Shown here one piece after another: positions 1 through 64,000 of a stretch of DNA of 64,000 bases; positions within the stretch are counted from its first letter, which is position 1, and every line of letters starts with the position of its first letter. The stretch spans positions 21,548,033-21,612,032 of the forward strand of contig CM049309.1 in NCBI GenBank assembly GCA_026874595.1, in the 5' to 3' direction. This DNA comes from Sipunculus nudus (taxonomy: Eukaryota; Annelida; Sipuncula; Golfingiida; Sipunculidae). A program made the position numbers and the translations under genes. The notes under the pieces were generated by a model. That model was not told the origin of the DNA and did not search any database. It saw only the letters and a program-made list of their open reading frames with translations.

Positions 1-520
1 GGTAACAGAGACCTAATTTCTAGTTTCCATGTAGACTTTTCATAGGTCTCTGAGTGTATCGAAAATGAAGATTCTAGGTCCAGTCGTTACGATTTGTGCC
101 ACGCTAACAGATGACAGCATCCTTAAAGGTCTCAAAAATAGAGGAAAAAATCGTAAAAAATCGAACAATACAGGTGGCTCCACCAGTCTGCAGGAACTGA
201 TGGAACAACTCATGATCAATATGCATGCCAAAAATCATGACCATCAGTGATGTAGTTATTGAGATATAGAAGTTTTTGTATGAAATTTTTGACTATTCTG
301 GGGGGTATTTGGGGCCCCATAGCTCAAAGGATATGAGTAACAGAGACCTCATTTCTGGTTTCCAAGGAGATTTTTTATGGACCTCTCAGAATCCCAAGTA
401 ACAAGGTTCTAGGTCCAGCGGTTACGATTTGTGCCTGGTTAACGGACGGACAGACGGACAGACAGACGGACGACGGACAAAGAGTGATCGCTATAGCTCA
501 GATGACTTTCATTCAGCTGA
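1..520. repeat. Degenerate dispersed repeat with internal direct duplication
   Basis: Two direct copies of a ~110-bp unit begin near 2 and 333; both start GTAACAGAGACCT and reach GTTACGATTTGTGCC. The second runs into a GGACGGACAGAC-type tract and then CTATAGCTCAGATGAC. The same arrangement in reverse complement lies at 22955-23165, so this is a dispersed family. No protein-coding signal is seen; the family was not recognised. Confidence 0.6.
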
Positions 521-599
521 GCTAAAAACCAACACTAGATCCTACTATACCAAGAAATTATCGACCTATTACAATCTCATGTACGATATAAAAAATAAT

Positions 600-2030
600 G
601 GAATAATATATACTGGATGTATCTGGATTCCACGAATTTAGTGATTTGCAATTTGGATTCGTTGCAGGGAGAGGTACGAATATGGCCTCCTCCCTAGCTA
701 ATGATGTCATAAAGAATTGTTCCAAGCGTGGTTCTCCCGTCTATACATGTTCATTAGATGCAGAGGGTGCGTTTGATGCTGTATCACATGCTATTTTGTT
801 TAAGAAAGCTATAATGTTATACCTGATCACTGCTGGGTACTGATTGTGAACTGGTATAAATCAATAACAGTTCAAATTAAATGGGGTTCACAGCTGAGTG
901 AGGCAATAAAAATTACCAAGGGCACACGTCAGGGAGGACTAACCTCCCCTTTTCTCTTTAATTTATTCTATCAACATTTGATCAACGCATTATCGAATTT
1001 TACAGGTGGCATAAAGATTAATTATGTATCTTACAATGTATTTTGTTATGCTGACGATCTCATGTTAGCAAGTTTGACTGCCTCTGGTTTACAAAAGATG
1101 ATTGATTTAGCTGATGCGTATATAACACAACATGGTCTTAGGTTTAATCCACAGAAAACTGAGTTTGTCGTTTTTGGGCAGTGTACACTAGAACCTCACC
1201 CTGAATGGCGACTTGATGGCGTTAAGCTGAAGGAATGCAAAAGTGTGAGATATCTTGGTGTTACTTTGTCAAATTCTAATCCTAAGGAGCATATCGATGA
1301 CCGCATAAATGCATGCAGGAGGGCATTTTATTCTCTTCAAGGAGCTGGTTTCTCAAATTTTGTAAGCGATGTTGAGTCTTTATCATATGTGTGGAAAACA
1401 GCTATTAGGCCTGTGCTGACATATGGCACCAGTGCCATATATGTTAGTACACAATCTTTAACAAAAATGGAAAAGTTACAGTCACAACTACTAAAGGTCG
1501 GTATTGGTTTACATAAATATTGCAAAAGTTCTCCCATTTTTGAAAGCACTGAATGTATGTAGGATACAAAAAACAGTTGAATTGAATGGTCTTGATTTAA
1601 CATGCGCCATCTTTAGTAATAACTCTCGCGCCAGGCCTTTTCATACATATTTACTGAATATGCATGCTTGTGGCAAACTGAGTGGTCATTCTGATCTCAT
1701 TGCAAGATCAAAAGAAACGTGTTTGAAATATGGTATATGTTTTCTCAAATATATTTTTGATAAGGAGTACAAGCAAAGGGTAAAAAAGGAATTGAAATAT
1801 GATGTCAATGATGGAATGTCAGATACCGTTCGGCAGTTAATTGTCAGCCTTATAATAAATATATCTTAAACATGCTTCTGACACCATTTTAATATATTGA
1901 TTTTATGTATAATACGGTGTCTTATCTGTGGTTTTACTGTTCTTATTACTTTATATTTAATTGTTTTATGGTCATGTACTCTTCTTCTGAAGGCTTAATA
2001 AACTATTATAAACAATTATATTCGGACCTA
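600..2030 (+). mobile_element. 5'-truncated CR1-like LINE fragment
   Basis: The interval encodes a broken non-LTR reverse transcriptase followed by a short 3' UTR. The UTR has a polyadenylation-like GGCTTAATAAACTATTATA near 1990-2010 and then AT-rich sequence, as at CR1/L2-type 3' ends. The endonuclease and the N-terminal part of the polymerase are missing, which is the usual result of 5' truncation at insertion. The left boundary is uncertain because the first recognisable codons are near 622. Confidence 0.8.
622..1869 (+). pseudogene. LINE reverse transcriptase remnant (frameshifted)
   Basis: Conserved RT blocks appear in order across three frames: DLQFGFVAGRGTN near 640, SLDAEGAFDAVSH near 755, GTRQGGLTSPFLFN (RT block B) near 925, the catalytic CYADDLMLAS near 1045, the GLRFNPQKTEFVVFG region near 1138 and VRYLGVTLS near 1245. 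The frame shifts near 840 and again near 1550, so no intact polymerase can be made. In an intact element this protein would perform target-primed reverse transcription in the nucleus. A CR1/L2-like clade is inferred from motif wording; Jockey is the alternative. Confidence 0.85.
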
Positions 2031-2920
2031 TGTAAGTAAAAGCTTATAAGTAAACTAAATGAGTATTTTATTTCATTCCATAACCTCTATTTCCCATTTT
2101 AAGTCATGTTCAACTTATTATTGGTAACGACTGACTGCCATAGCCGTTTATGAAGAAAATTCTGATTATCTGGTGACAAAAATATCACATCCAGATTATA
2201 CTTCTCCAATACTGCATGGACATAAATCTACGACAACACCAATGCTTCTCGTGCGTAATGAAAAACTCATTGGTTTTCTTTTTGCAATGTGATAAGATAA
2301 TTCATGCATGCTGCAGATGATATGAAGAAACAATAATTTCTTTCTCTTAATGAATGCACTTATCCAGGGAACCCCTAGCGATGGGAGAGCAATGTCGGTA
2401 TTGGTGATTATGTGAAGCTCCTGCATATGTTTAATTGAGAATCTTCATGTGCATTAATTCCAAAGACAGTAAATTTTCTTGTGATATTGCATCAGAGTTC
2501 ATACCCGAATAACACCCTCGGAAAAACAACTTTTTTTGTAAACATTAAATGAGGTACGTGGTTTAAGGGCTAGTGGCAATTTTGCAACGCGTCCTTTGCG
2601 ATATGCCTCGCCCTTTTTGGCCTGAAAAAGAAAGCGTCGCCTCAATCTGCAAGTCCAGGTGCTTAAGGTGTCTAATTTGTCCAAATGTTATGTTATATAA
2701 TACCCATCGACGGTTCTTGTGAAATGTTTTAAACGCATTTTGAGATTCGCTAAAACGAGTGCTATTTTTTTATTAGGCCTAAAACTGAAACGCCACCTTC
2801 GGGAATACATGTAACAAATGTTAAGTATTTTCTGTAGACCATACGGGACCACGGCATAAAGACAACGTCATCTTCTTGTGAAGGTAACCGAACATAGGTT
2901 TCTCCTACTTTGGTTCCGTA
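2031..2920. other. No gene seen
   Basis: AT-rich non-coding sequence. Short open frames on the minus strand (2196-2426, 2499-2684) have no recognisable domain and no supporting splice signals. Confidence 0.5.
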
Positions 2921-3283
2921 CAGGGGCGACAATATAGGGGGGGGGGGATGGGGGTACCCCCCCACTTTTTGGCAAGGGGGGATGGCCAATGTAGTCATCC
3001 CCCCACTTTTCAGAGAATAATATTATAATATTGCAAATGAAATATATTAATAAATAGAATTAAAGACTTTGGGTCAATTTACTAAAAAATGTAATTTCTC
3101 AACCTTGCTTTGAATTACAAAAACTTATTTTCTATTACAATATTATAATTACTTGAAATATGATTAACTATATATATATAGTTGAATATGTTACTCAGAG
3201 ACGCTGAAAAAGGTATAAGTGTGTGTGTATATATAAATATATAAAGTCATCCCCCCACCCTGGAAGAAAAATTGACGCCACTG
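2921..3283 (+). mobile_element. hAT-type MITE, copy 1
   Basis: The element starts CAGGGGCGACAATATAG and ends TTGACGCCACTG, giving imperfect terminal inverted repeats of the form CAGKGGCGWCAAT. It is flanked by GTTCCGTA on the left and GTTCCGTG on the right, an 8-bp target-site duplication with one mismatch, the length expected for hAT transposases. It encodes no transposase and so is non-autonomous. A longer copy in opposite orientation lies at 48638-49155; related sequence lies inside the inverted repeat at 52.1-54.2 kb. Confidence 0.8.
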
Positions 3284-3609
3284 GTTCCGTGCATACATTG
3301 TCGAAGTTGGATCAAAAGATAGTTAAGCCTTTAAACTCCCAAAGCGCCCTCTATCGTCCGCGGGATGTTACACCGGTAGATTTCAGTTCCGCATCCAAAC
3401 GCCTTTCGAAGGTCATTTTACATATCCTTAATTGGTCTAAATTGATGGGTTGAAATATTTACTGTCACCCATCATGTTTGTACTGAAATGCTACGAAAGT
3501 AAAACCAGACACTTGCGCTTAATCCCTCAGAATACGGTAATTGTAGGCAATCCACGTGACAAAATCAAGTTCAATCTATTTACTCCCGTTAAATAGTGCC
3601 ATAATCTAT

Positions 3610-4580
3610 CTAATACTTATAAAAGGAATTCGGTTCATGTTTGTTCGCAATGTTCTCTAAAACCGCGTGGTGTACAATATTGTGTCATACATCATTTTAA
3701 AGGTTATTATACCCGCAGTGACTTAGGCGATATGAAAATAAATAATTTTTAATATACATATAATTTTGAGTGATTTTTCCGTTTTTTTTTACCGAGCACA
3801 GCCGAACTGCCTTCGGCAAACACCGGAATGCGTGCATCGTGGTCACTTCACCTCTAACACTAAGGACTATTGTTCATATGAATAACGCTTGCTTTCAATG
3901 CGGGATTTGACCCACGTGGGTAGTCAGTAAAAGAGAAAAACACATGTTTCTCGCTTTATAAAATGGAGAGTTCAACCCAGGAGGATTAATGACAAAACCT
4001 AATTCAAGGTCCCAATTTCAGTGACAGGCGGGGTGGTGGCGGGGGTTTCACGCCTATAAATTTATCTGATACGATGAAGAAAAGGTTGCGGTGGCTGAAA
4101 ATGGGATACGGACCCACTGCATTGAGTCCCGCTCGGTCCGCTTCTGCTACTTACGATGTATGCATATTTCTGTTTCCTTCTTCAGGAACAGTTTCCTTGC
4201 AACGTACATTTAATAAATCATTCATGTGTTCCTCACATCAACCTATTCTTAATACGTCCAACAATAGAAACCAGTCAAATATCAACGAAACACTGTATGC
4301 CCCCGCGTCTCATTCCGGTTGGCAATTTAAACCATCACTGAACCCTTCAAGGTAAACATATCGGGGTATGATTTATGCTACGAGCACAGCGCCACAAAAT
4401 AATAGTAAAAAAAAAAATATTTGTACATATCGTATTCCGAGAGTACCCCACTAAAAATCTATATTTTCTTTTAACTTTCACGATAAAAAATGAGCCAACA
4501 ATCACTATCTCAGTAAATATATCTCCTAAACCCCGGTAAAAAGCCCGATATACCGGGTTTATCAGCTAGTAATATATAAT
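3610..4580 (+). repeat. Dispersed ~950-bp repeat, copy A
   Basis: The sequence from AAAGGAATTCGGT through to TATACCGGGTTTA aligns by eye along its length with 55476-56440 in the same orientation. Shared landmarks include TTTGTTCGCAATGTTCTCT, AGCCGAACTGCCTTCGGCAA, TCCGCTTCTGCTACT and the CCCCCGCGTC...CATTCCGGTT region. Divergence is substantial. Neither copy has an obvious long open frame. Family not recognised. Confidence 0.7.
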
Positions 4581-6844
4581 CCGTTTTTTATTGGTTTAAC
4601 ATTAAGCCACTCGTGACAAATGATGCAGTCTGCGGCCTCGGTGAGTCTAACTGACCCCACGCAGTTAGTGGAAATTAAAGTTCCGTTTGTTTACCTGTAT
4701 TTACCTGAGCTATAAACAAAACATGAACATGTCTCAGCCGGGGTTTGTTGAGATCTTCAAACCCATTATTCCGTCGGCATGTTTAAATAAAATATAGAGA
4801 TACATGTGGACAAAGACTTTTTTCATGACACTCTCATGCAACGTTGCAATGTAATATAAATTGGAAGGATACAGCCAACGTTCAATCACACAGAAAATAT
4901 CCAGATCATAGTTTCAAGTTAGCGAGATATGTATCATGTACCAGACATAACCCCAAGAATTTTGTAACTTCCAATGTTTTAATGTCTGAATTAAACAATG
5001 TGACATACAGTTAAAGTAGACAACTAAATAATTATCCAGATAAAGGTTTTCCTGCAATCTGTTACTTTACTTATTGAAAAAAACAGAGTGTATACATCAA
5101 TTTCTCTGTCCCACCGGCGGCCATTTCCTGGCATAGACACCATCCGGTCAGAAATCTCCTCTCTCAATCCTGTAGAGATCGTCACACCAAGCGCCCTACT
5201 GTTTCTGTTAAGTAAACATTACAATTTCATGGATTGACACATTACGCTCAGCAAAAAAAAATGTTAAGCCGACCTTCTGTAATGTCAAGGGGCAGCTTCC
5301 CTACATAACTGACCTCCTGTTACTGACTGGTGAACCGGGCACGATCGCTGGCGAAAACATAAATGTAGAACGAACGCCACTTGCGTTTTCCGTTTTCTTT
5401 TATCTTACAACCGGTGTTTCACAACCATGAACGTTCTACACCATGTTTAGAATCTGCCGCGCATGCGCATAATCGATTACAGACAAGCGTCCTTGTTATG
5501 GTAAAAAGACATACATGGACCGACCGTGTTTACTGACACGCAAAACCATAATAAGGTGTGGAGTGGCTGAAAGAAGGCACCTAGACCATGTGCTGGGATG
5601 GTTTTGCTGGAGAGAAATTTGTTTAAAGCAAAACTGAACTGATAGTGTGGAAGAATAGGCGTAATATTGCTCCTGGTGATGTCCCTTCAATTAATCTTAA
5701 TGAATCTGTATGAAAGTGGGCCATATTTCAAAGTGATTAAACCTCAGAGCTGATACATGGATATTTTTTTTTTAAATATTGTAGGAAGAATGTAAGGCCA
5801 CTTAATACACATAACAAAAGTCCCCGGATCCCTCCCCTCCATATATGGTGGAAAAGTCCGCAAAAATCCCTGCAAGGGATCAAGACTTTTGGTCTCGAAG
5901 TAGGGTCGCTCACAAGGATCGAGTTCGGTTCTCGAATGGCATGGCTGGGTCTCCGCTGCTGGGATCGGTGGAGGGAATGCGGGTTGCTTCTGGCTTCGTG
6001 GCTGTGGATGCTGTAGCTTTCTAACAAGGACAACGGCCCAGGAGAGACGATGGCGCACTCTACGGCTCCCTGCTTGGCTTGGCGTGGCACTGCGGCTGTT
6101 GGCTCAGAGAACATGCTTAAGGAGCGCACAGGGCTGAGGTCTTGACCGCAGCAACCTGTAGCTGCTCGATGAGCGTATACTTCTTGGCTTGGATCATGCA
6201 ACTCGCCTTGCAAGTTTACACTGGCTTTGTTACTAAAAGATAGCGCTACCATAAATCCGCCATTAATTTTCTTATTGATTTAAATTTCGCAAGGGGAAAC
6301 GTAGAAAATTCTGCCCCTTAGGACATACACTTTAAGACAAAAATTGGCGTTTCACGCAAAAAATTGGAGGTTTCCAATATATTATTAGAATCGGCCCAAC
6401 CTCTTATAAGACAGAAATATTATTATAGCTGTTAAACTGCTCTATGGTTGGCTCATTTTGAGTAAATAGAAATGTAGGTTTAGTGTATTTAATAATCTGA
6501 TATTTCCGACGATGCCTGTCTCATCTGACTTTGCAATTCATCTGGTGCAACATAGAGGAATATATACTCGTTTAAAGGGTTTAGTATGTGATCCATCATA
6601 AGTTTCCATATCAGTACCTAAAACAAAGAGTTTGCATCTCGCATGTACATTGTAAGAATATATGGTGTTGCCCATTCTAACTGTGTGTGTATCTCAACAG
6701 CACAAGGTATGAAATATGATTAACCATGTATAAAGCTGTGGCAAGCTGTGCCATGAAGGTTCAGTCTCCGTGTGTATCATAGCATCTTAAGACAGGACGT
6801 AGCATGTATATAAAGCTGTGTGGGGTGGCCAACACAACCATATA
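4581..6844. other. No supported gene
   Basis: Non-coding by inspection. A minus-strand open frame of ~171 codons at 5737-6252 has no recognisable domain, no heptad or transmembrane pattern and no flanking splice sites, so it is not called. A 23-bp-like or TE terminal structure was not seen. Confidence 0.4.
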
Positions 6845-7905
6845 CAGTAGAACGCCTCAATAACGGTCAATACGTGTATACGGTCAGATTTTCCGGTCCC
6901 GAATTTTCGACCGTTATATTTCATAATCATTTTGTTGTCAATTACGGTCACTCCTCTATTCCGTATTACGGCCAGGTCTCTCGGTCCCGCAGGCCGGGAA
7001 ACGCCTCAATTACGGTCAGGGCCAGTGACTCTGTGACATGGGCTCAACAAATCCAGCGGCCGCTTCTGACCTCAATATCATTACACAAGTGTCCACTCTC
7101 ACATATTCCTGTCTGTTAATGAGTGCTTAGATAAAAGTAAAAACCAATCGACCGTGACTGAGTTGTTTGACACGTAGCCAGCGTCATACTACCCCACTCA
7201 GCCTCATTAGTATGCATAATAGTAAGGCATATGTTCCCACCTGCGTGTATGTTTGGGAATCAGTCGTGCGAGCCGGATCTTAATCAGGTTGTTTGTCATT
7301 TAATTGACGAATGACAACCAGAGGGTCCCGATGATTTGTCATCAGAAAAACGTTAGGCAAACTGTGGATCTTTAAGCTTTCTTTAATGTCCTCGTGAACA
7401 CGTACATAAAACGAAAACAGTGCGGCAAACATCGCACTGTTTACACATACATGAATAATTATGAATGCAAAATAAGCATTGTTACATGTATAAAATGTTA
7501 CGCATACTCTGTCCCAATCACTTGACCATTTTGGCGACCAAGAAAAGACATGAACTTGCTCTCAAAGAAAAGGTAGATCTGATCAGGAAGAGTGAGGGAA
7601 AAGCAACCGACAGCTAACAGAAATCTATAGTGTCGGCCGAACTCAAGTTCAAAACATATTTGTATATATTGTTGGTAATTGTTAAAAATAGGGTTAACGT
7701 ATTTGTAAATATTTCATTTTTTATTGATAATAGTAATTATACTAATACTCCGTATATACGTTTATTTTGTTGATTGTAATCAAGATTTGAACTTGGTTTC
7801 GTGTTACATTTTAACCCCCTTTCTTGGTCCTGTATAACGGCCACTCCTGTATTAAGGCCACTATCATCCAGTCCCGACGGTGACCGTAACAGAGGCGTTC
7901 TACTG
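6845..7905 (+). mobile_element. pogo/Tigger-type DNA transposon, decayed
   Basis: Terminal inverted repeats read CAGTAGAACGCCTC at the left and GAGGCGTTCTACTG at the right; homology continues ~25 bp inward with three mismatches. Both ends abut TA (6843-6844 and 7906-7907), the Tc1/mariner target site. At 7528-7614 the plus strand reads KKRHELALKEKVDLIRKSEG, the start of a CENP-B/Psq-type helix-turn-helix as found at the N-terminus of pogo transposases, then a stop at 7615. No DDE catalytic domain remains in 1,061 bp, so this is a non-autonomous internal-deletion derivative. Confidence 0.85.
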
Positions 7906-7984
7906 TATATGGATGGTCTATGGTATACATGTATATCTGTTTACAACTGACAGGAATCTCGGTGTGTATCACAGACACGCTATC

Positions 7985-8003
7985 TCTCTCCCTCCCTCTC
8001 TCC

Positions 8004-8066
<63 letters not shown>
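7985..8066. repeat. (TC)n / (TA)n microsatellite
   Basis: A pyrimidine CTCTCC tract followed by about 26 TA dinucleotides. Open frames of Tyr-Ile repeats here are repeat artefacts. Confidence 0.95.
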
Positions 8067-8067
<1 letters not shown>

Positions 8068-8576
8068 GCAATCATATTTCTCAATAATCAATGCATGGAC
8101 TATAAATTCCCCGGAATTGTTATGCAAATAGAATTCAGAATATAAAATACAAATGTGTATCAGACAATCTTTCATTGCATCTCGAAACAATTTTAAACCC
8201 GTAAACCTCAAGCAATACGAACGCCGATGAAACTATAAAAAACAGTCCTGATTATAACCGGCTACCATTTGAATAATAATATCCATTTTATACACGGCAA
8301 TGACCTAAAACAAGCGGTCGCCTGTACCGCGGTCGTATTTACAGGGGTGGTCGCCATGCAGATGGAGTTTCCATGTAAATATATATAGAGATAAACGAAA
8401 TTCGTTACATTTAAATAACAAGCATTTATATTGTTCAGCATGTAGATATAGGTATGTAACAATCCGTTTCAGAGAAATATTTGGCATATCAGTACAGGCA
8501 TGTTTCTTTTTAAATTTCGATTCATGTGCGACGAAGTTCTTGTTAAAACTTTGAGGGTAGAACTGACATAGCTGAG

Positions 8577-8656
8577 TTCTCATTAAAGCTTTTGGGGCGG
8601 AACCGCCAGACTTCAGTTCTCATTAAAGCTTCGGCGGCGGAGCCGTAGCCCGTTTT
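8577..8656. repeat. 40-bp tandem duplication over a stop codon
   Basis: TTCTCATTAAAGCTT occurs at 8577 and again at 8617, with similar GC-rich sequence after each. On the minus strand the upstream unit (8617-8656) supplies the last codons and stop of the fibrinogen-related gene; the other unit lies just 3' of it in the UTR. Confidence 0.75.
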
Positions 8657-11600
8657 TCAACCGTCCCGACAGGTCTGGTTTTAATGACGATTTTACGTAA
8701 TGGCTGTCCAAGCCTCCACGACATGCAGCTCTCGTCTGTCAGGTTCCCGTACAGTCCGGTAGGGTTCGCCCCTTGGCTACTGGGCGAGTGCCACCATCCG
8801 CTTAACATCTTTGTCACATGTTCTCTCCCGGCGGCATCTGGTCTGTCAATGGTACTGAATTCCTCGTCGTCGTAGATTGACATTTCATCTGAGGGAATAC
8901 TACCAGAGAAACCAGACAGGTGCAAGGTATAGCCAGAGTCCTCGTCGCCAACACTGAACTCGGAATAGAGTGTGTCACCGTAATGACGGTTGAAGAAATC
9001 CATCACTTCCACCTTCAGTTGGTGTTTCCCCTTACCAGTCAGCCAGTGAAGCTTATCGTTACCGAGCCAGAATTCACCTTCTAACGACCCAAAGCCTTGC
9101 TTGTAATTATCCCATGTCCTGAGAAAGTTGGTTTCACCGTTGTATCTCCGCATTAACACAGTCCATCCCCCGTCCTTCACATCACAAAGGACTTTAAACG
9201 GCTCGCCGGCACCGTCCGGATTAACGGTGTAAATACCGTTGATCTTTAACCCTCTCTTGTATAAGAGATCACAACCTGTAACACGGGAAACAATAATTTA
9301 TCACAATTATATTTATAATATTTAGTTAAAATATTGTCTTTTACTTTCGCATTAAAACATGAAATGTTAATTCATCAAATTCATACAGTGGAACCCTGCC
9401 TTGCGACCACCCAACAATTACGACCTCTTTGCTTGGTCCCAAATTTTTTTTTAGTTTATTTATGTTTCTCAATTACTCGAATTATGACCACCCCTGAATT
9501 CAGAATAACGACCAGATTTCCTGGCCCCTGCGCTAATGCGACCCCGCTAATGCGACCAAGGCCGAGAAGTACTGAAACAACCTTTGTCATGAGTCAATGG
9601 CTGCGCCTTGTCACAGGCGCCTCAACGAAAGATCAAACGGGTGACAAGGTTTCTCAACCAGAGTGTTAATTCGGTTTCGCAATTCTTCCTGACTCGTTGT
9701 CTGCGTTGAGACTCGTTGTGGCGTAGGTTATAGATCAAAGAGGGTAACCATCGGCCTGATTACTGGTCGGTTCTGGGGTCTTGGGCTATCGATGCTAATT
9801 TCCCCTCAGTGATCACCTGTATAACAGTTACCCTAAGTGCGGGAGTGACAGCTTAATATTTCAACTTACACATACTGTTCGATCATCATTGGTCAAATTA
9901 ACGACATAGTTAATCCTAAATGTGTTCATGCCTTACTCACACTGAGTATTAAGCAGTCAGTTAAATGTATAAATAAAGCTTGCATGGGGGCATATCCAAC
10001 ACATTGTCTTGTCCTATCAGACAGATCGCTCTCAGTTTATTTCTCTACTGGTGCAGTTTGCATTTAAATTGCTTGCTGTTGTGCGACCATGCCTCTATGG
10101 AGCTCTCCTTGAAGGAGAGAATGACGTTAATCAAGGCGGCAACACCAGGACGCAGTCAGCACCAACTGGCTCAGAAGTTAAGCGTCGGTAAAACTCAAGT
10201 GCACCCTATATATACTCAAGGGGAAGGCTAGATATATGACAGCCACGAAATATGTTCAATATGTATTCAGTAGGTTGTCTTCGTATTGCATCTAGTGTAA
10301 TTATGTGTTAATCATCAGTCACTACGTATGTGTACATGTATATTAATTTTTATCATGAATAAATATAAAAAATAATTATGTTTTCTTTTCAGCTTCACAC
10401 AAAGCATTCATAATAAGGGCCAGTAAGTTAAATATTTTGTTATAATTCACATTAAAGATAAGAAATTTAATACACATTAGGCATCAGCGTGTTATATGCG
10501 ACCAAGGTAAGATTTTCACAAATACGACCACCCCCTAATTACGACCACTTTACTCAGTCCCAGGGTGGTCGTAATTGTGGGGTTCCACTGTATTTATAAC
10601 ATTAATTTACAAACTATTTTTTGACAACATCCCATCGATAACTTTCTACATATATTACGTAAACGATAATAAAGTTTACCCGATTTTTTTTATTTTTTTT
10701 TAAATAAAATTAGTCAACTATTGAGATGTGCCTTGTTCCTCCTCGGTCCATCCGTTTACAATTAAGGCTCTAGTCGTTAAAATTAAATTTAGGAATTTCA
10801 AACTTAAAATCAAGGAAGTCCCTGAGCAAATCTTCTTGTTAATTTGCAACTGATTATGCAAAAATGAGGTTACTATGGTCACACTCTCGTGTGAGCATAC
10901 TGAAGATCTATATTTCTTGAGATTCACGGTTGCTGAACAAATATTTTATTCATAAAATTACAATGTACCTTTAAGACTGCCAACATACAAAGTTTGAACA
11001 AAATCGACTCATATCGTTTTTTTTTAAGATATGAAATTGTAAAAAATTGCTCAAATTTGTTCTCCAAATCTTAAAAAAAAATTGTGTTCTGATTCATATA
11101 TTATCACCCCACTTGTTTTGGTAAGGACATTTTAAATTCTGCTGAGCGTCATAACTCGCGGGCCACTCGTCTTATTTTATATAAAAGGAGAGAAGGAATG
11201 ACAACTCTTTAGAAATGAGTAATGACTTTAAAAACCTTAAGGAAATAATTCATTTGGTTAACTGATGCAAAGTTACGTAGAATATGATGTAACAAGTACT
11301 GGGGTTTTACCTTTGATAGATTTCTCTTTCGGTTTGCTTTCCATTACTTTCACGGCTTCGTCGAGCCGTTTGTTTGCAGCGTTCAGAGAATTAACGAGCG
11401 TGGCAAGGTCTTTAAGGTGGGCGTCATTTCTAGTCGCCACCAGTTGGATCTTTGCAGAGGTGTTCCTAGCAAGAGCATCATCATCAAGTTCCCTCACGAT
11501 CTCCTTGATTCGCTCAGCCGCACCGCTGACACGAGGCCTGGCTACAACCTTCAAGCTCTCCTCAGTTTTGGATTTTAAACTTTCAAGTTTTTTAGACAAA

Positions 11601-11782
11601 TCGTCAGCAGCCGTTGTGTCGTTTCCAGTTCCTTTAGTGATGTTGGCACATTCTCTGTACAACTGTTTGATTTGAAACGTCATTGGGAAATTTCCAAGAA
11701 AATTATTTCTCCCAGATCTGGCCTCTGTTCCCTCTTCATTGACCAAGATAAAGGTACAAACGACAAACAGAAACCTCCACAT
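8623..11782 (-). CDS. Secreted fibrinogen-related protein (FReP), two exons
   Basis: Exons 11782-11311 and 9275-8623 join at ATCAAAG|GTAAAA and TTACAG|GTTGT, keeping frame (phase 1), for a 374-aa protein. The start is the ATG of MWRFLFVVCTFILV, a secretory signal peptide. Residues ~60-150 are charged and helical, probably a coiled coil for oligomerisation. Residues ~159-365 are a fibrinogen C-terminal domain: CDLLYKRGLKINGIYTVNPD, GGWTVLMRRYNGETNF, W..Y..GFGSLEGEFWLG, FSTIDR, SGWWH. Known family role: carbohydrate or microbe binding in mollusc haemolymph. Oddities: the usual second disulphide around GGWW (CA...GGWWY..C) is absent and the calcium loop is weak, so ligand binding may differ. A pogo-like element fills more than half of the 2,035-bp intron. 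An angiopoietin- or ficolin-like label would be less precise. Confidence 0.9.
9386..10590 (+). mobile_element. pogo/Tigger-type DNA transposon in the FReP intron
   Basis: Left end CAGTGGAACCCTGCCTTGCG and right end GGGGTTCCACTG are inverted repeats, with TA at 9384-9385 and 10591-10592. Subterminal ACGACC motifs repeat near both ends, as in Tigger-like elements. At 10099-10210 the plus strand encodes MELSLKERMTLIKAATPG followed by SQHQLAQKLSVGKTQV, a good CENP-B-type helix-turn-helix, then a stop. The catalytic DDE domain is absent, so it cannot move by itself. It lies antisense to the host gene and within the intron. Confidence 0.88.
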
Positions 11783-12818
11783 GGTGTGATACCAGCTGTC
11801 GTCTGCAAATGATGGTTTTCAGGAAGATGTGATGAACAGCTTAGAGATACCCTCATAAATATGTCTGTATGTATCGTCCAGCTTATCCAAGGGTTAGCAA
11901 CATTAGTCAGTGGCTGAAGTTAACGTGCTTACTTTGCTTGTGCAAGCACTAATCCAACAAAACTGCAAGTAGGACTCGTGAATAAAAAGATCGTTGTGGG
12001 TTTACGAAAGTTCTGCGGCATGGAGTTAAAACCAGCTATCTTGTACACAACATGGCATCTCAGATCCGGGTTTGAGGCTTATCAGCATAAGGCTGGTCAT
12101 GTAACAGTAATATAAACCACAAGAAATTTAAGATAGGACTGGTAAAAACCGACACATCTCATGTGCTCTCTCTTCTGTTCCGCTGTATCCGTGTTTTGCA
12201 GTTGTGGTTATCTTCTAAGTATCGTATGACTGGGACATGAACACACGTGACTAAGGGTCTGTTCAGGAGGATTACAGTTACAAAACGTGAAAACCCCACA
12301 AGTGTTTGTGTTTTACTTTTACACTGATATGTCCTTTAAAGAAATTTTCATGTTGGCGAATAATTATAAACATTTTATTTTTAGTATGCTGTAATTGCAG
12401 TGAGATACAATGCCGTATATAAGCAGTAGTTTTAAACATCGGATGTTACAGAGAATGTATCTGGATGTCAGAGTGACAGTAGGAGTCCAATAAGCACTGA
12501 CAATCTGGACGCATTTTTTTCGGTGATTTTGACAAGGCATCGCCGCTCAAAGTATCGTGTCGCTTTGAATTGACAGGACCATTCGTTAAGTGTATTTGCT
12601 TACACATCATGTGCGAAAAAATCCTTCATATAACACTCAATATTGATGGATGTTCCAAGAATCTCTAACCACATACAAGCACATCTCGGGGGGTGGGGGG
12701 GGGGGGGAATTTTATGCGAGCGGAAGTTAAAATTTAGTGTATGCGCATTCTTTAATTAAAAGACCCATTGGTGCGCAGTCACTAGCCATAGAATCCTTAT
12801 ATACCGGTAGCTATATAG

Positions 12819-12870
<52 letters not shown>

Positions 12871-13319
12871 ATATTAGATAGTACTGTAATTTTTTATTGT
12901 ATCGGACTTTACCTCACAAGCATTGAAATTCTAACTATATTGCGTATAAACATGTAATATTGGATAGTACTGTGATATTTTATTGTATCTGACTTTACCG
13001 CACAGTTACACTGTTTTTTTTTTTGTTTTTTTTTTTAGTTAAGTAATGTCAGATTGTGATTGATGTAATTTCTACGCGTGTAACCTGTCGGTGAACAAAG
13101 TAAGCCCTTCCTACAGAAATGTCTGTCCCTGTCCGTCCGGCGATGTATCAGGATCAAATCAAGATACATCGGACGCGATCCGCGGTCCCAGTACTAATTA
13201 GCTTATTGTATCTCCATGATGTAATTAACCATTACAGTTAAAGCATGTGTTGACTGACTTTACAATGTACATGATAATCTGAAATTTCCATTTTAAATTG
13301 CATTTTAAGGATATTTGTA
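11783..13319. other. Upstream flank of FReP; no further gene
   Basis: It contains a poly-G run near 12690-12708, a (TA)n tract at ~12820-12868 and an imperfect ~86-bp direct duplication: units at ~12869 and ~12955 share GTAATATTRGATAGTACTGT and TTTTATTGTATCKGACTTTA. A TATA-like TATTTATG on the minus strand near 11860 is a weak promoter candidate for the FReP gene. Nothing else recognisable. Confidence 0.45.
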
Positions 13320-13480
13320 TTAGATACGGAATCGGACTTGGACTCGGGTTCCAGATGACTCGGACTCGGAGAAGGTGGACTTGGACTCAACCTCAAGAAC
13401 TCGGACATGGACGCGAGTGGCCTGGACTCGGACTTGCACTCGGACTCGGATGGTGTGGACTCGACTACATCACTGCATAG
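13320..13480. repeat. Degenerate GGACTC hexamer repeat
   Basis: Repeated CGGACTCGGACTTG-type hexamers directly precede the 23-bp minisatellite. The open frame through it runs into the array and is not supported as coding. Confidence 0.7.
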
Positions 13481-13489
13481 GTCCGCACA

Positions 13490-16400
13490 TGCACGACCAA
13501 AGGGCCCACACAGGGGCGACCAGAGGGCCTACACAGGCACGACCAGAGGGCCGACACAGGCACGACCAGAGGGCCCACACAGGCACGACCAGAGGGCCCA
13601 CACAGGTGCGACCAGAGGGCGCACACGGGCACGACCAGAGGGCCAACACAGGCACGACCAGAGGACCCACACAAGGACGACCAGAGGGCCCACACAGGAA
13701 CGACCAGAGGACCCACACAGGCACGACCAGAGGGCCTACACAGGAACGACCAGAGGGCCCACACGAGCACGACCAGAGGGCCCACACAGGCACGGCCAGA
13801 GGGCCCACACAGGCACGACCAGAGCGTCCACACAGGCACGGCCAGAGGGCACATACAGGCACGACCATAGGGCTCACACGAGTACGACCAGAGGGCCGAC
13901 ACAGGCACGACCAGAGGGCCGACACAGGCACGACCAGAGGCTCCACACAGGCACGACCAGAGGCTCCACACAGGCGCGACCAGAGGGCCAACACAGGCAC
14001 GTCCAGAGGGTCCACATAGGCACGACCAGAGGGTCCAATTAGGCACGACAAGAGGGCCCACACAGGCACGACCAGAGGGCCGACACAGGCGCGACCAGAG
14101 GGTCGACGCAGGCACGACCAGAGGGTCAACACAGGCACGACCAGAGGGCCGACACAGGCGCGACCAGAGGGTCGACGCAGGCACGACCAGAGGGTCAACA
14201 CAGGCACGACCAGAGGGCCGACACAGGCGCGACCAGAGGGTCGACGCAGGCACGACCAGAGGGTCAACACAGGCACGACCAGTGGGTCTACACAGGCATG
14301 AAAAGATGGTCCACACAGACAGGACCAGAGGGTCCACATAGGAACGACCAGAGGGCCCACACGGGCACGACCAGAGGGCCAACACAGGCACGACCAGAGG
14401 GCCCACACAAGGACGACCAGAGGGTCCACACATGCACGACCAGAGGATCAACACAGGCACGACCAGAGGGCCTACACAGGAACGACCAGAGGGCCCACAC
14501 GGGCACGACCAGAGGGCCCACACAGACACGACCAGAGGGTCAACACAGGCACGACCAGTGGGTCCACACAGGCATGAAAAGATGGTCCACACATGCAGGA
14601 CCAGAGGGTCCACATAGGAACGACCAGAGGGCCCACACGGGCACGACAAGAGGGTCAACACAGGAACGACCAGAGGGCCCACACAAGGACGACCAGAGGG
14701 TCCACACATGCACGACCAGAGGGCCTACACAGGAACGACCAGAGGGCCCACACGGGCACGACCAGAGGGTCCACACAGGCAGGACCAGAGGGTCCACATA
14801 GGAACGACCAGAGGGCCCACACGGGCACGACAAGAGGGTCAACACAGGAACGACCAGAGGGCCCACACAAGGACGACCAGAGGGTCCACACAGGCACGAC
14901 CAGAGGGCCTACACAGGAACGACCAGAGGGCCCACACGGGCACGACCAGAGGGTCCACACAGGCACGACCAGAGGGTCCACACAGGAACGACCAGAGGGC
15001 CTACACAGGCACGACCAGAGGGCCCACACGGGCACGACCAGAGGGCCAACACAGGCGCGACCAGAGGGTCGACGCAGGCACGACCAGAGGGTCAAAACAG
15101 GCAGGACCAGTGGGTCTACACAGGCATGAAAAGATGGTCCACACAGGCAGGACCAGAGGGTCCACATAGGAACGACCAGAGGGCCCACACGGGCACGACC
15201 AGAGGGCCAACACAGGCACGACCAGAGGGCCCACACAAGGACGACCAGAGGGTCCACACAGGCACGACCAGAGGATCAACACAGGCACGACCAGAGGGCC
15301 CACACAGACACGACCAGAGGGTCAACACAGGCACGACCAGTGGGTCCACACAGGCATGAAAAGATGGTCCACACAGGCATGACCAGAGGGTTCACATAGG
15401 AACGACCAGAGGGCCCACACGGGCACGACAAGAGGGTCAACACAGGCACGACCAGAGGGCCCACACAAGGACGACCAGAGGGCCCACACAGGAACGACCA
15501 GAGGATCAACACAGGCACGACCAGAGGGCCTACACAGGAACGACCAGAGGGCCCACACGGGCACGACCAGAGGGTCCACTTAGGCACGACCAGAGAGCCG
15601 ACACAGGCACGACCGGAGGGCCGACACAGGCACGACCGGAGGGTCGACGCAGGCACGACCAGAGTTTCAACACAGGCACGACCAGTGGGTCCACACAGGC
15701 ATGAAAAGAGGGTCCACACAGGCACGACCGGAGGGTCCAATTAGGCACGACAAGAGGGCCCACACAGGCACGACCAGAGTGCCGACACAGGCGCGACCAG
15801 AGGGTCGACGCAGGCACGACCAGAGAGTCAACACAGGCACGACCGGTGGGTCCACACAGGCATGAAAAGATGGTCCACACAGGCAGGACCAGAGGGTCCA
15901 CAAAGGAACGACCAGAGGGCCCACACGAGCACGACAAGAGGGTCAACACAGGCACGACCAGAGGGCCTACACAGGAACGACTAGAGGGCCCACACGGGCA
16001 CGACCAGAGGGTCCACACAGGCACGACCGGAGAGCCGACACAGGCACGACCAGAGGGCCGACACAGGCGCGACCAGAGGGTCGACGCAGGCACGACCAGA
16101 GGGTCAAAACAGGCAGGACCAGTGGGTCTACACAGGCATGAAAAGATGGTCCACACAGGCAGGACCAGAGGGTCCACATAGGAACGACCAGAGGGCCCAC
16201 ACGGGCACGACCAGAGGGCCAACACAGGCACGACCAGAGGGCCCACACAAGGACGACCAGAGGGTCCACACATGCACGACCAGAGGATCAACACAGGCAC
16301 GACCAGAGGGCCTACACAGGAACGACCAGAGGGCCCACACGGGCACGACCAGAGGGCCCACACAGACACGACCAGAGGGTCAACACAGGCACGACCAGTG

Positions 16401-19400
16401 GGTCCACACAGGCATGAAAAGATGGTCCACACATGCAGGACCAGAGGGTCCACATAGGAACGACCAGAGGGCCCATACGGGCACGACAAGAGGGTCAACA
16501 CAAGAACGACCAGAGGGCCCACACAAGGACGACCAGAGGGTCCAGACAGGCACGACCAGAGGGCCTACACAGGAACGACCAGAGGGCCGACACGGGCACG
16601 ACCAGAGGGTCCACACAGGCAGGACCAGAGGGTCCACATAGGAACGACCAGAGGGTCCACACAGGCACGACCAGAGGGTCCACACAGGAACGACCAGAGG
16701 GCTTACACAGGCACGACTAGAGGGCCCACACGGGCACGACCAGAGGGCCAACACAGGCGCGACCAGAGGGTCGACGCAGGCACGACCAGAGGGTCAAAAC
16801 AGGCAGGACCAGTGGGTCTACACAGGCATGAAAAGATGGTCCACACAGGCAGGACCAGAGGGTCCACATAGGAACGACCAGAGGGCCCACACGGGCACGA
16901 CCAGAGGGCCAACACAGGCACGACCAGAGGGCCCACACAAGGACGACCAGAGGGTCCACACATGCACGACCAGAGGATCAACACAGGCACGACCAGAGGG
17001 CCCACACGGGCACGACCAGAGGGTCCACACAGGCAGGACCAGAGGGTCCACACAGGAACGACCAGAGGGCCCACACGGGCACGACAAGAGGGTCAACACA
17101 GGAACGACCAGAGGGTCCACATAAGGACGACCAGAGGGTCCACACAGGCACGACCAGAGGGCCTACACAGGAACGACCAGAGGGCCCACACGGGCACGAC
17201 CAGAGGGTCCACACAGGCACGACCAGAGGGTCCACACAGGAACGACCAGAGGGCCCACACGGGCACGACCAGAGGGCCAACACAGGCGCGACCAGAGGGT
17301 CGACGCAGGCACGACCAGAGGGTCAAAACAGGCAGGACCAGTGGGTCTACACAGGCATGAAAAGATGGTCCACACAGGCAGGACCAGAGGGTCCACATTG
17401 GAACGACCAGAGGGCCTACACGGGCACGACCAGAGGGCCAACACAGGCACGACCAGAGGGCCCACACAAGGACGACCAGAGGGTCCACACATGCACGACC
17501 AGAGGATCAACACAGGCACGACCAGAGGGCCTACACAGGAACGACCAGAGGGCCCACACGGGCACGACCAGAGGGCCCACACAGACACGACCAGAGGGTC
17601 AACACAGGCACGACCAGTGGGTCCACACAGGCATGAAAAGATGGTCCACACATGCAGGACCAGAGGGTCCACATAGGAACGACCAGAGGGCCCAAACGGG
17701 CAAGACAAGAGGGTCAACACAAGAACGACCAGAGGGCCCACACAAGGACGACCAGAGGGTCCACACAGGCACGACCAGAGGGCCTACACAGGAACGACCA
17801 GAGGGCCCACACGGCACGACCAGAGGGTCCACACAGGCAGGACCAGAGAGTCCACATAGGAACGACCAGAGGGCCCACACGGGCACGACAAGAGGGTCAA
17901 CACAGGAACGACCAGAGGGCCCACACAAGGACGACCAGAGGGTCCACACAGGCACGACCAGAGGGCCTACATAGGAACGACCAGAGGGCCCACACGGGCA
18001 CGACCAGAGGGTCCACACAGGCACGACCAGAGGGTCCACACAGGAACGACCAGAGGGCCCACACGGGCACGACCAGAGGGCCAACACAGGCGCGACCAGA
18101 GGGTCGACGCAGGCACGACCAGAGGGTCAAAACAGGCAGGACCAGTGGGTCTACACAGGCATGAAAAGATGGTCCACACAGGCAGGACCAGAGGGTCCAC
18201 ATTGGAACGACCAGAGGGCCTACACGGGCACGACCAGAGGGCCAACACAGGCACGACCAGAGGGCCCACACAAGGACGACCAGAGGGTCCACACAGGCAC
18301 GACCAGAGGATCAACACAGGCACGACCAGAGGGCCTACACAGGAACGACCAGAGGGCCCACACGGGCACGACCAGAGGGCCTACACAGGCACGACCAGAG
18401 GGCCCACACGGGCACGACCAGAGGGCCAACACAGGCGCGACCAGAGGGTCGACGCAGGCACGACCAGAGGGTCAAAACAGGCAGGACCAGTGGGTCTACA
18501 CAGGCATGAAAAGATGGTCCACACAGGCAGGACCAGAGGGTCCACATAGGAACGACCAGAGGGCCCACACGGGCACGACCAGAGGGCCAACACAGGCACG
18601 ACCAGAGGGCCCACACAAGGACGACCAGAGGGTCCACACATGCACGACCAGAGGATCAACACAGACACGACCAGAAGGCCTACACAGGAACGACCAGAGG
18701 GCCCACACGGGCACGACAAGAGGGTCAACACAAGAACGACCAGAGGGCCCACACAAGGACGACCAGAGGGTCCACACAGGCACGACCAGAGGGCCTACAC
18801 AGGAACGACCAGAGGGCCCACACGGGCACGACCAGAGGGTCCACACAGGCACGACCAGAGGGTCCACACAGGAACGACCAGAGGGCCCACACGGGCACGA
18901 CCAGAGGGCCAACACAGGCGCGACCAGAGGGTCGACGCAGGCACGACCAGAGGGTCAAAACAGGCAGGACCAGTGGGTCTACACAGGCATGAAAAGATGG
19001 TCCACACAGGCAGGACCAGAGGGTCCACATAGGAACGACCAGAGGGCCCACACGGGCACGACCAGAGGGCCAACACAGGCACGACCAGAGGGCCCACACA
19101 AGGACGACCAGAGGGTCCACACAGGCACGACCAGAGGATCAACACAGGCACGACCAGAGGGCCTACACAGGAACGACCAGAGGGCCCACACGGGCACGAC
19201 CAGAGGGCCCACACAGACACGACCAGAGGGTCAACACAGGCACGACCAGTGGGTCTACACAGGCATGAAAAGATGGTCCACACAGGCATGACCAGAGGGT
19301 CCACATAGGAACGACCAGAGGGCCCACACGGGCACGACAAGAGGGTCAACACAGGCACGACCAGAGGGCCCACACAGGAACGACAAGAGGATCAACACAG

Positions 19401-20765
19401 GCACGACCAGAGGGCCTACACAGGAACGACCAGAGGGCCCACACGGGCACGACCAGAGGGTCCACTTAGGCACGACCAGAGGGCCGACACAGGCACGACC
19501 GGAGGGCCGACACAGGCACGACCGGAGGGTCGACGCAGGCACGACCAGAGTTTCAACACAGGCACGACCAGTGGGTCCACACAGGCATGAAAAGAGGGTT
19601 CACACAGGCACGACCGGAGGGTCCAATTAGGCACGACAAGAGGGTTCACACAGGCACGACCAGAGGGCCGACACAGGCGCGACCAGAGGGTCGACGCAGG
19701 CACGACCAGAGGGTCAACACAGGCACGACCGGTGGGTCCACACAGGCATGAAAAGATGGTCCACACAGGCAGGACCAGAGGGTCCACATAGGAACGACCA
19801 GAGGGCTCACACGAGCACGACAAGAGGGTCAACACAGGCACGACCAGAGGGCCTACACAGGAACGACTAGAGGGCCCACACGGGCACGACCAGAGGGTCC
19901 ACACAGGCACGACCGGAGAGCCGACACAGGCACGACCGGAGGGTCGACGCAGGCACGACCAGAGGGCCCACACAGGCCCGACCAGTGGGTCCACACAGGC
20001 ATGAAAAGAGGGTCCACACAGGAACGACCGGAGGGTCCACTTAGGCACGACCAGAGGGCCGACAAAGGCGCGACCAGAGGGTCGACGCAGGCACGACCAG
20101 AGGGTCAACACAGGCACGACCAGTGGGTCCACACAGGCATGAAAAGAGGGTCCACACAGGCAGGACCAGAGGGTCCACATAGGAACGACCAGAGGGTCCA
20201 CACAGGAACGACCAGAAGGCCCACACAGGCACGACCAGAGGGTCCACACGGGCACGACCAGAGGGCCAACACAGGCACGACCAGAGAGCTTTTGTTACTG
20301 GGCTCTTATCAGGACTGATGAGTGTGGCACGACCAGTGAGTCCACACAGGCATGAAAAGAGGGTCCACACAAGCAGGACCAGAGGGTCCACATAGGAACG
20401 ACCAGAGGGTAAACACAGGCACGACCAGAGGGTATACACAGAAACGACCAGAGGGTCCACACTTGCACGACCAGAGGGTCCACACAGGAACGACCAGAGG
20501 GTCCACACAGGCACTACCAGAGGGTCCACACAGGCACGACCAGAGGGTCCACACAGGAACGACCAGAGGGTCCACACAGGAACGACCAGAGGGTCCACAC
20601 AGGAACGACCAGAGGGTCCACACAGGCACGACCAGAGGGTTCACACAGGAACGACCAGAGGGCCTACACAGGCACGACCAGAGGGCCTACACGGGCACGA
20701 CCAGAGGGCCAACACAGGCACGACCAGAGGGCTTTTGTTCTGGGCTCTTATCGGGACGGATGAGT
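13490..20765. repeat. 23-bp GC-rich minisatellite, ~313 units
   Basis: The basic unit is GGCACGACCAGAGGGYCCACACA (23 bp), written here only as a consensus; variants carry GGAACGACC, AAGGACGACC, GGGCACGACC or GTCGACGCAG. A marker variant (GGCATGAAAAGA) recurs at spacings of 276, 552, 230, 345, 414, 529 and 161 bp, all multiples of 23, with 12-unit blocks repeated (for example 14296-14572, 16136-16412, 17355-17631), showing higher-order amplification. Because 23 is not a multiple of 3, all frames cycle through a 23-residue pattern, producing long open frames on both strands. Near 20288-20330 a piece of the right-hand flank (CTTTTGTTACTGGGCTC) interrupts the array and recurs at the true end near 20731. 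Confidence 0.97.
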
Positions 20766-20770
20766 GTGTT

Positions 20771-20992
20771 TCAGTCTTTTAGTTTTAAAATTACTCCGAA
20801 AAAGAAATATGGATTGGTTTATATAAGAAACTATACAGTACCTTAATGCCTAACAGGGCCTTGTGTTTTATATGCTCAATCTGTGGGAATAAGATGGTTT
20901 GTAAAGCACATAGAAACCTGAATTCATGAACTTGTTTATTCATGAAAAAAGAAAGAAAGAAAAAAAGAAAGAAGAGAGAAAGTGAAAGAGAG

Positions 20993-21039
<47 letters not shown>

Positions 21040-22204
21040 AAAGTCAGTTCCGGAAAAGTAAGGGCGCATGGTTTTTCCGAATAAATCTTGCTAAACGCCT
21101 ACCGGAGGAAACCAGATCTACCAATTTTTTTAAATGATTGTCCGTATTTTGATACGCGAAAGTTTTAATGTTGGCCCGAGCGAAAATGCAAGACACATGG
21201 TACTAGCTTTTGAACCACGGCAAAATTATATCACCAGGTGGCACGAATAGATTGTAACTCCCTCATGCAATTCTAATGTAGAAGCTCTCATATTAGTAGG
21301 TACAGCCTACAAGTTTCTTATCTGCAGGTGGGAGTCGCTTAGAACCTTTTCAGATACCCCCCCCCCCCGACCCCGCCACTACGTATTTATTTACATGTAA
21401 CATATGTATTATAATGTATGAATTCTTTATGGTACACAGAGGACTGGTTTAACTAATGTCATCTGCGTGACTTGAACAACTTAACAAAGAATCATGACTG
21501 TATGGGGACTCTTTGGGTAAGGGAGCAGTGCAAAATTAAGTGCCAATACCTATTAAAAGATCTTATTTTAATTAATTAATGGTGTTCAGCAAACACGCAC
21601 ATTAAGCAAGTGATGTAAGAGTGGGGAGTTTGTTATAAGGTATAAAGGAAGTCACAGTCAACAATGTTATAGATTAGGAGGAAAGATTCATGTAGCGGAT
21701 ACTGTCATATAAATCTATAGTTATATTTAGTATCACTCAACCTTAGTAACCGAAAGTGCAATTGTTTTGACAGGGAGTAGAACCTGTAGATGTAACCGAC
21801 TCCCGATCTGCGAGAGCTGAACAAATCTGATAGTTCACTCCGAGAAATATAAGCGCTGTATTTTTTTTGGCTTGTTATGCTATTTTTTATATATAAATAT
21901 AATATTACCGTCAGTTTGAAAATCTTTTACCTTTCTCTTTAACGTTTTTCTTCACCTCGTTTTGTCCAAATTTTCCCTATGGATAGATATTCGTTTGTAC
22001 CATTTGGAGAGAACACGACCCAAATAATGCAGCATTATCTCCCTCTGACATCAGACTATTAAGAGAATATGCCCTATCGGTCCAAACAGACGGCCTTCTG
22101 TATATTGCTCAGTCTCATGTTGCATGGTGTAGTGTTCATTGTTCTTTTGATTCAGTTTTATATATGGACTGACAAATTTTTCACAGATCGACAAGTATAT
22201 TGTC
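20771..22204. other. No gene; GA-rich microsatellite
   Basis: A purine tract of GAAA and (GA)n at ~20941-21040 and a poly-C run near 21357-21369. The remainder is AT-rich with no recognisable feature. Confidence 0.6.
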
Positions 22205-22440
22205 ATTGGGGCGCGGATAGTCAAGGAGCAAAACGCTCGGCTCTCTCTGCTGGCGACCCGGGTTCGATTCCCGGCGTGGGTATGAGAGTGGGTTGTATTT
22301 GCCCGTCCAATGTCGGTGGTTTTCTCAAGGTTCTCCGGTTCGCTCCACCTCTACCGTCTGCCGAGCGCTACAGTCTGAGCCATGGAGAGTGCCACGATTA
22401 GTTATTATAACTATTTGTACAAACCATATAAAATAAATAA
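22205..22440 (+). mobile_element. tRNA-derived SINE
   Basis: An internal RNA polymerase III promoter is visible: box A TAGTCAAGGAG at 22218-22228 and box B GGTTCGATTCC at 22261-22271, 32 bp apart. The head resembles a tRNA, but no mature acceptor stem pairs and a non-tRNA body follows (GTATGAGAGTGGGTTGTATT, then a GTCGGTGGTTTTCTC...TCCGGTT segment). It ends in an AT-rich tail near 22400-22440. This body type is known from invertebrate SINEs; the family name was not determined. Confidence 0.8.
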
Positions 22441-22954
22441 GTTTATATTTATATTGTCATAATTTATTTATTCGTTTCTCAGCTTTTTTGCAGCAGCAAT
22501 ATAATTTAATATTATTCATCCTAGCAACTGTACATTTAATTCATTTCAATTACAAGGGGAACCCTAACCATACGCAATGAAAATACTCTTTCACGATGGG
22601 AGTGGCAAAACTGCGGGCAGTGCCGGTTGTATTGTGGACAGGCTAAACTGCCGACAGAGGAAATTCACCTTGCCGGCAGTTAAATTGAGATACTGAGCAA
22701 AAAAGCCTGCATATGAATATATGCTCTAATTTCAGTATAATAATTTGTGATTTTCACTATACTTAAGACAGATGTAAAATGGCCAGCTTGCTGGCTAACC
22801 AAATTAGATATTTATCGGCAAATAGTTACAAGAATTACAATGTGTAGATGATATAGCATTACTCATTTGTGGTATAAATATACATGTATTCCCTGGATGG
22901 TTTCTATCTCCTGATGAATTTGGTGTTATTTGATTAAGAATTTTTAATATGGGT

Positions 22955-23165
22955 CTGACTATAAGTCATCTGAGCTATAGTGATTGCCCTTTGTCCGTCG
23001 TCCGTCCTGCCGTCCGTTAACAAGTCACGTTTTGAAACCGTTGGACCTACGAATCCAAAATTCTACATGCAGTTAGATGTCCCAAGTTTTCCTATCAAAC
23101 CGGAAAACTGGGTCACTGCGACTTCGTTCCTTCGAGAACGTAAGGAAAAACCTGCGTTTTCAAGT
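22955..23165 (-). repeat. Dispersed repeat, inverted relative to 1-520
   Basis: GTCATCTGAGCTATAGTGAT, a GTCCGTCGTCCGTCC tract, GTTAAC and then CCGTTGGACCTACGAATCC are the reverse complement of the order seen near 380-510. Shared landmarks in the same order support one dispersed family. Confidence 0.7.
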
Positions 23166-25770
23166 TAAAACCTATTGTTAAATTTCGAAACTGTCCACTA
23201 TGACATCCACTGGGGTTAATGTATTCATGTTTGATATAACCATTTCTGCATATATTTCCTATGTACATCCCAGGAATTAGGTCAATATTGCGTAAATTGG
23301 TTATGGGCTATAATGCACTTTGTAAAAATTCGGGAAATATATTTACTCACCTAACAAGATAATTGTTGAAGCCAGAGACTTTTTTTCTAAAAATATATCT
23401 TTATTTAAGCAAAATTGTATTGTATACCAGAAATCAGATCAGAATTTCGCCATTTTTTAAAGTTATTAGCATAATTGTACTTCGACAATGGCACATTAGT
23501 TTTCTTATAAGCATTATTGATTTAGTTTTAACAGTATGTATAAAAAAGGATTTTATCTTTTAAAACCTTTATTTGAAAATAAAAGCTCAGAAATTTGCTC
23601 AAATTGGGCTAGAAATTGAATTTTTATTTGGAGGTCCTATTGTTTTGACTTGCATTGTCAAACCCCAGGCAGCCCACTTCTGGTCACTTCAGCCCTGTCT
23701 GGGTAACCTTATTAGTAATGCAACACTGGTTGAGCACCCCTGCTGTCACAGGTGTACAGTAATTCTCATATCACCCATCATCACCCCCCCCCCCTCTTAA
23801 CCCCCCCCCAACACACACAGACCAATATTCATCAAGTATAATGCAATAATTATTATTGTGTGTACTGTATTTTCCTAATTGTAAGTCTGTTTTCACTCCA
23901 ATGTACCAAACTTTGCTTGAGATGGTAACTCAAGTACTAAATCAGACGTATTGTAGCATGTTTAAATAAATTAATTTCCTTTTTTTTATGTGTAGAATTA
24001 TTGCAAGTGTTCTGCAATCTTTATCATAAGTATATTGCAGTAAATTGTAATATGTTCAATCTTATAAATGATATTCTAAAACAATGATTGGAGGTAATTA
24101 TAGCCATGTTATACTGTTTTGAATTTTGCATATGGAAGGTTAACCTGTTTTCAGAATTATAAATAACAGAAACAATTTTTTGGGGTCAATTCTAGCCTTT
24201 CATATAACTCTCAGGCACATAATGTTTTTAAGTTATTACATTATTAAATTGTTTCAGGCTATAATTTTCTTGTATCATAAAGTACAATATATACTTGCCA
24301 GATTTAGTTCACGCTCATTTTAAAATGGATTTTTTTTTTCACTGTTAACAGATTCAATGTATAATTTTATGCTTCAGCTAATCTCCACTTTTTTCCTTAT
24401 TCTATTATTGATAGGTGATCATACATTTCTATGGTTATTTTATGCAAATATCACTGTCATATATATAGCGAAATAATGATACTTCTAGGAATATTAGATC
24501 ATGAGAGGCTCCTGCATCTTTGATAATTTCCATAGAAGTGCACAGTATTAGTTCAGCAAGCATATATTTAATATTTGATTATCACCAGTTAGTAGGGCCA
24601 TTTCCACTAGGCTTTTCAAATGATATTACATATATATATATATATATATATATTAATCCAAAAGAAATATGTATATTTTGCATTTGTAGAAATTTTCAAA
24701 ATTTAGCTGAGCGACGTGACCCGTGCCATGGGTCTCTTGTTGTAATCCAGTCATATATATTCGTGTAACGACTGAACAAAAATTTCAGTCATTTCATGAA
24801 GTGAGTGAACATTTTAGTCACTTTGCGTAATGACTGTTGATAACAGGCATAACGCGAAATGACTGAAATGTTTAGGCATTTCATGAAATGACTGATTACA
24901 CAGAGTAATTGAGTTAAACACACACACACACACACATATATATATATTGATATATATTTGTGAGCAAATGGTGAAATGTGAGAAAGCAAGGACAACTCAA
25001 GAGATGCCAATCCAAAAGATAAGCAGAATACTTGATTAAAGGCCATTTAATATGAACTTGAGACGACTCATCTAATGCAAGAAACTTAAACATCTTCACG
25101 CCTTCACGTTAACACCTAATCCTGGTACCTGAAGTGTTTTAACTCTCAACTTGTATGTTTTTAGAAAAATCATAATTCAAGAAATATAAACATCTTAGGT
25201 AAATATCATTAAATGATTAGCAGATAAAATTATCAAAGTAAACCGTTCAATTGAGATATCACAATAATATATTATTTGATCTCACAAAACATCGAGAATC
25301 CATAGGAAAATGAAAAAATGATACAGTATGACATGTAAAACAACCCAGGATATCACAAAATAGGCACGACCTATTGTAATTCATTGTAATTCTTGTCACA
25401 AATTATCACACTGAAATAAGATAATAATTTCCTGTGCCTGCAGTTTAAGTGGGCCTATCTTAACTGCAACAAGTTAAGGTTCACCTGCCGGCAGTTCAGT
25501 CACTTTCTTCGAAAATTATCGTCACAATGAAATTAAAGCCAAAGAAGGAAAAAATGTTATAGATTCCGTTATTATACACTTTACGACGAAAGACACGTTT
25601 TATTTTCATGCGGGTACATCATGCAATAATTAATCATGTGAGTTAGTTAATTATTGCCCTGATTTGAGATGTTGGCCCGACATGACCCATACTTAAAGAT
25701 ATCATCAGTACATCTGCACCAAATGTAAACAACCGGTGAAAGGGGCGGCCCAATCAGACGTCAAATCTCT
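23166..25770. other. No gene; AT-rich with small repeats
   Basis: Contains a poly-C run near 23784-23810, TA tracts at ~24628-24652 and a (CA)n(TA)n tract at ~24918-24950. Similar short GC-rich motifs with TTCACCTKCCGGCAGTT-like sequence occur near 22665 and 25482; they may bound a larger element, but no termini were identified. Confidence 0.4.
24765..24900. repeat. Clustered TCATTTCATGAARTGA palindromes
   Basis: CATTTCATGAAGTGA near 24792, GCGAAATGACTGAAATG near 24854 and CATTTCATGAAATGACTG near 24877 form overlapping palindromes built on the core TTTCATGAAR. TGACTG/CAGTCA half-sites recur about every 20-35 bp. Confidence 0.6.
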
Positions 25771-26240
25771 CTCTCAGGTAAGGTCACGTGACGTGACACT
25801 CGCCAGGTCGATCGAGACGGAATGGTCGATAATATGGACATATATACAAACACGTAACGCCAGTCAGAATGTGGGATAGACCTAGTCCTAGAATGAATCA
25901 TATCTGGATTTTACAAGGCCTTCCTGTGCTGACCGCATAATACACAGGTGAGAGTGAAAAATATTGTATAATAAACAGGAACTGAACTAAACACCTGGAG
26001 AATTTATTGGTTCGTACTTGTGACTGCTGATAGTATAGGTGTGAATAAATAACGGACACCTTTATACCAGACAAAAAATCACATTCATACATCATAATCA
26101 ACAGGTAAGGTAGGAGATAAACATTTTCATCATGTTGGTGTATTTATCAATTATATGGGAAGTTTTAATTCTGGGAGGCGGGGCCGAGTACCGAATTGTA
26201 GAATTTAAATGCGTGGACGCTGTGCATGCCAGGTAAGTGG
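25770..26240 (+). promoter_or_regulatory. Candidate 5' non-coding exon region (cluster of strong donors)
   Basis: Three consensus 5' splice sites, CAG|GTAAGG with donors at 25778 and 26105 and CAG|GTAAGT at 26233, lie in 460 bp of locally GC-richer sequence. The next large gene begins with a spliced 5' UTR exon (acceptor at 31578-31579), so this could be alternative first exons ~5.4 kb upstream. This is inference without transcript support. Confidence 0.3.
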
Positions 26241-27689
26241 GTCACACACTATAAAGCTTTGTGTACGTTCATTTGGCCTGTGACGTCGCGGTGTGCCGGG
26301 GGGCCATTACCTGGGCTTCATGCAGGGAATACAGACTTAGTTGTTTGATGGAGTTCACGGGCATGCCTGGCCTCCGAACCCTAATTGTGACATAATTGCA
26401 TCTGTCACACGAGCCGAGGATACCCCCTGCCTCGGTGGCACCTCGTTCATTACGACACTGCCATGAGTGTGAAAGAGTGAACTTACTCTAAATCTGAGCC
26501 TGGGAATACCTGTATGTAAAAAAATATATTAAAACCTCAAGAATCGTAAAAAAACTATGTAAAATCTGATCTGAGTTCGTTACGCGAGAATGTTTTTTTT
26601 AATACTAGTAAAACCGTCGATATTCAGGTATATGAATATGTGTTTTTATTGATTTTGTTAGTAATATCTTAAGATATTAACATCGTCATCATTCTCTCTC
26701 TCTCTCTCACTCTCTCTCTCTCTCTCATATACATACATGCATATATACACACAGAAATATGTGAGTGTGTGTGTATGCTTTAATTTTCAGCAGAGTTAAT
26801 GTTTTGCACAACACAGCAAACCCTATTTTGTTAAAATCCCAATGAATGGAAATTCAGAGAAGATTCATCCTAATCAATTATGAGAAGGACCATGGGTGAT
26901 CATATAATTAATTTAAAAAAAAATAGGTTGATAAAAAGACTAGTTTATATAAATAAAGTTATATAAAAGAAATATACAACAATTGTTTGATCCTTAAACG
27001 TTAGTCTCAATTATAATTTTTTTTTTTCGAAAATGTTTAGAGATCTTTAAGTATCACATTCAAACTCCAGTATCAATTTGGTCACCACCATGTCAAATCG
27101 AAAGCTATGATGCGAGAAATTAAATTCGAGCCAACTCATAACAATAAATGCCAGTTCTATATTTTTCAAACATATATAAGTTAAAAGTAAATGAATCACA
27201 ATCATTGTTAACAGGTTTATTGATGTGTTGTCAGATATTTGTTTTTTATTTATTCAAAATATTTATACAGTTAACCAGAACTGTTATTATAAAACTGTTC
27301 TTACACAGGGCCCTGTCATTAAACAATAAGATAAAAGGCATGTATTCATAAAATGATAAAACATACAATATACTTATGATATGGTGAACGCCTAAATTAT
27401 AAAAGTACATATATATATGATATGTTACATATCAGATGATAAATATTGCATATGTATCATAAGACACAAACCCGTTCCTAAGTACAAATCACAAGTAAGT
27501 GAATTATACAATCACGTCAAAAATGTGTGTTGGATGACTTAAAAGGATATGTTAAAAGAATATAACACATCATAATCAGAATATAATCTGCACATCGCAA
27601 TTTAAAAAGGCGATCATTTGAACAGTAAAAAGATAATGTTATTTTTCTTTAATTAAACAAAGCTAAGACATTAAAAGGAAAGCTTTTAC
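26241..27689. other. No gene; (TC)n and (GT)n tracts
   Basis: TCTCTCTC repeats at ~26695-26727 and GTGTGTGT near 26762. Otherwise AT-rich without recognised features. Confidence 0.5.
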
Positions 27690-28100
27690 CTTTCATTTGA
27701 AATTTGGTAATGATTGTAAAGACCTGATTTCTTTAGGAAATGAGTTCCAAACAGAAGGACCTCGGTATGAAAAGCCATTTTTGTAGAACTCATTTCTCGG
27801 GTTCGGCCCTGATAGACCTCTTGCTGCAGATCTGGTTACATATAGTTGTGGGTATCATTGACAAACGTAAAATTATTGGGATTGTAGATGCGCATTTGAT
27901 GTACATATCGCTGCATCTGAATGGATATAAAATATTCACATCTTTTAGAAATTGTAAAACATTGTAGCTCTTTCAGAATGGTTGCGCTTGGTATATCGAA
28001 ATCATAACAGCAGGTAACTATACGTGCAGCACGATTTTGTGTTTTTTTTGCCCCTTTGTGTAGCGTACTCGCGTTTTCGTTTTGCCCCACACTCAAACCG
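27690..28100 (-). mobile_element. LINE reverse transcriptase C-terminal remnant
   Basis: Read on the minus strand, 28040-27840 gives AKKTQNRAARIVTCCYDFD and LKELQCFTISKRCEYFI, matching the conserved thumb/C-terminal wording of bivalve LINE polymerases (typically K.QNRAARI...LL..L.WL.I..R). Downstream on the same strand, in another frame, come residues resembling the R.A.RG...N.FY..GF...G..LWN.FP tail. Several frameshifts show it is dead. The element clade is not certain. Confidence 0.65.
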
Positions 28101-29711
28101 CGTGGTCTATGTGTGGTTGCATTGTGGTATTGTAGACTGTTTTAAATGTATTTATTGATAATATTTTAGAAAGTCGAAGTAAAAGTGCGAGATTCGAGGA
28201 TATTTTTTTGCAGAAGATGGAAAAGTGAACACCGAATAGATAGGTGTTTTTTTAGCCAATTTTACTTGGTATTTGGCTATATAGATTTAAAAACGCTATA
28301 CATTACAACATACGCGGCCTCCACCGTTATAAATATTTATGAAATGGTTATGCCATAGCGTCAGATGTATCCTTTTATATGCAAGCATATATTACAAACA
28401 TTTTATTTGTTTTTTATTAAATTGTAACTGCAAAAAAGGTCCACAGTAAAACCGGTGAAAATTGTGTTAGTCGCATGTGTAGAATCATGAAAGTTTATTT
28501 CTTGTATACATGTATAAGGTTAATTCAGCTTGGTGCATTATATATTTCATTTTGTGATTGGTATACAAGTACTGTGTACACAGAGCCTCAGCTATGCAGA
28601 AACAGAACATGTCTCGTGTGGTAAAGTCATGAATCATATGCGGCCAGATTTATCAACTTCTCATAATCACCCGACAAAAAGGCAACAAAACGACGGTACA
28701 GTGTTTACAGCTGCGGATATATCGTTAACCGCGAGTATTACTGACCTTATATTCACATAAATTAAAAAAAAAACTTTAATTATTTTACGTGGCTTAAGCA
28801 ACTAATTGTAATAACTAATGCAAAGCAATCTATTTGGGCCGGAACTAGGCGTCCGGTGGTCAGTATTACATCAATTTGAGGTTTGTTGAAGGGTGTCAGT
28901 CGCACATTAAATGAACATCTATTTAGAAGCAAGACATTGAAATCGTTATCATAGTATGTTGCAACACAGGTATAAATAAATATATATATATATATATTAT
29001 TTTTTGTTATCTTCCGTGACGGTATGGTAGTACAGGGTATAGTGGGCCTAATTCCCGCATTGAGTGCACGAATTCATGTTTCTCATGCAAGGCACCAATT
29101 CCATGCATACAATAGCTTAAAGCTTTGTCCCCTCGTTCTCTGGATAAGGACAGAATGATCCTATAACATGTCCCTGTAACCTGACCTTGGTTCAGGTAGT
29201 TTAAAAGAGTCACGGATCAAAGAGAACTGGAGCTTGGCGGAGACCCGACTCGGTTTCCCTTATCTGTCGAAATATAGTGTGAATTAATCCAGGAGTAAAT
29301 GAGTCCAAGAAACGTTACATATACGAAAGTGTGTACTCTAGTGAAGAGCTCGATGGAGGGTCGAGCAAATACATTGCTCAATACCAAAGTGTAACACGTG
29401 GTTTTGTATGAGCAGGATTAAGCCTCTCGCATTAAGATAAGATAGATATGATTGGCTGCAGGGTGTATGGTTACACGTAGATGTGTTAGCACCCTTTTGT
29501 TATTCTCTGAGATAATAACACAAGGAATGAACAACAGAAGGCTGTTGTTCATCACATTGTGAACGGTATTATATGTACCATAATTTCATGATAATCATGG
29601 CAGTACATAATATGGTGTAACTATAATGCTAAAATATAATATATTGTGGTGTTTTACATATTTTGCATATTTTTACATATTGTTCTGATACATGCACTAA
29701 TAATTCGAGAT

Positions 29712-29793
<82 letters not shown>

Positions 29794-30441
29794 AATATAA
29801 CGTATTGCAAATATATATTTTATTCTAAATTAAAAAAATGTGTATGGAGTATAAATTAGAATCTGCACCACGTTGCCCCTTCATCTTAACTCATACATTC
29901 CTGATCCGGCCGTATATTAAAATAATGACAATATAACCAGCATTTATTAACATATGACAAAGTTTGCTGGCGGCAAGCAAAATCAAAATCAAACTTGTAA
30001 ATGTTTTGTAGTATATTGGCAACAGAGTGTTGATTGTTTAAAACTGATGTTTACTGATAATTTTTCACTTAATGGCCAGTTTGGGGATTTAAAGGGAGGA
30101 AGGAGTTAATTGGTTGAACAAAAGGTAATAGCTGTGCAACAGGTCTCAAATGCTAGAGGTTGTAATCGCTAACCAGATAATTATCCCGCGAACACAGTCT
30201 GTTCAATTAACATTGTGAAAGATGGCACGGTGATGGGAGATAGACTTAGATATTTCAATAACAATAGCTTGTCTGTAATTGAAAATAAATGGCCCTGTCA
30301 CACTTAATTACCCTAATGTTTTGATTTGCCGGATGAGTAACCTGCCAAATTTATAACCACGTGTCAAACGTTAGATTCATAAAGTTAAATCAGTTGGTGT
30401 CAAACATGGTTTCATGCTGATGTAAATTCAAGTGCCAAGCG

Positions 30442-30487
<46 letters not shown>

Positions 30488-31579
30488 TATATATATATAT
30501 ATAACACTGAAGAAAAACAACACTGTAAATTCACAACAGTCTGTTTCACGGGATGCGACCCGATCTTTAGGTGAATGTATTTGTATGTATGTATGTATGT
30601 ATATATATATATATATATATATATACATTTATTTATTTCCTCGCACATGTTTTACATATACTTGAGTTATGAGATATAAGAATTGTTGTCTGGCGCATGA
30701 TGCATTATTATTTATAGGAGAAGAAAGAGAATTTAGTTTTCAAAATTAAATGCGCTGACCAAAACGGACAATTAAGTTATTTGTATTAAAAAATCATACA
30801 TTTTTATCTGGTAACCGCAGATAATTTCTAGGAATACTATAATCGTTGCTTTCTAAAATATTGACATACAAACATGCAATGAAAATCATTACCTAAATCA
30901 TATGAGCTGCGCAATGGACGTGACCATTCCTCATATAGGATTACCGTTGTACTGCAGCCGTGATTGTGCTTCAGGCCCTAGCTGGCAGCTCCTTATGCAA
31001 CGAAAACGCAGACTGCGAAAAGAAGGGGAAATTAAATTTTATGCATGTTAAGGATTTTGTTTGATGAAAGTCAGTAACTGATGACCAGTCCCGCAAGCTA
31101 CATAGACGTATATGTCATGTGGCAAATGGGGGGTCTAAACACGAAAATTAACACTTGTTATGTACAATCAGATGTTCAAAACATTAATGTGGTCATTCAT
31201 TCTTGGTCTTTTCAAACAGCAGTAACACTTTACCATGGGGGCTTCTTGGAAGGTCTGGCTAAAAATTGAGCATGCAGGGACACGTTATCAGCGGACACGT
31301 TGATAAAGGATAAAAACAGATTATGAATGAATGATTATTTACAATTAAAGGTCAAGACGTTCTATCCTGTGTGACTGTTTCATGAATGCAAATACTCAAG
31401 TATATTGTCGCAAGTGTCAGGTGATTTTTTTAGATTATCAAAACGCAAATTGAATTGTAATAAGGAATCTCAACTCTCAGTTTATACAAAAAAATTTGAT
31501 TATATCTAATTTAAAAAAATTTTAATGATGAACATTATCGTGAAAACAATGTCTTTTTCAATTTTATCTTTTATTGCAG
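28101..31579. other. No gene; likely intron or upstream region
   Basis: Contains TA tracts near 28980-29000, a (CA)n(TA)n microsatellite at ~29713-29790, and two TA-rich microsatellites with GTAT repeats at ~30445-30505 and ~30585-30625. A pyrimidine-rich stretch ends in TTATTGCAG at 31571-31579, the acceptor of the next feature. Confidence 0.5.
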
Positions 31580-31658
31580 GATCCGGTGATAGTGAAATGA
31601 TAAGTGCGTCCTAGCAGCCGAGAAAACCACGTGACCGGGAGAGGCTGCAGCTACCATC
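31580..31658 (+). promoter_or_regulatory. 5' UTR of the ankyrin-MAGUK gene with a 5-codon uORF
   Basis: The exon begins after TTTTATTGCAG|GATCC. A short upstream frame ATG-ATA-AGT-GCG-TCC-TAG lies at 31596-31613. The main start, ACCATCATGG, has A at -3 and G at +4, a strong context. Reinitiation after the uORF is plausible. Confidence 0.6.
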
Positions 31659-34600
31659 ATGGGGAAGCGGACGCACGGCCCAGCCTTGCTTCAGGCTATC
31701 GAGCGTAACGACCAGAAAAAAGTCCACGAGATCCTGATGTTAGAAATCCGGTCTAAGAAGAAAATACAAGAAATAATTACAACTAGCCTACGACGTCCAG
31801 CGGCAAACAGCACAGCCTGTCCTCTGTTGGTGGCTGCGAGTCTAGATGATCCTACACTTGTCAAATATTTTGTGTCAAAACACAACGTGAACGTGAACTT
31901 TGTTGTACAGGAACACAACGGACGACGGATTAAGCTCACCACAGCTCTCAAAGTAGCAGTGCGGTATGGGCTGCACGCAATGACTGAAGTGCTGTTAGCC
32001 ATGAACGCAGATCCAAATATTTTGGACCATAAAGGGTGCGCCCCTCTTCACTATGCCATCAGACTAGCAGATTATCGTCTTGCAAAAATGTTAATAAGCA
32101 GAGGTGCGCAAACTAATCTATCTGACGAAACTGACAATACACCGCTTCATCTTGCCACAAAATATGGGCACAGTGAATTAGTGAAATTAATGGTCCAATT
32201 CGGTGGAGATCTGTATAAGAAGGGACCTTACGGTGCAATCCCTATTCACATGGCAGCAAAAGAGGGTCACTTAGCCCTTGTCAAGTTGTTCACATACCAA
32301 GATGTTAATATAAACACTAAAGTGCCTTGTTATGACGGAAAAGAGAAGTCATCTTTACATGTTGCGGCAGAAGAGGGCCACGTCGAGACTACTTTGGCTA
32401 TGGTTGAACAGTTCGGAGCAGATGTGAATATTACGGACTCAGAAGGTGAGACGCCTTTACACGCCACTGTAATCCGTGAATACGACCAATATGGAATGAA
32501 GAGTAAAGACGACTACACAGAGACAGCAAAAGTGCTAGTGAAACATGGTGCTAATGTTAATGCTCAGAACCTTCGAGGTGAAACACCACTTCATCTAGCC
32601 GCGCGAAATGAGTTTCAAAAGGTAGTAGAAGTTTTGGTTCAGGCCGGAGCTAACGCGGCAGTGAAAGACAACGATGGGAATACGGCAATGGCGCTTGTTA
32701 GCGAGAACGACACTGTCACTAAACAGCTGCTGAAAGAAGCAATGGAACAATTAGAGAGAAAATTAAGTGACGCTCTTGAAATTGAGGCACGTGGGTTCAG
32801 CACAAACATACAAAATCAAGGTCGCACAAAATCCCACTCAACCATGAGTATAGTATCTGACGGGACTGTGGGCCGGTCATCCAGTACTTCTGGTCTCTTC
32901 ATGGTTAATGGGAGTTCCAGCACACTTAATGCTGCACAGGGAGATGTATATGAGAATGGTTATCTTCAGCCTCTTGGTTCCAGGAACACTCTCACTGATC
33001 AGACCGAGAATCCGAATCCAAATGGCACACCAGCTGGTATGTATGAGACTATTGACGAAAAACTTGACCAAAACAGAAGCTTGAGGAAACGTCGCCTCAG
33101 TAGCGAAATCAGACGGAGTCGCGAACAGATGTTAGAAGGGGATTCCGATTCCACGCAAGGTGAAGAAAAACCTCCTCCTCCAGCTTTTAAAGGCAGACAC
33201 TCCGGCGCTATGGATCTCGAAACAGCTCAGCAGGCCAGGCCCATGAACACATTCACAAATAATCTGCCTGACCATCCGACATCAATGCCAGTCATGAGAA
33301 AGGTTCTTCCTGAACTGAATCAAGCAGTGAAAGGACGGTCTGGAAACTTGGACTTGTCCAGAGACAGTGGTAATACTGGTACATTCAGTTCTACTCCTTA
33401 TTCCAGCAGTGCCCCTGACACAAGTACATCACCGGGCTCAGCAAACGCCAGCTTTGCCCAACGAAACACATACGTACCAACTCCTGCTAACACTACAGTA
33501 CCGAATCAAAGTCGTGGAGTGTATCCTGTGAATCAGCCAATAGTTAATAAACATCTTTTGCATGTCCAACAGACAGAAATTAATGGCGCTATATCAGAAA
33601 GCGATGATACATTTTTCGACGATTCATCCTTTGATACGATGTCTGAGGACTTTTTAGAAGATAATCGGGCACCTGGGCCTGTCATACAGCATATTCAAGA
33701 ACCAACCCCGCAGGTAAAATCTGAAATGGTTCCAATGCGTCTACCAAATCCCCGTGGGGATCCTCGGCTTATGCAAACTTGGTTAGCAGAACAAGCACGT
33801 ATTGTTCATGAAAATGACGACCCGAACGCTCCAGCGATGTTGAATCAAACAAATCTACAGAAACTCCAGGCTGATATCGAAACTGAGAGTATAACTACAA
33901 TGAGTCAAAGTGAAGGAGGTGATTTTGATAGAAGATTCACTATCACATTACAGCCAAGCCAGGGTGGAGAGCAACACGTTACAATAAATACGTCTGAACT
34001 GGCCAAAGCGATCGGAAGGCCCAAAGAAAAACCAAAACCAGCTCCAAAACCTAGAAAATCTAAAAGTAGTACACCTCCGCCAGTAGCACCAGCAGTGCCG
34101 TCACGGCTTACTAAACCATATATGTCGTTTCAAGGAGTTCCAGGAAAACGGCGGGTGGTTCCAAACCCAAACACGAACAACCAAATGAATGATGTCAATG
34201 CTCCTGGAGACAGAAGCAGGAAGCTTTCAGAAGGTGCGCGACCATCTTTTGAAAATGAAAGTGAAACTGACATGAACACTACTGGAAATCAAAGCGCAGG
34301 TTCGCTTCAGTGGGAAAGGTTACCAGCTGAAGATGAGGATTCTTTGTACTGGGAGCATACCAGCACTGAGCAGATATATGAGGCGATTAAAGATCAATCC
34401 CATGATCATTCACAAGCTCAACCTGGAGAAGAAATGTACATGGAAATGCAAAATTCTAGTTCACCCGAACACCAAGTACCGAGCGAAAACCATATGCAGA
34501 AGAGTAATAAGCCAAACCCACAAGATTCTAATAATAATGCTGTCCAAGAACACGGAAAACCCGGAGCTGTGAGAAGCATACAACCTCCGCCATCACCTCG

Positions 34601-37504
34601 TTCACTCGAAAGGAGAAATTCTCGATCAAAACCAGTTGCAATTCCTACTGTTCCTGGCATGGAAGGTCAAGGAAACAAACGAACATCTCTAATGAGCGTG
34701 AATTCAGTTGAAAGTAGAGCTTCTGTCAGTTCACTTAACACGGTCATATACGTTCCAAATGAAGCCGAGAAACAAGTGTCTCCTGCATCCCCAATAGCAC
34801 CAAATACTCCGAGCTATGCTTCCCACCAACAAACACCACAGCAACCGCAAACAGTGCCAGCTAGTCCAGCACAGCATCGACCAGAAACACAGACTCCAAA
34901 TTCACCACTCGTTAGCGTCCAACAAAAACCAAATGAAACTCCAGTTCCGAATTCTGTCTATGAGGAACTACCAGATAGTCCTAAAAAGCAAGTGTCCATC
35001 GGCTCAGAAGAGGTATTCCAAGAATCTCAAGCATTAGCCCCTAACGTGAGACAGATTGAATATGACACCAAGAACAAAATGAGAATTGCCATCGTAGGCG
35101 GCAATGTGGATGGTATTTTTGTCCATAGAGTAGATCCTGGATCGGATGCAGAGATAAAAGGGGTCCGAGAAGGCGATCAGATCCTGCGTGTAAACAATAG
35201 AAGTATGAAGGGGAAGACCAGAGAGGAAGCCCAGCTTTTGTTGATGAGCTTACATGGTAAAATAACACTTTTAGTCGAACAAAAGAAGGACATGTACGAC
35301 CGCACTGTGAGGGGCGGAGGCAGTGGGGATGCCTTTTACGTCAGAGCCATGTTTGATTATGAAGGAGAACGCGACGGCGAACTCAACTTTTCCAAGGGGG
35401 ACATAATGGCTATCAGAGATACGTTTCCTGAAGGCAGGATGGGTTCTTGGCGAGCTACAAAGTTTTATTCATCCTCTAATGAGGAACCCTCTGGGTATAT
35501 TCCAAATAAGGAGCGAGCAGAACAGTACCTGTTAACAAACCAAATGAAAAAGAAGGTACCCGAGAAGGAGCGTGGTGGTATCTTCAGACGAAGCATGCGG
35601 CGATCCAAATCAGCTGATCGCCTGGAGAAAGAAAAAAGAGCGTCAGCGGAAATGATTAAACCGGAAGGCCCATTGTATGAAAGAGTAGATCAGAGGTATC
35701 CCGGCATTCTCCGACCTGTGGTGTTGCTTGGATTGTTCTCCGATGCAGTCCGTAACAAACTCGCCCAAGAATGTGGGTCAAACTATGAATTGCCGCCACC
35801 TGAAGCTGAAGTTCAGATTAACGATTTAGTTGCAGATGTAGAGAAAAAACGGGTGCTTGAGGCTCAGCTGTCGGCGATCAGAAGAGTTGTCAGTCGACGC
35901 AAACACTGCCTACTGATCCTAGGGCCGCAAGGAGTGGACCAGCTTGTAAAGTGGGAGTTGCATCCTATCGTGATATTCCTAGCTGCAGAAAACAAGAACG
36001 TTGTAAAGAATTTGAAAGCAAAACTGGCTCCAGACTTTGACCAGAAAGCTGCGACTCTGTTCGAACAGTCGGCCATGTTTGAGCGTCAAAACTCACATCT
36101 GTTCACAGCTACAGTGCCTTACACCATGGGAGAGTCTTGGTACACTCTCCTGAAAGACACAATAGGTAGAATACAAAATCAACCAGTGTGGGTAAAACTG
36201 AGCCAGGATGAACTGGACGGGGAAGATGATGCTGGCGTAGTCTCTGTTAGAAAAGTGACAACGACCACCAGCACTGGCCAACAGCGGACTGTCAATTATG
36301 TGCAGCTACAGCCAAGGGCTTCTGAGTCTGATGCTGGTCAACAACCAACATCTGGGGAAGACGAGAACAAAGTTGTAATCCATGATCATCCAGACGCAAA
36401 CGATCCAAATACCAGCGACCTGGGTCTGATGCGGCCACGGCATACTCAGAACAACCAGTTTCACAACCAGCAGCAACAGCACATGCCGTACCAAGGACAG
36501 CATATACCTAATAACATTCCTCAAAATACTGGAACGCAGGATCCACACCAACAGGTGAACATTCTCTCATACATGGACTCTCCTAATCAGCCCAGGTCAA
36601 TATTAAAGAATAGAAGTCCAATGGAGGGAAATCAAGGAGGACCATCTCCAGTGCCATCCACTGACTCGTCTGTTATATCCGTCCAACAGCAAATGCAAGG
36701 GCATTACCAGCAGCAACAACAATATCAAAGTCATGGACATTATCAGCAGCAGCAATACCAAATGCACCAGCAGCATGTATATCACGGTCAGGTGCCACCT
36801 CGCATGATGGGACCCCAGCACGTCGGGCACAACCCAAGGATGCCCTATCAGCACCAGGCTCAGATGAAGCAAGCTCCACCTCAGCAGTTACAACAAGGCC
36901 AGCAGATGGCGCCGTATGCTCAGGTGCAGTTTCAGAGAGGACCTCAGTCGGGACAAGTTAGACAGCCAGCCCCACAGCCAGTACACTATGCGTCTGTCAG
37001 AAAACCGAATTCTGTAAGTAACTTATCCGTTACCTGGTACCAGTATCTTATTTTAGGGAGTTCCTTTCAGCTTCTTTGGGAAATGTAATGCATTTCTGGC
37101 CATGCGCATGATGATGTACATTATCACGTTTACAGTATTGCTGTTTGATTTGTTTTTTTTTTTAATTTAGCTTATTCGTGTTCTTGGACAAATGTATACA
37201 CTAAACCTGAAACTAACCAAGTCCCACTTCTTCACGAATGGCAAAAGAAATCCCCGAACCAGTTAAAAATGACCACCATTTTTAATATTAAAGGGATGAT
37301 AGTCGTTTATTCATAATAACTCTTTATATTACATGTTTACATATTGTTTCTTGGCATAGTTATAATCACTGCCAGTCTATATCTTCAGCCTCCATACGTA
37401 ATGATTTCTTCCAGTGACCAATTTCTGTCTTTTTCAAATTATCCATGACAGATATTCTGTATTTTAACGTATGTTTATTGCAGGGCAAGGAAACAAATTT
37501 GTGA
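31659..37504 (+). CDS. Ankyrin-repeat PDZ-SH3-GUK scaffold (ZO-like MAGUK)
   Basis: One coding exon of 5,355 nt (31659-37013) ends at AATTCT|GTAAGT in phase 0; a proposed last exon 37484-37504 after TTATTGCAG adds GKETNL and a stop, giving 1,791 aa. Residues ~50-350 hold about eight ankyrin repeats (NTPLHLATKYGHSELVKLM, ETPLHLAARNEFQKVVEVL). Residues ~350-1125 are a Ser/Pro/Gln-rich linker with an acidic patch (~644-669) and a KPKPAPKPRKSK-PPP stretch (~790-815). Then PDZ ~1130-1210 (IVGGNVDGIFV, GDQILRVNN), SH3 ~1224-1292 (AMFDYEG, GSWRATKF, GYIPNKERAEQ), and guanylate-kinase-like ~1339-1513 whose P-loop is replaced by GLFSDAVRNKL, so it is probably a binding fold. The tail is Gln/His-rich. 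PDZ-SH3-GUK wording is closest to ZO proteins, which link junction membrane proteins to actin. Ankyrin repeats are not part of vertebrate ZO. If not spliced, the C-terminus is at 37088 instead. Confidence 0.88.
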
Positions 37505-39725
37505 CATTTTTTTCTGATTCTGGTGGGCCGCATGTTGAAGCGAAGACGAGTACAACCCATCGACGTTACTGGTCACACTAGCAATACAAGTGCCGCCACC
37601 TGTCGTCGTACCTGGAGTTCCATGGCCTCCGTTCTGTTCGTGTTTTTTCCTTGTGTTGACAAAGCCTATGTCATAGGTTATGTACCTATTACATATTCGT
37701 GTATAACACGAAGGAATATTTTTTACAATTGTCATAAACCCGGGTAACCCCCATGGTATAAAACAAAATTGTATATTGAGATTGCCCCAGTGTTTCTATT
37801 GTATAAAGATGTAATGTAATTGTGATATGATATATTTTAATAGTTTTAGGTTTAGCACAAATGGCATAGTTTTATTACATTTTGGAATATATGTAAGATA
37901 TAAATTGAAGTTATTACTTTTAAATAACTTATTAGCAGTTCTGAAGTTTTGTACATTTATAAAAACAAGCGGTAACATATCATGGTTAAGAGCTCGAGCA
38001 CAGCTGTGTACCGCGAGTGCTTCCTCAGGATTTAGCTATATAAGCTGCATATCATGCACGAATTCGTATGGTAACACTGTATGGATCGTCGTTTATTTGT
38101 ATATAAGTATAGAAGAATTTGCTGTAAGACTATGAAATAATGTTTACTGCCAGAATATGTTATATTTGACAGCTGCCACTGAGGGTCATCAGTGATTTTT
38201 TACTCCTCTACTTTACCATGACCTTCCTTCATTTCACTTGTTTAATAGTATACAGTATCTGCAAGTACAGTTTAAATATTGTCACATATTTGTATATAAT
38301 CTTTTTTGTATAGAAAAATATTCAGGCAACGAGACTACGTATGAATGTATATAAATATCCACAGAACACTGGTTCCATTACTGAGATGGTCTCGAAACGG
38401 AATGCGATATTTTGTACTATGCGTTGTCATCGGTTAAAATATAATGCTGGTATAATTTCTATTAGATCGTGAAACCAATCAAACGATGCAACTCAAGAGT
38501 GCATAATCAAAGGCACCCGTCTTAGCATAGACACCCTAATAAAGGATCGTTACCAGTTTATAAGAATTATGATAACTTGATATATTTTTTATTAGTTTTA
38601 GAAATGTTAATGTTTATAATGATTTTACGTATACATAACAAGAGACGCTGTAATTGTATATGTAACAAGAGATGCCGTGTTGTTTCTGATCTCATATTGT
38701 CTCCATTTAGTTGCATGGTTGTTCCAGGATTTATTCCTAGCAGGGCTGGGTTAACAAACGTTTCTGTCGACACCCATCGAATGCCGATAAACTTGTGAAA
38801 GTATATGTGCAATTAAGGATAAAGTATTATAATTTTAAAATCTAACAAACTGTCGACTAATTAATAAATCTGCCTGTAGCAGCCATTATACATTACACAT
38901 AGAATATTGACACATGCTTTTTGTTTTAAATATGGCATTATCAATATGGTATTTTGTGGTATTTTGGACCAGAGAAGATTCATTTCCTAGCGTCTGAAAG
39001 AAAATAAATTTATTAGAAAGGTAGCCTGCTAGACTGAATAAAGGAGATTAAATAACTTGATTATGCAAGGCAAAAATAAACATTATTTAAGATTAAATAC
39101 ATGGGTTGAAGGAAATTATTTAAATTTGAACTTAAATTCTCAATTTAAAAAAGTCGTTTTTGAAAAATTGTGTTGTCGAAGGAAGCACATATAGTTGAGA
39201 ATAAGGAATCCGCAGATGTTCCATTTCTCAAATTAAAAAGATGGATTAAACCCAGCCCTATCATATTTCACAGACGGTGACGTCATCATGTCGTCATTAC
39301 TCCTGGTACCCGGTGTACTCAAGCCTTGTATGACCAGCTTTGTACACCCACATGTTATAACATTTTTAATTAAAATGCTAAGCACTGGAGTTATGGGTTC
39401 CTTTTTATTTTCACATTATAAATGCATTTTCAGTATCACAAAATCGTCTGTGCTGATCACTCCGATGTTGGACTCGGTAAGTCTTGTATTTGACATCTTC
39501 ACCTTAAAATATAGGTTACGTCTATACAGGTTTAGGTTGATATCGTATAGGGCCAGACCCTACTGCAACCTGCATCTTAAAGCTTTGTTAACGAAGTCTG
39601 ACTGCAGCATGTATACCTTAATTTTACACAGAGCTAAGAAAAAGATATTATAGTTCGTTTCAACTTTTTTTCTGAAAAGAGCAAATCAGTAATTTATTTA
39701 CGAAAGCATTTAAATAAATATTGAT
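37505..39725. other. Probable 3' UTR and intergenic DNA
   Basis: AT-rich, with possible polyadenylation signals AATAAA near 38863, 39002 and 39037. A 43-bp exon-like stretch bounded by CATTTTCAG and GTAAGT lies near 39433-39476 and reads YHKIVCADHSDVGL in frame; its gene, if any, is unknown. A ~121-codon open frame across it has no recognisable domain. Confidence 0.4.
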
Positions 39726-41409
39726 CGTGGCATTCAGTTAATAACCAAGGAATTCACTTATTATATGTTTTAATTATAGGTTATTCCAAAGCCGTTTATG
39801 CCTACGAGCTTCTCCTTCATATTCATTATTTTGAACTTTAAGACCAGTTTTAGTTTCATCCAAAATACGACAGATGGTGCTTGCTTGAATATAATGAAGC
39901 CAGACTAAACTATGAGTCTCAGGAAATTTAAAGATGTGAAAATATATATGATGTATGTATGTATATGTATGTATGTATGCATGTCTGTCTGTATATTGCG
40001 CAAGAGAGCCTAGGGCTATGATTCCGAGAAACTAATTGCTTTTTACCTTTGTACACAATCGTAGCTGCCGACAGATGGCGCAGCGATACCCCCTTCGAAA
40101 AATAATTTGATATATCTCTTGATTTATAGAGAAATAACGAAAATGTCTCCCTCTAGGGACACACATTGCATCATTTCCGACAGTTTAAGACCAAAAACGT
40201 GCATATCCAAACGTGCATGGCCACAGAGGAGTCTGTGACAAAAGTCCCGTGCGACCACCGTCAATTACAATATCAACATCAAATGTATATTAACTCCGCA
40301 CATTAATAAAATGCCGTGGTTTATATTTATAACGTATTGAGCATTTCATTAATTTGAATGGCAATTAACTAAAAAAATTCAGGTCAGAAGAGAATATATA
40401 TAATATATATAAATATATGATTAAATATGTAAATAAATTTTGTCTCTTTTGTGACGTTTGTCTCATTTCCTGTCTAATAAAATAGAAGGGCGGGGGGGGG
40501 GGGGGGGGGAGATCATTGCAATTATACAGTTCTTACAGGATAGTTATGGGTGTTTCAGTATTTTATGATCCACCGAGATTTTTATATTTTTATTTTTTCA
40601 CATCAGCTGTTGCCGGACGTCTCCACTTCCCTTGGAAATTTATTTTCTCCTCAATGTTTTTGTTCATTCGGACAGTTTGTAATATTGATGATCCAACTAT
40701 AATCTGAGGCTTTGGGCGTGGTCCAAAAAGCATCATTCTGCTTTAAACTTATTCTGCTTGCCGATACACTTCCCCTTGATATCAAACTCACGTAGATTCT
40801 CGCCTGCATGGACGCTCTCCTCCAGTACCTTTGTGTCGACACCCGCGCCTTTAACGAACCCTGACAGGTTTATTTCTTCCAATTTCTCCCAAAAATTATT
40901 CCACAAACCGTGTCACCATGCATCACTTGTGACCTTTGTCTCACCTTCACCGCCAGTTATCATATCAGTTTTATTTCAGGCCCAATATGATCCATCTTAA
41001 TGTAAACCTCGACAGACCTATACGAGTGTCACTCGTATCAGTACACGCTACACGTGTAAAAACTGTAAATTCTATCAGGAATTTTAAAAGTGGTTGCAAA
41101 GATACGAATAAATAAATCGGATTAATTCCCCTTTCGTTAAGGTCTATAGGTTCCCTCATCAGACTTAAATACTCTTCACCTATAGATTATTCTGCACAAA
41201 CTAAATTTAAACCTGCTTTCTATATATCGCCTTATAATTATGGTAATAAGATAATGTATAACTGTCTGATCGATTCATCTATTCCCTGTTGAAAATTTAA
41301 CATCAACGATGACGGCCTTATAACATAATATTATTATATATAAGAAAATTTAACTCATTAAAAATTTCCTAATGCGAACATGTGTCTCTGTAATCTTCCC
41401 TTGCTTGCA

Positions 41410-41608
41410 TGACATCTCGACGTCATGTCACCATGGGTACAACGTGGCCATCACGTGACGTCAAAGACGTTCAAGTCTACGATGTCGTTTGGTGACGTCA
41501 TAAACGTACCTAGCTACCTTTGGATACGTGTTTGTTTGGAGGAGCAGAAAAGTTTTCTTACTCTCTTTACAAGTTGTGCCTGTGATTACTCAGCAAATTT
41601 TCATCAGA
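41410..41608 (+). promoter_or_regulatory. CRE-rich region before kinase gene copy 1
   Basis: Two perfect palindromic cAMP-response elements TGACGTCA lie at 41456-41463 and 41493-41500, with a CGACGTCA half-match near 41419. A TATA-like TATATAAG lies near 41336. Upstream ATGs at 41425 (87-codon frame overlapping the main start) and 41433 (strong context, 20 codons) would repress translation if transcribed. All of this recurs in copy 2. Confidence 0.5.
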
Positions 41609-44600
41609 ATGATCGTAACATTCCTCGGAATCTGTCAAGTGTTTATCTTGGCTTTAGGACGGACCTTTCAGGAAACCAAAGAAGATGACAGTAGCAGTTT
41701 TCTGCCAGCGGTTTTACAAGAAGATAAGTTGTTCAAGTCCACTGATGCTTGTCCCGCTGCAAGCTTATGCCGTCTAGCTTTGACCTCCCCTACAGGCTGC
41801 AGTGGACCCAAAGACCACGGTAAGAGTTCATGGCCAGCCTCAGCACCCGCCATCATCCCTGAATACCATGATGCAGTTGTTGGCTCGGAGAAGTTACCGG
41901 AAGGAAACGCCCCCAGCTTAAAAGCCTCAGCCGCCGTGAGTTGTTACTCGAGCAGTGGAAGCGAGTCTTCTCTGGCGGTTGCGGAGGTGCTAACTGGCGG
42001 GTCCATTAGTTCTGGGATCTCAGTGGTCTCCAGCTGCATATTTGATGGCAGCTGGGCTGGCTCAGCGGACTCTGTCCATGGTCCCAAAGGTCTGCCCAGC
42101 CTGGGAGGTTTGGGTCTCTGCCTTGACAGCAACAGCACAGCTGGTTCGAGCATCAGAGAACCGGACGACGATATCATCCAAAGGCTTCTGAACAATGGGA
42201 TAGAAGACGTTATACTGCAGACAGATGAATACGGCACTCCTTGTCGTCTAGGGGGCGGGGCATACGGCCAGGTCTTCCGGGTAAGTTTTTATTTATTGAA
42301 ACATTACATATATCAATTGTAGGTGACCTGACGCAACATGGCATTACTCACATTTATTTTTCCTTATAAATCAAGTTTGGTGCATGTTGTCTTAATGTTT
42401 ATGTTTATCTTATAAAACAAATACGCATATTAATGAAAGCCTGCAGTAAGCTCCACGCAGGAGCAAGAAAACTAAGGACAGACCATCAGTAATGTAGCCA
42501 GTTTTAGGCAGGTCACCTATATTGCTCTTTTACGATAAATTTTGTACATTTGATGAGCTCTGTCATAAACTGCGACTAAATAAATACCACGATGACAACA
42601 CGGAAGGAATTCTTTCAGTTAACTCAAAATGCGTAAAAAATATACTATCGGAACCAGGACACTGTACATCGTAATTAAATATTATATCATTTATATAATA
42701 TAATATTATTTATTTAATTATATTATGTTATAATTTGCTTGATATCATATTATCATATTATTTATATTATATAATGTTATGTTATATTATATTATAATAA
42801 TTTTCCAGGGTTCGTACCGAGGTGCCTTGGCGGCGGTCAAGGTTAAGACCAAACTCGATGAAGAGGTCAACATTTATCAGGCACTAATGACGTCATCCTC
42901 TCCTGAAAGATTCGTCAGGTAGGTGATTTTAACAATAATCCTTTCAATAATTATTACTCCATGACTATTCTGTCAGCAGTATTATAAATACATGTACATA
43001 ACTGACTGCCATATGCAATTTTATTGTTGAATTTCAACAAATGGTTGCTGTATAATGCACTTCTAGAATATTTATACCATCCATTCTTACATTATCCATT
43101 CTTGAAAAACAAAAAAAGTTTGAGAAAGTAAGAATAACACTTTGTGAAGGGTTGTTAATATGTGAACCAATAACATTATAAAAGCGTTTTTCAAACAATT
43201 ACTGCATTAAATTGGTTTCATTTCAGTCTGTATCACTCTGTGATAGTGAGGGATGGCGAGATAATGGCAATGGAACTTTGCGCGTGCAACATACGGGACC
43301 TTGTTACCAAAAGGTAACATTCAAATCACGTTCACATAAAAAAGTGTGTGTGGAGTTGACTCTTTGACATTTTGGAGCTATAATAACCACTGCATTCACT
43401 ATACTAACACACACATTAATGTACACCACATACCAATACAGTATTTAGACAATAATGATTAGCATTACTGAACTATATGTTCATGAATGTTTGTAGGGTA
43501 ACATGTTCATTATTCATTATGTTACTAGATGTTTGTAGGGGTTACACGTTCGTTATTCATTATGTTACTGGATGTTTGTAGGGGTTACACGTTCATTATT
43601 CATGTTACTGGATGTTTGTAGGGGTAACATGTTCATTATTCATTATACATGTGTTATTGGACGTTTGTAGGGGTAACATGTTCATTATTCATTATGTTAT
43701 TGTATGTTTGAAGGGGTAACATGTTCATTTTTCATTATGTTATTAAACGTTTGGAGATATAGAACAAGAATACACAGAAAAAGTCGGATCACCCCGTATG
43801 GGGTTATTAAACGTTTGTAGGGTAACATGTTCATTATTCATTTTGTTATTGAATGTTTGTAGGGGTACTCCGGGACTTCCAGACAAGGTGATCCGTTACG
43901 TGTCCCTCCAGATGCTGACGGCCTTTCATTGCCTTCAACAAGTCAGGATTATCCACTTAGACATCAAACCGGACAACTTTCTGCTGACTCAGCAGGGACA
44001 AGTTAAATTGGTATGTGTGTTTATTCCGGTAATGTAGTCATTGTAAATTATCTTACTTCTCTCTTTATTCTGGTAAACTCTGACTCTAGAATAAATAAGA
44101 ATAAGTCCAACAGCCGATGGATCATTTTATATTTAATCCAGACAATAATTAAGAACAATACAGTAGTTATAGTTTCAAGCATGTTCTTCTGCAATAACAT
44201 TGAATTTCAGTACAGTAATGATTAGTATAGATAAAACAAAATAAAAACATGTTACAAGCTGTAACCATTGGTAAACTTTCTTCTACAAGGCTCTCTGTAA
44301 CCATCCTTGCGTGACCCACTATAACCTTTTTTTCGCTTTAAAACTCTCCACGAAACCTGCTATATCTACAAATCTTTGTAATCATATTTTATAGATCACA
44401 CTGTATATGGTTCGTTTGTTTGCAGTGTGACTTTGGTGTTAGTCGCCAGATGGATGGTGAAATAACCGAGACTGACTTGGGCGGGACATCTCCCGGAACA
44501 GAGGGATACAAAGCCCCCGAGGTAATACGTGGTGGCAAGATCGGCTTCGAGGCTGACCTCTTTAGCCTGGGGGTTACCATGTACGAGATGTACACGGCCA

Positions 44601-46767
44601 AGTTAGTGTCGTATATAATAATACCTCCGCCCGTCGGCGAGCTTTTGTGTTTTCATTATGGTTATCATGTTTTTTTTGTTAGCAATTTCACTGTGAAAAG
44701 TTACGAACAGATTTCAATGACTTTTGCTTAAGGGTTGTGTTAAAACCAACAAACAATCCATTACATTATGGAGGTGATATGAATCATCACAATATGTTTT
44801 TAACTTAAAGGATTCTATAACTTTGAGAAATTTCTATATCCTGGCCAAAGGCCAGAGCCATTGATATGAACTAAAAGGGCCGCCTTTGTTCTAAAGAACT
44901 CAGCCGTGATCCAGGTTTGGAGTGACACAGATATTTTTGTGTAACACATACTTAATTTTTATTAGGATCCTGGCGGATGTATATATGGAGTCTTAAACTA
45001 CTTTTCTAATTCGTTTGTTTCCCTTTTAATTGATGTAAGTATAAATCTTAATACACCTTAAAATTCACGTGACACACAAATGTTTAGCTACAAACATCCA
45101 ACTAAAGCGTTACATTTGATAAATATTGTACTGTTTTGTATTTCAGGTTGCCGTGGCCACGTGCAAATGACTTTTGCGTTCTGGAAACCTTAGAGACGGT
45201 TGGTGTTAAGTACCCAGACACGGTACCGGGGGATGCTCAGAACCTCTTGACTCAGACACTTGTGTGAGTAGCTCCCTGATACATTGAGTTACTCATCATG
45301 TGACCATGTACTGGTTTACTTTAGCCCCTCTCTGATCTTAGCCTTAATATTTGTCTGCATATGCTGTCTCCATTAACAATTGGAATTCAATTTAGTATAA
45401 GCTCCTTAATTTCTTAACTCATTTTCTACTTCACACTGACTTTATATTGTAGGTTTCAATTTCATTCCCCCCTGAGTAATGTATGCCTCACCATATCCCA
45501 ATAATAAATCTGTAAAATATATTCATTTTACACTAATATTTTCACTGTATATCTACCTACTTTTACTGCTATACCAATCGTTTTCGTTTCTATTTTCTTT
45601 CATGTATATCGCCCTGTTTATCAGCATGTTTTTCTTGTATATATCTTACTATCACTGACTACTTTATATCTTCGTAACTGCGGACTGCAATCCTGTATAA
45701 CTCTACTTCTCTGCATTCTACTGTATCTCATCTCTTCAGTCTTGATCCTCTGTCCCGTCTACGAATCCAGAATTCTCCAGACTCCTACTTGAAGCATGAG
45801 TAAGTTTACTTTCTCCATTGTTACCGTTTCACTGAGTAAAACTCTTCTTCATTTTCAAAATAGTTTTTATTCTTAGACTAGCTGTAGATGTTAACGACAA
45901 TTACTGTCATGAAGAATATTTCAATGTTGATTTGATATCGGCTGCTATAGCTTTACATTTAAGTTCAATAAATAAACTTTTAGATTATGTTCAGTCTGCA
46001 CAGATACTGTTATAGCGTGTGTGTTTCTTATTTTAAAGCATTGAGATCGTATGAGCGTAATATATAAAATAAAATAGTGTTATATATAAAAAAAATTGTT
46101 CTGGAATCAAATACTATTATGCTACAATTTGTTATTATACCGATGTTAATTACAGTTTTTCAGTGTAGTTAAATATAGGTTTGTATAATGTACAATAAAT
46201 AGCGAAATAAAAAATGTATTCAGGTATATACAGGCATATGCTAAAGCGACCTCTGTCATTGTTTGCAGGTATTTCAGTACAGCGATGGAAGGAAGAGATC
46301 CGAGCTTGCCATCGGATGATATCATGGTAAGTTCACACGATATGACGTCATTTTCCAAAACCTACTGTTTGATGGCGCGGGTTTAGGTATTGTTTTCATT
46401 AAGTGTACTCAGGGTCAACCAGGTTACATCTCGCTAGGATGTGAAACTACGTGCATTTTGACCTAATCTCCTTTGCAGATATGTTACTTCTAAGTTCACA
46501 TAACACTATTTTTGGATTATCATATTCCTTTATCTACAGTGAAGCACAGTTATGTTATTAATAACCTGAATTGAAACTTCCGTTTTTTTCAGTTAAAACT
46601 AAGTATAATCAACCCCTTCCGTTTGTACTGTTAAGCATATTTAGACGTCAAGAATACATCAGCCGTTTGGGGCTTTTAGTCAGCTGATATTTGTGCAGTT
46701 TGATTGATATGGTGTATCCTTATATTTTCAGGTGTTCCTGATGGAGACCGCCACCTTGTGCCACTGA
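41609..46767 (+). CDS. Ser/Thr protein kinase with putative signal peptide, copy 1
   Basis: Nine exons: 41609-42280, 42809-42918, 43227-43313, 43863-44010, 44426-44601, 45147-45263, 45740-45799, 46269-46326, 46732-46767. All joins are GT-AG and keep frame, giving 487 aa. The start is the first in-frame ATG, in MIVTFLGICQVFILALG, a signal-peptide-like segment; the next ~190 residues are Ser/Gly-rich and unrecognised. Kinase core: LGGGAYGQVF (~214-223), Lys235 in AAVKVK, HLDIKPDNFL with Asp323, Lys325 and Asn328, DFG 341-343, APE 369-371. All key residues are present, so it is probably active, phosphorylating Ser/Thr (the HxDxKPxN loop fits). HLD replaces HRD, as in MLCK-like kinases. Substrate and family unknown; a secreted or Golgi location is inference. 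AATAAA follows at 46791. Confidence 0.88.
43480..43862 (+). repeat. ~45-bp minisatellite ending in a functional splice acceptor
   Basis: About eight units of GTTTGTAGGGGTAACATGTT followed by CATTATTCATTATGTTATTG lie in kinase intron 3. The last unit, TGTTTGTAG|GGGTACTCC, is the exon 4 acceptor, so most earlier units carry the same TTTGTAG|GGG decoy. One unit is split by a ~50-bp insertion near 43753-43800. Confidence 0.85.
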
Positions 46768-48130
46768 TGTCAGGGCATAGATTACCTTGGAATAAAACCT
46801 ATCTACCTCATTCCCACGGAGAACCCGGGGGGCTTTTGAACAAGACTGCAACTACATAAGAATTTCTCTGACTGAATCGTGTTGTCATGAAATAATCTTC
46901 ATCATCATCTTTATCATTGTTATCATAAGTAACTTGAGAACGCGCCGTCATCACCAACATCTTCACCTGATCATCACACTTGTCGGATATTTAAATAAAA
47001 GGCCTATTTCACTTTTTTCAGCAAAAATCAAGAAATATGTTATTAAAAGATAAGATACAGAATTGAGTGAATGTAAGCTTAATGCTATTTTTATATATGA
47101 ATAATAAATGTTTACTGTAAAAGTTAATCTAAGTCGTTGTATGTTTGATGGGGCAGTGAAATGTTATATATTTGGTAAAAATCCCCAATACATCTGTATG
47201 GGGGTATGACGGAGTGTGTGCGTGCGTGTGTATGTGTGTGTGAGAGAGAGAGAGAGCCCACGTCCGTGTTTGTACTCGTGACGTGTCTACGTATGACACA
47301 CCTGATCAAGCGTACCTCTTGGTTAGGCGTACTTGTTGAAAATGGTGCTTTTTTTAAAAAAAGGCGTGTCTTTATGCCAGCAATGTCATTCCTTGCTCAC
47401 GTCACCCATCAGAAGGCATGAAACATGAGGAAAAAATTATATACATAATCAATGTTTACTTGGTAATGATTAAAATGAATGGAGAGACGAGAGAGCTCAT
47501 AATTTCGAACATTCACTTTAAAAAAGGGATTATGTACAAAATTAGAAGGACCGACAGAAAATCTTCAGTATATATCCGAGATCCGAAGATACTTAATCTA
47601 TATTATTACTAGCGGTGGGGGCAATCAAACGTTGTCACACAACGGTGTTCTAAGGGTGTCGGGAGTCATTTTCCATATTTCCCCCATAAACACTGAGGAA
47701 TTTAACATAATTTCTCGAAGGGTCTATCGTGGCGCCATCAGTCAGGAAGTATGCAGTATATAGTTGTTTTCGCCAGGATATCTTTTGCCATCAGTCGCAT
47801 TTAGAATAAACCTGCATGTATGCTCTTCGAGTAGGAAATAAAGAACGGGTAATATTTCTAGTGTGATCAAAATAACAACAGGTAAAGGATAATCTCTTTT
47901 CTTTTATTAATTTTTAATTATTTACATGTTTACAATTTACATTCCATGGATATACATAAAATTTCATTTTTATCTTTTATTTACAATGGACACAATAATG
48001 TGGAAATTATACCTCGTGTAATCATAAAATCTCGAAAATAGCGCTCGGTCAGTCGACTTACCCACAGAAAATATGTTTAAAATGTTATTAATTAAACCGG
48101 TGAAACATCCCTGGATACATGAATATATAA
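46768..48130. other. 3' flank of kinase gene; no further gene
   Basis: AATAAA signals at 46791, 46994 and 47103 are candidate polyadenylation signals. A (TG)n(GA)n microsatellite lies at ~47215-47256. Otherwise AT-rich with nothing recognised. Confidence 0.6.
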
Positions 48131-48135
48131 TATAG

Positions 48136-48460
48136 TTGCTGTTGTTGTTAATCTTTATTTTCTCCGTCAAAGCGGAGATCAACATACAAAATGTAAATAC
48201 AGAAGTAAAACAAATTACAAACCAATAATCATAAAAGGTCAATAGGAAAAAAGTTAGTAAAGCGGCTGAATAGTGTTCGTGTCCGGAATATTCATTTAAT
48301 CCATATTCAGTGTCCGCTCTTATCAAGGCTCTTAGGAATTCAATGTCCGACAGGGCAACAAGTTGTGCTTCAACCTGAACGGGTAATTTATCACAGACAG
48401 ATACATATATACACAGTAATATGGAATATAAGCCTTGACGGTATTCATACATTATAATAA
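48136..48460 (-). mobile_element. LINE 3' end with hairpin and (AAC)n tail
   Basis: On the minus strand the sequence reads GTTGATCTCCGCTTTGACGG then AGAAAATAAAGATTAACAAC and AACAGCAAC. CTCCG...CGGAG forms a short hairpin before the AATAAA and an AAC-repeat tail, the typical 3' end of one class of mollusc LINE. An open frame upstream on the same strand (to ~48452) is likely the decayed end of the element; the body is missing. Confidence 0.6.
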
Positions 48461-48637
48461 TAGCATAATAATTTTATATAACTGAGACCTTGAGTCCGTG
48501 GGGACATAGTGGGGCTTTTATGAAAAAAAATACGTAATTGAGGGAATACCCATACTGAGGCGTATACGGCACTCGAATGGGGGAACCATACAGCCAGAGT
48601 TCTAAAATGGCCGTTTACGACGAGCAATCCTTGTTCG

Positions 48638-48738
48638 CAGTGGCGTCAATTTTTCTTCCAGGGTGGGGGGAAGACTTTGTATATTTTTATATACACATAC
48701 ACTTATACCTTTTTCAGCGTCTCTGAGTGACATATTCA

Positions 48739-48798
<60 letters not shown>

Positions 48799-49155
48799 CC
48801 TATATATATATCACTAATATCTATTTATATATATATGATTATAAATATATCTTTATATATATAAATATATGATATATATATATATATATAAACATACCGA
48901 TGTTAATCATATTTCAAATAATTATGATATTGTAATAGAAAATAAGTTTTTGTAATTCGAAGCAAGGTTTAGAAATATAATTTTTTAGTAAATTGATCCA
49001 AAGTCTTTAATTCTATTTATTAATATATTTCATTTGCAATATTATAATATTATATCTGAAAAGTGAGGAGAGGGGATGATTACATTGGCCATCCCCCCCT
49101 TGCCAAAAAGTGGAGGGGATTATATACCCCCATCCCCCCTATATTGACGCCCCTG
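48638..49155 (-). mobile_element. hAT-type MITE, copy 2
   Basis: It begins CAGTGGCGTCAATTTTTCTT and ends ATATTGACGCCCCTG, inverted relative to the copy at 2921-3283, and is flanked on both sides by the exact 8-bp duplication CTTGTTCG (48630-48637 and 49156-49163). Internal landmarks match copy 1: CAGCGTCTCTGAGTGACATA, TCAATTTACT (reverse), and GGCCATCCCCCC. It is longer because of an expanded TA tract (~48742-48885). No coding capacity. Confidence 0.9.
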
Positions 49156-49721
49156 CTTGTTCGCAAGAAAAAGACTAAAGGAAACACTCCTAGATCCTAG
49201 TGTCACCAGAAAATCGGTGACAATATGTACGGTGTTTTGTATCATAGTTTAACGAAGTCTGTTCTCTATTGATATTGACGTGAGGCGTCATCCTAAAGCG
49301 TTGACAGGTCTTGATTGTATATATATTGTGTATTCTTGTATGAAATCCCATCGGCTATCAGCTGATTTATCTGTGTCACGCATTGCGTGTATTACATCTG
49401 GTATGTGGGTCGCCATGGTGACGCTAGCAGTCATACTAGATCACATATATCCTTATATGGGACACTTGAGCCATAAGCCAATCAGAGAACCGGATCGCCG
49501 TACACAGTGCATAGGCGATTGTGACGTCAGAGTTCAGGGAGAGACGCGGGACGCTGCTTCAGTTGGGTCTTGAAGCTTGAAGAGGCAGCACGCACGCACG
49601 GCAGAACGAACATTGAAACGCTTAAACCCGCCAGGAACGGCATAGAAGCAAGCTTCTACATGAGGCAAGGGCCCAGCTCACGAGATCACAGCCGTGCTGC
49701 CGACAGAGCATCGTATTGGCG
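49156..49721. other. No gene seen
   Basis: A ~97-codon plus-strand frame (49280-49573) has no recognisable domain and no splice context. Two GACGTCA-like motifs occur, but not in a promoter-like arrangement. Confidence 0.4.
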
Positions 49722-50355
49722 GTAAAGTAAGTGCGCACGCGTCACCTGCCGGCCTAGTTCAGCTTGACCTAGATACATAATCGCTGTTAGCCGTGAAACA
49801 ATTGCTAAACGAGTAAGGTCAAGGACTCTAAGCTCATATGTAAACAAAGAGAGCTATTACCATTCATGTGAACGTAAACCTACCCGGGTCGCTGTCAAGC
49901 AAGATCAGTTGAAGATCGCTAAACTCAAATAGACTATATGGTACTAACCATACGCTAGATTCTACACAAAACAGTAACCAGAGATCTCTGAAGGAACTGG
50001 ACTTTATTGTTTTTATACAAACCATGGACTCAGTAAATATCCTGTATTTTTAATGTGAAGGACTGTCGTATTGACACATCAACGCACACACACTCACATC
50101 TATGTCTCTGTATGTATTGTCTTGAATTATATTTGTGAATTTAACCTGATGTCTCATAGTTTCTATTGATCTGGGTATATGATTGTTTGGTATTTTTATA
50201 CACGTCCTTAAAAGAACCTGGAAATGTCACCTGTAATGACCGGGATCTAATTTCTTGATTAGTGAAATCAAGTGGCGAGCGTAAACCCATTATATTTTTT
50301 ATAGGATATATCCGTTGTAAAGTTATCACGTTTAGTCAGGGGTGACACCTAGGTT
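49722..50355 (+). repeat. ~630-bp dispersed repeat, copy A (inverted to 58664-59310)
   Basis: From GGCGGTAAAGTAAGTGCGCA to GTCAGGGGTGACACCT this matches the reverse complement of 58664-59310 almost throughout, including the CCTGCCGGCCTAGTTCAGCT block and the GATCTCTGAAGGAACTGGAC block. The other copy lies inside the 2-kb hAT-like insertion, so this may be a piece of another such element. One end resembles an LTR start (TGTCACCCCTGAC), but no LTR pair is seen. Confidence 0.8.
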
Positions 50356-52139
50356 ATAATATTTTTGTTCCAACAGCACCCATCTCCGTATCTGAGCCGG
50401 GCAAGTGGAAACACGGCTTAAAAACTACTATTATATACCGTCACATAGAAGCCTTCTTTTTAATAACGGATTTATTTAGCCCTCGAAAAATATGTTCATT
50501 ATAAAACTGGATATTAACCACAGATAATACTTTCTTAAAGGAGGACACTGAGCAAATTTTCAAAAACACACGGAGATACAGGCATAAACGAAACCTATAT
50601 TTCTTAGGACCGCATACATTCATCTAAGTTCATGAATTTTCAGGAATAATCTTGTCCACTCCACAGTTGTCGGCCAAAAGTTTTATTCACCTTTGTAAAA
50701 TCGCGTCACCTTTGCCTGAAAAAAGATTTATACCTATTTCCATTAGACATTACGGTTTAGTTATGTCTCGGGATGATGTTTTTCTTAATATTACCAATGA
50801 AAACTGATGTGTTGCTCCTTATCTCTTTACATAACATTGTTGTGGTCTCAATGAAATCAACTGGATTTGGGAAAATAAAAGTTTCCGTATCCCCCAATGT
50901 AGAAAACTTCTCAATTTTCAAAACACATATGCACAGAACACAATATATTTAAATTTTATTAACCTAACCGGGTAAATATCCCTGAATATAAGAGCATATA
51001 AGTGATCCTATAGTCGTGAATACACGACCTAGCAGGCATTTATATTGATTTGGCAAGTATGCTCGCTGGTAGTAGTTTAGGCTCTCTTATTTCAGAGGGG
51101 GTAAAATGGCGCTGGTGGTCCTAGCGCAGTAGTTTTGGCAATCTGTATTATAATTGACGGTAGTCGCACTCAACCACTGTCAGGAAACTCAATAGTTTTT
51201 AAACCATGTAAACCGAGGGCATGATGCCGTTTTTGGCCAATAATCATGGTTTCAATAATGGCGACCTAATTTGCATACTCCAAAAATAAAATAGACCCAA
51301 CCCTCGATTTATAATGTCATAAATCTTTGACCAAACACATACATGTGACAACAGACATGGATAAATATATATTATAAATGTATGTTTGTTTGTATGTATA
51401 ATGCGCGCCATCTTCCGACCTGACTCATCTTAAGATTTGTCTGACCAGATAACCCATATCGGATCTTAAGATCGGTCAGACCCATTCACTTATCCCCAAT
51501 GCATGTTTTTGAAATGGCGAGATTGATCAGACCAATAACCAAATTCAGGAATCAGTATAAATATACATTCGGCAAGTAACGGGGGTCACAAAACAGCATT
51601 TATATCGTCTTCTCTTTTCATATTTTTCATTCAAAGCTATATGTATAAATGCATCGGTATAGATCATGATCGGGTATTAGGTCTGTTCCATCTTAAGATT
51701 TCTTATGTGAAAGTAAACTCTGTAAGCTACATGATGGAGCAGTATGGGTTTTTATACGCAAACATATGCAACTCGTACTACAAAGAGATTAAAAGATATT
51801 ATCAAAAGATTCTCATTTAATGAAGATGAATATGCTCAGGCAGGGTTGGTTAGTGAAATTACTGAATGTCTTGATTGTACCATGTATATTGATAATGATA
51901 ATTTATATATATATATACCCCTTCCACGGATCCAGCAACATGTGATAACGACTGATGTTAAATGTGCGGGTACGTTATATATAGAAGAACACTTGTTATC
52001 CCCTCGCAACGAAGTTGCAGGAGGGGATACAGTAAAGGCGTTTTCACGAATGCGTCCGAACGAATTTTAAGTCCGAACGAAAATTTGCTGTACGAATGAA
52101 AAAAAAATCCATTATTTTATGTTGGTGAATACACACTAA
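50356..52139. other. No supported gene
   Basis: AT-rich. A ~108-codon plus-strand frame (51744-52070) is not recognised. Near 52034 the motif GCGTTTTCACGAATGCGTCC resembles the end of the neighbouring inverted repeat, suggesting a second, truncated copy of that terminus. Confidence 0.4.
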
Positions 52140-52344
52140 AGGCGGTTTCACACCGGATGCGTCCGAACGAATATGACACGCATGAATATTTCTGTCGTTC
52201 TGACTAAAATCCTGTCGCATCCGAAATTTCATTCACACCAAATCCGAACGATATTTTTGGTTTCCGACCGATGAGTTTTCTTCTCCGAAATTCGTAATGG
52301 ACAGCTATATGAGAAATATATCGGATGCCCTACAATATAGGCTT

Positions 52345-52417
<73 letters not shown>

Positions 52418-53952
52418 ACAGAAAAATGTCGAATATTTTTGAACTTGTACATTGATTTCTCATTAATTTTGTAATTTATATTAATTAATAATAAATTTTA
52501 TCTCTGAATGTACTGACTGTATAATTGAAAATTATTGGGCCTAGGGGAGTAGCTAGATATCAGCTATAGTCATGAGTTCACAGGTGACATATATTGATAC
52601 CACAGAATGGACCCAGATTCCCTTTTCAACATGCCTTTAAAAATAATTGTGCAACCTGGTGTTTCAACAGAACAGATGCCATTGTAACAGATTCCATTGT
52701 AATCATCCCCCCACCCCTATCAGAGAATAACTGTAATATATTGCGAATAATATATTAAGAATAAGAATTTACCATGAAATATTATATCTTAATCTGGTTT
52801 AAAAGTCTAAATTGTTTGTCCTCGAATGTAAATTAAAATAAGAGACCTAGCGGCAATTGAAATCCCCTTTAATTAAAATATAATCCCCCAAGGAAATATA
52901 CATATTATATAAAAAGAAGTCTGATTTTAAGAGAATTATCAAAAAGTTATAAATATATGTTTAAATCAAATAAATTTAAAATAACACCTCTTTTTATATT
53001 TTTTTCACATAATTTTAGAACAGTGGACAAGGAAACAACATTTCTTTGTTGTACAGTCTTATATATTAAATATAGGTAACGTACAAATGAACCAGTCTGG
53101 TTATAAATGTTCACCTTCAACACAAAAGAGCTGGAACATTTATAACCAGACTGGTTCATTTGTTCGTTACATATTTGATATAAAATACAAAGAAATGTTG
53201 TTTCCTTGTCCACTGTTCTAAATTTATGTGCTAAAAGAAAAAATATAATATATAAATAATAATTCTAATTCTTAATATGTTATTTGCAATATATTACAGT
53301 TATTCTTTGAAGGGGGGGGGGGGTAATATCCCCTAGTTCTCCTCCATATATTGACCCCCCTGATTATAAGTAAGCTGTATAAGCGATATGTACACAAATA
53401 AGCAACATTATCCAGGACGTGGTGCTCATTACCCAACCCCTCCTCCCGAAAATAAATGTTCCGGGATAAATTTAGAAACAAAATATAAAAAAAAGTATTA
53501 AAAAAACAATAACCTTTTTTATGTGTCATTTTTATTTTTACAAAAGTATTATTTTTAGTTAAACGTTTTGCATATAAACAGAAGTTTCAAAGCTTTCGGC
53601 AGACTGTTCAAAATCATATTGGCAGATTTGAAAATCAAATATAAATCAAATTAAACTAGTGATTCAAACTTTAATTTAACTTGAAATGAAGGAGTTCCAA
53701 TGGAATCTGTTCTGTTGAAACAACACGTTGCACAATAATTTTTAAAGGCATGTTGAAAAGGAATCTGGGTCCAGTCAGTGGTATATGTCACCTGTGAACT
53801 CATGACTATAGCTGGTACCTAGCAAGGCCCAATATTTTTCAATTATACAGTCAGTACACTCAGAGATTAACTTTATTATTAATTATTATGAATTACAAAA
53901 TTAATGAGAAAATCAATTAATAAGTTCAAAAGTATTCGACATTTTTCTGTAT

Positions 53953-54020
<68 letters not shown>

Positions 54021-54240
54021 ATGGCAATGGCAATAAAGCCTATATTGTAGTGCTTCCGATATATTTCTCATATAGCTGTCGAATACGAATTTCGGAGAAG
54101 AAAATTCCTCAGTCGGAAACCAAAAACATCGTTCGGATTTGGTATGAATGAAATTTCGGATGCGACAGGATTTTAGTCGGAACGACAGAAATATCTGTTC
54201 GTGTCATATTCGTTCGGACGCATCCGGTGTGAAACCGCCT
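52140..54240. repeat. Giant inverted repeat (foldback-like), ~1-kb arms, 21-nt loop
   Basis: The left end AGGCGGTTTCACACCGGATG is matched by the right end CATCCGGTGTGAAACCGCCT. Complementarity runs inward through TA tracts (52349-52412, 53955-54016) and GGAATCTG/CAGATTCC blocks to the centre. There TGAACCAGTCTGGTTATAAA and its complement flank a 21-nt loop at 53113-53133. The arms are diverged and the right arm has ~350 bp extra (~53320-53690). The hAT-type MITE family (CATCCCCCCAC, TATTGACCCCCCTG) is nested inside. No transposase. Target-site duplication is unclear (TA possible). Confidence 0.88.
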
Positions 54241-54570
54241 TACCGCCTCCGTTCGTGCATCGTGCCGTGCGTCAGTTCTCCCACCCGTTCGTCCATCCGT
54301 CCGGAATTGGTTTGTTGACCGATTTTAAGCCAAACGTTTCGAACATAACCATTTATCTTGCACATATGGCTCACCCAACCATAGTTGAAGAACCCTATCG
54401 ATTTTGAGGTCACCGGGCCAAAGGTCAAGGCCACGTCAACCACGTGAACCCATTTTAAGCCAAACCGTTTGACCAAAACCTTTCGTATTTGACATATGGC
54501 TCATCAGAACCCTCTTTATTTTGAGGTCACAGGGACAAAGGTGAAGGTCACAGAGCTGCCCTCGTCATTT
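54241..54570. repeat. Degenerate tandem repeat (TTTTGAGGTCAC units)
   Basis: Two ~100-bp units each contain TTTTAAGCCAAAC, a CATATGGCTCA stretch and TTTTGAGGTCAC followed by a CAAAGGTSAAGG tract. No coding evidence. Confidence 0.6.
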
Positions 54571-54589
54571 TCCACATCATCATGTCCGT

Positions 54590-55440
54590 TACACCGCTCA
54601 GGCAATAACTAGGGTTTTTACGCCGCAGTTTTGCCTCTTCGGGTACCCCCCTCTTTGCACTGAGGTCGCCAGAACTGACACGCCAGCCAGCCAGGTCCGG
54701 CCCGCCCTCGCTGACCGACCACCACCGGGGAATCCCCCAAGTAAACCCGGGAGCCTGAGCCTAGCAACCAGCCAGTAATGTCCGAGCGTCACCGGCCTAC
54801 CCCTGGACTACCGTGAGTCCTGCCCTGAGCCTTGTCCCTTTCGACCAGGTACCGTGTTCGTTCGATCGGAGCCTTTTCTGGAGCCTTTACTGGTTCTTGT
54901 GCCATCATGCTTGAGCCTTGTCCCTGCTGGTCCTGACCGGACCCCCGGTTTTTACGTCTCGGAGCCTTGTCCCTGATCCTTTCGGGATCCCCTCAACTTT
55001 TATCCACCAAACGGCTGGCTCTTTAGGGCCTGGTTCCATACTGCCGGCAACGGGCTGGCCTACTCTTCTATCGAAAAACAGTATGCGATCTTTTACGTGC
55101 CCATCCCCTTCTGGACACGGGACCGCCATTTTACGTCCTCATCCGATGGACGGCCCGTATTTTGCTTTTGCAGTCGGGCGCTGCAGAGCCCGGAGCCTTT
55201 CTACCCCTCCCCCACTTTTTCTAGTGGGGTGATGATACTGGGGTTCCGTTTGCCACTGATTTTTTGCCAGTCGAGCCACATTTTGAGGTCTTTATAGAAC
55301 TTCTCTTGCTTCACCTTTTCGACATAGCCTTTGCTCAACCTTAGTATGTGGTCTTTCACATATTCTATTTCTGCCTTCTCGTGAAGCACAGATACTCGGG
55401 TTCGAGGCGGGAGTCTCAAGGGCATTTTCCACATGATATA
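54590..55440 (-). other. GC-rich block with possible transposon-derived frames
   Basis: Locally GC-rich and unlike its neighbours. Minus-strand frames at 55434-55201 (an alpha-helical, charged stretch including AEIEYVKDHILRLSKGYVEK) and 55129-54905 look like pieces of one protein separated by frame changes. The GAGCCTTGTCCCT motif repeats on the plus strand. A retroelement origin is a guess; no RT, integrase or protease motif was found. Confidence 0.3.
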
Positions 55441-55475
55441 TCTTATATCCTATATACAAATTTTGTAATCTAATA

Positions 55476-56440
55476 CCTATGAAAGGAATTCGGTCCACCT
55501 TTGTTCGCAATGTTCTCTTTAACCGCGTTGCGTAAGATACTGTGCGAAACCTCATCTTATTATTGTTCCCGCAGTGTCCTCTGCCGATATGAGAATGAAT
55601 ATTTTTTTCATGTTCACGTCATTTTGATTGATATTTGAATTTTTTTTATGTTTCCACCGAAAGCAGCCGAACTGCCTTCGGCAAAGATCGGATTGCCTGT
55701 GCGGTCCAATGCAACACAGGAATAAGGACAATATTTTGCAAATGAACAACCCAAGCTTTCATTGAAGGATTAAAGCATGTTTGGCCTGACATTTGAACCA
55801 GGCTTTGACCCACTTAAAAAAACACATAACTCTCGCATTATGAAAAGGAGGGGTTCGACCCTGGGCGATAAATGACAAGACCTAATACAAGGTCCCCATT
55901 TAAGGAAAAGGGGTGGGAATGGGGCGGGCTTTCCAGAACTCAGAATTGGTCTGATACGATTAAAAACGGTTCCTACTCCAACTGGGTCCGCTTCTGCTAC
56001 TAACGAGGTATGCATATTTCCGTATCTTTTTTTCAGGAATAGTTTCCTTCCTTTAAACGTACATTAAAGTAATTGTTCATGTCTTCCTCATATCAACCTA
56101 TTCTTTATCTGTCCAACAATAGTAACCAGTGAAAGATCATCGAAAACCTGAATGCCCCCGCGTCCCATTCCGGTTCGTAAATGTAAACATCATCACTCAC
56201 CAGCTCTTCAAGATAAACATACCGGTATATGGATTTCTTGCCGAGACCGCAGCGCCACAAACAAAATAAATGCCAAAAAAATATTTGTACATGTCTTATT
56301 ATGACAGTATCTCGCTGAAAATCTATATTTTCTTTTAACTTTTAGAATAAAAAAAAAATGAGCCAACATTCCTCATATTAGTTAATGCGTCTCTCCGGTC
56401 CTGGTAAAAAAGCCTGGTATACCGGGTTTACCAGCTTGTA
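55476..56440 (+). repeat. Dispersed ~950-bp repeat, copy B
   Basis: Direct-orientation partner of 3610-4580, sharing TTTGTTCGCAATGTTCTCT, AGCCGAACTGCCTTCGGCAA and the ending TATACCGGGTTTACCAGCT. Indels and substitutions are frequent, so it is an old family. Confidence 0.7.
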
Positions 56441-57323
56441 CCTTATATAATGAAAAGAATTATTTAAAAATCTTTAAAAGCGAGGTTCTCGTCGGTCACC
56501 AAGTAAATGCCGTAGAGTAAACACAGCAGATTATTATACGCGCAGTGTATAAAAAAAGTGGGAGAGAGCCCTGGTGCATGGAAGAAAACACACACACTGT
56601 GGTCGCTCTGTTGATAATGTGAATTTTCTTGTGGTTGTAAGGTGTATACGGATTTAATGTTTGGCAGGGATATACACTTGTTACCGGTCGTTTTGAGGAT
56701 AAAAAAATTGAAGCAGAAAGATAAGTAGTTTTTTTTCAGAGTTTTAATATAAAAAATTGAATTGTATTTGGCATTGGCCTTTCCTACTGGAACCACAGGC
56801 AAGGGGTATTACCTAATTACATAACGCTTTGGCAATGGACGGTTGACCATAAACATAACACCAGGTCTCTCGGTCTCGGGTTGTTGTGTGAGCCACACAG
56901 GGTCTTGAGAACAATGTACCATTGAACTCCAGTCCCTGCCTGGCAGTATATACAATGTTACATTGACAGGGTTTCTGATATATGATATTTCTATGAAATG
57001 AAAGTAAAATTGTGATATGAATGGCAAATCAAAAAGGAAAAGATCTGTAATATCCAATTCTTCCTCAGCATCTCCAAACAGTCCGTCAAGAGTAAACAAT
57101 TTCATTTCATCTTCATCATAAACAAGACAAACCTAAGTGTAAAAAAATTGGGAAGTGTGTCCAAGGAAACCTTAAAAAAAATGCATGAAGAGCTAGAAAA
57201 GAAAATTGTTAGACATGTTACTGAGAAATATGAAAGAACAGTAGAACATTTAGAATCAGAGGTACTTACTCTAGAACATGAAAACACAGAAATCAAAACT
57301 GAAATAGTTAAACTCTCAGACAG

Positions 57324-59349
57324 CAGGGGCGGATCCAGGATTTTTTAACAGCGGGAGCTAGAATCAGAAACTGGTTTTAATTTCATACAGATAAAGTGCA
57401 AATTATAATATATATATATATCTACTATTTAGAAGTGTAAAAACATTGGCAATGTTTGGACGAAACGTAAATGCAGACTCAAAAGTAAAAATTTTCATAT
57501 TATGATTATTGGTAATTTTATTTGAAAATATATTTCGGAAGTACTTGCAAACTCGCTCATCCGTTGTATACTCTTGTACAATGCTTGACAGGCAGTAAAT
57601 ACTAAATAAATTACAAAAAGCATAACAGCTTAATAATTTGGCGCAATATATAATAAAGAAGCAACATTTTCTTGTTTAAGATAACCTCCAGTATGTGTTA
57701 TAAATGCAGGCTTGATGATTATATTAATCTGTAAAATCACGCATCCATGTATATAACTTAGGACAGCTGCTCTTTATTTGGGTAAAATTACACAAATACG
57801 AGTGCATTAACATGAACAAAAAAAATCTAATCGTGATCCTTAAGTACGAAAAGACTTTTTTTTTTGCAAAATTGCATATAACTTCATAGTATTCGCATAT
57901 TTTGAGAATTTGGTTGGGGGGGGAGCAGTTATATACCCAACCCCATAACCTATATATGCGCTATTATCATTTGTGATCATATCAAAGGAGTGGAAAATTA
58001 GAACCGAGCACATGCACACAAGGACGCATCTATAAGCATTCCTCTATTATATCAAAACCAAGTTTACCCATGCATTCATAAAATAAATGCAAACGTAAAC
58101 ATTCATAAGTAATAAGCAACATTGAATAATGTAAATATTAATGTGAGGCAAACCGATACCCAATTATAATTAGTTAAATACTCGAACTACAGCTGATTTT
58201 TCAAGTTGATTTTACTCATTCGAGATTATTTTGAATAACCAGAAGCTTGAATTAATCTTTCCTGTGTGCGGCTACTATATAAAAGAGCTTATCAGCTTAC
58301 GGTAAATTTGATCTCTGGCATTTTCGTCTTGATGTATTATAAAGCATTTGTTATCTAGTATATATTTATATACCATTGATAACTGCATTGCTGATCGATA
58401 AGAAATATTCATAAATTAATGCTGTGGGTATAATATTTAATTTTCCTGTCACATTTTGAAAAGTTGTTCTTTTCACCATATACGTCTAACCATTCGAAAA
58501 TTCGAACGGATATATACAGCCCAATCTTAGTCATTAATCATTTACATGTTATAAATGACGAGCCAGCACGTTTTCAGATTTTAATTCTGCAATCATAAAA
58601 AAGACCATGCATATACATACACTGTTTACTGTGTTGTTTACTGTGTATGTATTTCCCAAAACAAGGTGTCACCCCTGACTTAACGTGATAACTTTACAAC
58701 GGATATATCCTATAAAACAATAAGATGGGTTTACGCTCGCCACTTGATTTCACTAATCAAGAAATTAGATCCCGGTCATTACAGGTGACATTTCCAGGTT
58801 CTTTTAAAGACGTGTATAAAAATAGCAGACAATCATATACCCAGATCAATAGAAACTATGAGACATCAGGTTAAATTCACAAATATAATTCAAGACAATA
58901 CATACAGAGACACAGATGTGAGTGTGTGTGCGTTGATGTGTCAATACGACAGTCCTTCACATTAAAAATACAGGATATTTAGTCCATGCTTTGTATAAAA
59001 ACAATAAAGTCCAGTTCCTTCAGAGATCTCTGGTTACTGTTTACTGGTTACTGTGTAGAATCTAGCGTATGGTTAGTACCATATAGTCTTTCTGAGTTTA
59101 GCGATCTTCAACTGATCTTGCTTGACAGCGACCCAGGCAGGTTTACGTTCACATGAATGGTAATAGCTCTCTTTGTTTACATATGAGCTTAGAGACCTTG
59201 ACCTTACTCGTGTAGCAATTGTTTCACGGCTTACAGCGATTATGTATCTAGATCAAGCTGAACTAGGCCGGCAGGTGACGCGTGCGCACTTACTTTACCG
59301 CCAATACGCCAATATAGCCCCCAAAGCTCCCCCTCTGGATCCACCACTG
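57324..59349 (+). mobile_element. hAT-like element inserted in LINE ORF1
   Basis: Ends are CAGGGGCGGATCCAGGATTT and CTCTGGATCCACCACTG, an imperfect inverted repeat of the common hAT type CAGKGGYGGATCCAG. The flanks share GACAG but not a clean 8-bp duplication, perhaps because of a later indel. No transposase frame was found in 2,026 bp. The 3' third (58664-59310) recurs inverted at 49722-50355. Confidence 0.7.
58664..59310 (-). repeat. ~630-bp dispersed repeat, copy B
   Basis: Reverse complement of 49722-50355; starts GGTGTCACCCCTGACTTAAC and ends TTTACCGCCAATACG. It lies wholly within the hAT-like insertion. Confidence 0.8.
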
Positions 59350-61413
59350 GACAGAAAACAGCTCTAGAGGAACAGTGTTATAAAACAGCAGCCACTGAGG
59401 CTATTGATGCAAAGAAAAGGGCTATTGAACTAGAACAGTATTCTAGAAAAACTACTGTCAGAATATTTGGTTTACCTGAGAGTGAACAAAGCACAAATGG
59501 TTCAGAAAACTGTACAGAATTGGTACAAAAGCTTTTTAAAGAAAAACCGAGGTTTGACCTGGATACAACAGAGGTTAATATTGCAGTTAGGGTAGGCAGA
59601 CATCCAAGAGACAGTAAACCCAGGGCCCTGTTGGTCAAATTTGTTAGAAGGGCTGTCAAAGGTTCAGTCATGAGAGAACGCAGGAAATTAAAAGGTACAG
59701 GAATTCTCATGACTGATGACTTATGTAAAGAGTTGTAGCAACGTGGCATTCAGTTAATAACCAAGGAATTCACGTTATATATGTTTATGTTTATAGTTAT
59801 TTCAAAGCCGTTTTATGCCTACGAGCTTCTCCTTCACACTCGTTATTTTGAACTTTAAGACCAGTTTTAGTTTCATACAAAATACAAGCAGATAGTGCTT
59901 GCTTGAAAATAATGAAGCCAGACTAAACTATGAGTCTCAGGAAATTTAAAGATGTGAAAATATATATATAATGTATGCATGTGTATGTATGTATGTATGC
60001 ATGTCTGCCTGTATATTGCGCAAGAGAGCCTAGGGCTATGATTCCGAGAAACTAATTGCCTTTTACCTTTGCACACAATCGTAGCTGGCGACAGATGGCA
60101 CAGCGATACCCCCCTTCGAACAATAATTTAATATATCTCTTGATTTATAGAGAAATAACGAAAATGTCTCCCTCTAGGGACACACGTTGCATCATTCCCG
60201 ACAGTTTAGGACCAAAAACGTGCATATCCAAACAGGCATGGTCACAGAGGAGTCCGTGACAGAAATTCCGTACGACCACCGTCAATTACAATTTCAACAT
60301 CAAATGTATATTAACTCCACACATGTGTACATTGCCGTGGTTTATCTTTATAAAGTTTTGAGCATTTAATTAAATTTGAATTTGGCAACTAACTAAAAAT
60401 GGCAATTAACTAAAAAAATTCAGGTCAGAAGAGAATATTTAATATATAAATATATAATTAAATATGTAAATAAATTTTATCTCTTTTGTGACGTTTGTCT
60501 CATTTCCTGTAAAATAAAATAGAAGGGGGGGGGGGGAAGTCATTGCAATTATACAGTTCTTACAGGATAGTTATTGGTGTTTCAGTATTTTATGATCGAC
60601 CGAGATTTTTATATTTTTTCACATCGTCTCCACTTCCATTGGAAATTTATTTTCTCCTCAATGTTTTTGTTCATTCGGACAGTTTGTAGTATTGATGATC
60701 CAACTATTATCTGAGGATTTAGGCGTGGTCCAAAAAGCATCATTCCGCTCTTAACCTTGCCGATACACGTCCCCTTAATATCAAACTCACGCAGGTTCTC
60801 GCCTGCATGGACGCTCGTGTACCTTCGTGTCGACACCCGCGCCTTTCACGAACCCTCAAAGGTTTATTTATTCCAATTTCTCCCAAAAATTATGCCACAA
60901 ACTGTGTCACTATGCACCCCTTGTGACCTTTGTCTCACCTTCGCCGCCAGTTATCATATCAATTTTATTTCAGGCCCGTTATGGTCCATCTTAATGTAAA
61001 CCTCAACAGACCCATACTAGTGTTACTCGTATCAGTAACACGCTACACGTGTTAAAACTGTAAAATCTACCTGGAATTTTAAAAGTGGTTGCAACGATAC
61101 GAATAAATAAATCGGTATAATTCCCCTTTCGTAAAGGTCTATAGGTTGCCTCATCAGACTAAAAGACTCTTCACCTATAGATCATTCTGCACAAACTAAA
61201 TTTAAACCTGCTTTCTATATATCGCCTTATAATTATGGTAATAAGATAATGTATAACTGTCTGATCGATTCATCAATTCCCTCATTAGCCTGTTGAAAAT
61301 TTGACATCAACGATGACGGCCTAATAACAAAACATTATTATATATAAGAAAATTTACATCATTAAAAATTTCCTAATGCGAACATGTGTCTCTGTAATCT
61401 TTCCTTGCTTGCA

Positions 61414-61612
61414 TGACATCTTGACGTCATGTCGCCATGGGTACAACGAGGCCATCACGTGACGTCAAAGACGTTCAAGTCTACGATGTCGTTTGGTGAC
61501 GTCATAAACGTACCTAGCTACCTTTGGATACGTGTTTGTTTGGAGGAGCAGAAAAGTTTTCTTACTCTCTTTGCAAGTTGTGCCTGTGATTACTCTGCAA
61601 ATTTCCATCAGA
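61414..61612 (+). promoter_or_regulatory. CRE-rich region before kinase gene copy 2
   Basis: TGACGTCA at 61460-61467 and 61497-61504, with TTGACGTCAT near 61421, at the same spacing as in copy 1. The upstream ATG frames at 61429 and 61437 are also kept. Confidence 0.5.
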
Positions 61613-63985
61613 ATGATCGTAACGTTCCTCGGAATCTGTCAAGTGTTTATCTTGGCTTTAGGACGGACCTTTCAGGAAACCAAAGAAAATGACAGTAGCA
61701 GTTTTCTGCCAGCGGTTTTACAAGAAGATAAGTTGTTCAAGTCCACTGATGCTCGTCCCGCTGCAAGCCTATGCCGTCCAGCTTTGACCTCCCCTACAGG
61801 CTGCAGTGGACCCAAAGACCACGGGAAGAGTACATGGCCAGCCTCAGCACCCGTCATCATCCCTGAATACCATGATGCAGTTGTTGGCTCGGAGAAGTTA
61901 CCGGAAGGAAACGCCCTCAGCTTAAAAGCCTCAGCCGCCGTGAGTTGTTACTCGAGCAGTGGGAGCGAGTCTTCTTTGGCGGTTGCGGAGGTGCTAACTG
62001 GCGGGTCCTCCAGTTCAGGGATCTCGGTGGCCTCCAGCTGCATATTTGATGGCAGCTGGGCTGGCTCAGCGGACTCTGTCCATGGTACCAAAGGTCTGCC
62101 CAGCCTGGGAGGTTTGGGTCTCTGCCTTGACAGCAACAGCACAGCTGGATCGGGCATCAGGGAACCGGACGACGATGTGATCAAAAGGCTACTGAACAAT
62201 GGGATAGAAGACGTTATACTGCAGACAGATGAATACGGCACTCCTTATCGTCTAGGGGGCGGGGCATACGGCCAGGTCTACCGGGTAAGTTTTTATTTAT
62301 TAAAACATTACATATATCAATTTGGTAAAATGTAATATATAGGTGACCTGACGCAACATGGCATTACTCATATTTATTTTTCCCTATGCATCAAGTTTGG
62401 TGCATCTTGTCTTAATGTTTATGTTTATCTTATAAAAAAAATACGCATATTTATGGAAGTATGCAGTAAGCTCCCCGCAGGAGCAAGAAAATTAAGGACA
62501 GACTATAAGTAAGGTTGCCAGTTCTAGGCATGTCACCTCTATTGCTCTTTTACGATCAATTTTGTACTTTTGATGAGCTCTGTCATATAGGCCGACTAAA
62601 AAAAAATACCACGATAACAACAAAGAAGGAATTCTTTCAGTTAACTCAAAATGCGTAAAAAAATATACTGTCTAAACCAGTACACTGTACATCGTAATTA
62701 AAAATTGTATCATTTATATAATATAATATTATTTATTTATATTATTTAATATTATATTATGTTATAATTTGCTTGATATGATATTGTATTTTATATTATA
62801 TTTTAAGAGTATATTATATTATATTCCCAGGGTTCGTACCGAGGTGCCTTGGCGGCGGTCAAGGTTAAGACCAAACTTGATGAAGAGGTCAACATTTATC
62901 AGGCACTAATGACGTCATCTTCTTCTGAAAGATTCGTCAGGTAAGTGATCTCTAATATCATTTTAACAATAATCCTTTCAATAATTATTACTCCATGACT
63001 AATCCGTCATTGGTATTATAAATACATAATTGACTGTCACGTGACATTTTATTCTTGAATTTCAACATATAGTGGATGTGTAATGTACTTCTGCAATAAT
63101 AATACCATCAATATGACGTTACATAATCCAATCTTGAAAAAAAAAAAAACAATTTTTGGAAAAGTAAGAATAGCACTTTGTGAGGGGTTGTTTATGTATG
63201 AGCCGATAAAAATATATGAGAGAGTTTTTCAACATTAAGTCCATTAAATTGGTTTCATTTCAGTCTGTATCACTCTGTGATAGTGAGGGATGGCGAGATA
63301 ATGGCAATGGAACTTTGCGCGTGCAACATACGGGAACTTGTAACCAAAAGGTAACATTCAAATCATGTTTGCATAAAAAAAGTGTGTGTAAGAGAGTATT
63401 TGTTTTTAATCTTCACCATATGTACTATATGGAACAATTTTGATGGAGTTGACTGTTTGTCAGATTTGATCTATAACATTCACTGCATTCACTATACTAA
63501 CACACACATTAATGTACAGTACATATCCATGCATACAATAATAAGACAATAAAGATTAGCATTACTGAAACTTAAATCAAAACGATTTTTTCATGAATGT
63601 TTGTATGGGTAATATTTTCATTATGTTCATTATTATTATGTTAATGAATATTTTAAGGGTAACATCTTTATTATGTTCATTATTTATTATGTTATTGAAT
63701 GTTTGTAGAGTTAACATGTTCATTATTCATTATGTTATTGAATGTTTGAAGGGGTAACATGTTCATTTTTCATTATAATATTAAACGTTTGTAGGGGTAA
63801 CATGTTCATTATTTATTATGTTATTGAATGTTTGTAGGGGTACCCCGGGACTTCCAGACAAGGTGATCCGTTATCTGTCCCTCCAGATGCTGACGGCCTT
63901 TCATTGTCTTCAACAAGTCAGGATAATCCACTTAGACATCAAACCGGACAATTTTCTGCTGACTCAGCAGGGACAAGTTAAATTG
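61613..63985 (+). CDS. Ser/Thr protein kinase, copy 2 (5' part, continues past window)
   Basis: Exons 61613-62284, 62831-62940, 63264-63350 and 63838-63985 have the same lengths (672, 110, 87, 148 nt), phases and splice sites as copy 1, encoding residues 1-339; DFG and later exons lie beyond the window. The signal-peptide-like start MIVTFLGICQVFILALG, LGGGAYGQVY, AAVKVK and HLDIKPDNFL are intact and there is no stop or frameshift. By eye, exon 1 differs from copy 1 in 14 replacement codons (including CR to RP-type changes in the Ser-rich region and VF to VY in the glycine loop) and about 10 silent ones. This suggests a recent paralogue under moderate constraint, probably functional. Confidence 0.85.
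63590..63837 (+). repeat. Intron 3 minisatellite of kinase copy 2
   Basis: Same GTTTGTAGGGGTAACATGTT-type units as in copy 1, but fewer (about six) and without the ~50-bp interruption. Again the last unit provides the exon 4 acceptor TTTGTAG|GGGTACCCC. Confidence 0.85.
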
Positions 63986-64000
63986 GTATGTTTGTTTATT

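Follow-up and report, generated by a model that had tools for sequence, protein, structure and literature searches.

A candidate ankyrin-ZO chimera in Sipunculus nudus and its canonical ZO relative

Introduction

The ZO / tight junction proteins (ZO-1, ZO-2, ZO-3 and Drosophila Polychaetoid) hold a central place among the scaffolds of animal cell junctions, with a domain order that surveys regard as well conserved. The ZU5 domain near the carboxyl terminus is present in ZO-1 and absent from ZO-2 and ZO-3 (PMC6928914). The ten-class MAGUK list of PMC2859873 has no ankyrin class, in line with the initial annotation of the locus described here, which held that known MAGUK types do not carry N-terminal ankyrin repeats. 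A word search of the main texts of the surveys PMC2859873 and PMC1978500 finds 0 occurrences of "ankyrin". MAGUK cores with an added CARD, CARMA (CARD-MAGUK) and DLG5, are named or mentioned in the former. In animal SHANK (ankyrin-SH3-PDZ-SAM) the SH3 precedes the PDZ and a SAM domain is present, according to the description in PMC2824662.

The gene under study, hereafter the chimera, lies in a 64-kb window (the whole stretch of Sipunculus nudus DNA that was analysed), which holds zero N. It has the PDZ, SH3, GUK order of MAGUK cores. Its PDZ3-SH3-GUK core has the domain order of ZO proteins and clearly belongs to their class; the chimera differs from them by ankyrin repeats at the place of PDZ1-PDZ2, an altered PDZ loop, an intron-less core and a tail without detected relatives. 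Pfam finds one PDZ where the ZO class has three, and no match to ZU5 over the whole frame. The chimera shares with SHANK the combination of N-terminal ankyrin repeats, PDZ and SH3 in one scaffold; the PDZ before SH3 and the presence of GUK set it apart, a distinction drawn from domain order. Pfam gives no match to SAM up to E 1, nor to CARD at the same limit, and the domain added to the core differs from that of CARMA and DLG5. The chimera is most likely a divergent ZO paralogue that lacks ZU5, has ankyrin repeats instead of PDZ1-PDZ2 and serves as a scaffold at the cortex or at junctions.

Gene structure and predicted product

The stop-to-stop frame spans positions 31635-37088 of the window (+ strand, 1,817 codons), and the ATG at 31659 is the earliest after the in-frame upstream stop. 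The coding frame is uninterrupted in one exon from there to 37013 (1,785 codons), with the domains in order as located by Pfam and PDB searches. The single continuous frame from ankyrin repeats to PDZ-SH3-GUK, as originally proposed, is thus confirmed. When the bases of the coding exon were shuffled 200 times, ORFs in the three forward frames reached at most 171 aa. The predicted main exon (31580..37013, + strand, 5,434 bp) comprises a brief 5'UTR and nearly all the coding sequence; its limits were read from splice consensus, namely a likely acceptor (TTTTATTGCAG) ahead of 31580 and a GTAAGT donor at 37014. The donor phase matches that of an acceptor ahead of 37484, also read from the sequence, and the predicted splice to a final coding exon (37484..37504, + strand; GKETNL*) would generate the end ...RKPNS|GKETNL*, closing at 37504, where the initial annotation also ends, and a product of 1,791 aa.

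The ankyrin module and the core are separated by a Ser/Pro/Gln-rich linker of ~720 residues (32862..35030, + strand; aa 402-1124), probably disordered as judged from its composition, in which the whole-frame Pfam search finds no domain. Six 450-bp segments covering 32760-35040 have a GC content of 0.42-0.49 and a period-3 signal of 3.1-7.2, with no in-frame stop; every other frame contains 4-16 of them. Outside the exon, eight flanking segments have values of 0.32-0.35 and 0.4-1.7, respectively, while a ninth that overlaps the exon reaches a signal of 2.4. Composition and period-3 signal identify the linker as coding. One coding segment, 35259-35708 within the ZO core, reaches a signal of just 1.4, under the highest flank. 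This analysis places the linker start at aa 381, and its segments stop short of 36609-37013.

The core is followed by a Q-rich carboxyl-terminal tail (36198..37013, + strand; 21% Gln over aa 1517-1785) with no Pfam domain, ZU5 included, and no relatives detected. Its predicted end, ETNL, resembles a class I PDZ ligand. A role in SH2 docking through Yxx[ILVM] tyrosines of the disordered parts was considered and found unsupported (7/24 tyrosines against 3.9 expected, p 0.085).

The ankyrin module and its relatives

The N-terminal module (31659..32861, + strand; aa 1-401) is composed of about eight ankyrin repeats with cap-like ends (Pfam ankyrin families, best E 3.7e-40). PF00023 matches 7 stretches in the whole frame; the count of complete repeats agrees with the reading of the alignment, and the number first given stands. 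Alignment-free structure prediction yields paired helices with a pLDDT of 53, too weak a result to build on. An NCBIfam search returned ten families, mostly ankyrin-bearing and all far below cut-off.

Two relatives of this module are found on a different chromosome, C13. The giant-exon gene at C13:68.63 Mb has 40% identity to the chimera over aa 4-401, and the ankyrin-only frame at C13:27.30 Mb has 37% over aa 10-359. Both hold the entire ankyrin region within one frame, behind a likely acceptor 24-31 bases 5' of the ATG (79 bases in the chimera). The C13:68.63 Mb gene is like the chimera in its single-frame ankyrin region, its likely acceptor near the ATG and a long low-complexity region, and unlike it in being devoid of PDZ, SH3 and GUK: the core search has no match at this gene, and Pfam finds none of the three domains in the initial 1,289 codons or in the 503-codon stretch that comes next. 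A death domain is matched weakly in the latter stretch, at E 0.0022 and under the cut-off. With the low-complexity filter on, nothing significant is found between the two genes outside the ankyrin module; with the filter off, several linker and tail stretches of the chimera match at E 1e-8 to 1e-5, which was taken as common Q/P-rich composition. In the C13 gene, Yxx[ILVM] motifs account for 7/47 tyrosines, with 7.1 expected.

The ZO-type core and the canonical ZO gene

The PDZ3-SH3-GUK core of ZO type (35031..36197, + strand; aa 1125-1513) was delimited by PDB matches and alignment. It contains a PDZ domain (Pfam stretch 35079..35279, + strand; PF00595, E 5.8e-12, above cut-off), an SH3 domain (35337..35522, + strand) that aligns to the ZO-1 SH3 with PF07653 (E 6.5e-04) and PF00018 (E 3.8e-04) both just below cut-off, and a guanylate-kinase-like domain (Pfam stretch 35862..36119, + strand; PF00625, E 2.4e-06, above cut-off) whose ZO homology runs on to 36197. 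In a phmmer search of PDB, residues 1125-1513 match human ZO-1 PDZ3-SH3-GUK with E 1.1e-67. The initial annotation judged the wording of the core closest to ZO, and the bit scores agree: 236 for human ZO-1 and 115 for ZO-3 (SH3-GUK construct) versus 81 for DLG4 and 69.5 for MPP5, a class assignment based on PDB sequences, with CARMA and CASK absent among the best 60 matches.

A guanylate-kinase profile search of the genome gives 24 matches. Complete domains account for nine, whose frames measure 273 or 334 aa; among the 15 partial ones, only that of the chimera (C4:21583894-21584157) belongs to a long frame, and the remaining 14 have frames of at most 132 aa. The PDZ loop (aa 1140-1143) reads KMRI in the chimera, GVGI in the organism's own ZO and SVGL in human ZO-1, in a gap-free part of the alignment. 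Alignment-free structure prediction of the core has a mean pLDDT of 32, too low for use. A search of viral contigs gives no relatives, and the three bacterial matches among prokaryote contigs all fall at query residues 2-60 (PDZ part) and are uninformative.

The comparison with the organism's canonical ZO that had been recommended turned up a separate, apparently complete multi-exon gene at ~C4:22.040-22.092 Mb, downstream of the chimera on the same chromosome and strand, 454 kb away at its presumed PDZ1 and 482 kb at PDZ3. It codes for ZU5 (E 8.1e-18), PDZ3, SH3 and GUK, with PDZ1 and PDZ2 on weaker evidence. Its core is made of ten pieces, six with tblastn E <=0.004 and four weak or recognised by eye, with splice signals. 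The strong matches imply at least five introns, a number that rises to nine with the weaker pieces; the core of the chimera has none. Identity of the chimera core is 39.4% to the own ZO (148/376 aligned residues) and 37.6% to human ZO-1 (142/378). The tree places it beside the own ZO with a bootstrap of only 68%, on a branch of 1.16 substitutions per site, and the AU test rejects none of three topologies (p 0.69, 0.38, 0.07).

Origin and integrity of the chimera

On balance, the locus is probably one intact gene, an ankyrin-ZO chimera serving as cortex or junction scaffold, built from an intron-less ZO cassette and an ankyrin family member. In this reading, one member of a small family of ankyrin genes, with its ankyrin exon already single, would have been fused in frame to a PDZ3-SH3-GUK cassette copied from ZO without its introns. 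It had been suggested that the one large exon reflects retroposition or intron loss. This is retained for the ZO half, where parental introns are missing as in a retrocopy; it falls away for the ankyrin half, since the two C13 paralogues are also single-frame behind an acceptor near the ATG, which leaves the ZO core as the only part that calls for such an event. We infer both the splicing and the order of events in this origin.

The intron-less core need not be an inserted retrocopy. The distance between the chimera and its parent, both on the same strand of a 1.43-Gb genome, is about 0.45 Mb (chance ~0.06% by our own, post hoc arithmetic). Such closeness would be surprising for a retrocopy inserted at random, and a local duplication of ZO DNA with later core intron loss, for instance through recombination with cDNA, fits it at least equally well. 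Such a route is tenable if somewhat improbable: every recognised core intron is gone (five strong, nine with weak pieces), and no PDZ1-2 or ZU5 remains in the chimera. The architecture may also be real but old, widespread in a large animal group and databased under a generic name, a possibility that we rate not far short of even and that bears on novelty only, being otherwise compatible with the favoured reading of the gene. The core is nearly as distant from the own ZO as from human ZO-1, and this near-equal distance together with the long branch suits an ancient duplication; against it, none of the records listed by our literature searches points to an ankyrin-ZO combination, and the main texts of the two MAGUK surveys (PMC2859873, PMC1978500) do not use the word "ankyrin".

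The halves of the chimera have independent relatives and are seen joined in DNA, as would be the case if the frame were common to an ankyrin protein and a ZO retrocopy free of introns, each with its own transcript. The 1,785 stop-free codons, the coding signal in all six linker segments and the gap-free window render two genes or two transcripts very improbable. Slightly less probable still is a decaying or non-functional gene. The lost glycine of the PDZ loop, an SH3 under the Pfam cut-off with a GUK barely over it, and the long branch are what decay could leave; the frame has nonetheless stayed intact while the core diverged to 39% identity, a time over which stops would be expected.

Proposed function and significance

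The absence of glycine from the PDZ carboxylate loop makes docking via membrane-protein tails doubtful. Since this loop is altered, the core may dock at ZO partner sites mainly through GUK/SH3. The ankyrin repeats would stand in for PDZ1-PDZ2 and bring other cargo, with the long disordered linker keeping the ankyrin and core ends apart, and the carboxyl-terminal ETNL may bind a PDZ of another scaffold, possibly the canonical ZO. Expression, localisation and partners of the chimera are likewise what we infer from sequence. In the ZO-2 experiments described in PMC13253849, the PDZ3-SH3-GuK unit devoid of PDZ1-2, which is the unit kept in the chimera, is recruited to JAM-C contacts. Mutation of the GLGF of PDZ3 weakens recruitment and eliminates the JAM-C pull-down, mutation of PDZ2 as well as PDZ3 almost abolishes recruitment, and SH3-GuK by itself is not recruited (PMC13253849). 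The chimera lacks PDZ2 and has lost the loop glycine, and JAM-type docking may therefore be entirely lost.

Tentatively, this "ANK-ZO" could typify an additional MAGUK class: an intron-less ZO PDZ3-SH3-GUK cassette captured by an ankyrin family and long kept near the canonical ZO as a second cortex scaffold of its lineage, with an ankyrin cargo end and a PDZ that is no longer the usual tail reader. A genome with both a canonical ZO and a split-off PDZ3-SH3-GUK under an ankyrin head would offer a natural experiment on the roles of the ZO halves. With parent and donor family both extant, the locus would show the birth of a scaffold by joining of an intron-less cassette to another gene.

Coding frame of the ankyrin-ZO chimera

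The plus strand of the window (G000:C4:21548033-21612032, in a genome of 1.43 Gb and 153 contigs) carries 1,817 codons without stop (31635-37088); the longest forward-frame open stretch in 200 base shuffles is 171 aa. Read from the sequence, the plus strand has a consensus acceptor up to 31579, the first ATG of the chimera at 31659 and, from 37014 onwards, a consensus donor. Through a predicted, phase-compatible short last exon (37484-37504, plus strand) the predicted protein has 1,791 residues and the carboxyl terminus ...SGKETNL, whose ETNL end we take to resemble a class I PDZ ligand.

The coding-signal scan covered the exon except its final 405 bases. Six 450-bp windows in the linker between the ankyrin repeats and the ZO-type core (about 32760-35040) have GC 0.42-0.49, a period-3 signal of 3.1-7.2, and stops numbering 0 in frame and 4-16 in each other frame. 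In the eight flanking windows that lie clear of the exon, GC is 0.32-0.35 and the signal 0.4-1.7; a ninth overlaps the exon and is set apart. Note that the signal is just 1.4 in one ZO-core window (35259-35708). We read the linker as exon sequence, and the continuous frame from ankyrin repeats to core proposed in the initial annotation is borne out by the open codons and the absence of in-frame stops from the linker.

Neighbouring features include a 7.25-kb minisatellite (13480-20731; 23-bp unit, ~315 copies, 63% GC, AT skew ~0.74 with A far exceeding T on the plus strand), a reverse transcriptase fragment (807-1559, RVT_1 E 9.4e-20) and a fibrinogen C-terminal domain (8626-9297, minus strand, E 3.3e-42). 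A gene is present twice (41504-44731 and 61508-64000), with open stretches, 272 and 275 aa long, that are near-identical by eye and have no Pfam match themselves; after the first copy, at 43747-44728, come protein-kinase matches (E 1.2e-07 and 1.1e-11).

Domain composition and class

Pfam families above cut-off in the chimera are ankyrin (best E 3.7e-40), PDZ (5.8e-12) and Guanylate_kin (2.4e-06), with SH3 slightly under cut-off; Pfam counts one PDZ and finds no ZU5. In a phmmer search of PDB sequences, residues 1125-1513 align along the human ZO-1 PDZ3-SH3-GUK construct (E 1.1e-67), and the ankyrin half gives general matches to ankyrins and designed repeats. The core alone scores 236 bits with ZO-1, 115 with ZO-3 (an SH3-GUK construct), 81 with DLG4 and 69.5 with MPP5. 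These scores assign the core to the ZO class, as had been suggested from its wording.

That known MAGUK types lack ankyrin repeats agrees with the class list of PMC2859873, whose relevant passages give ten classes, none described with such repeats; the word "ankyrin" is absent from the main texts of PMC2859873 and PMC1978500. The literature search, with within-paper word searches of PMC1978500, PMC4426378 and PMC2824662, indicated no combination of ankyrin repeats with a ZO core. SHANK, as described in parts of PMC2824662, is the closest known ankyrin-PDZ-SH3 scaffold but differs in domain order.

Origin of the ZO half

The canonical ZO gene of Sipunculus nudus, sought for comparison, lies on the same chromosome and strand and is apparently complete. 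Support is good for its PDZ3, SH3, GUK and ZU5 (E 8.1e-18, near C4:22091340); PDZ2 is in two pieces, each under the Pfam cut-off, and PDZ1, from C4:22039909, in two non-significant blast pieces identified by eye. From the chimera stop, the presumed PDZ1 is 454 kb away and PDZ3 482 kb. The core of this gene is spread over ten pieces, of which tblastn gives six at E <=0.004 and another two at E 0.20 and 1.1, the last two being found by eye. All have splice-like edges; therefore at least five, and probably nine, of its introns are missing from the chimera.

Identity of the chimera core is 148/376 aligned residues (39.4%) with the canonical ZO and 142/378 (37.6%) with human ZO-1; between the two ZO proteins it is 173/379 (45.6%). 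Its PDZ is closer to the Sipunculus protein (49% vs 39% for human), with which it has MKGKTREEA and a two-residue gap in common; this preference is almost nil in GUK and SH3, and the hinge is closer to human. Where the two ZO proteins differ, the chimera matches the Sipunculus residue at 47 sites, the human at 40 and neither at 115. A five-sequence tree (368 columns, DLG4 included in pieces) sets it beside the Sipunculus ZO (bootstrap 68%, branch 1.16), with none of three placements rejected (AU 0.69, 0.38, 0.07). These comparisons make the core a divergent paralogue of ZO, its age being uncertain.

A PF00625 search of the genome gives 24 matching places. Nine are complete domains, with frames of 273 or 334 aa, and 14 are partial, with frames of 42-132 aa; the remaining one is that of the chimera, in its 1,817-codon frame. 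Eight guanylate kinases of similar score, each in one 334-aa frame, lie on C61, C62, C72, C74, C77, C82, C83 and C89; among the matches listed, seven of these contigs (C82 excepted) carry several intron-less ankyrin matches. This set could be symbiont, virus-like or extra-chromosomal.

Origin of the ankyrin half

The ankyrin module has at least 180 matches in the genome (108 of 605 candidates scored). Among those listed, two besides the chimera span nearly the whole module, both on chromosome C13: C13:68629281 (43% identity, E 2.9e-95) and C13:27303887 (38%, E 7.9e-70). The former has a single frame of 3,070 codons (3,029 from ATG), ankyrin repeats then low-complexity sequence, followed by a 503-codon open stretch that weakly matches a death domain (PF00531 E 0.0022, under cut-off; PDB matches at E 0.16 and worse). 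The locus (G000:C13:68629257-68640105) comprises a probable coding exon of ~9.1 kb, with its ankyrin repeats at the amino terminus and a Q/G/M/P-rich repetitive stretch, and then the death-domain-like stretch. The frame at C13:27303887 (446 aa), taken alone, is ankyrin only. With the low-complexity filter on, homology of the chimera to these relatives does not extend past the ankyrin module.

All three genes have a likely acceptor 24-79 bases upstream of the ATG, so the single ankyrin exon is a trait of the ankyrin family, and it probably predates the fusion. The earlier suggestion of retroposition or intron loss is therefore called for only by the ZO half, whose core introns are absent, and is not required for the ankyrin half.

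Putative function

Passages of PMC13253849 report that ZO-2 PDZ3-SH3-GUK without PDZ1-2, the unit kept in the chimera, is recruited to JAM-C contacts, that SH3-GuK on its own is not, that a GLGF mutation in PDZ3 abolishes JAM-C pull-down, and that mutating PDZ2 and PDZ3 nearly abolishes recruitment. JAM-type docking by the chimera is doubtful because its PDZ loop is altered (KMRI, vs GVGI in the Sipunculus ZO and SVGL in human ZO-1, by alignment) and PDZ2 is absent. Passages of PMC6928914 place occludin binding in the GUK region of ZO-1, a surface that could still be usable. The chimera may thus dock at the cortex chiefly via SH3-GUK, its ankyrin head would carry other cargo, and ETNL would perhaps engage a PDZ partner.

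The chimera is real and coherent; its place is between ZO as the parent and the C13 ankyrin genes as the donor family, both in the same genome. Taken as a whole, the best explanation, towards which we lean slightly, is one ankyrin-ZO chimera gene whose product would be a scaffold of the cortex or of cell junctions.
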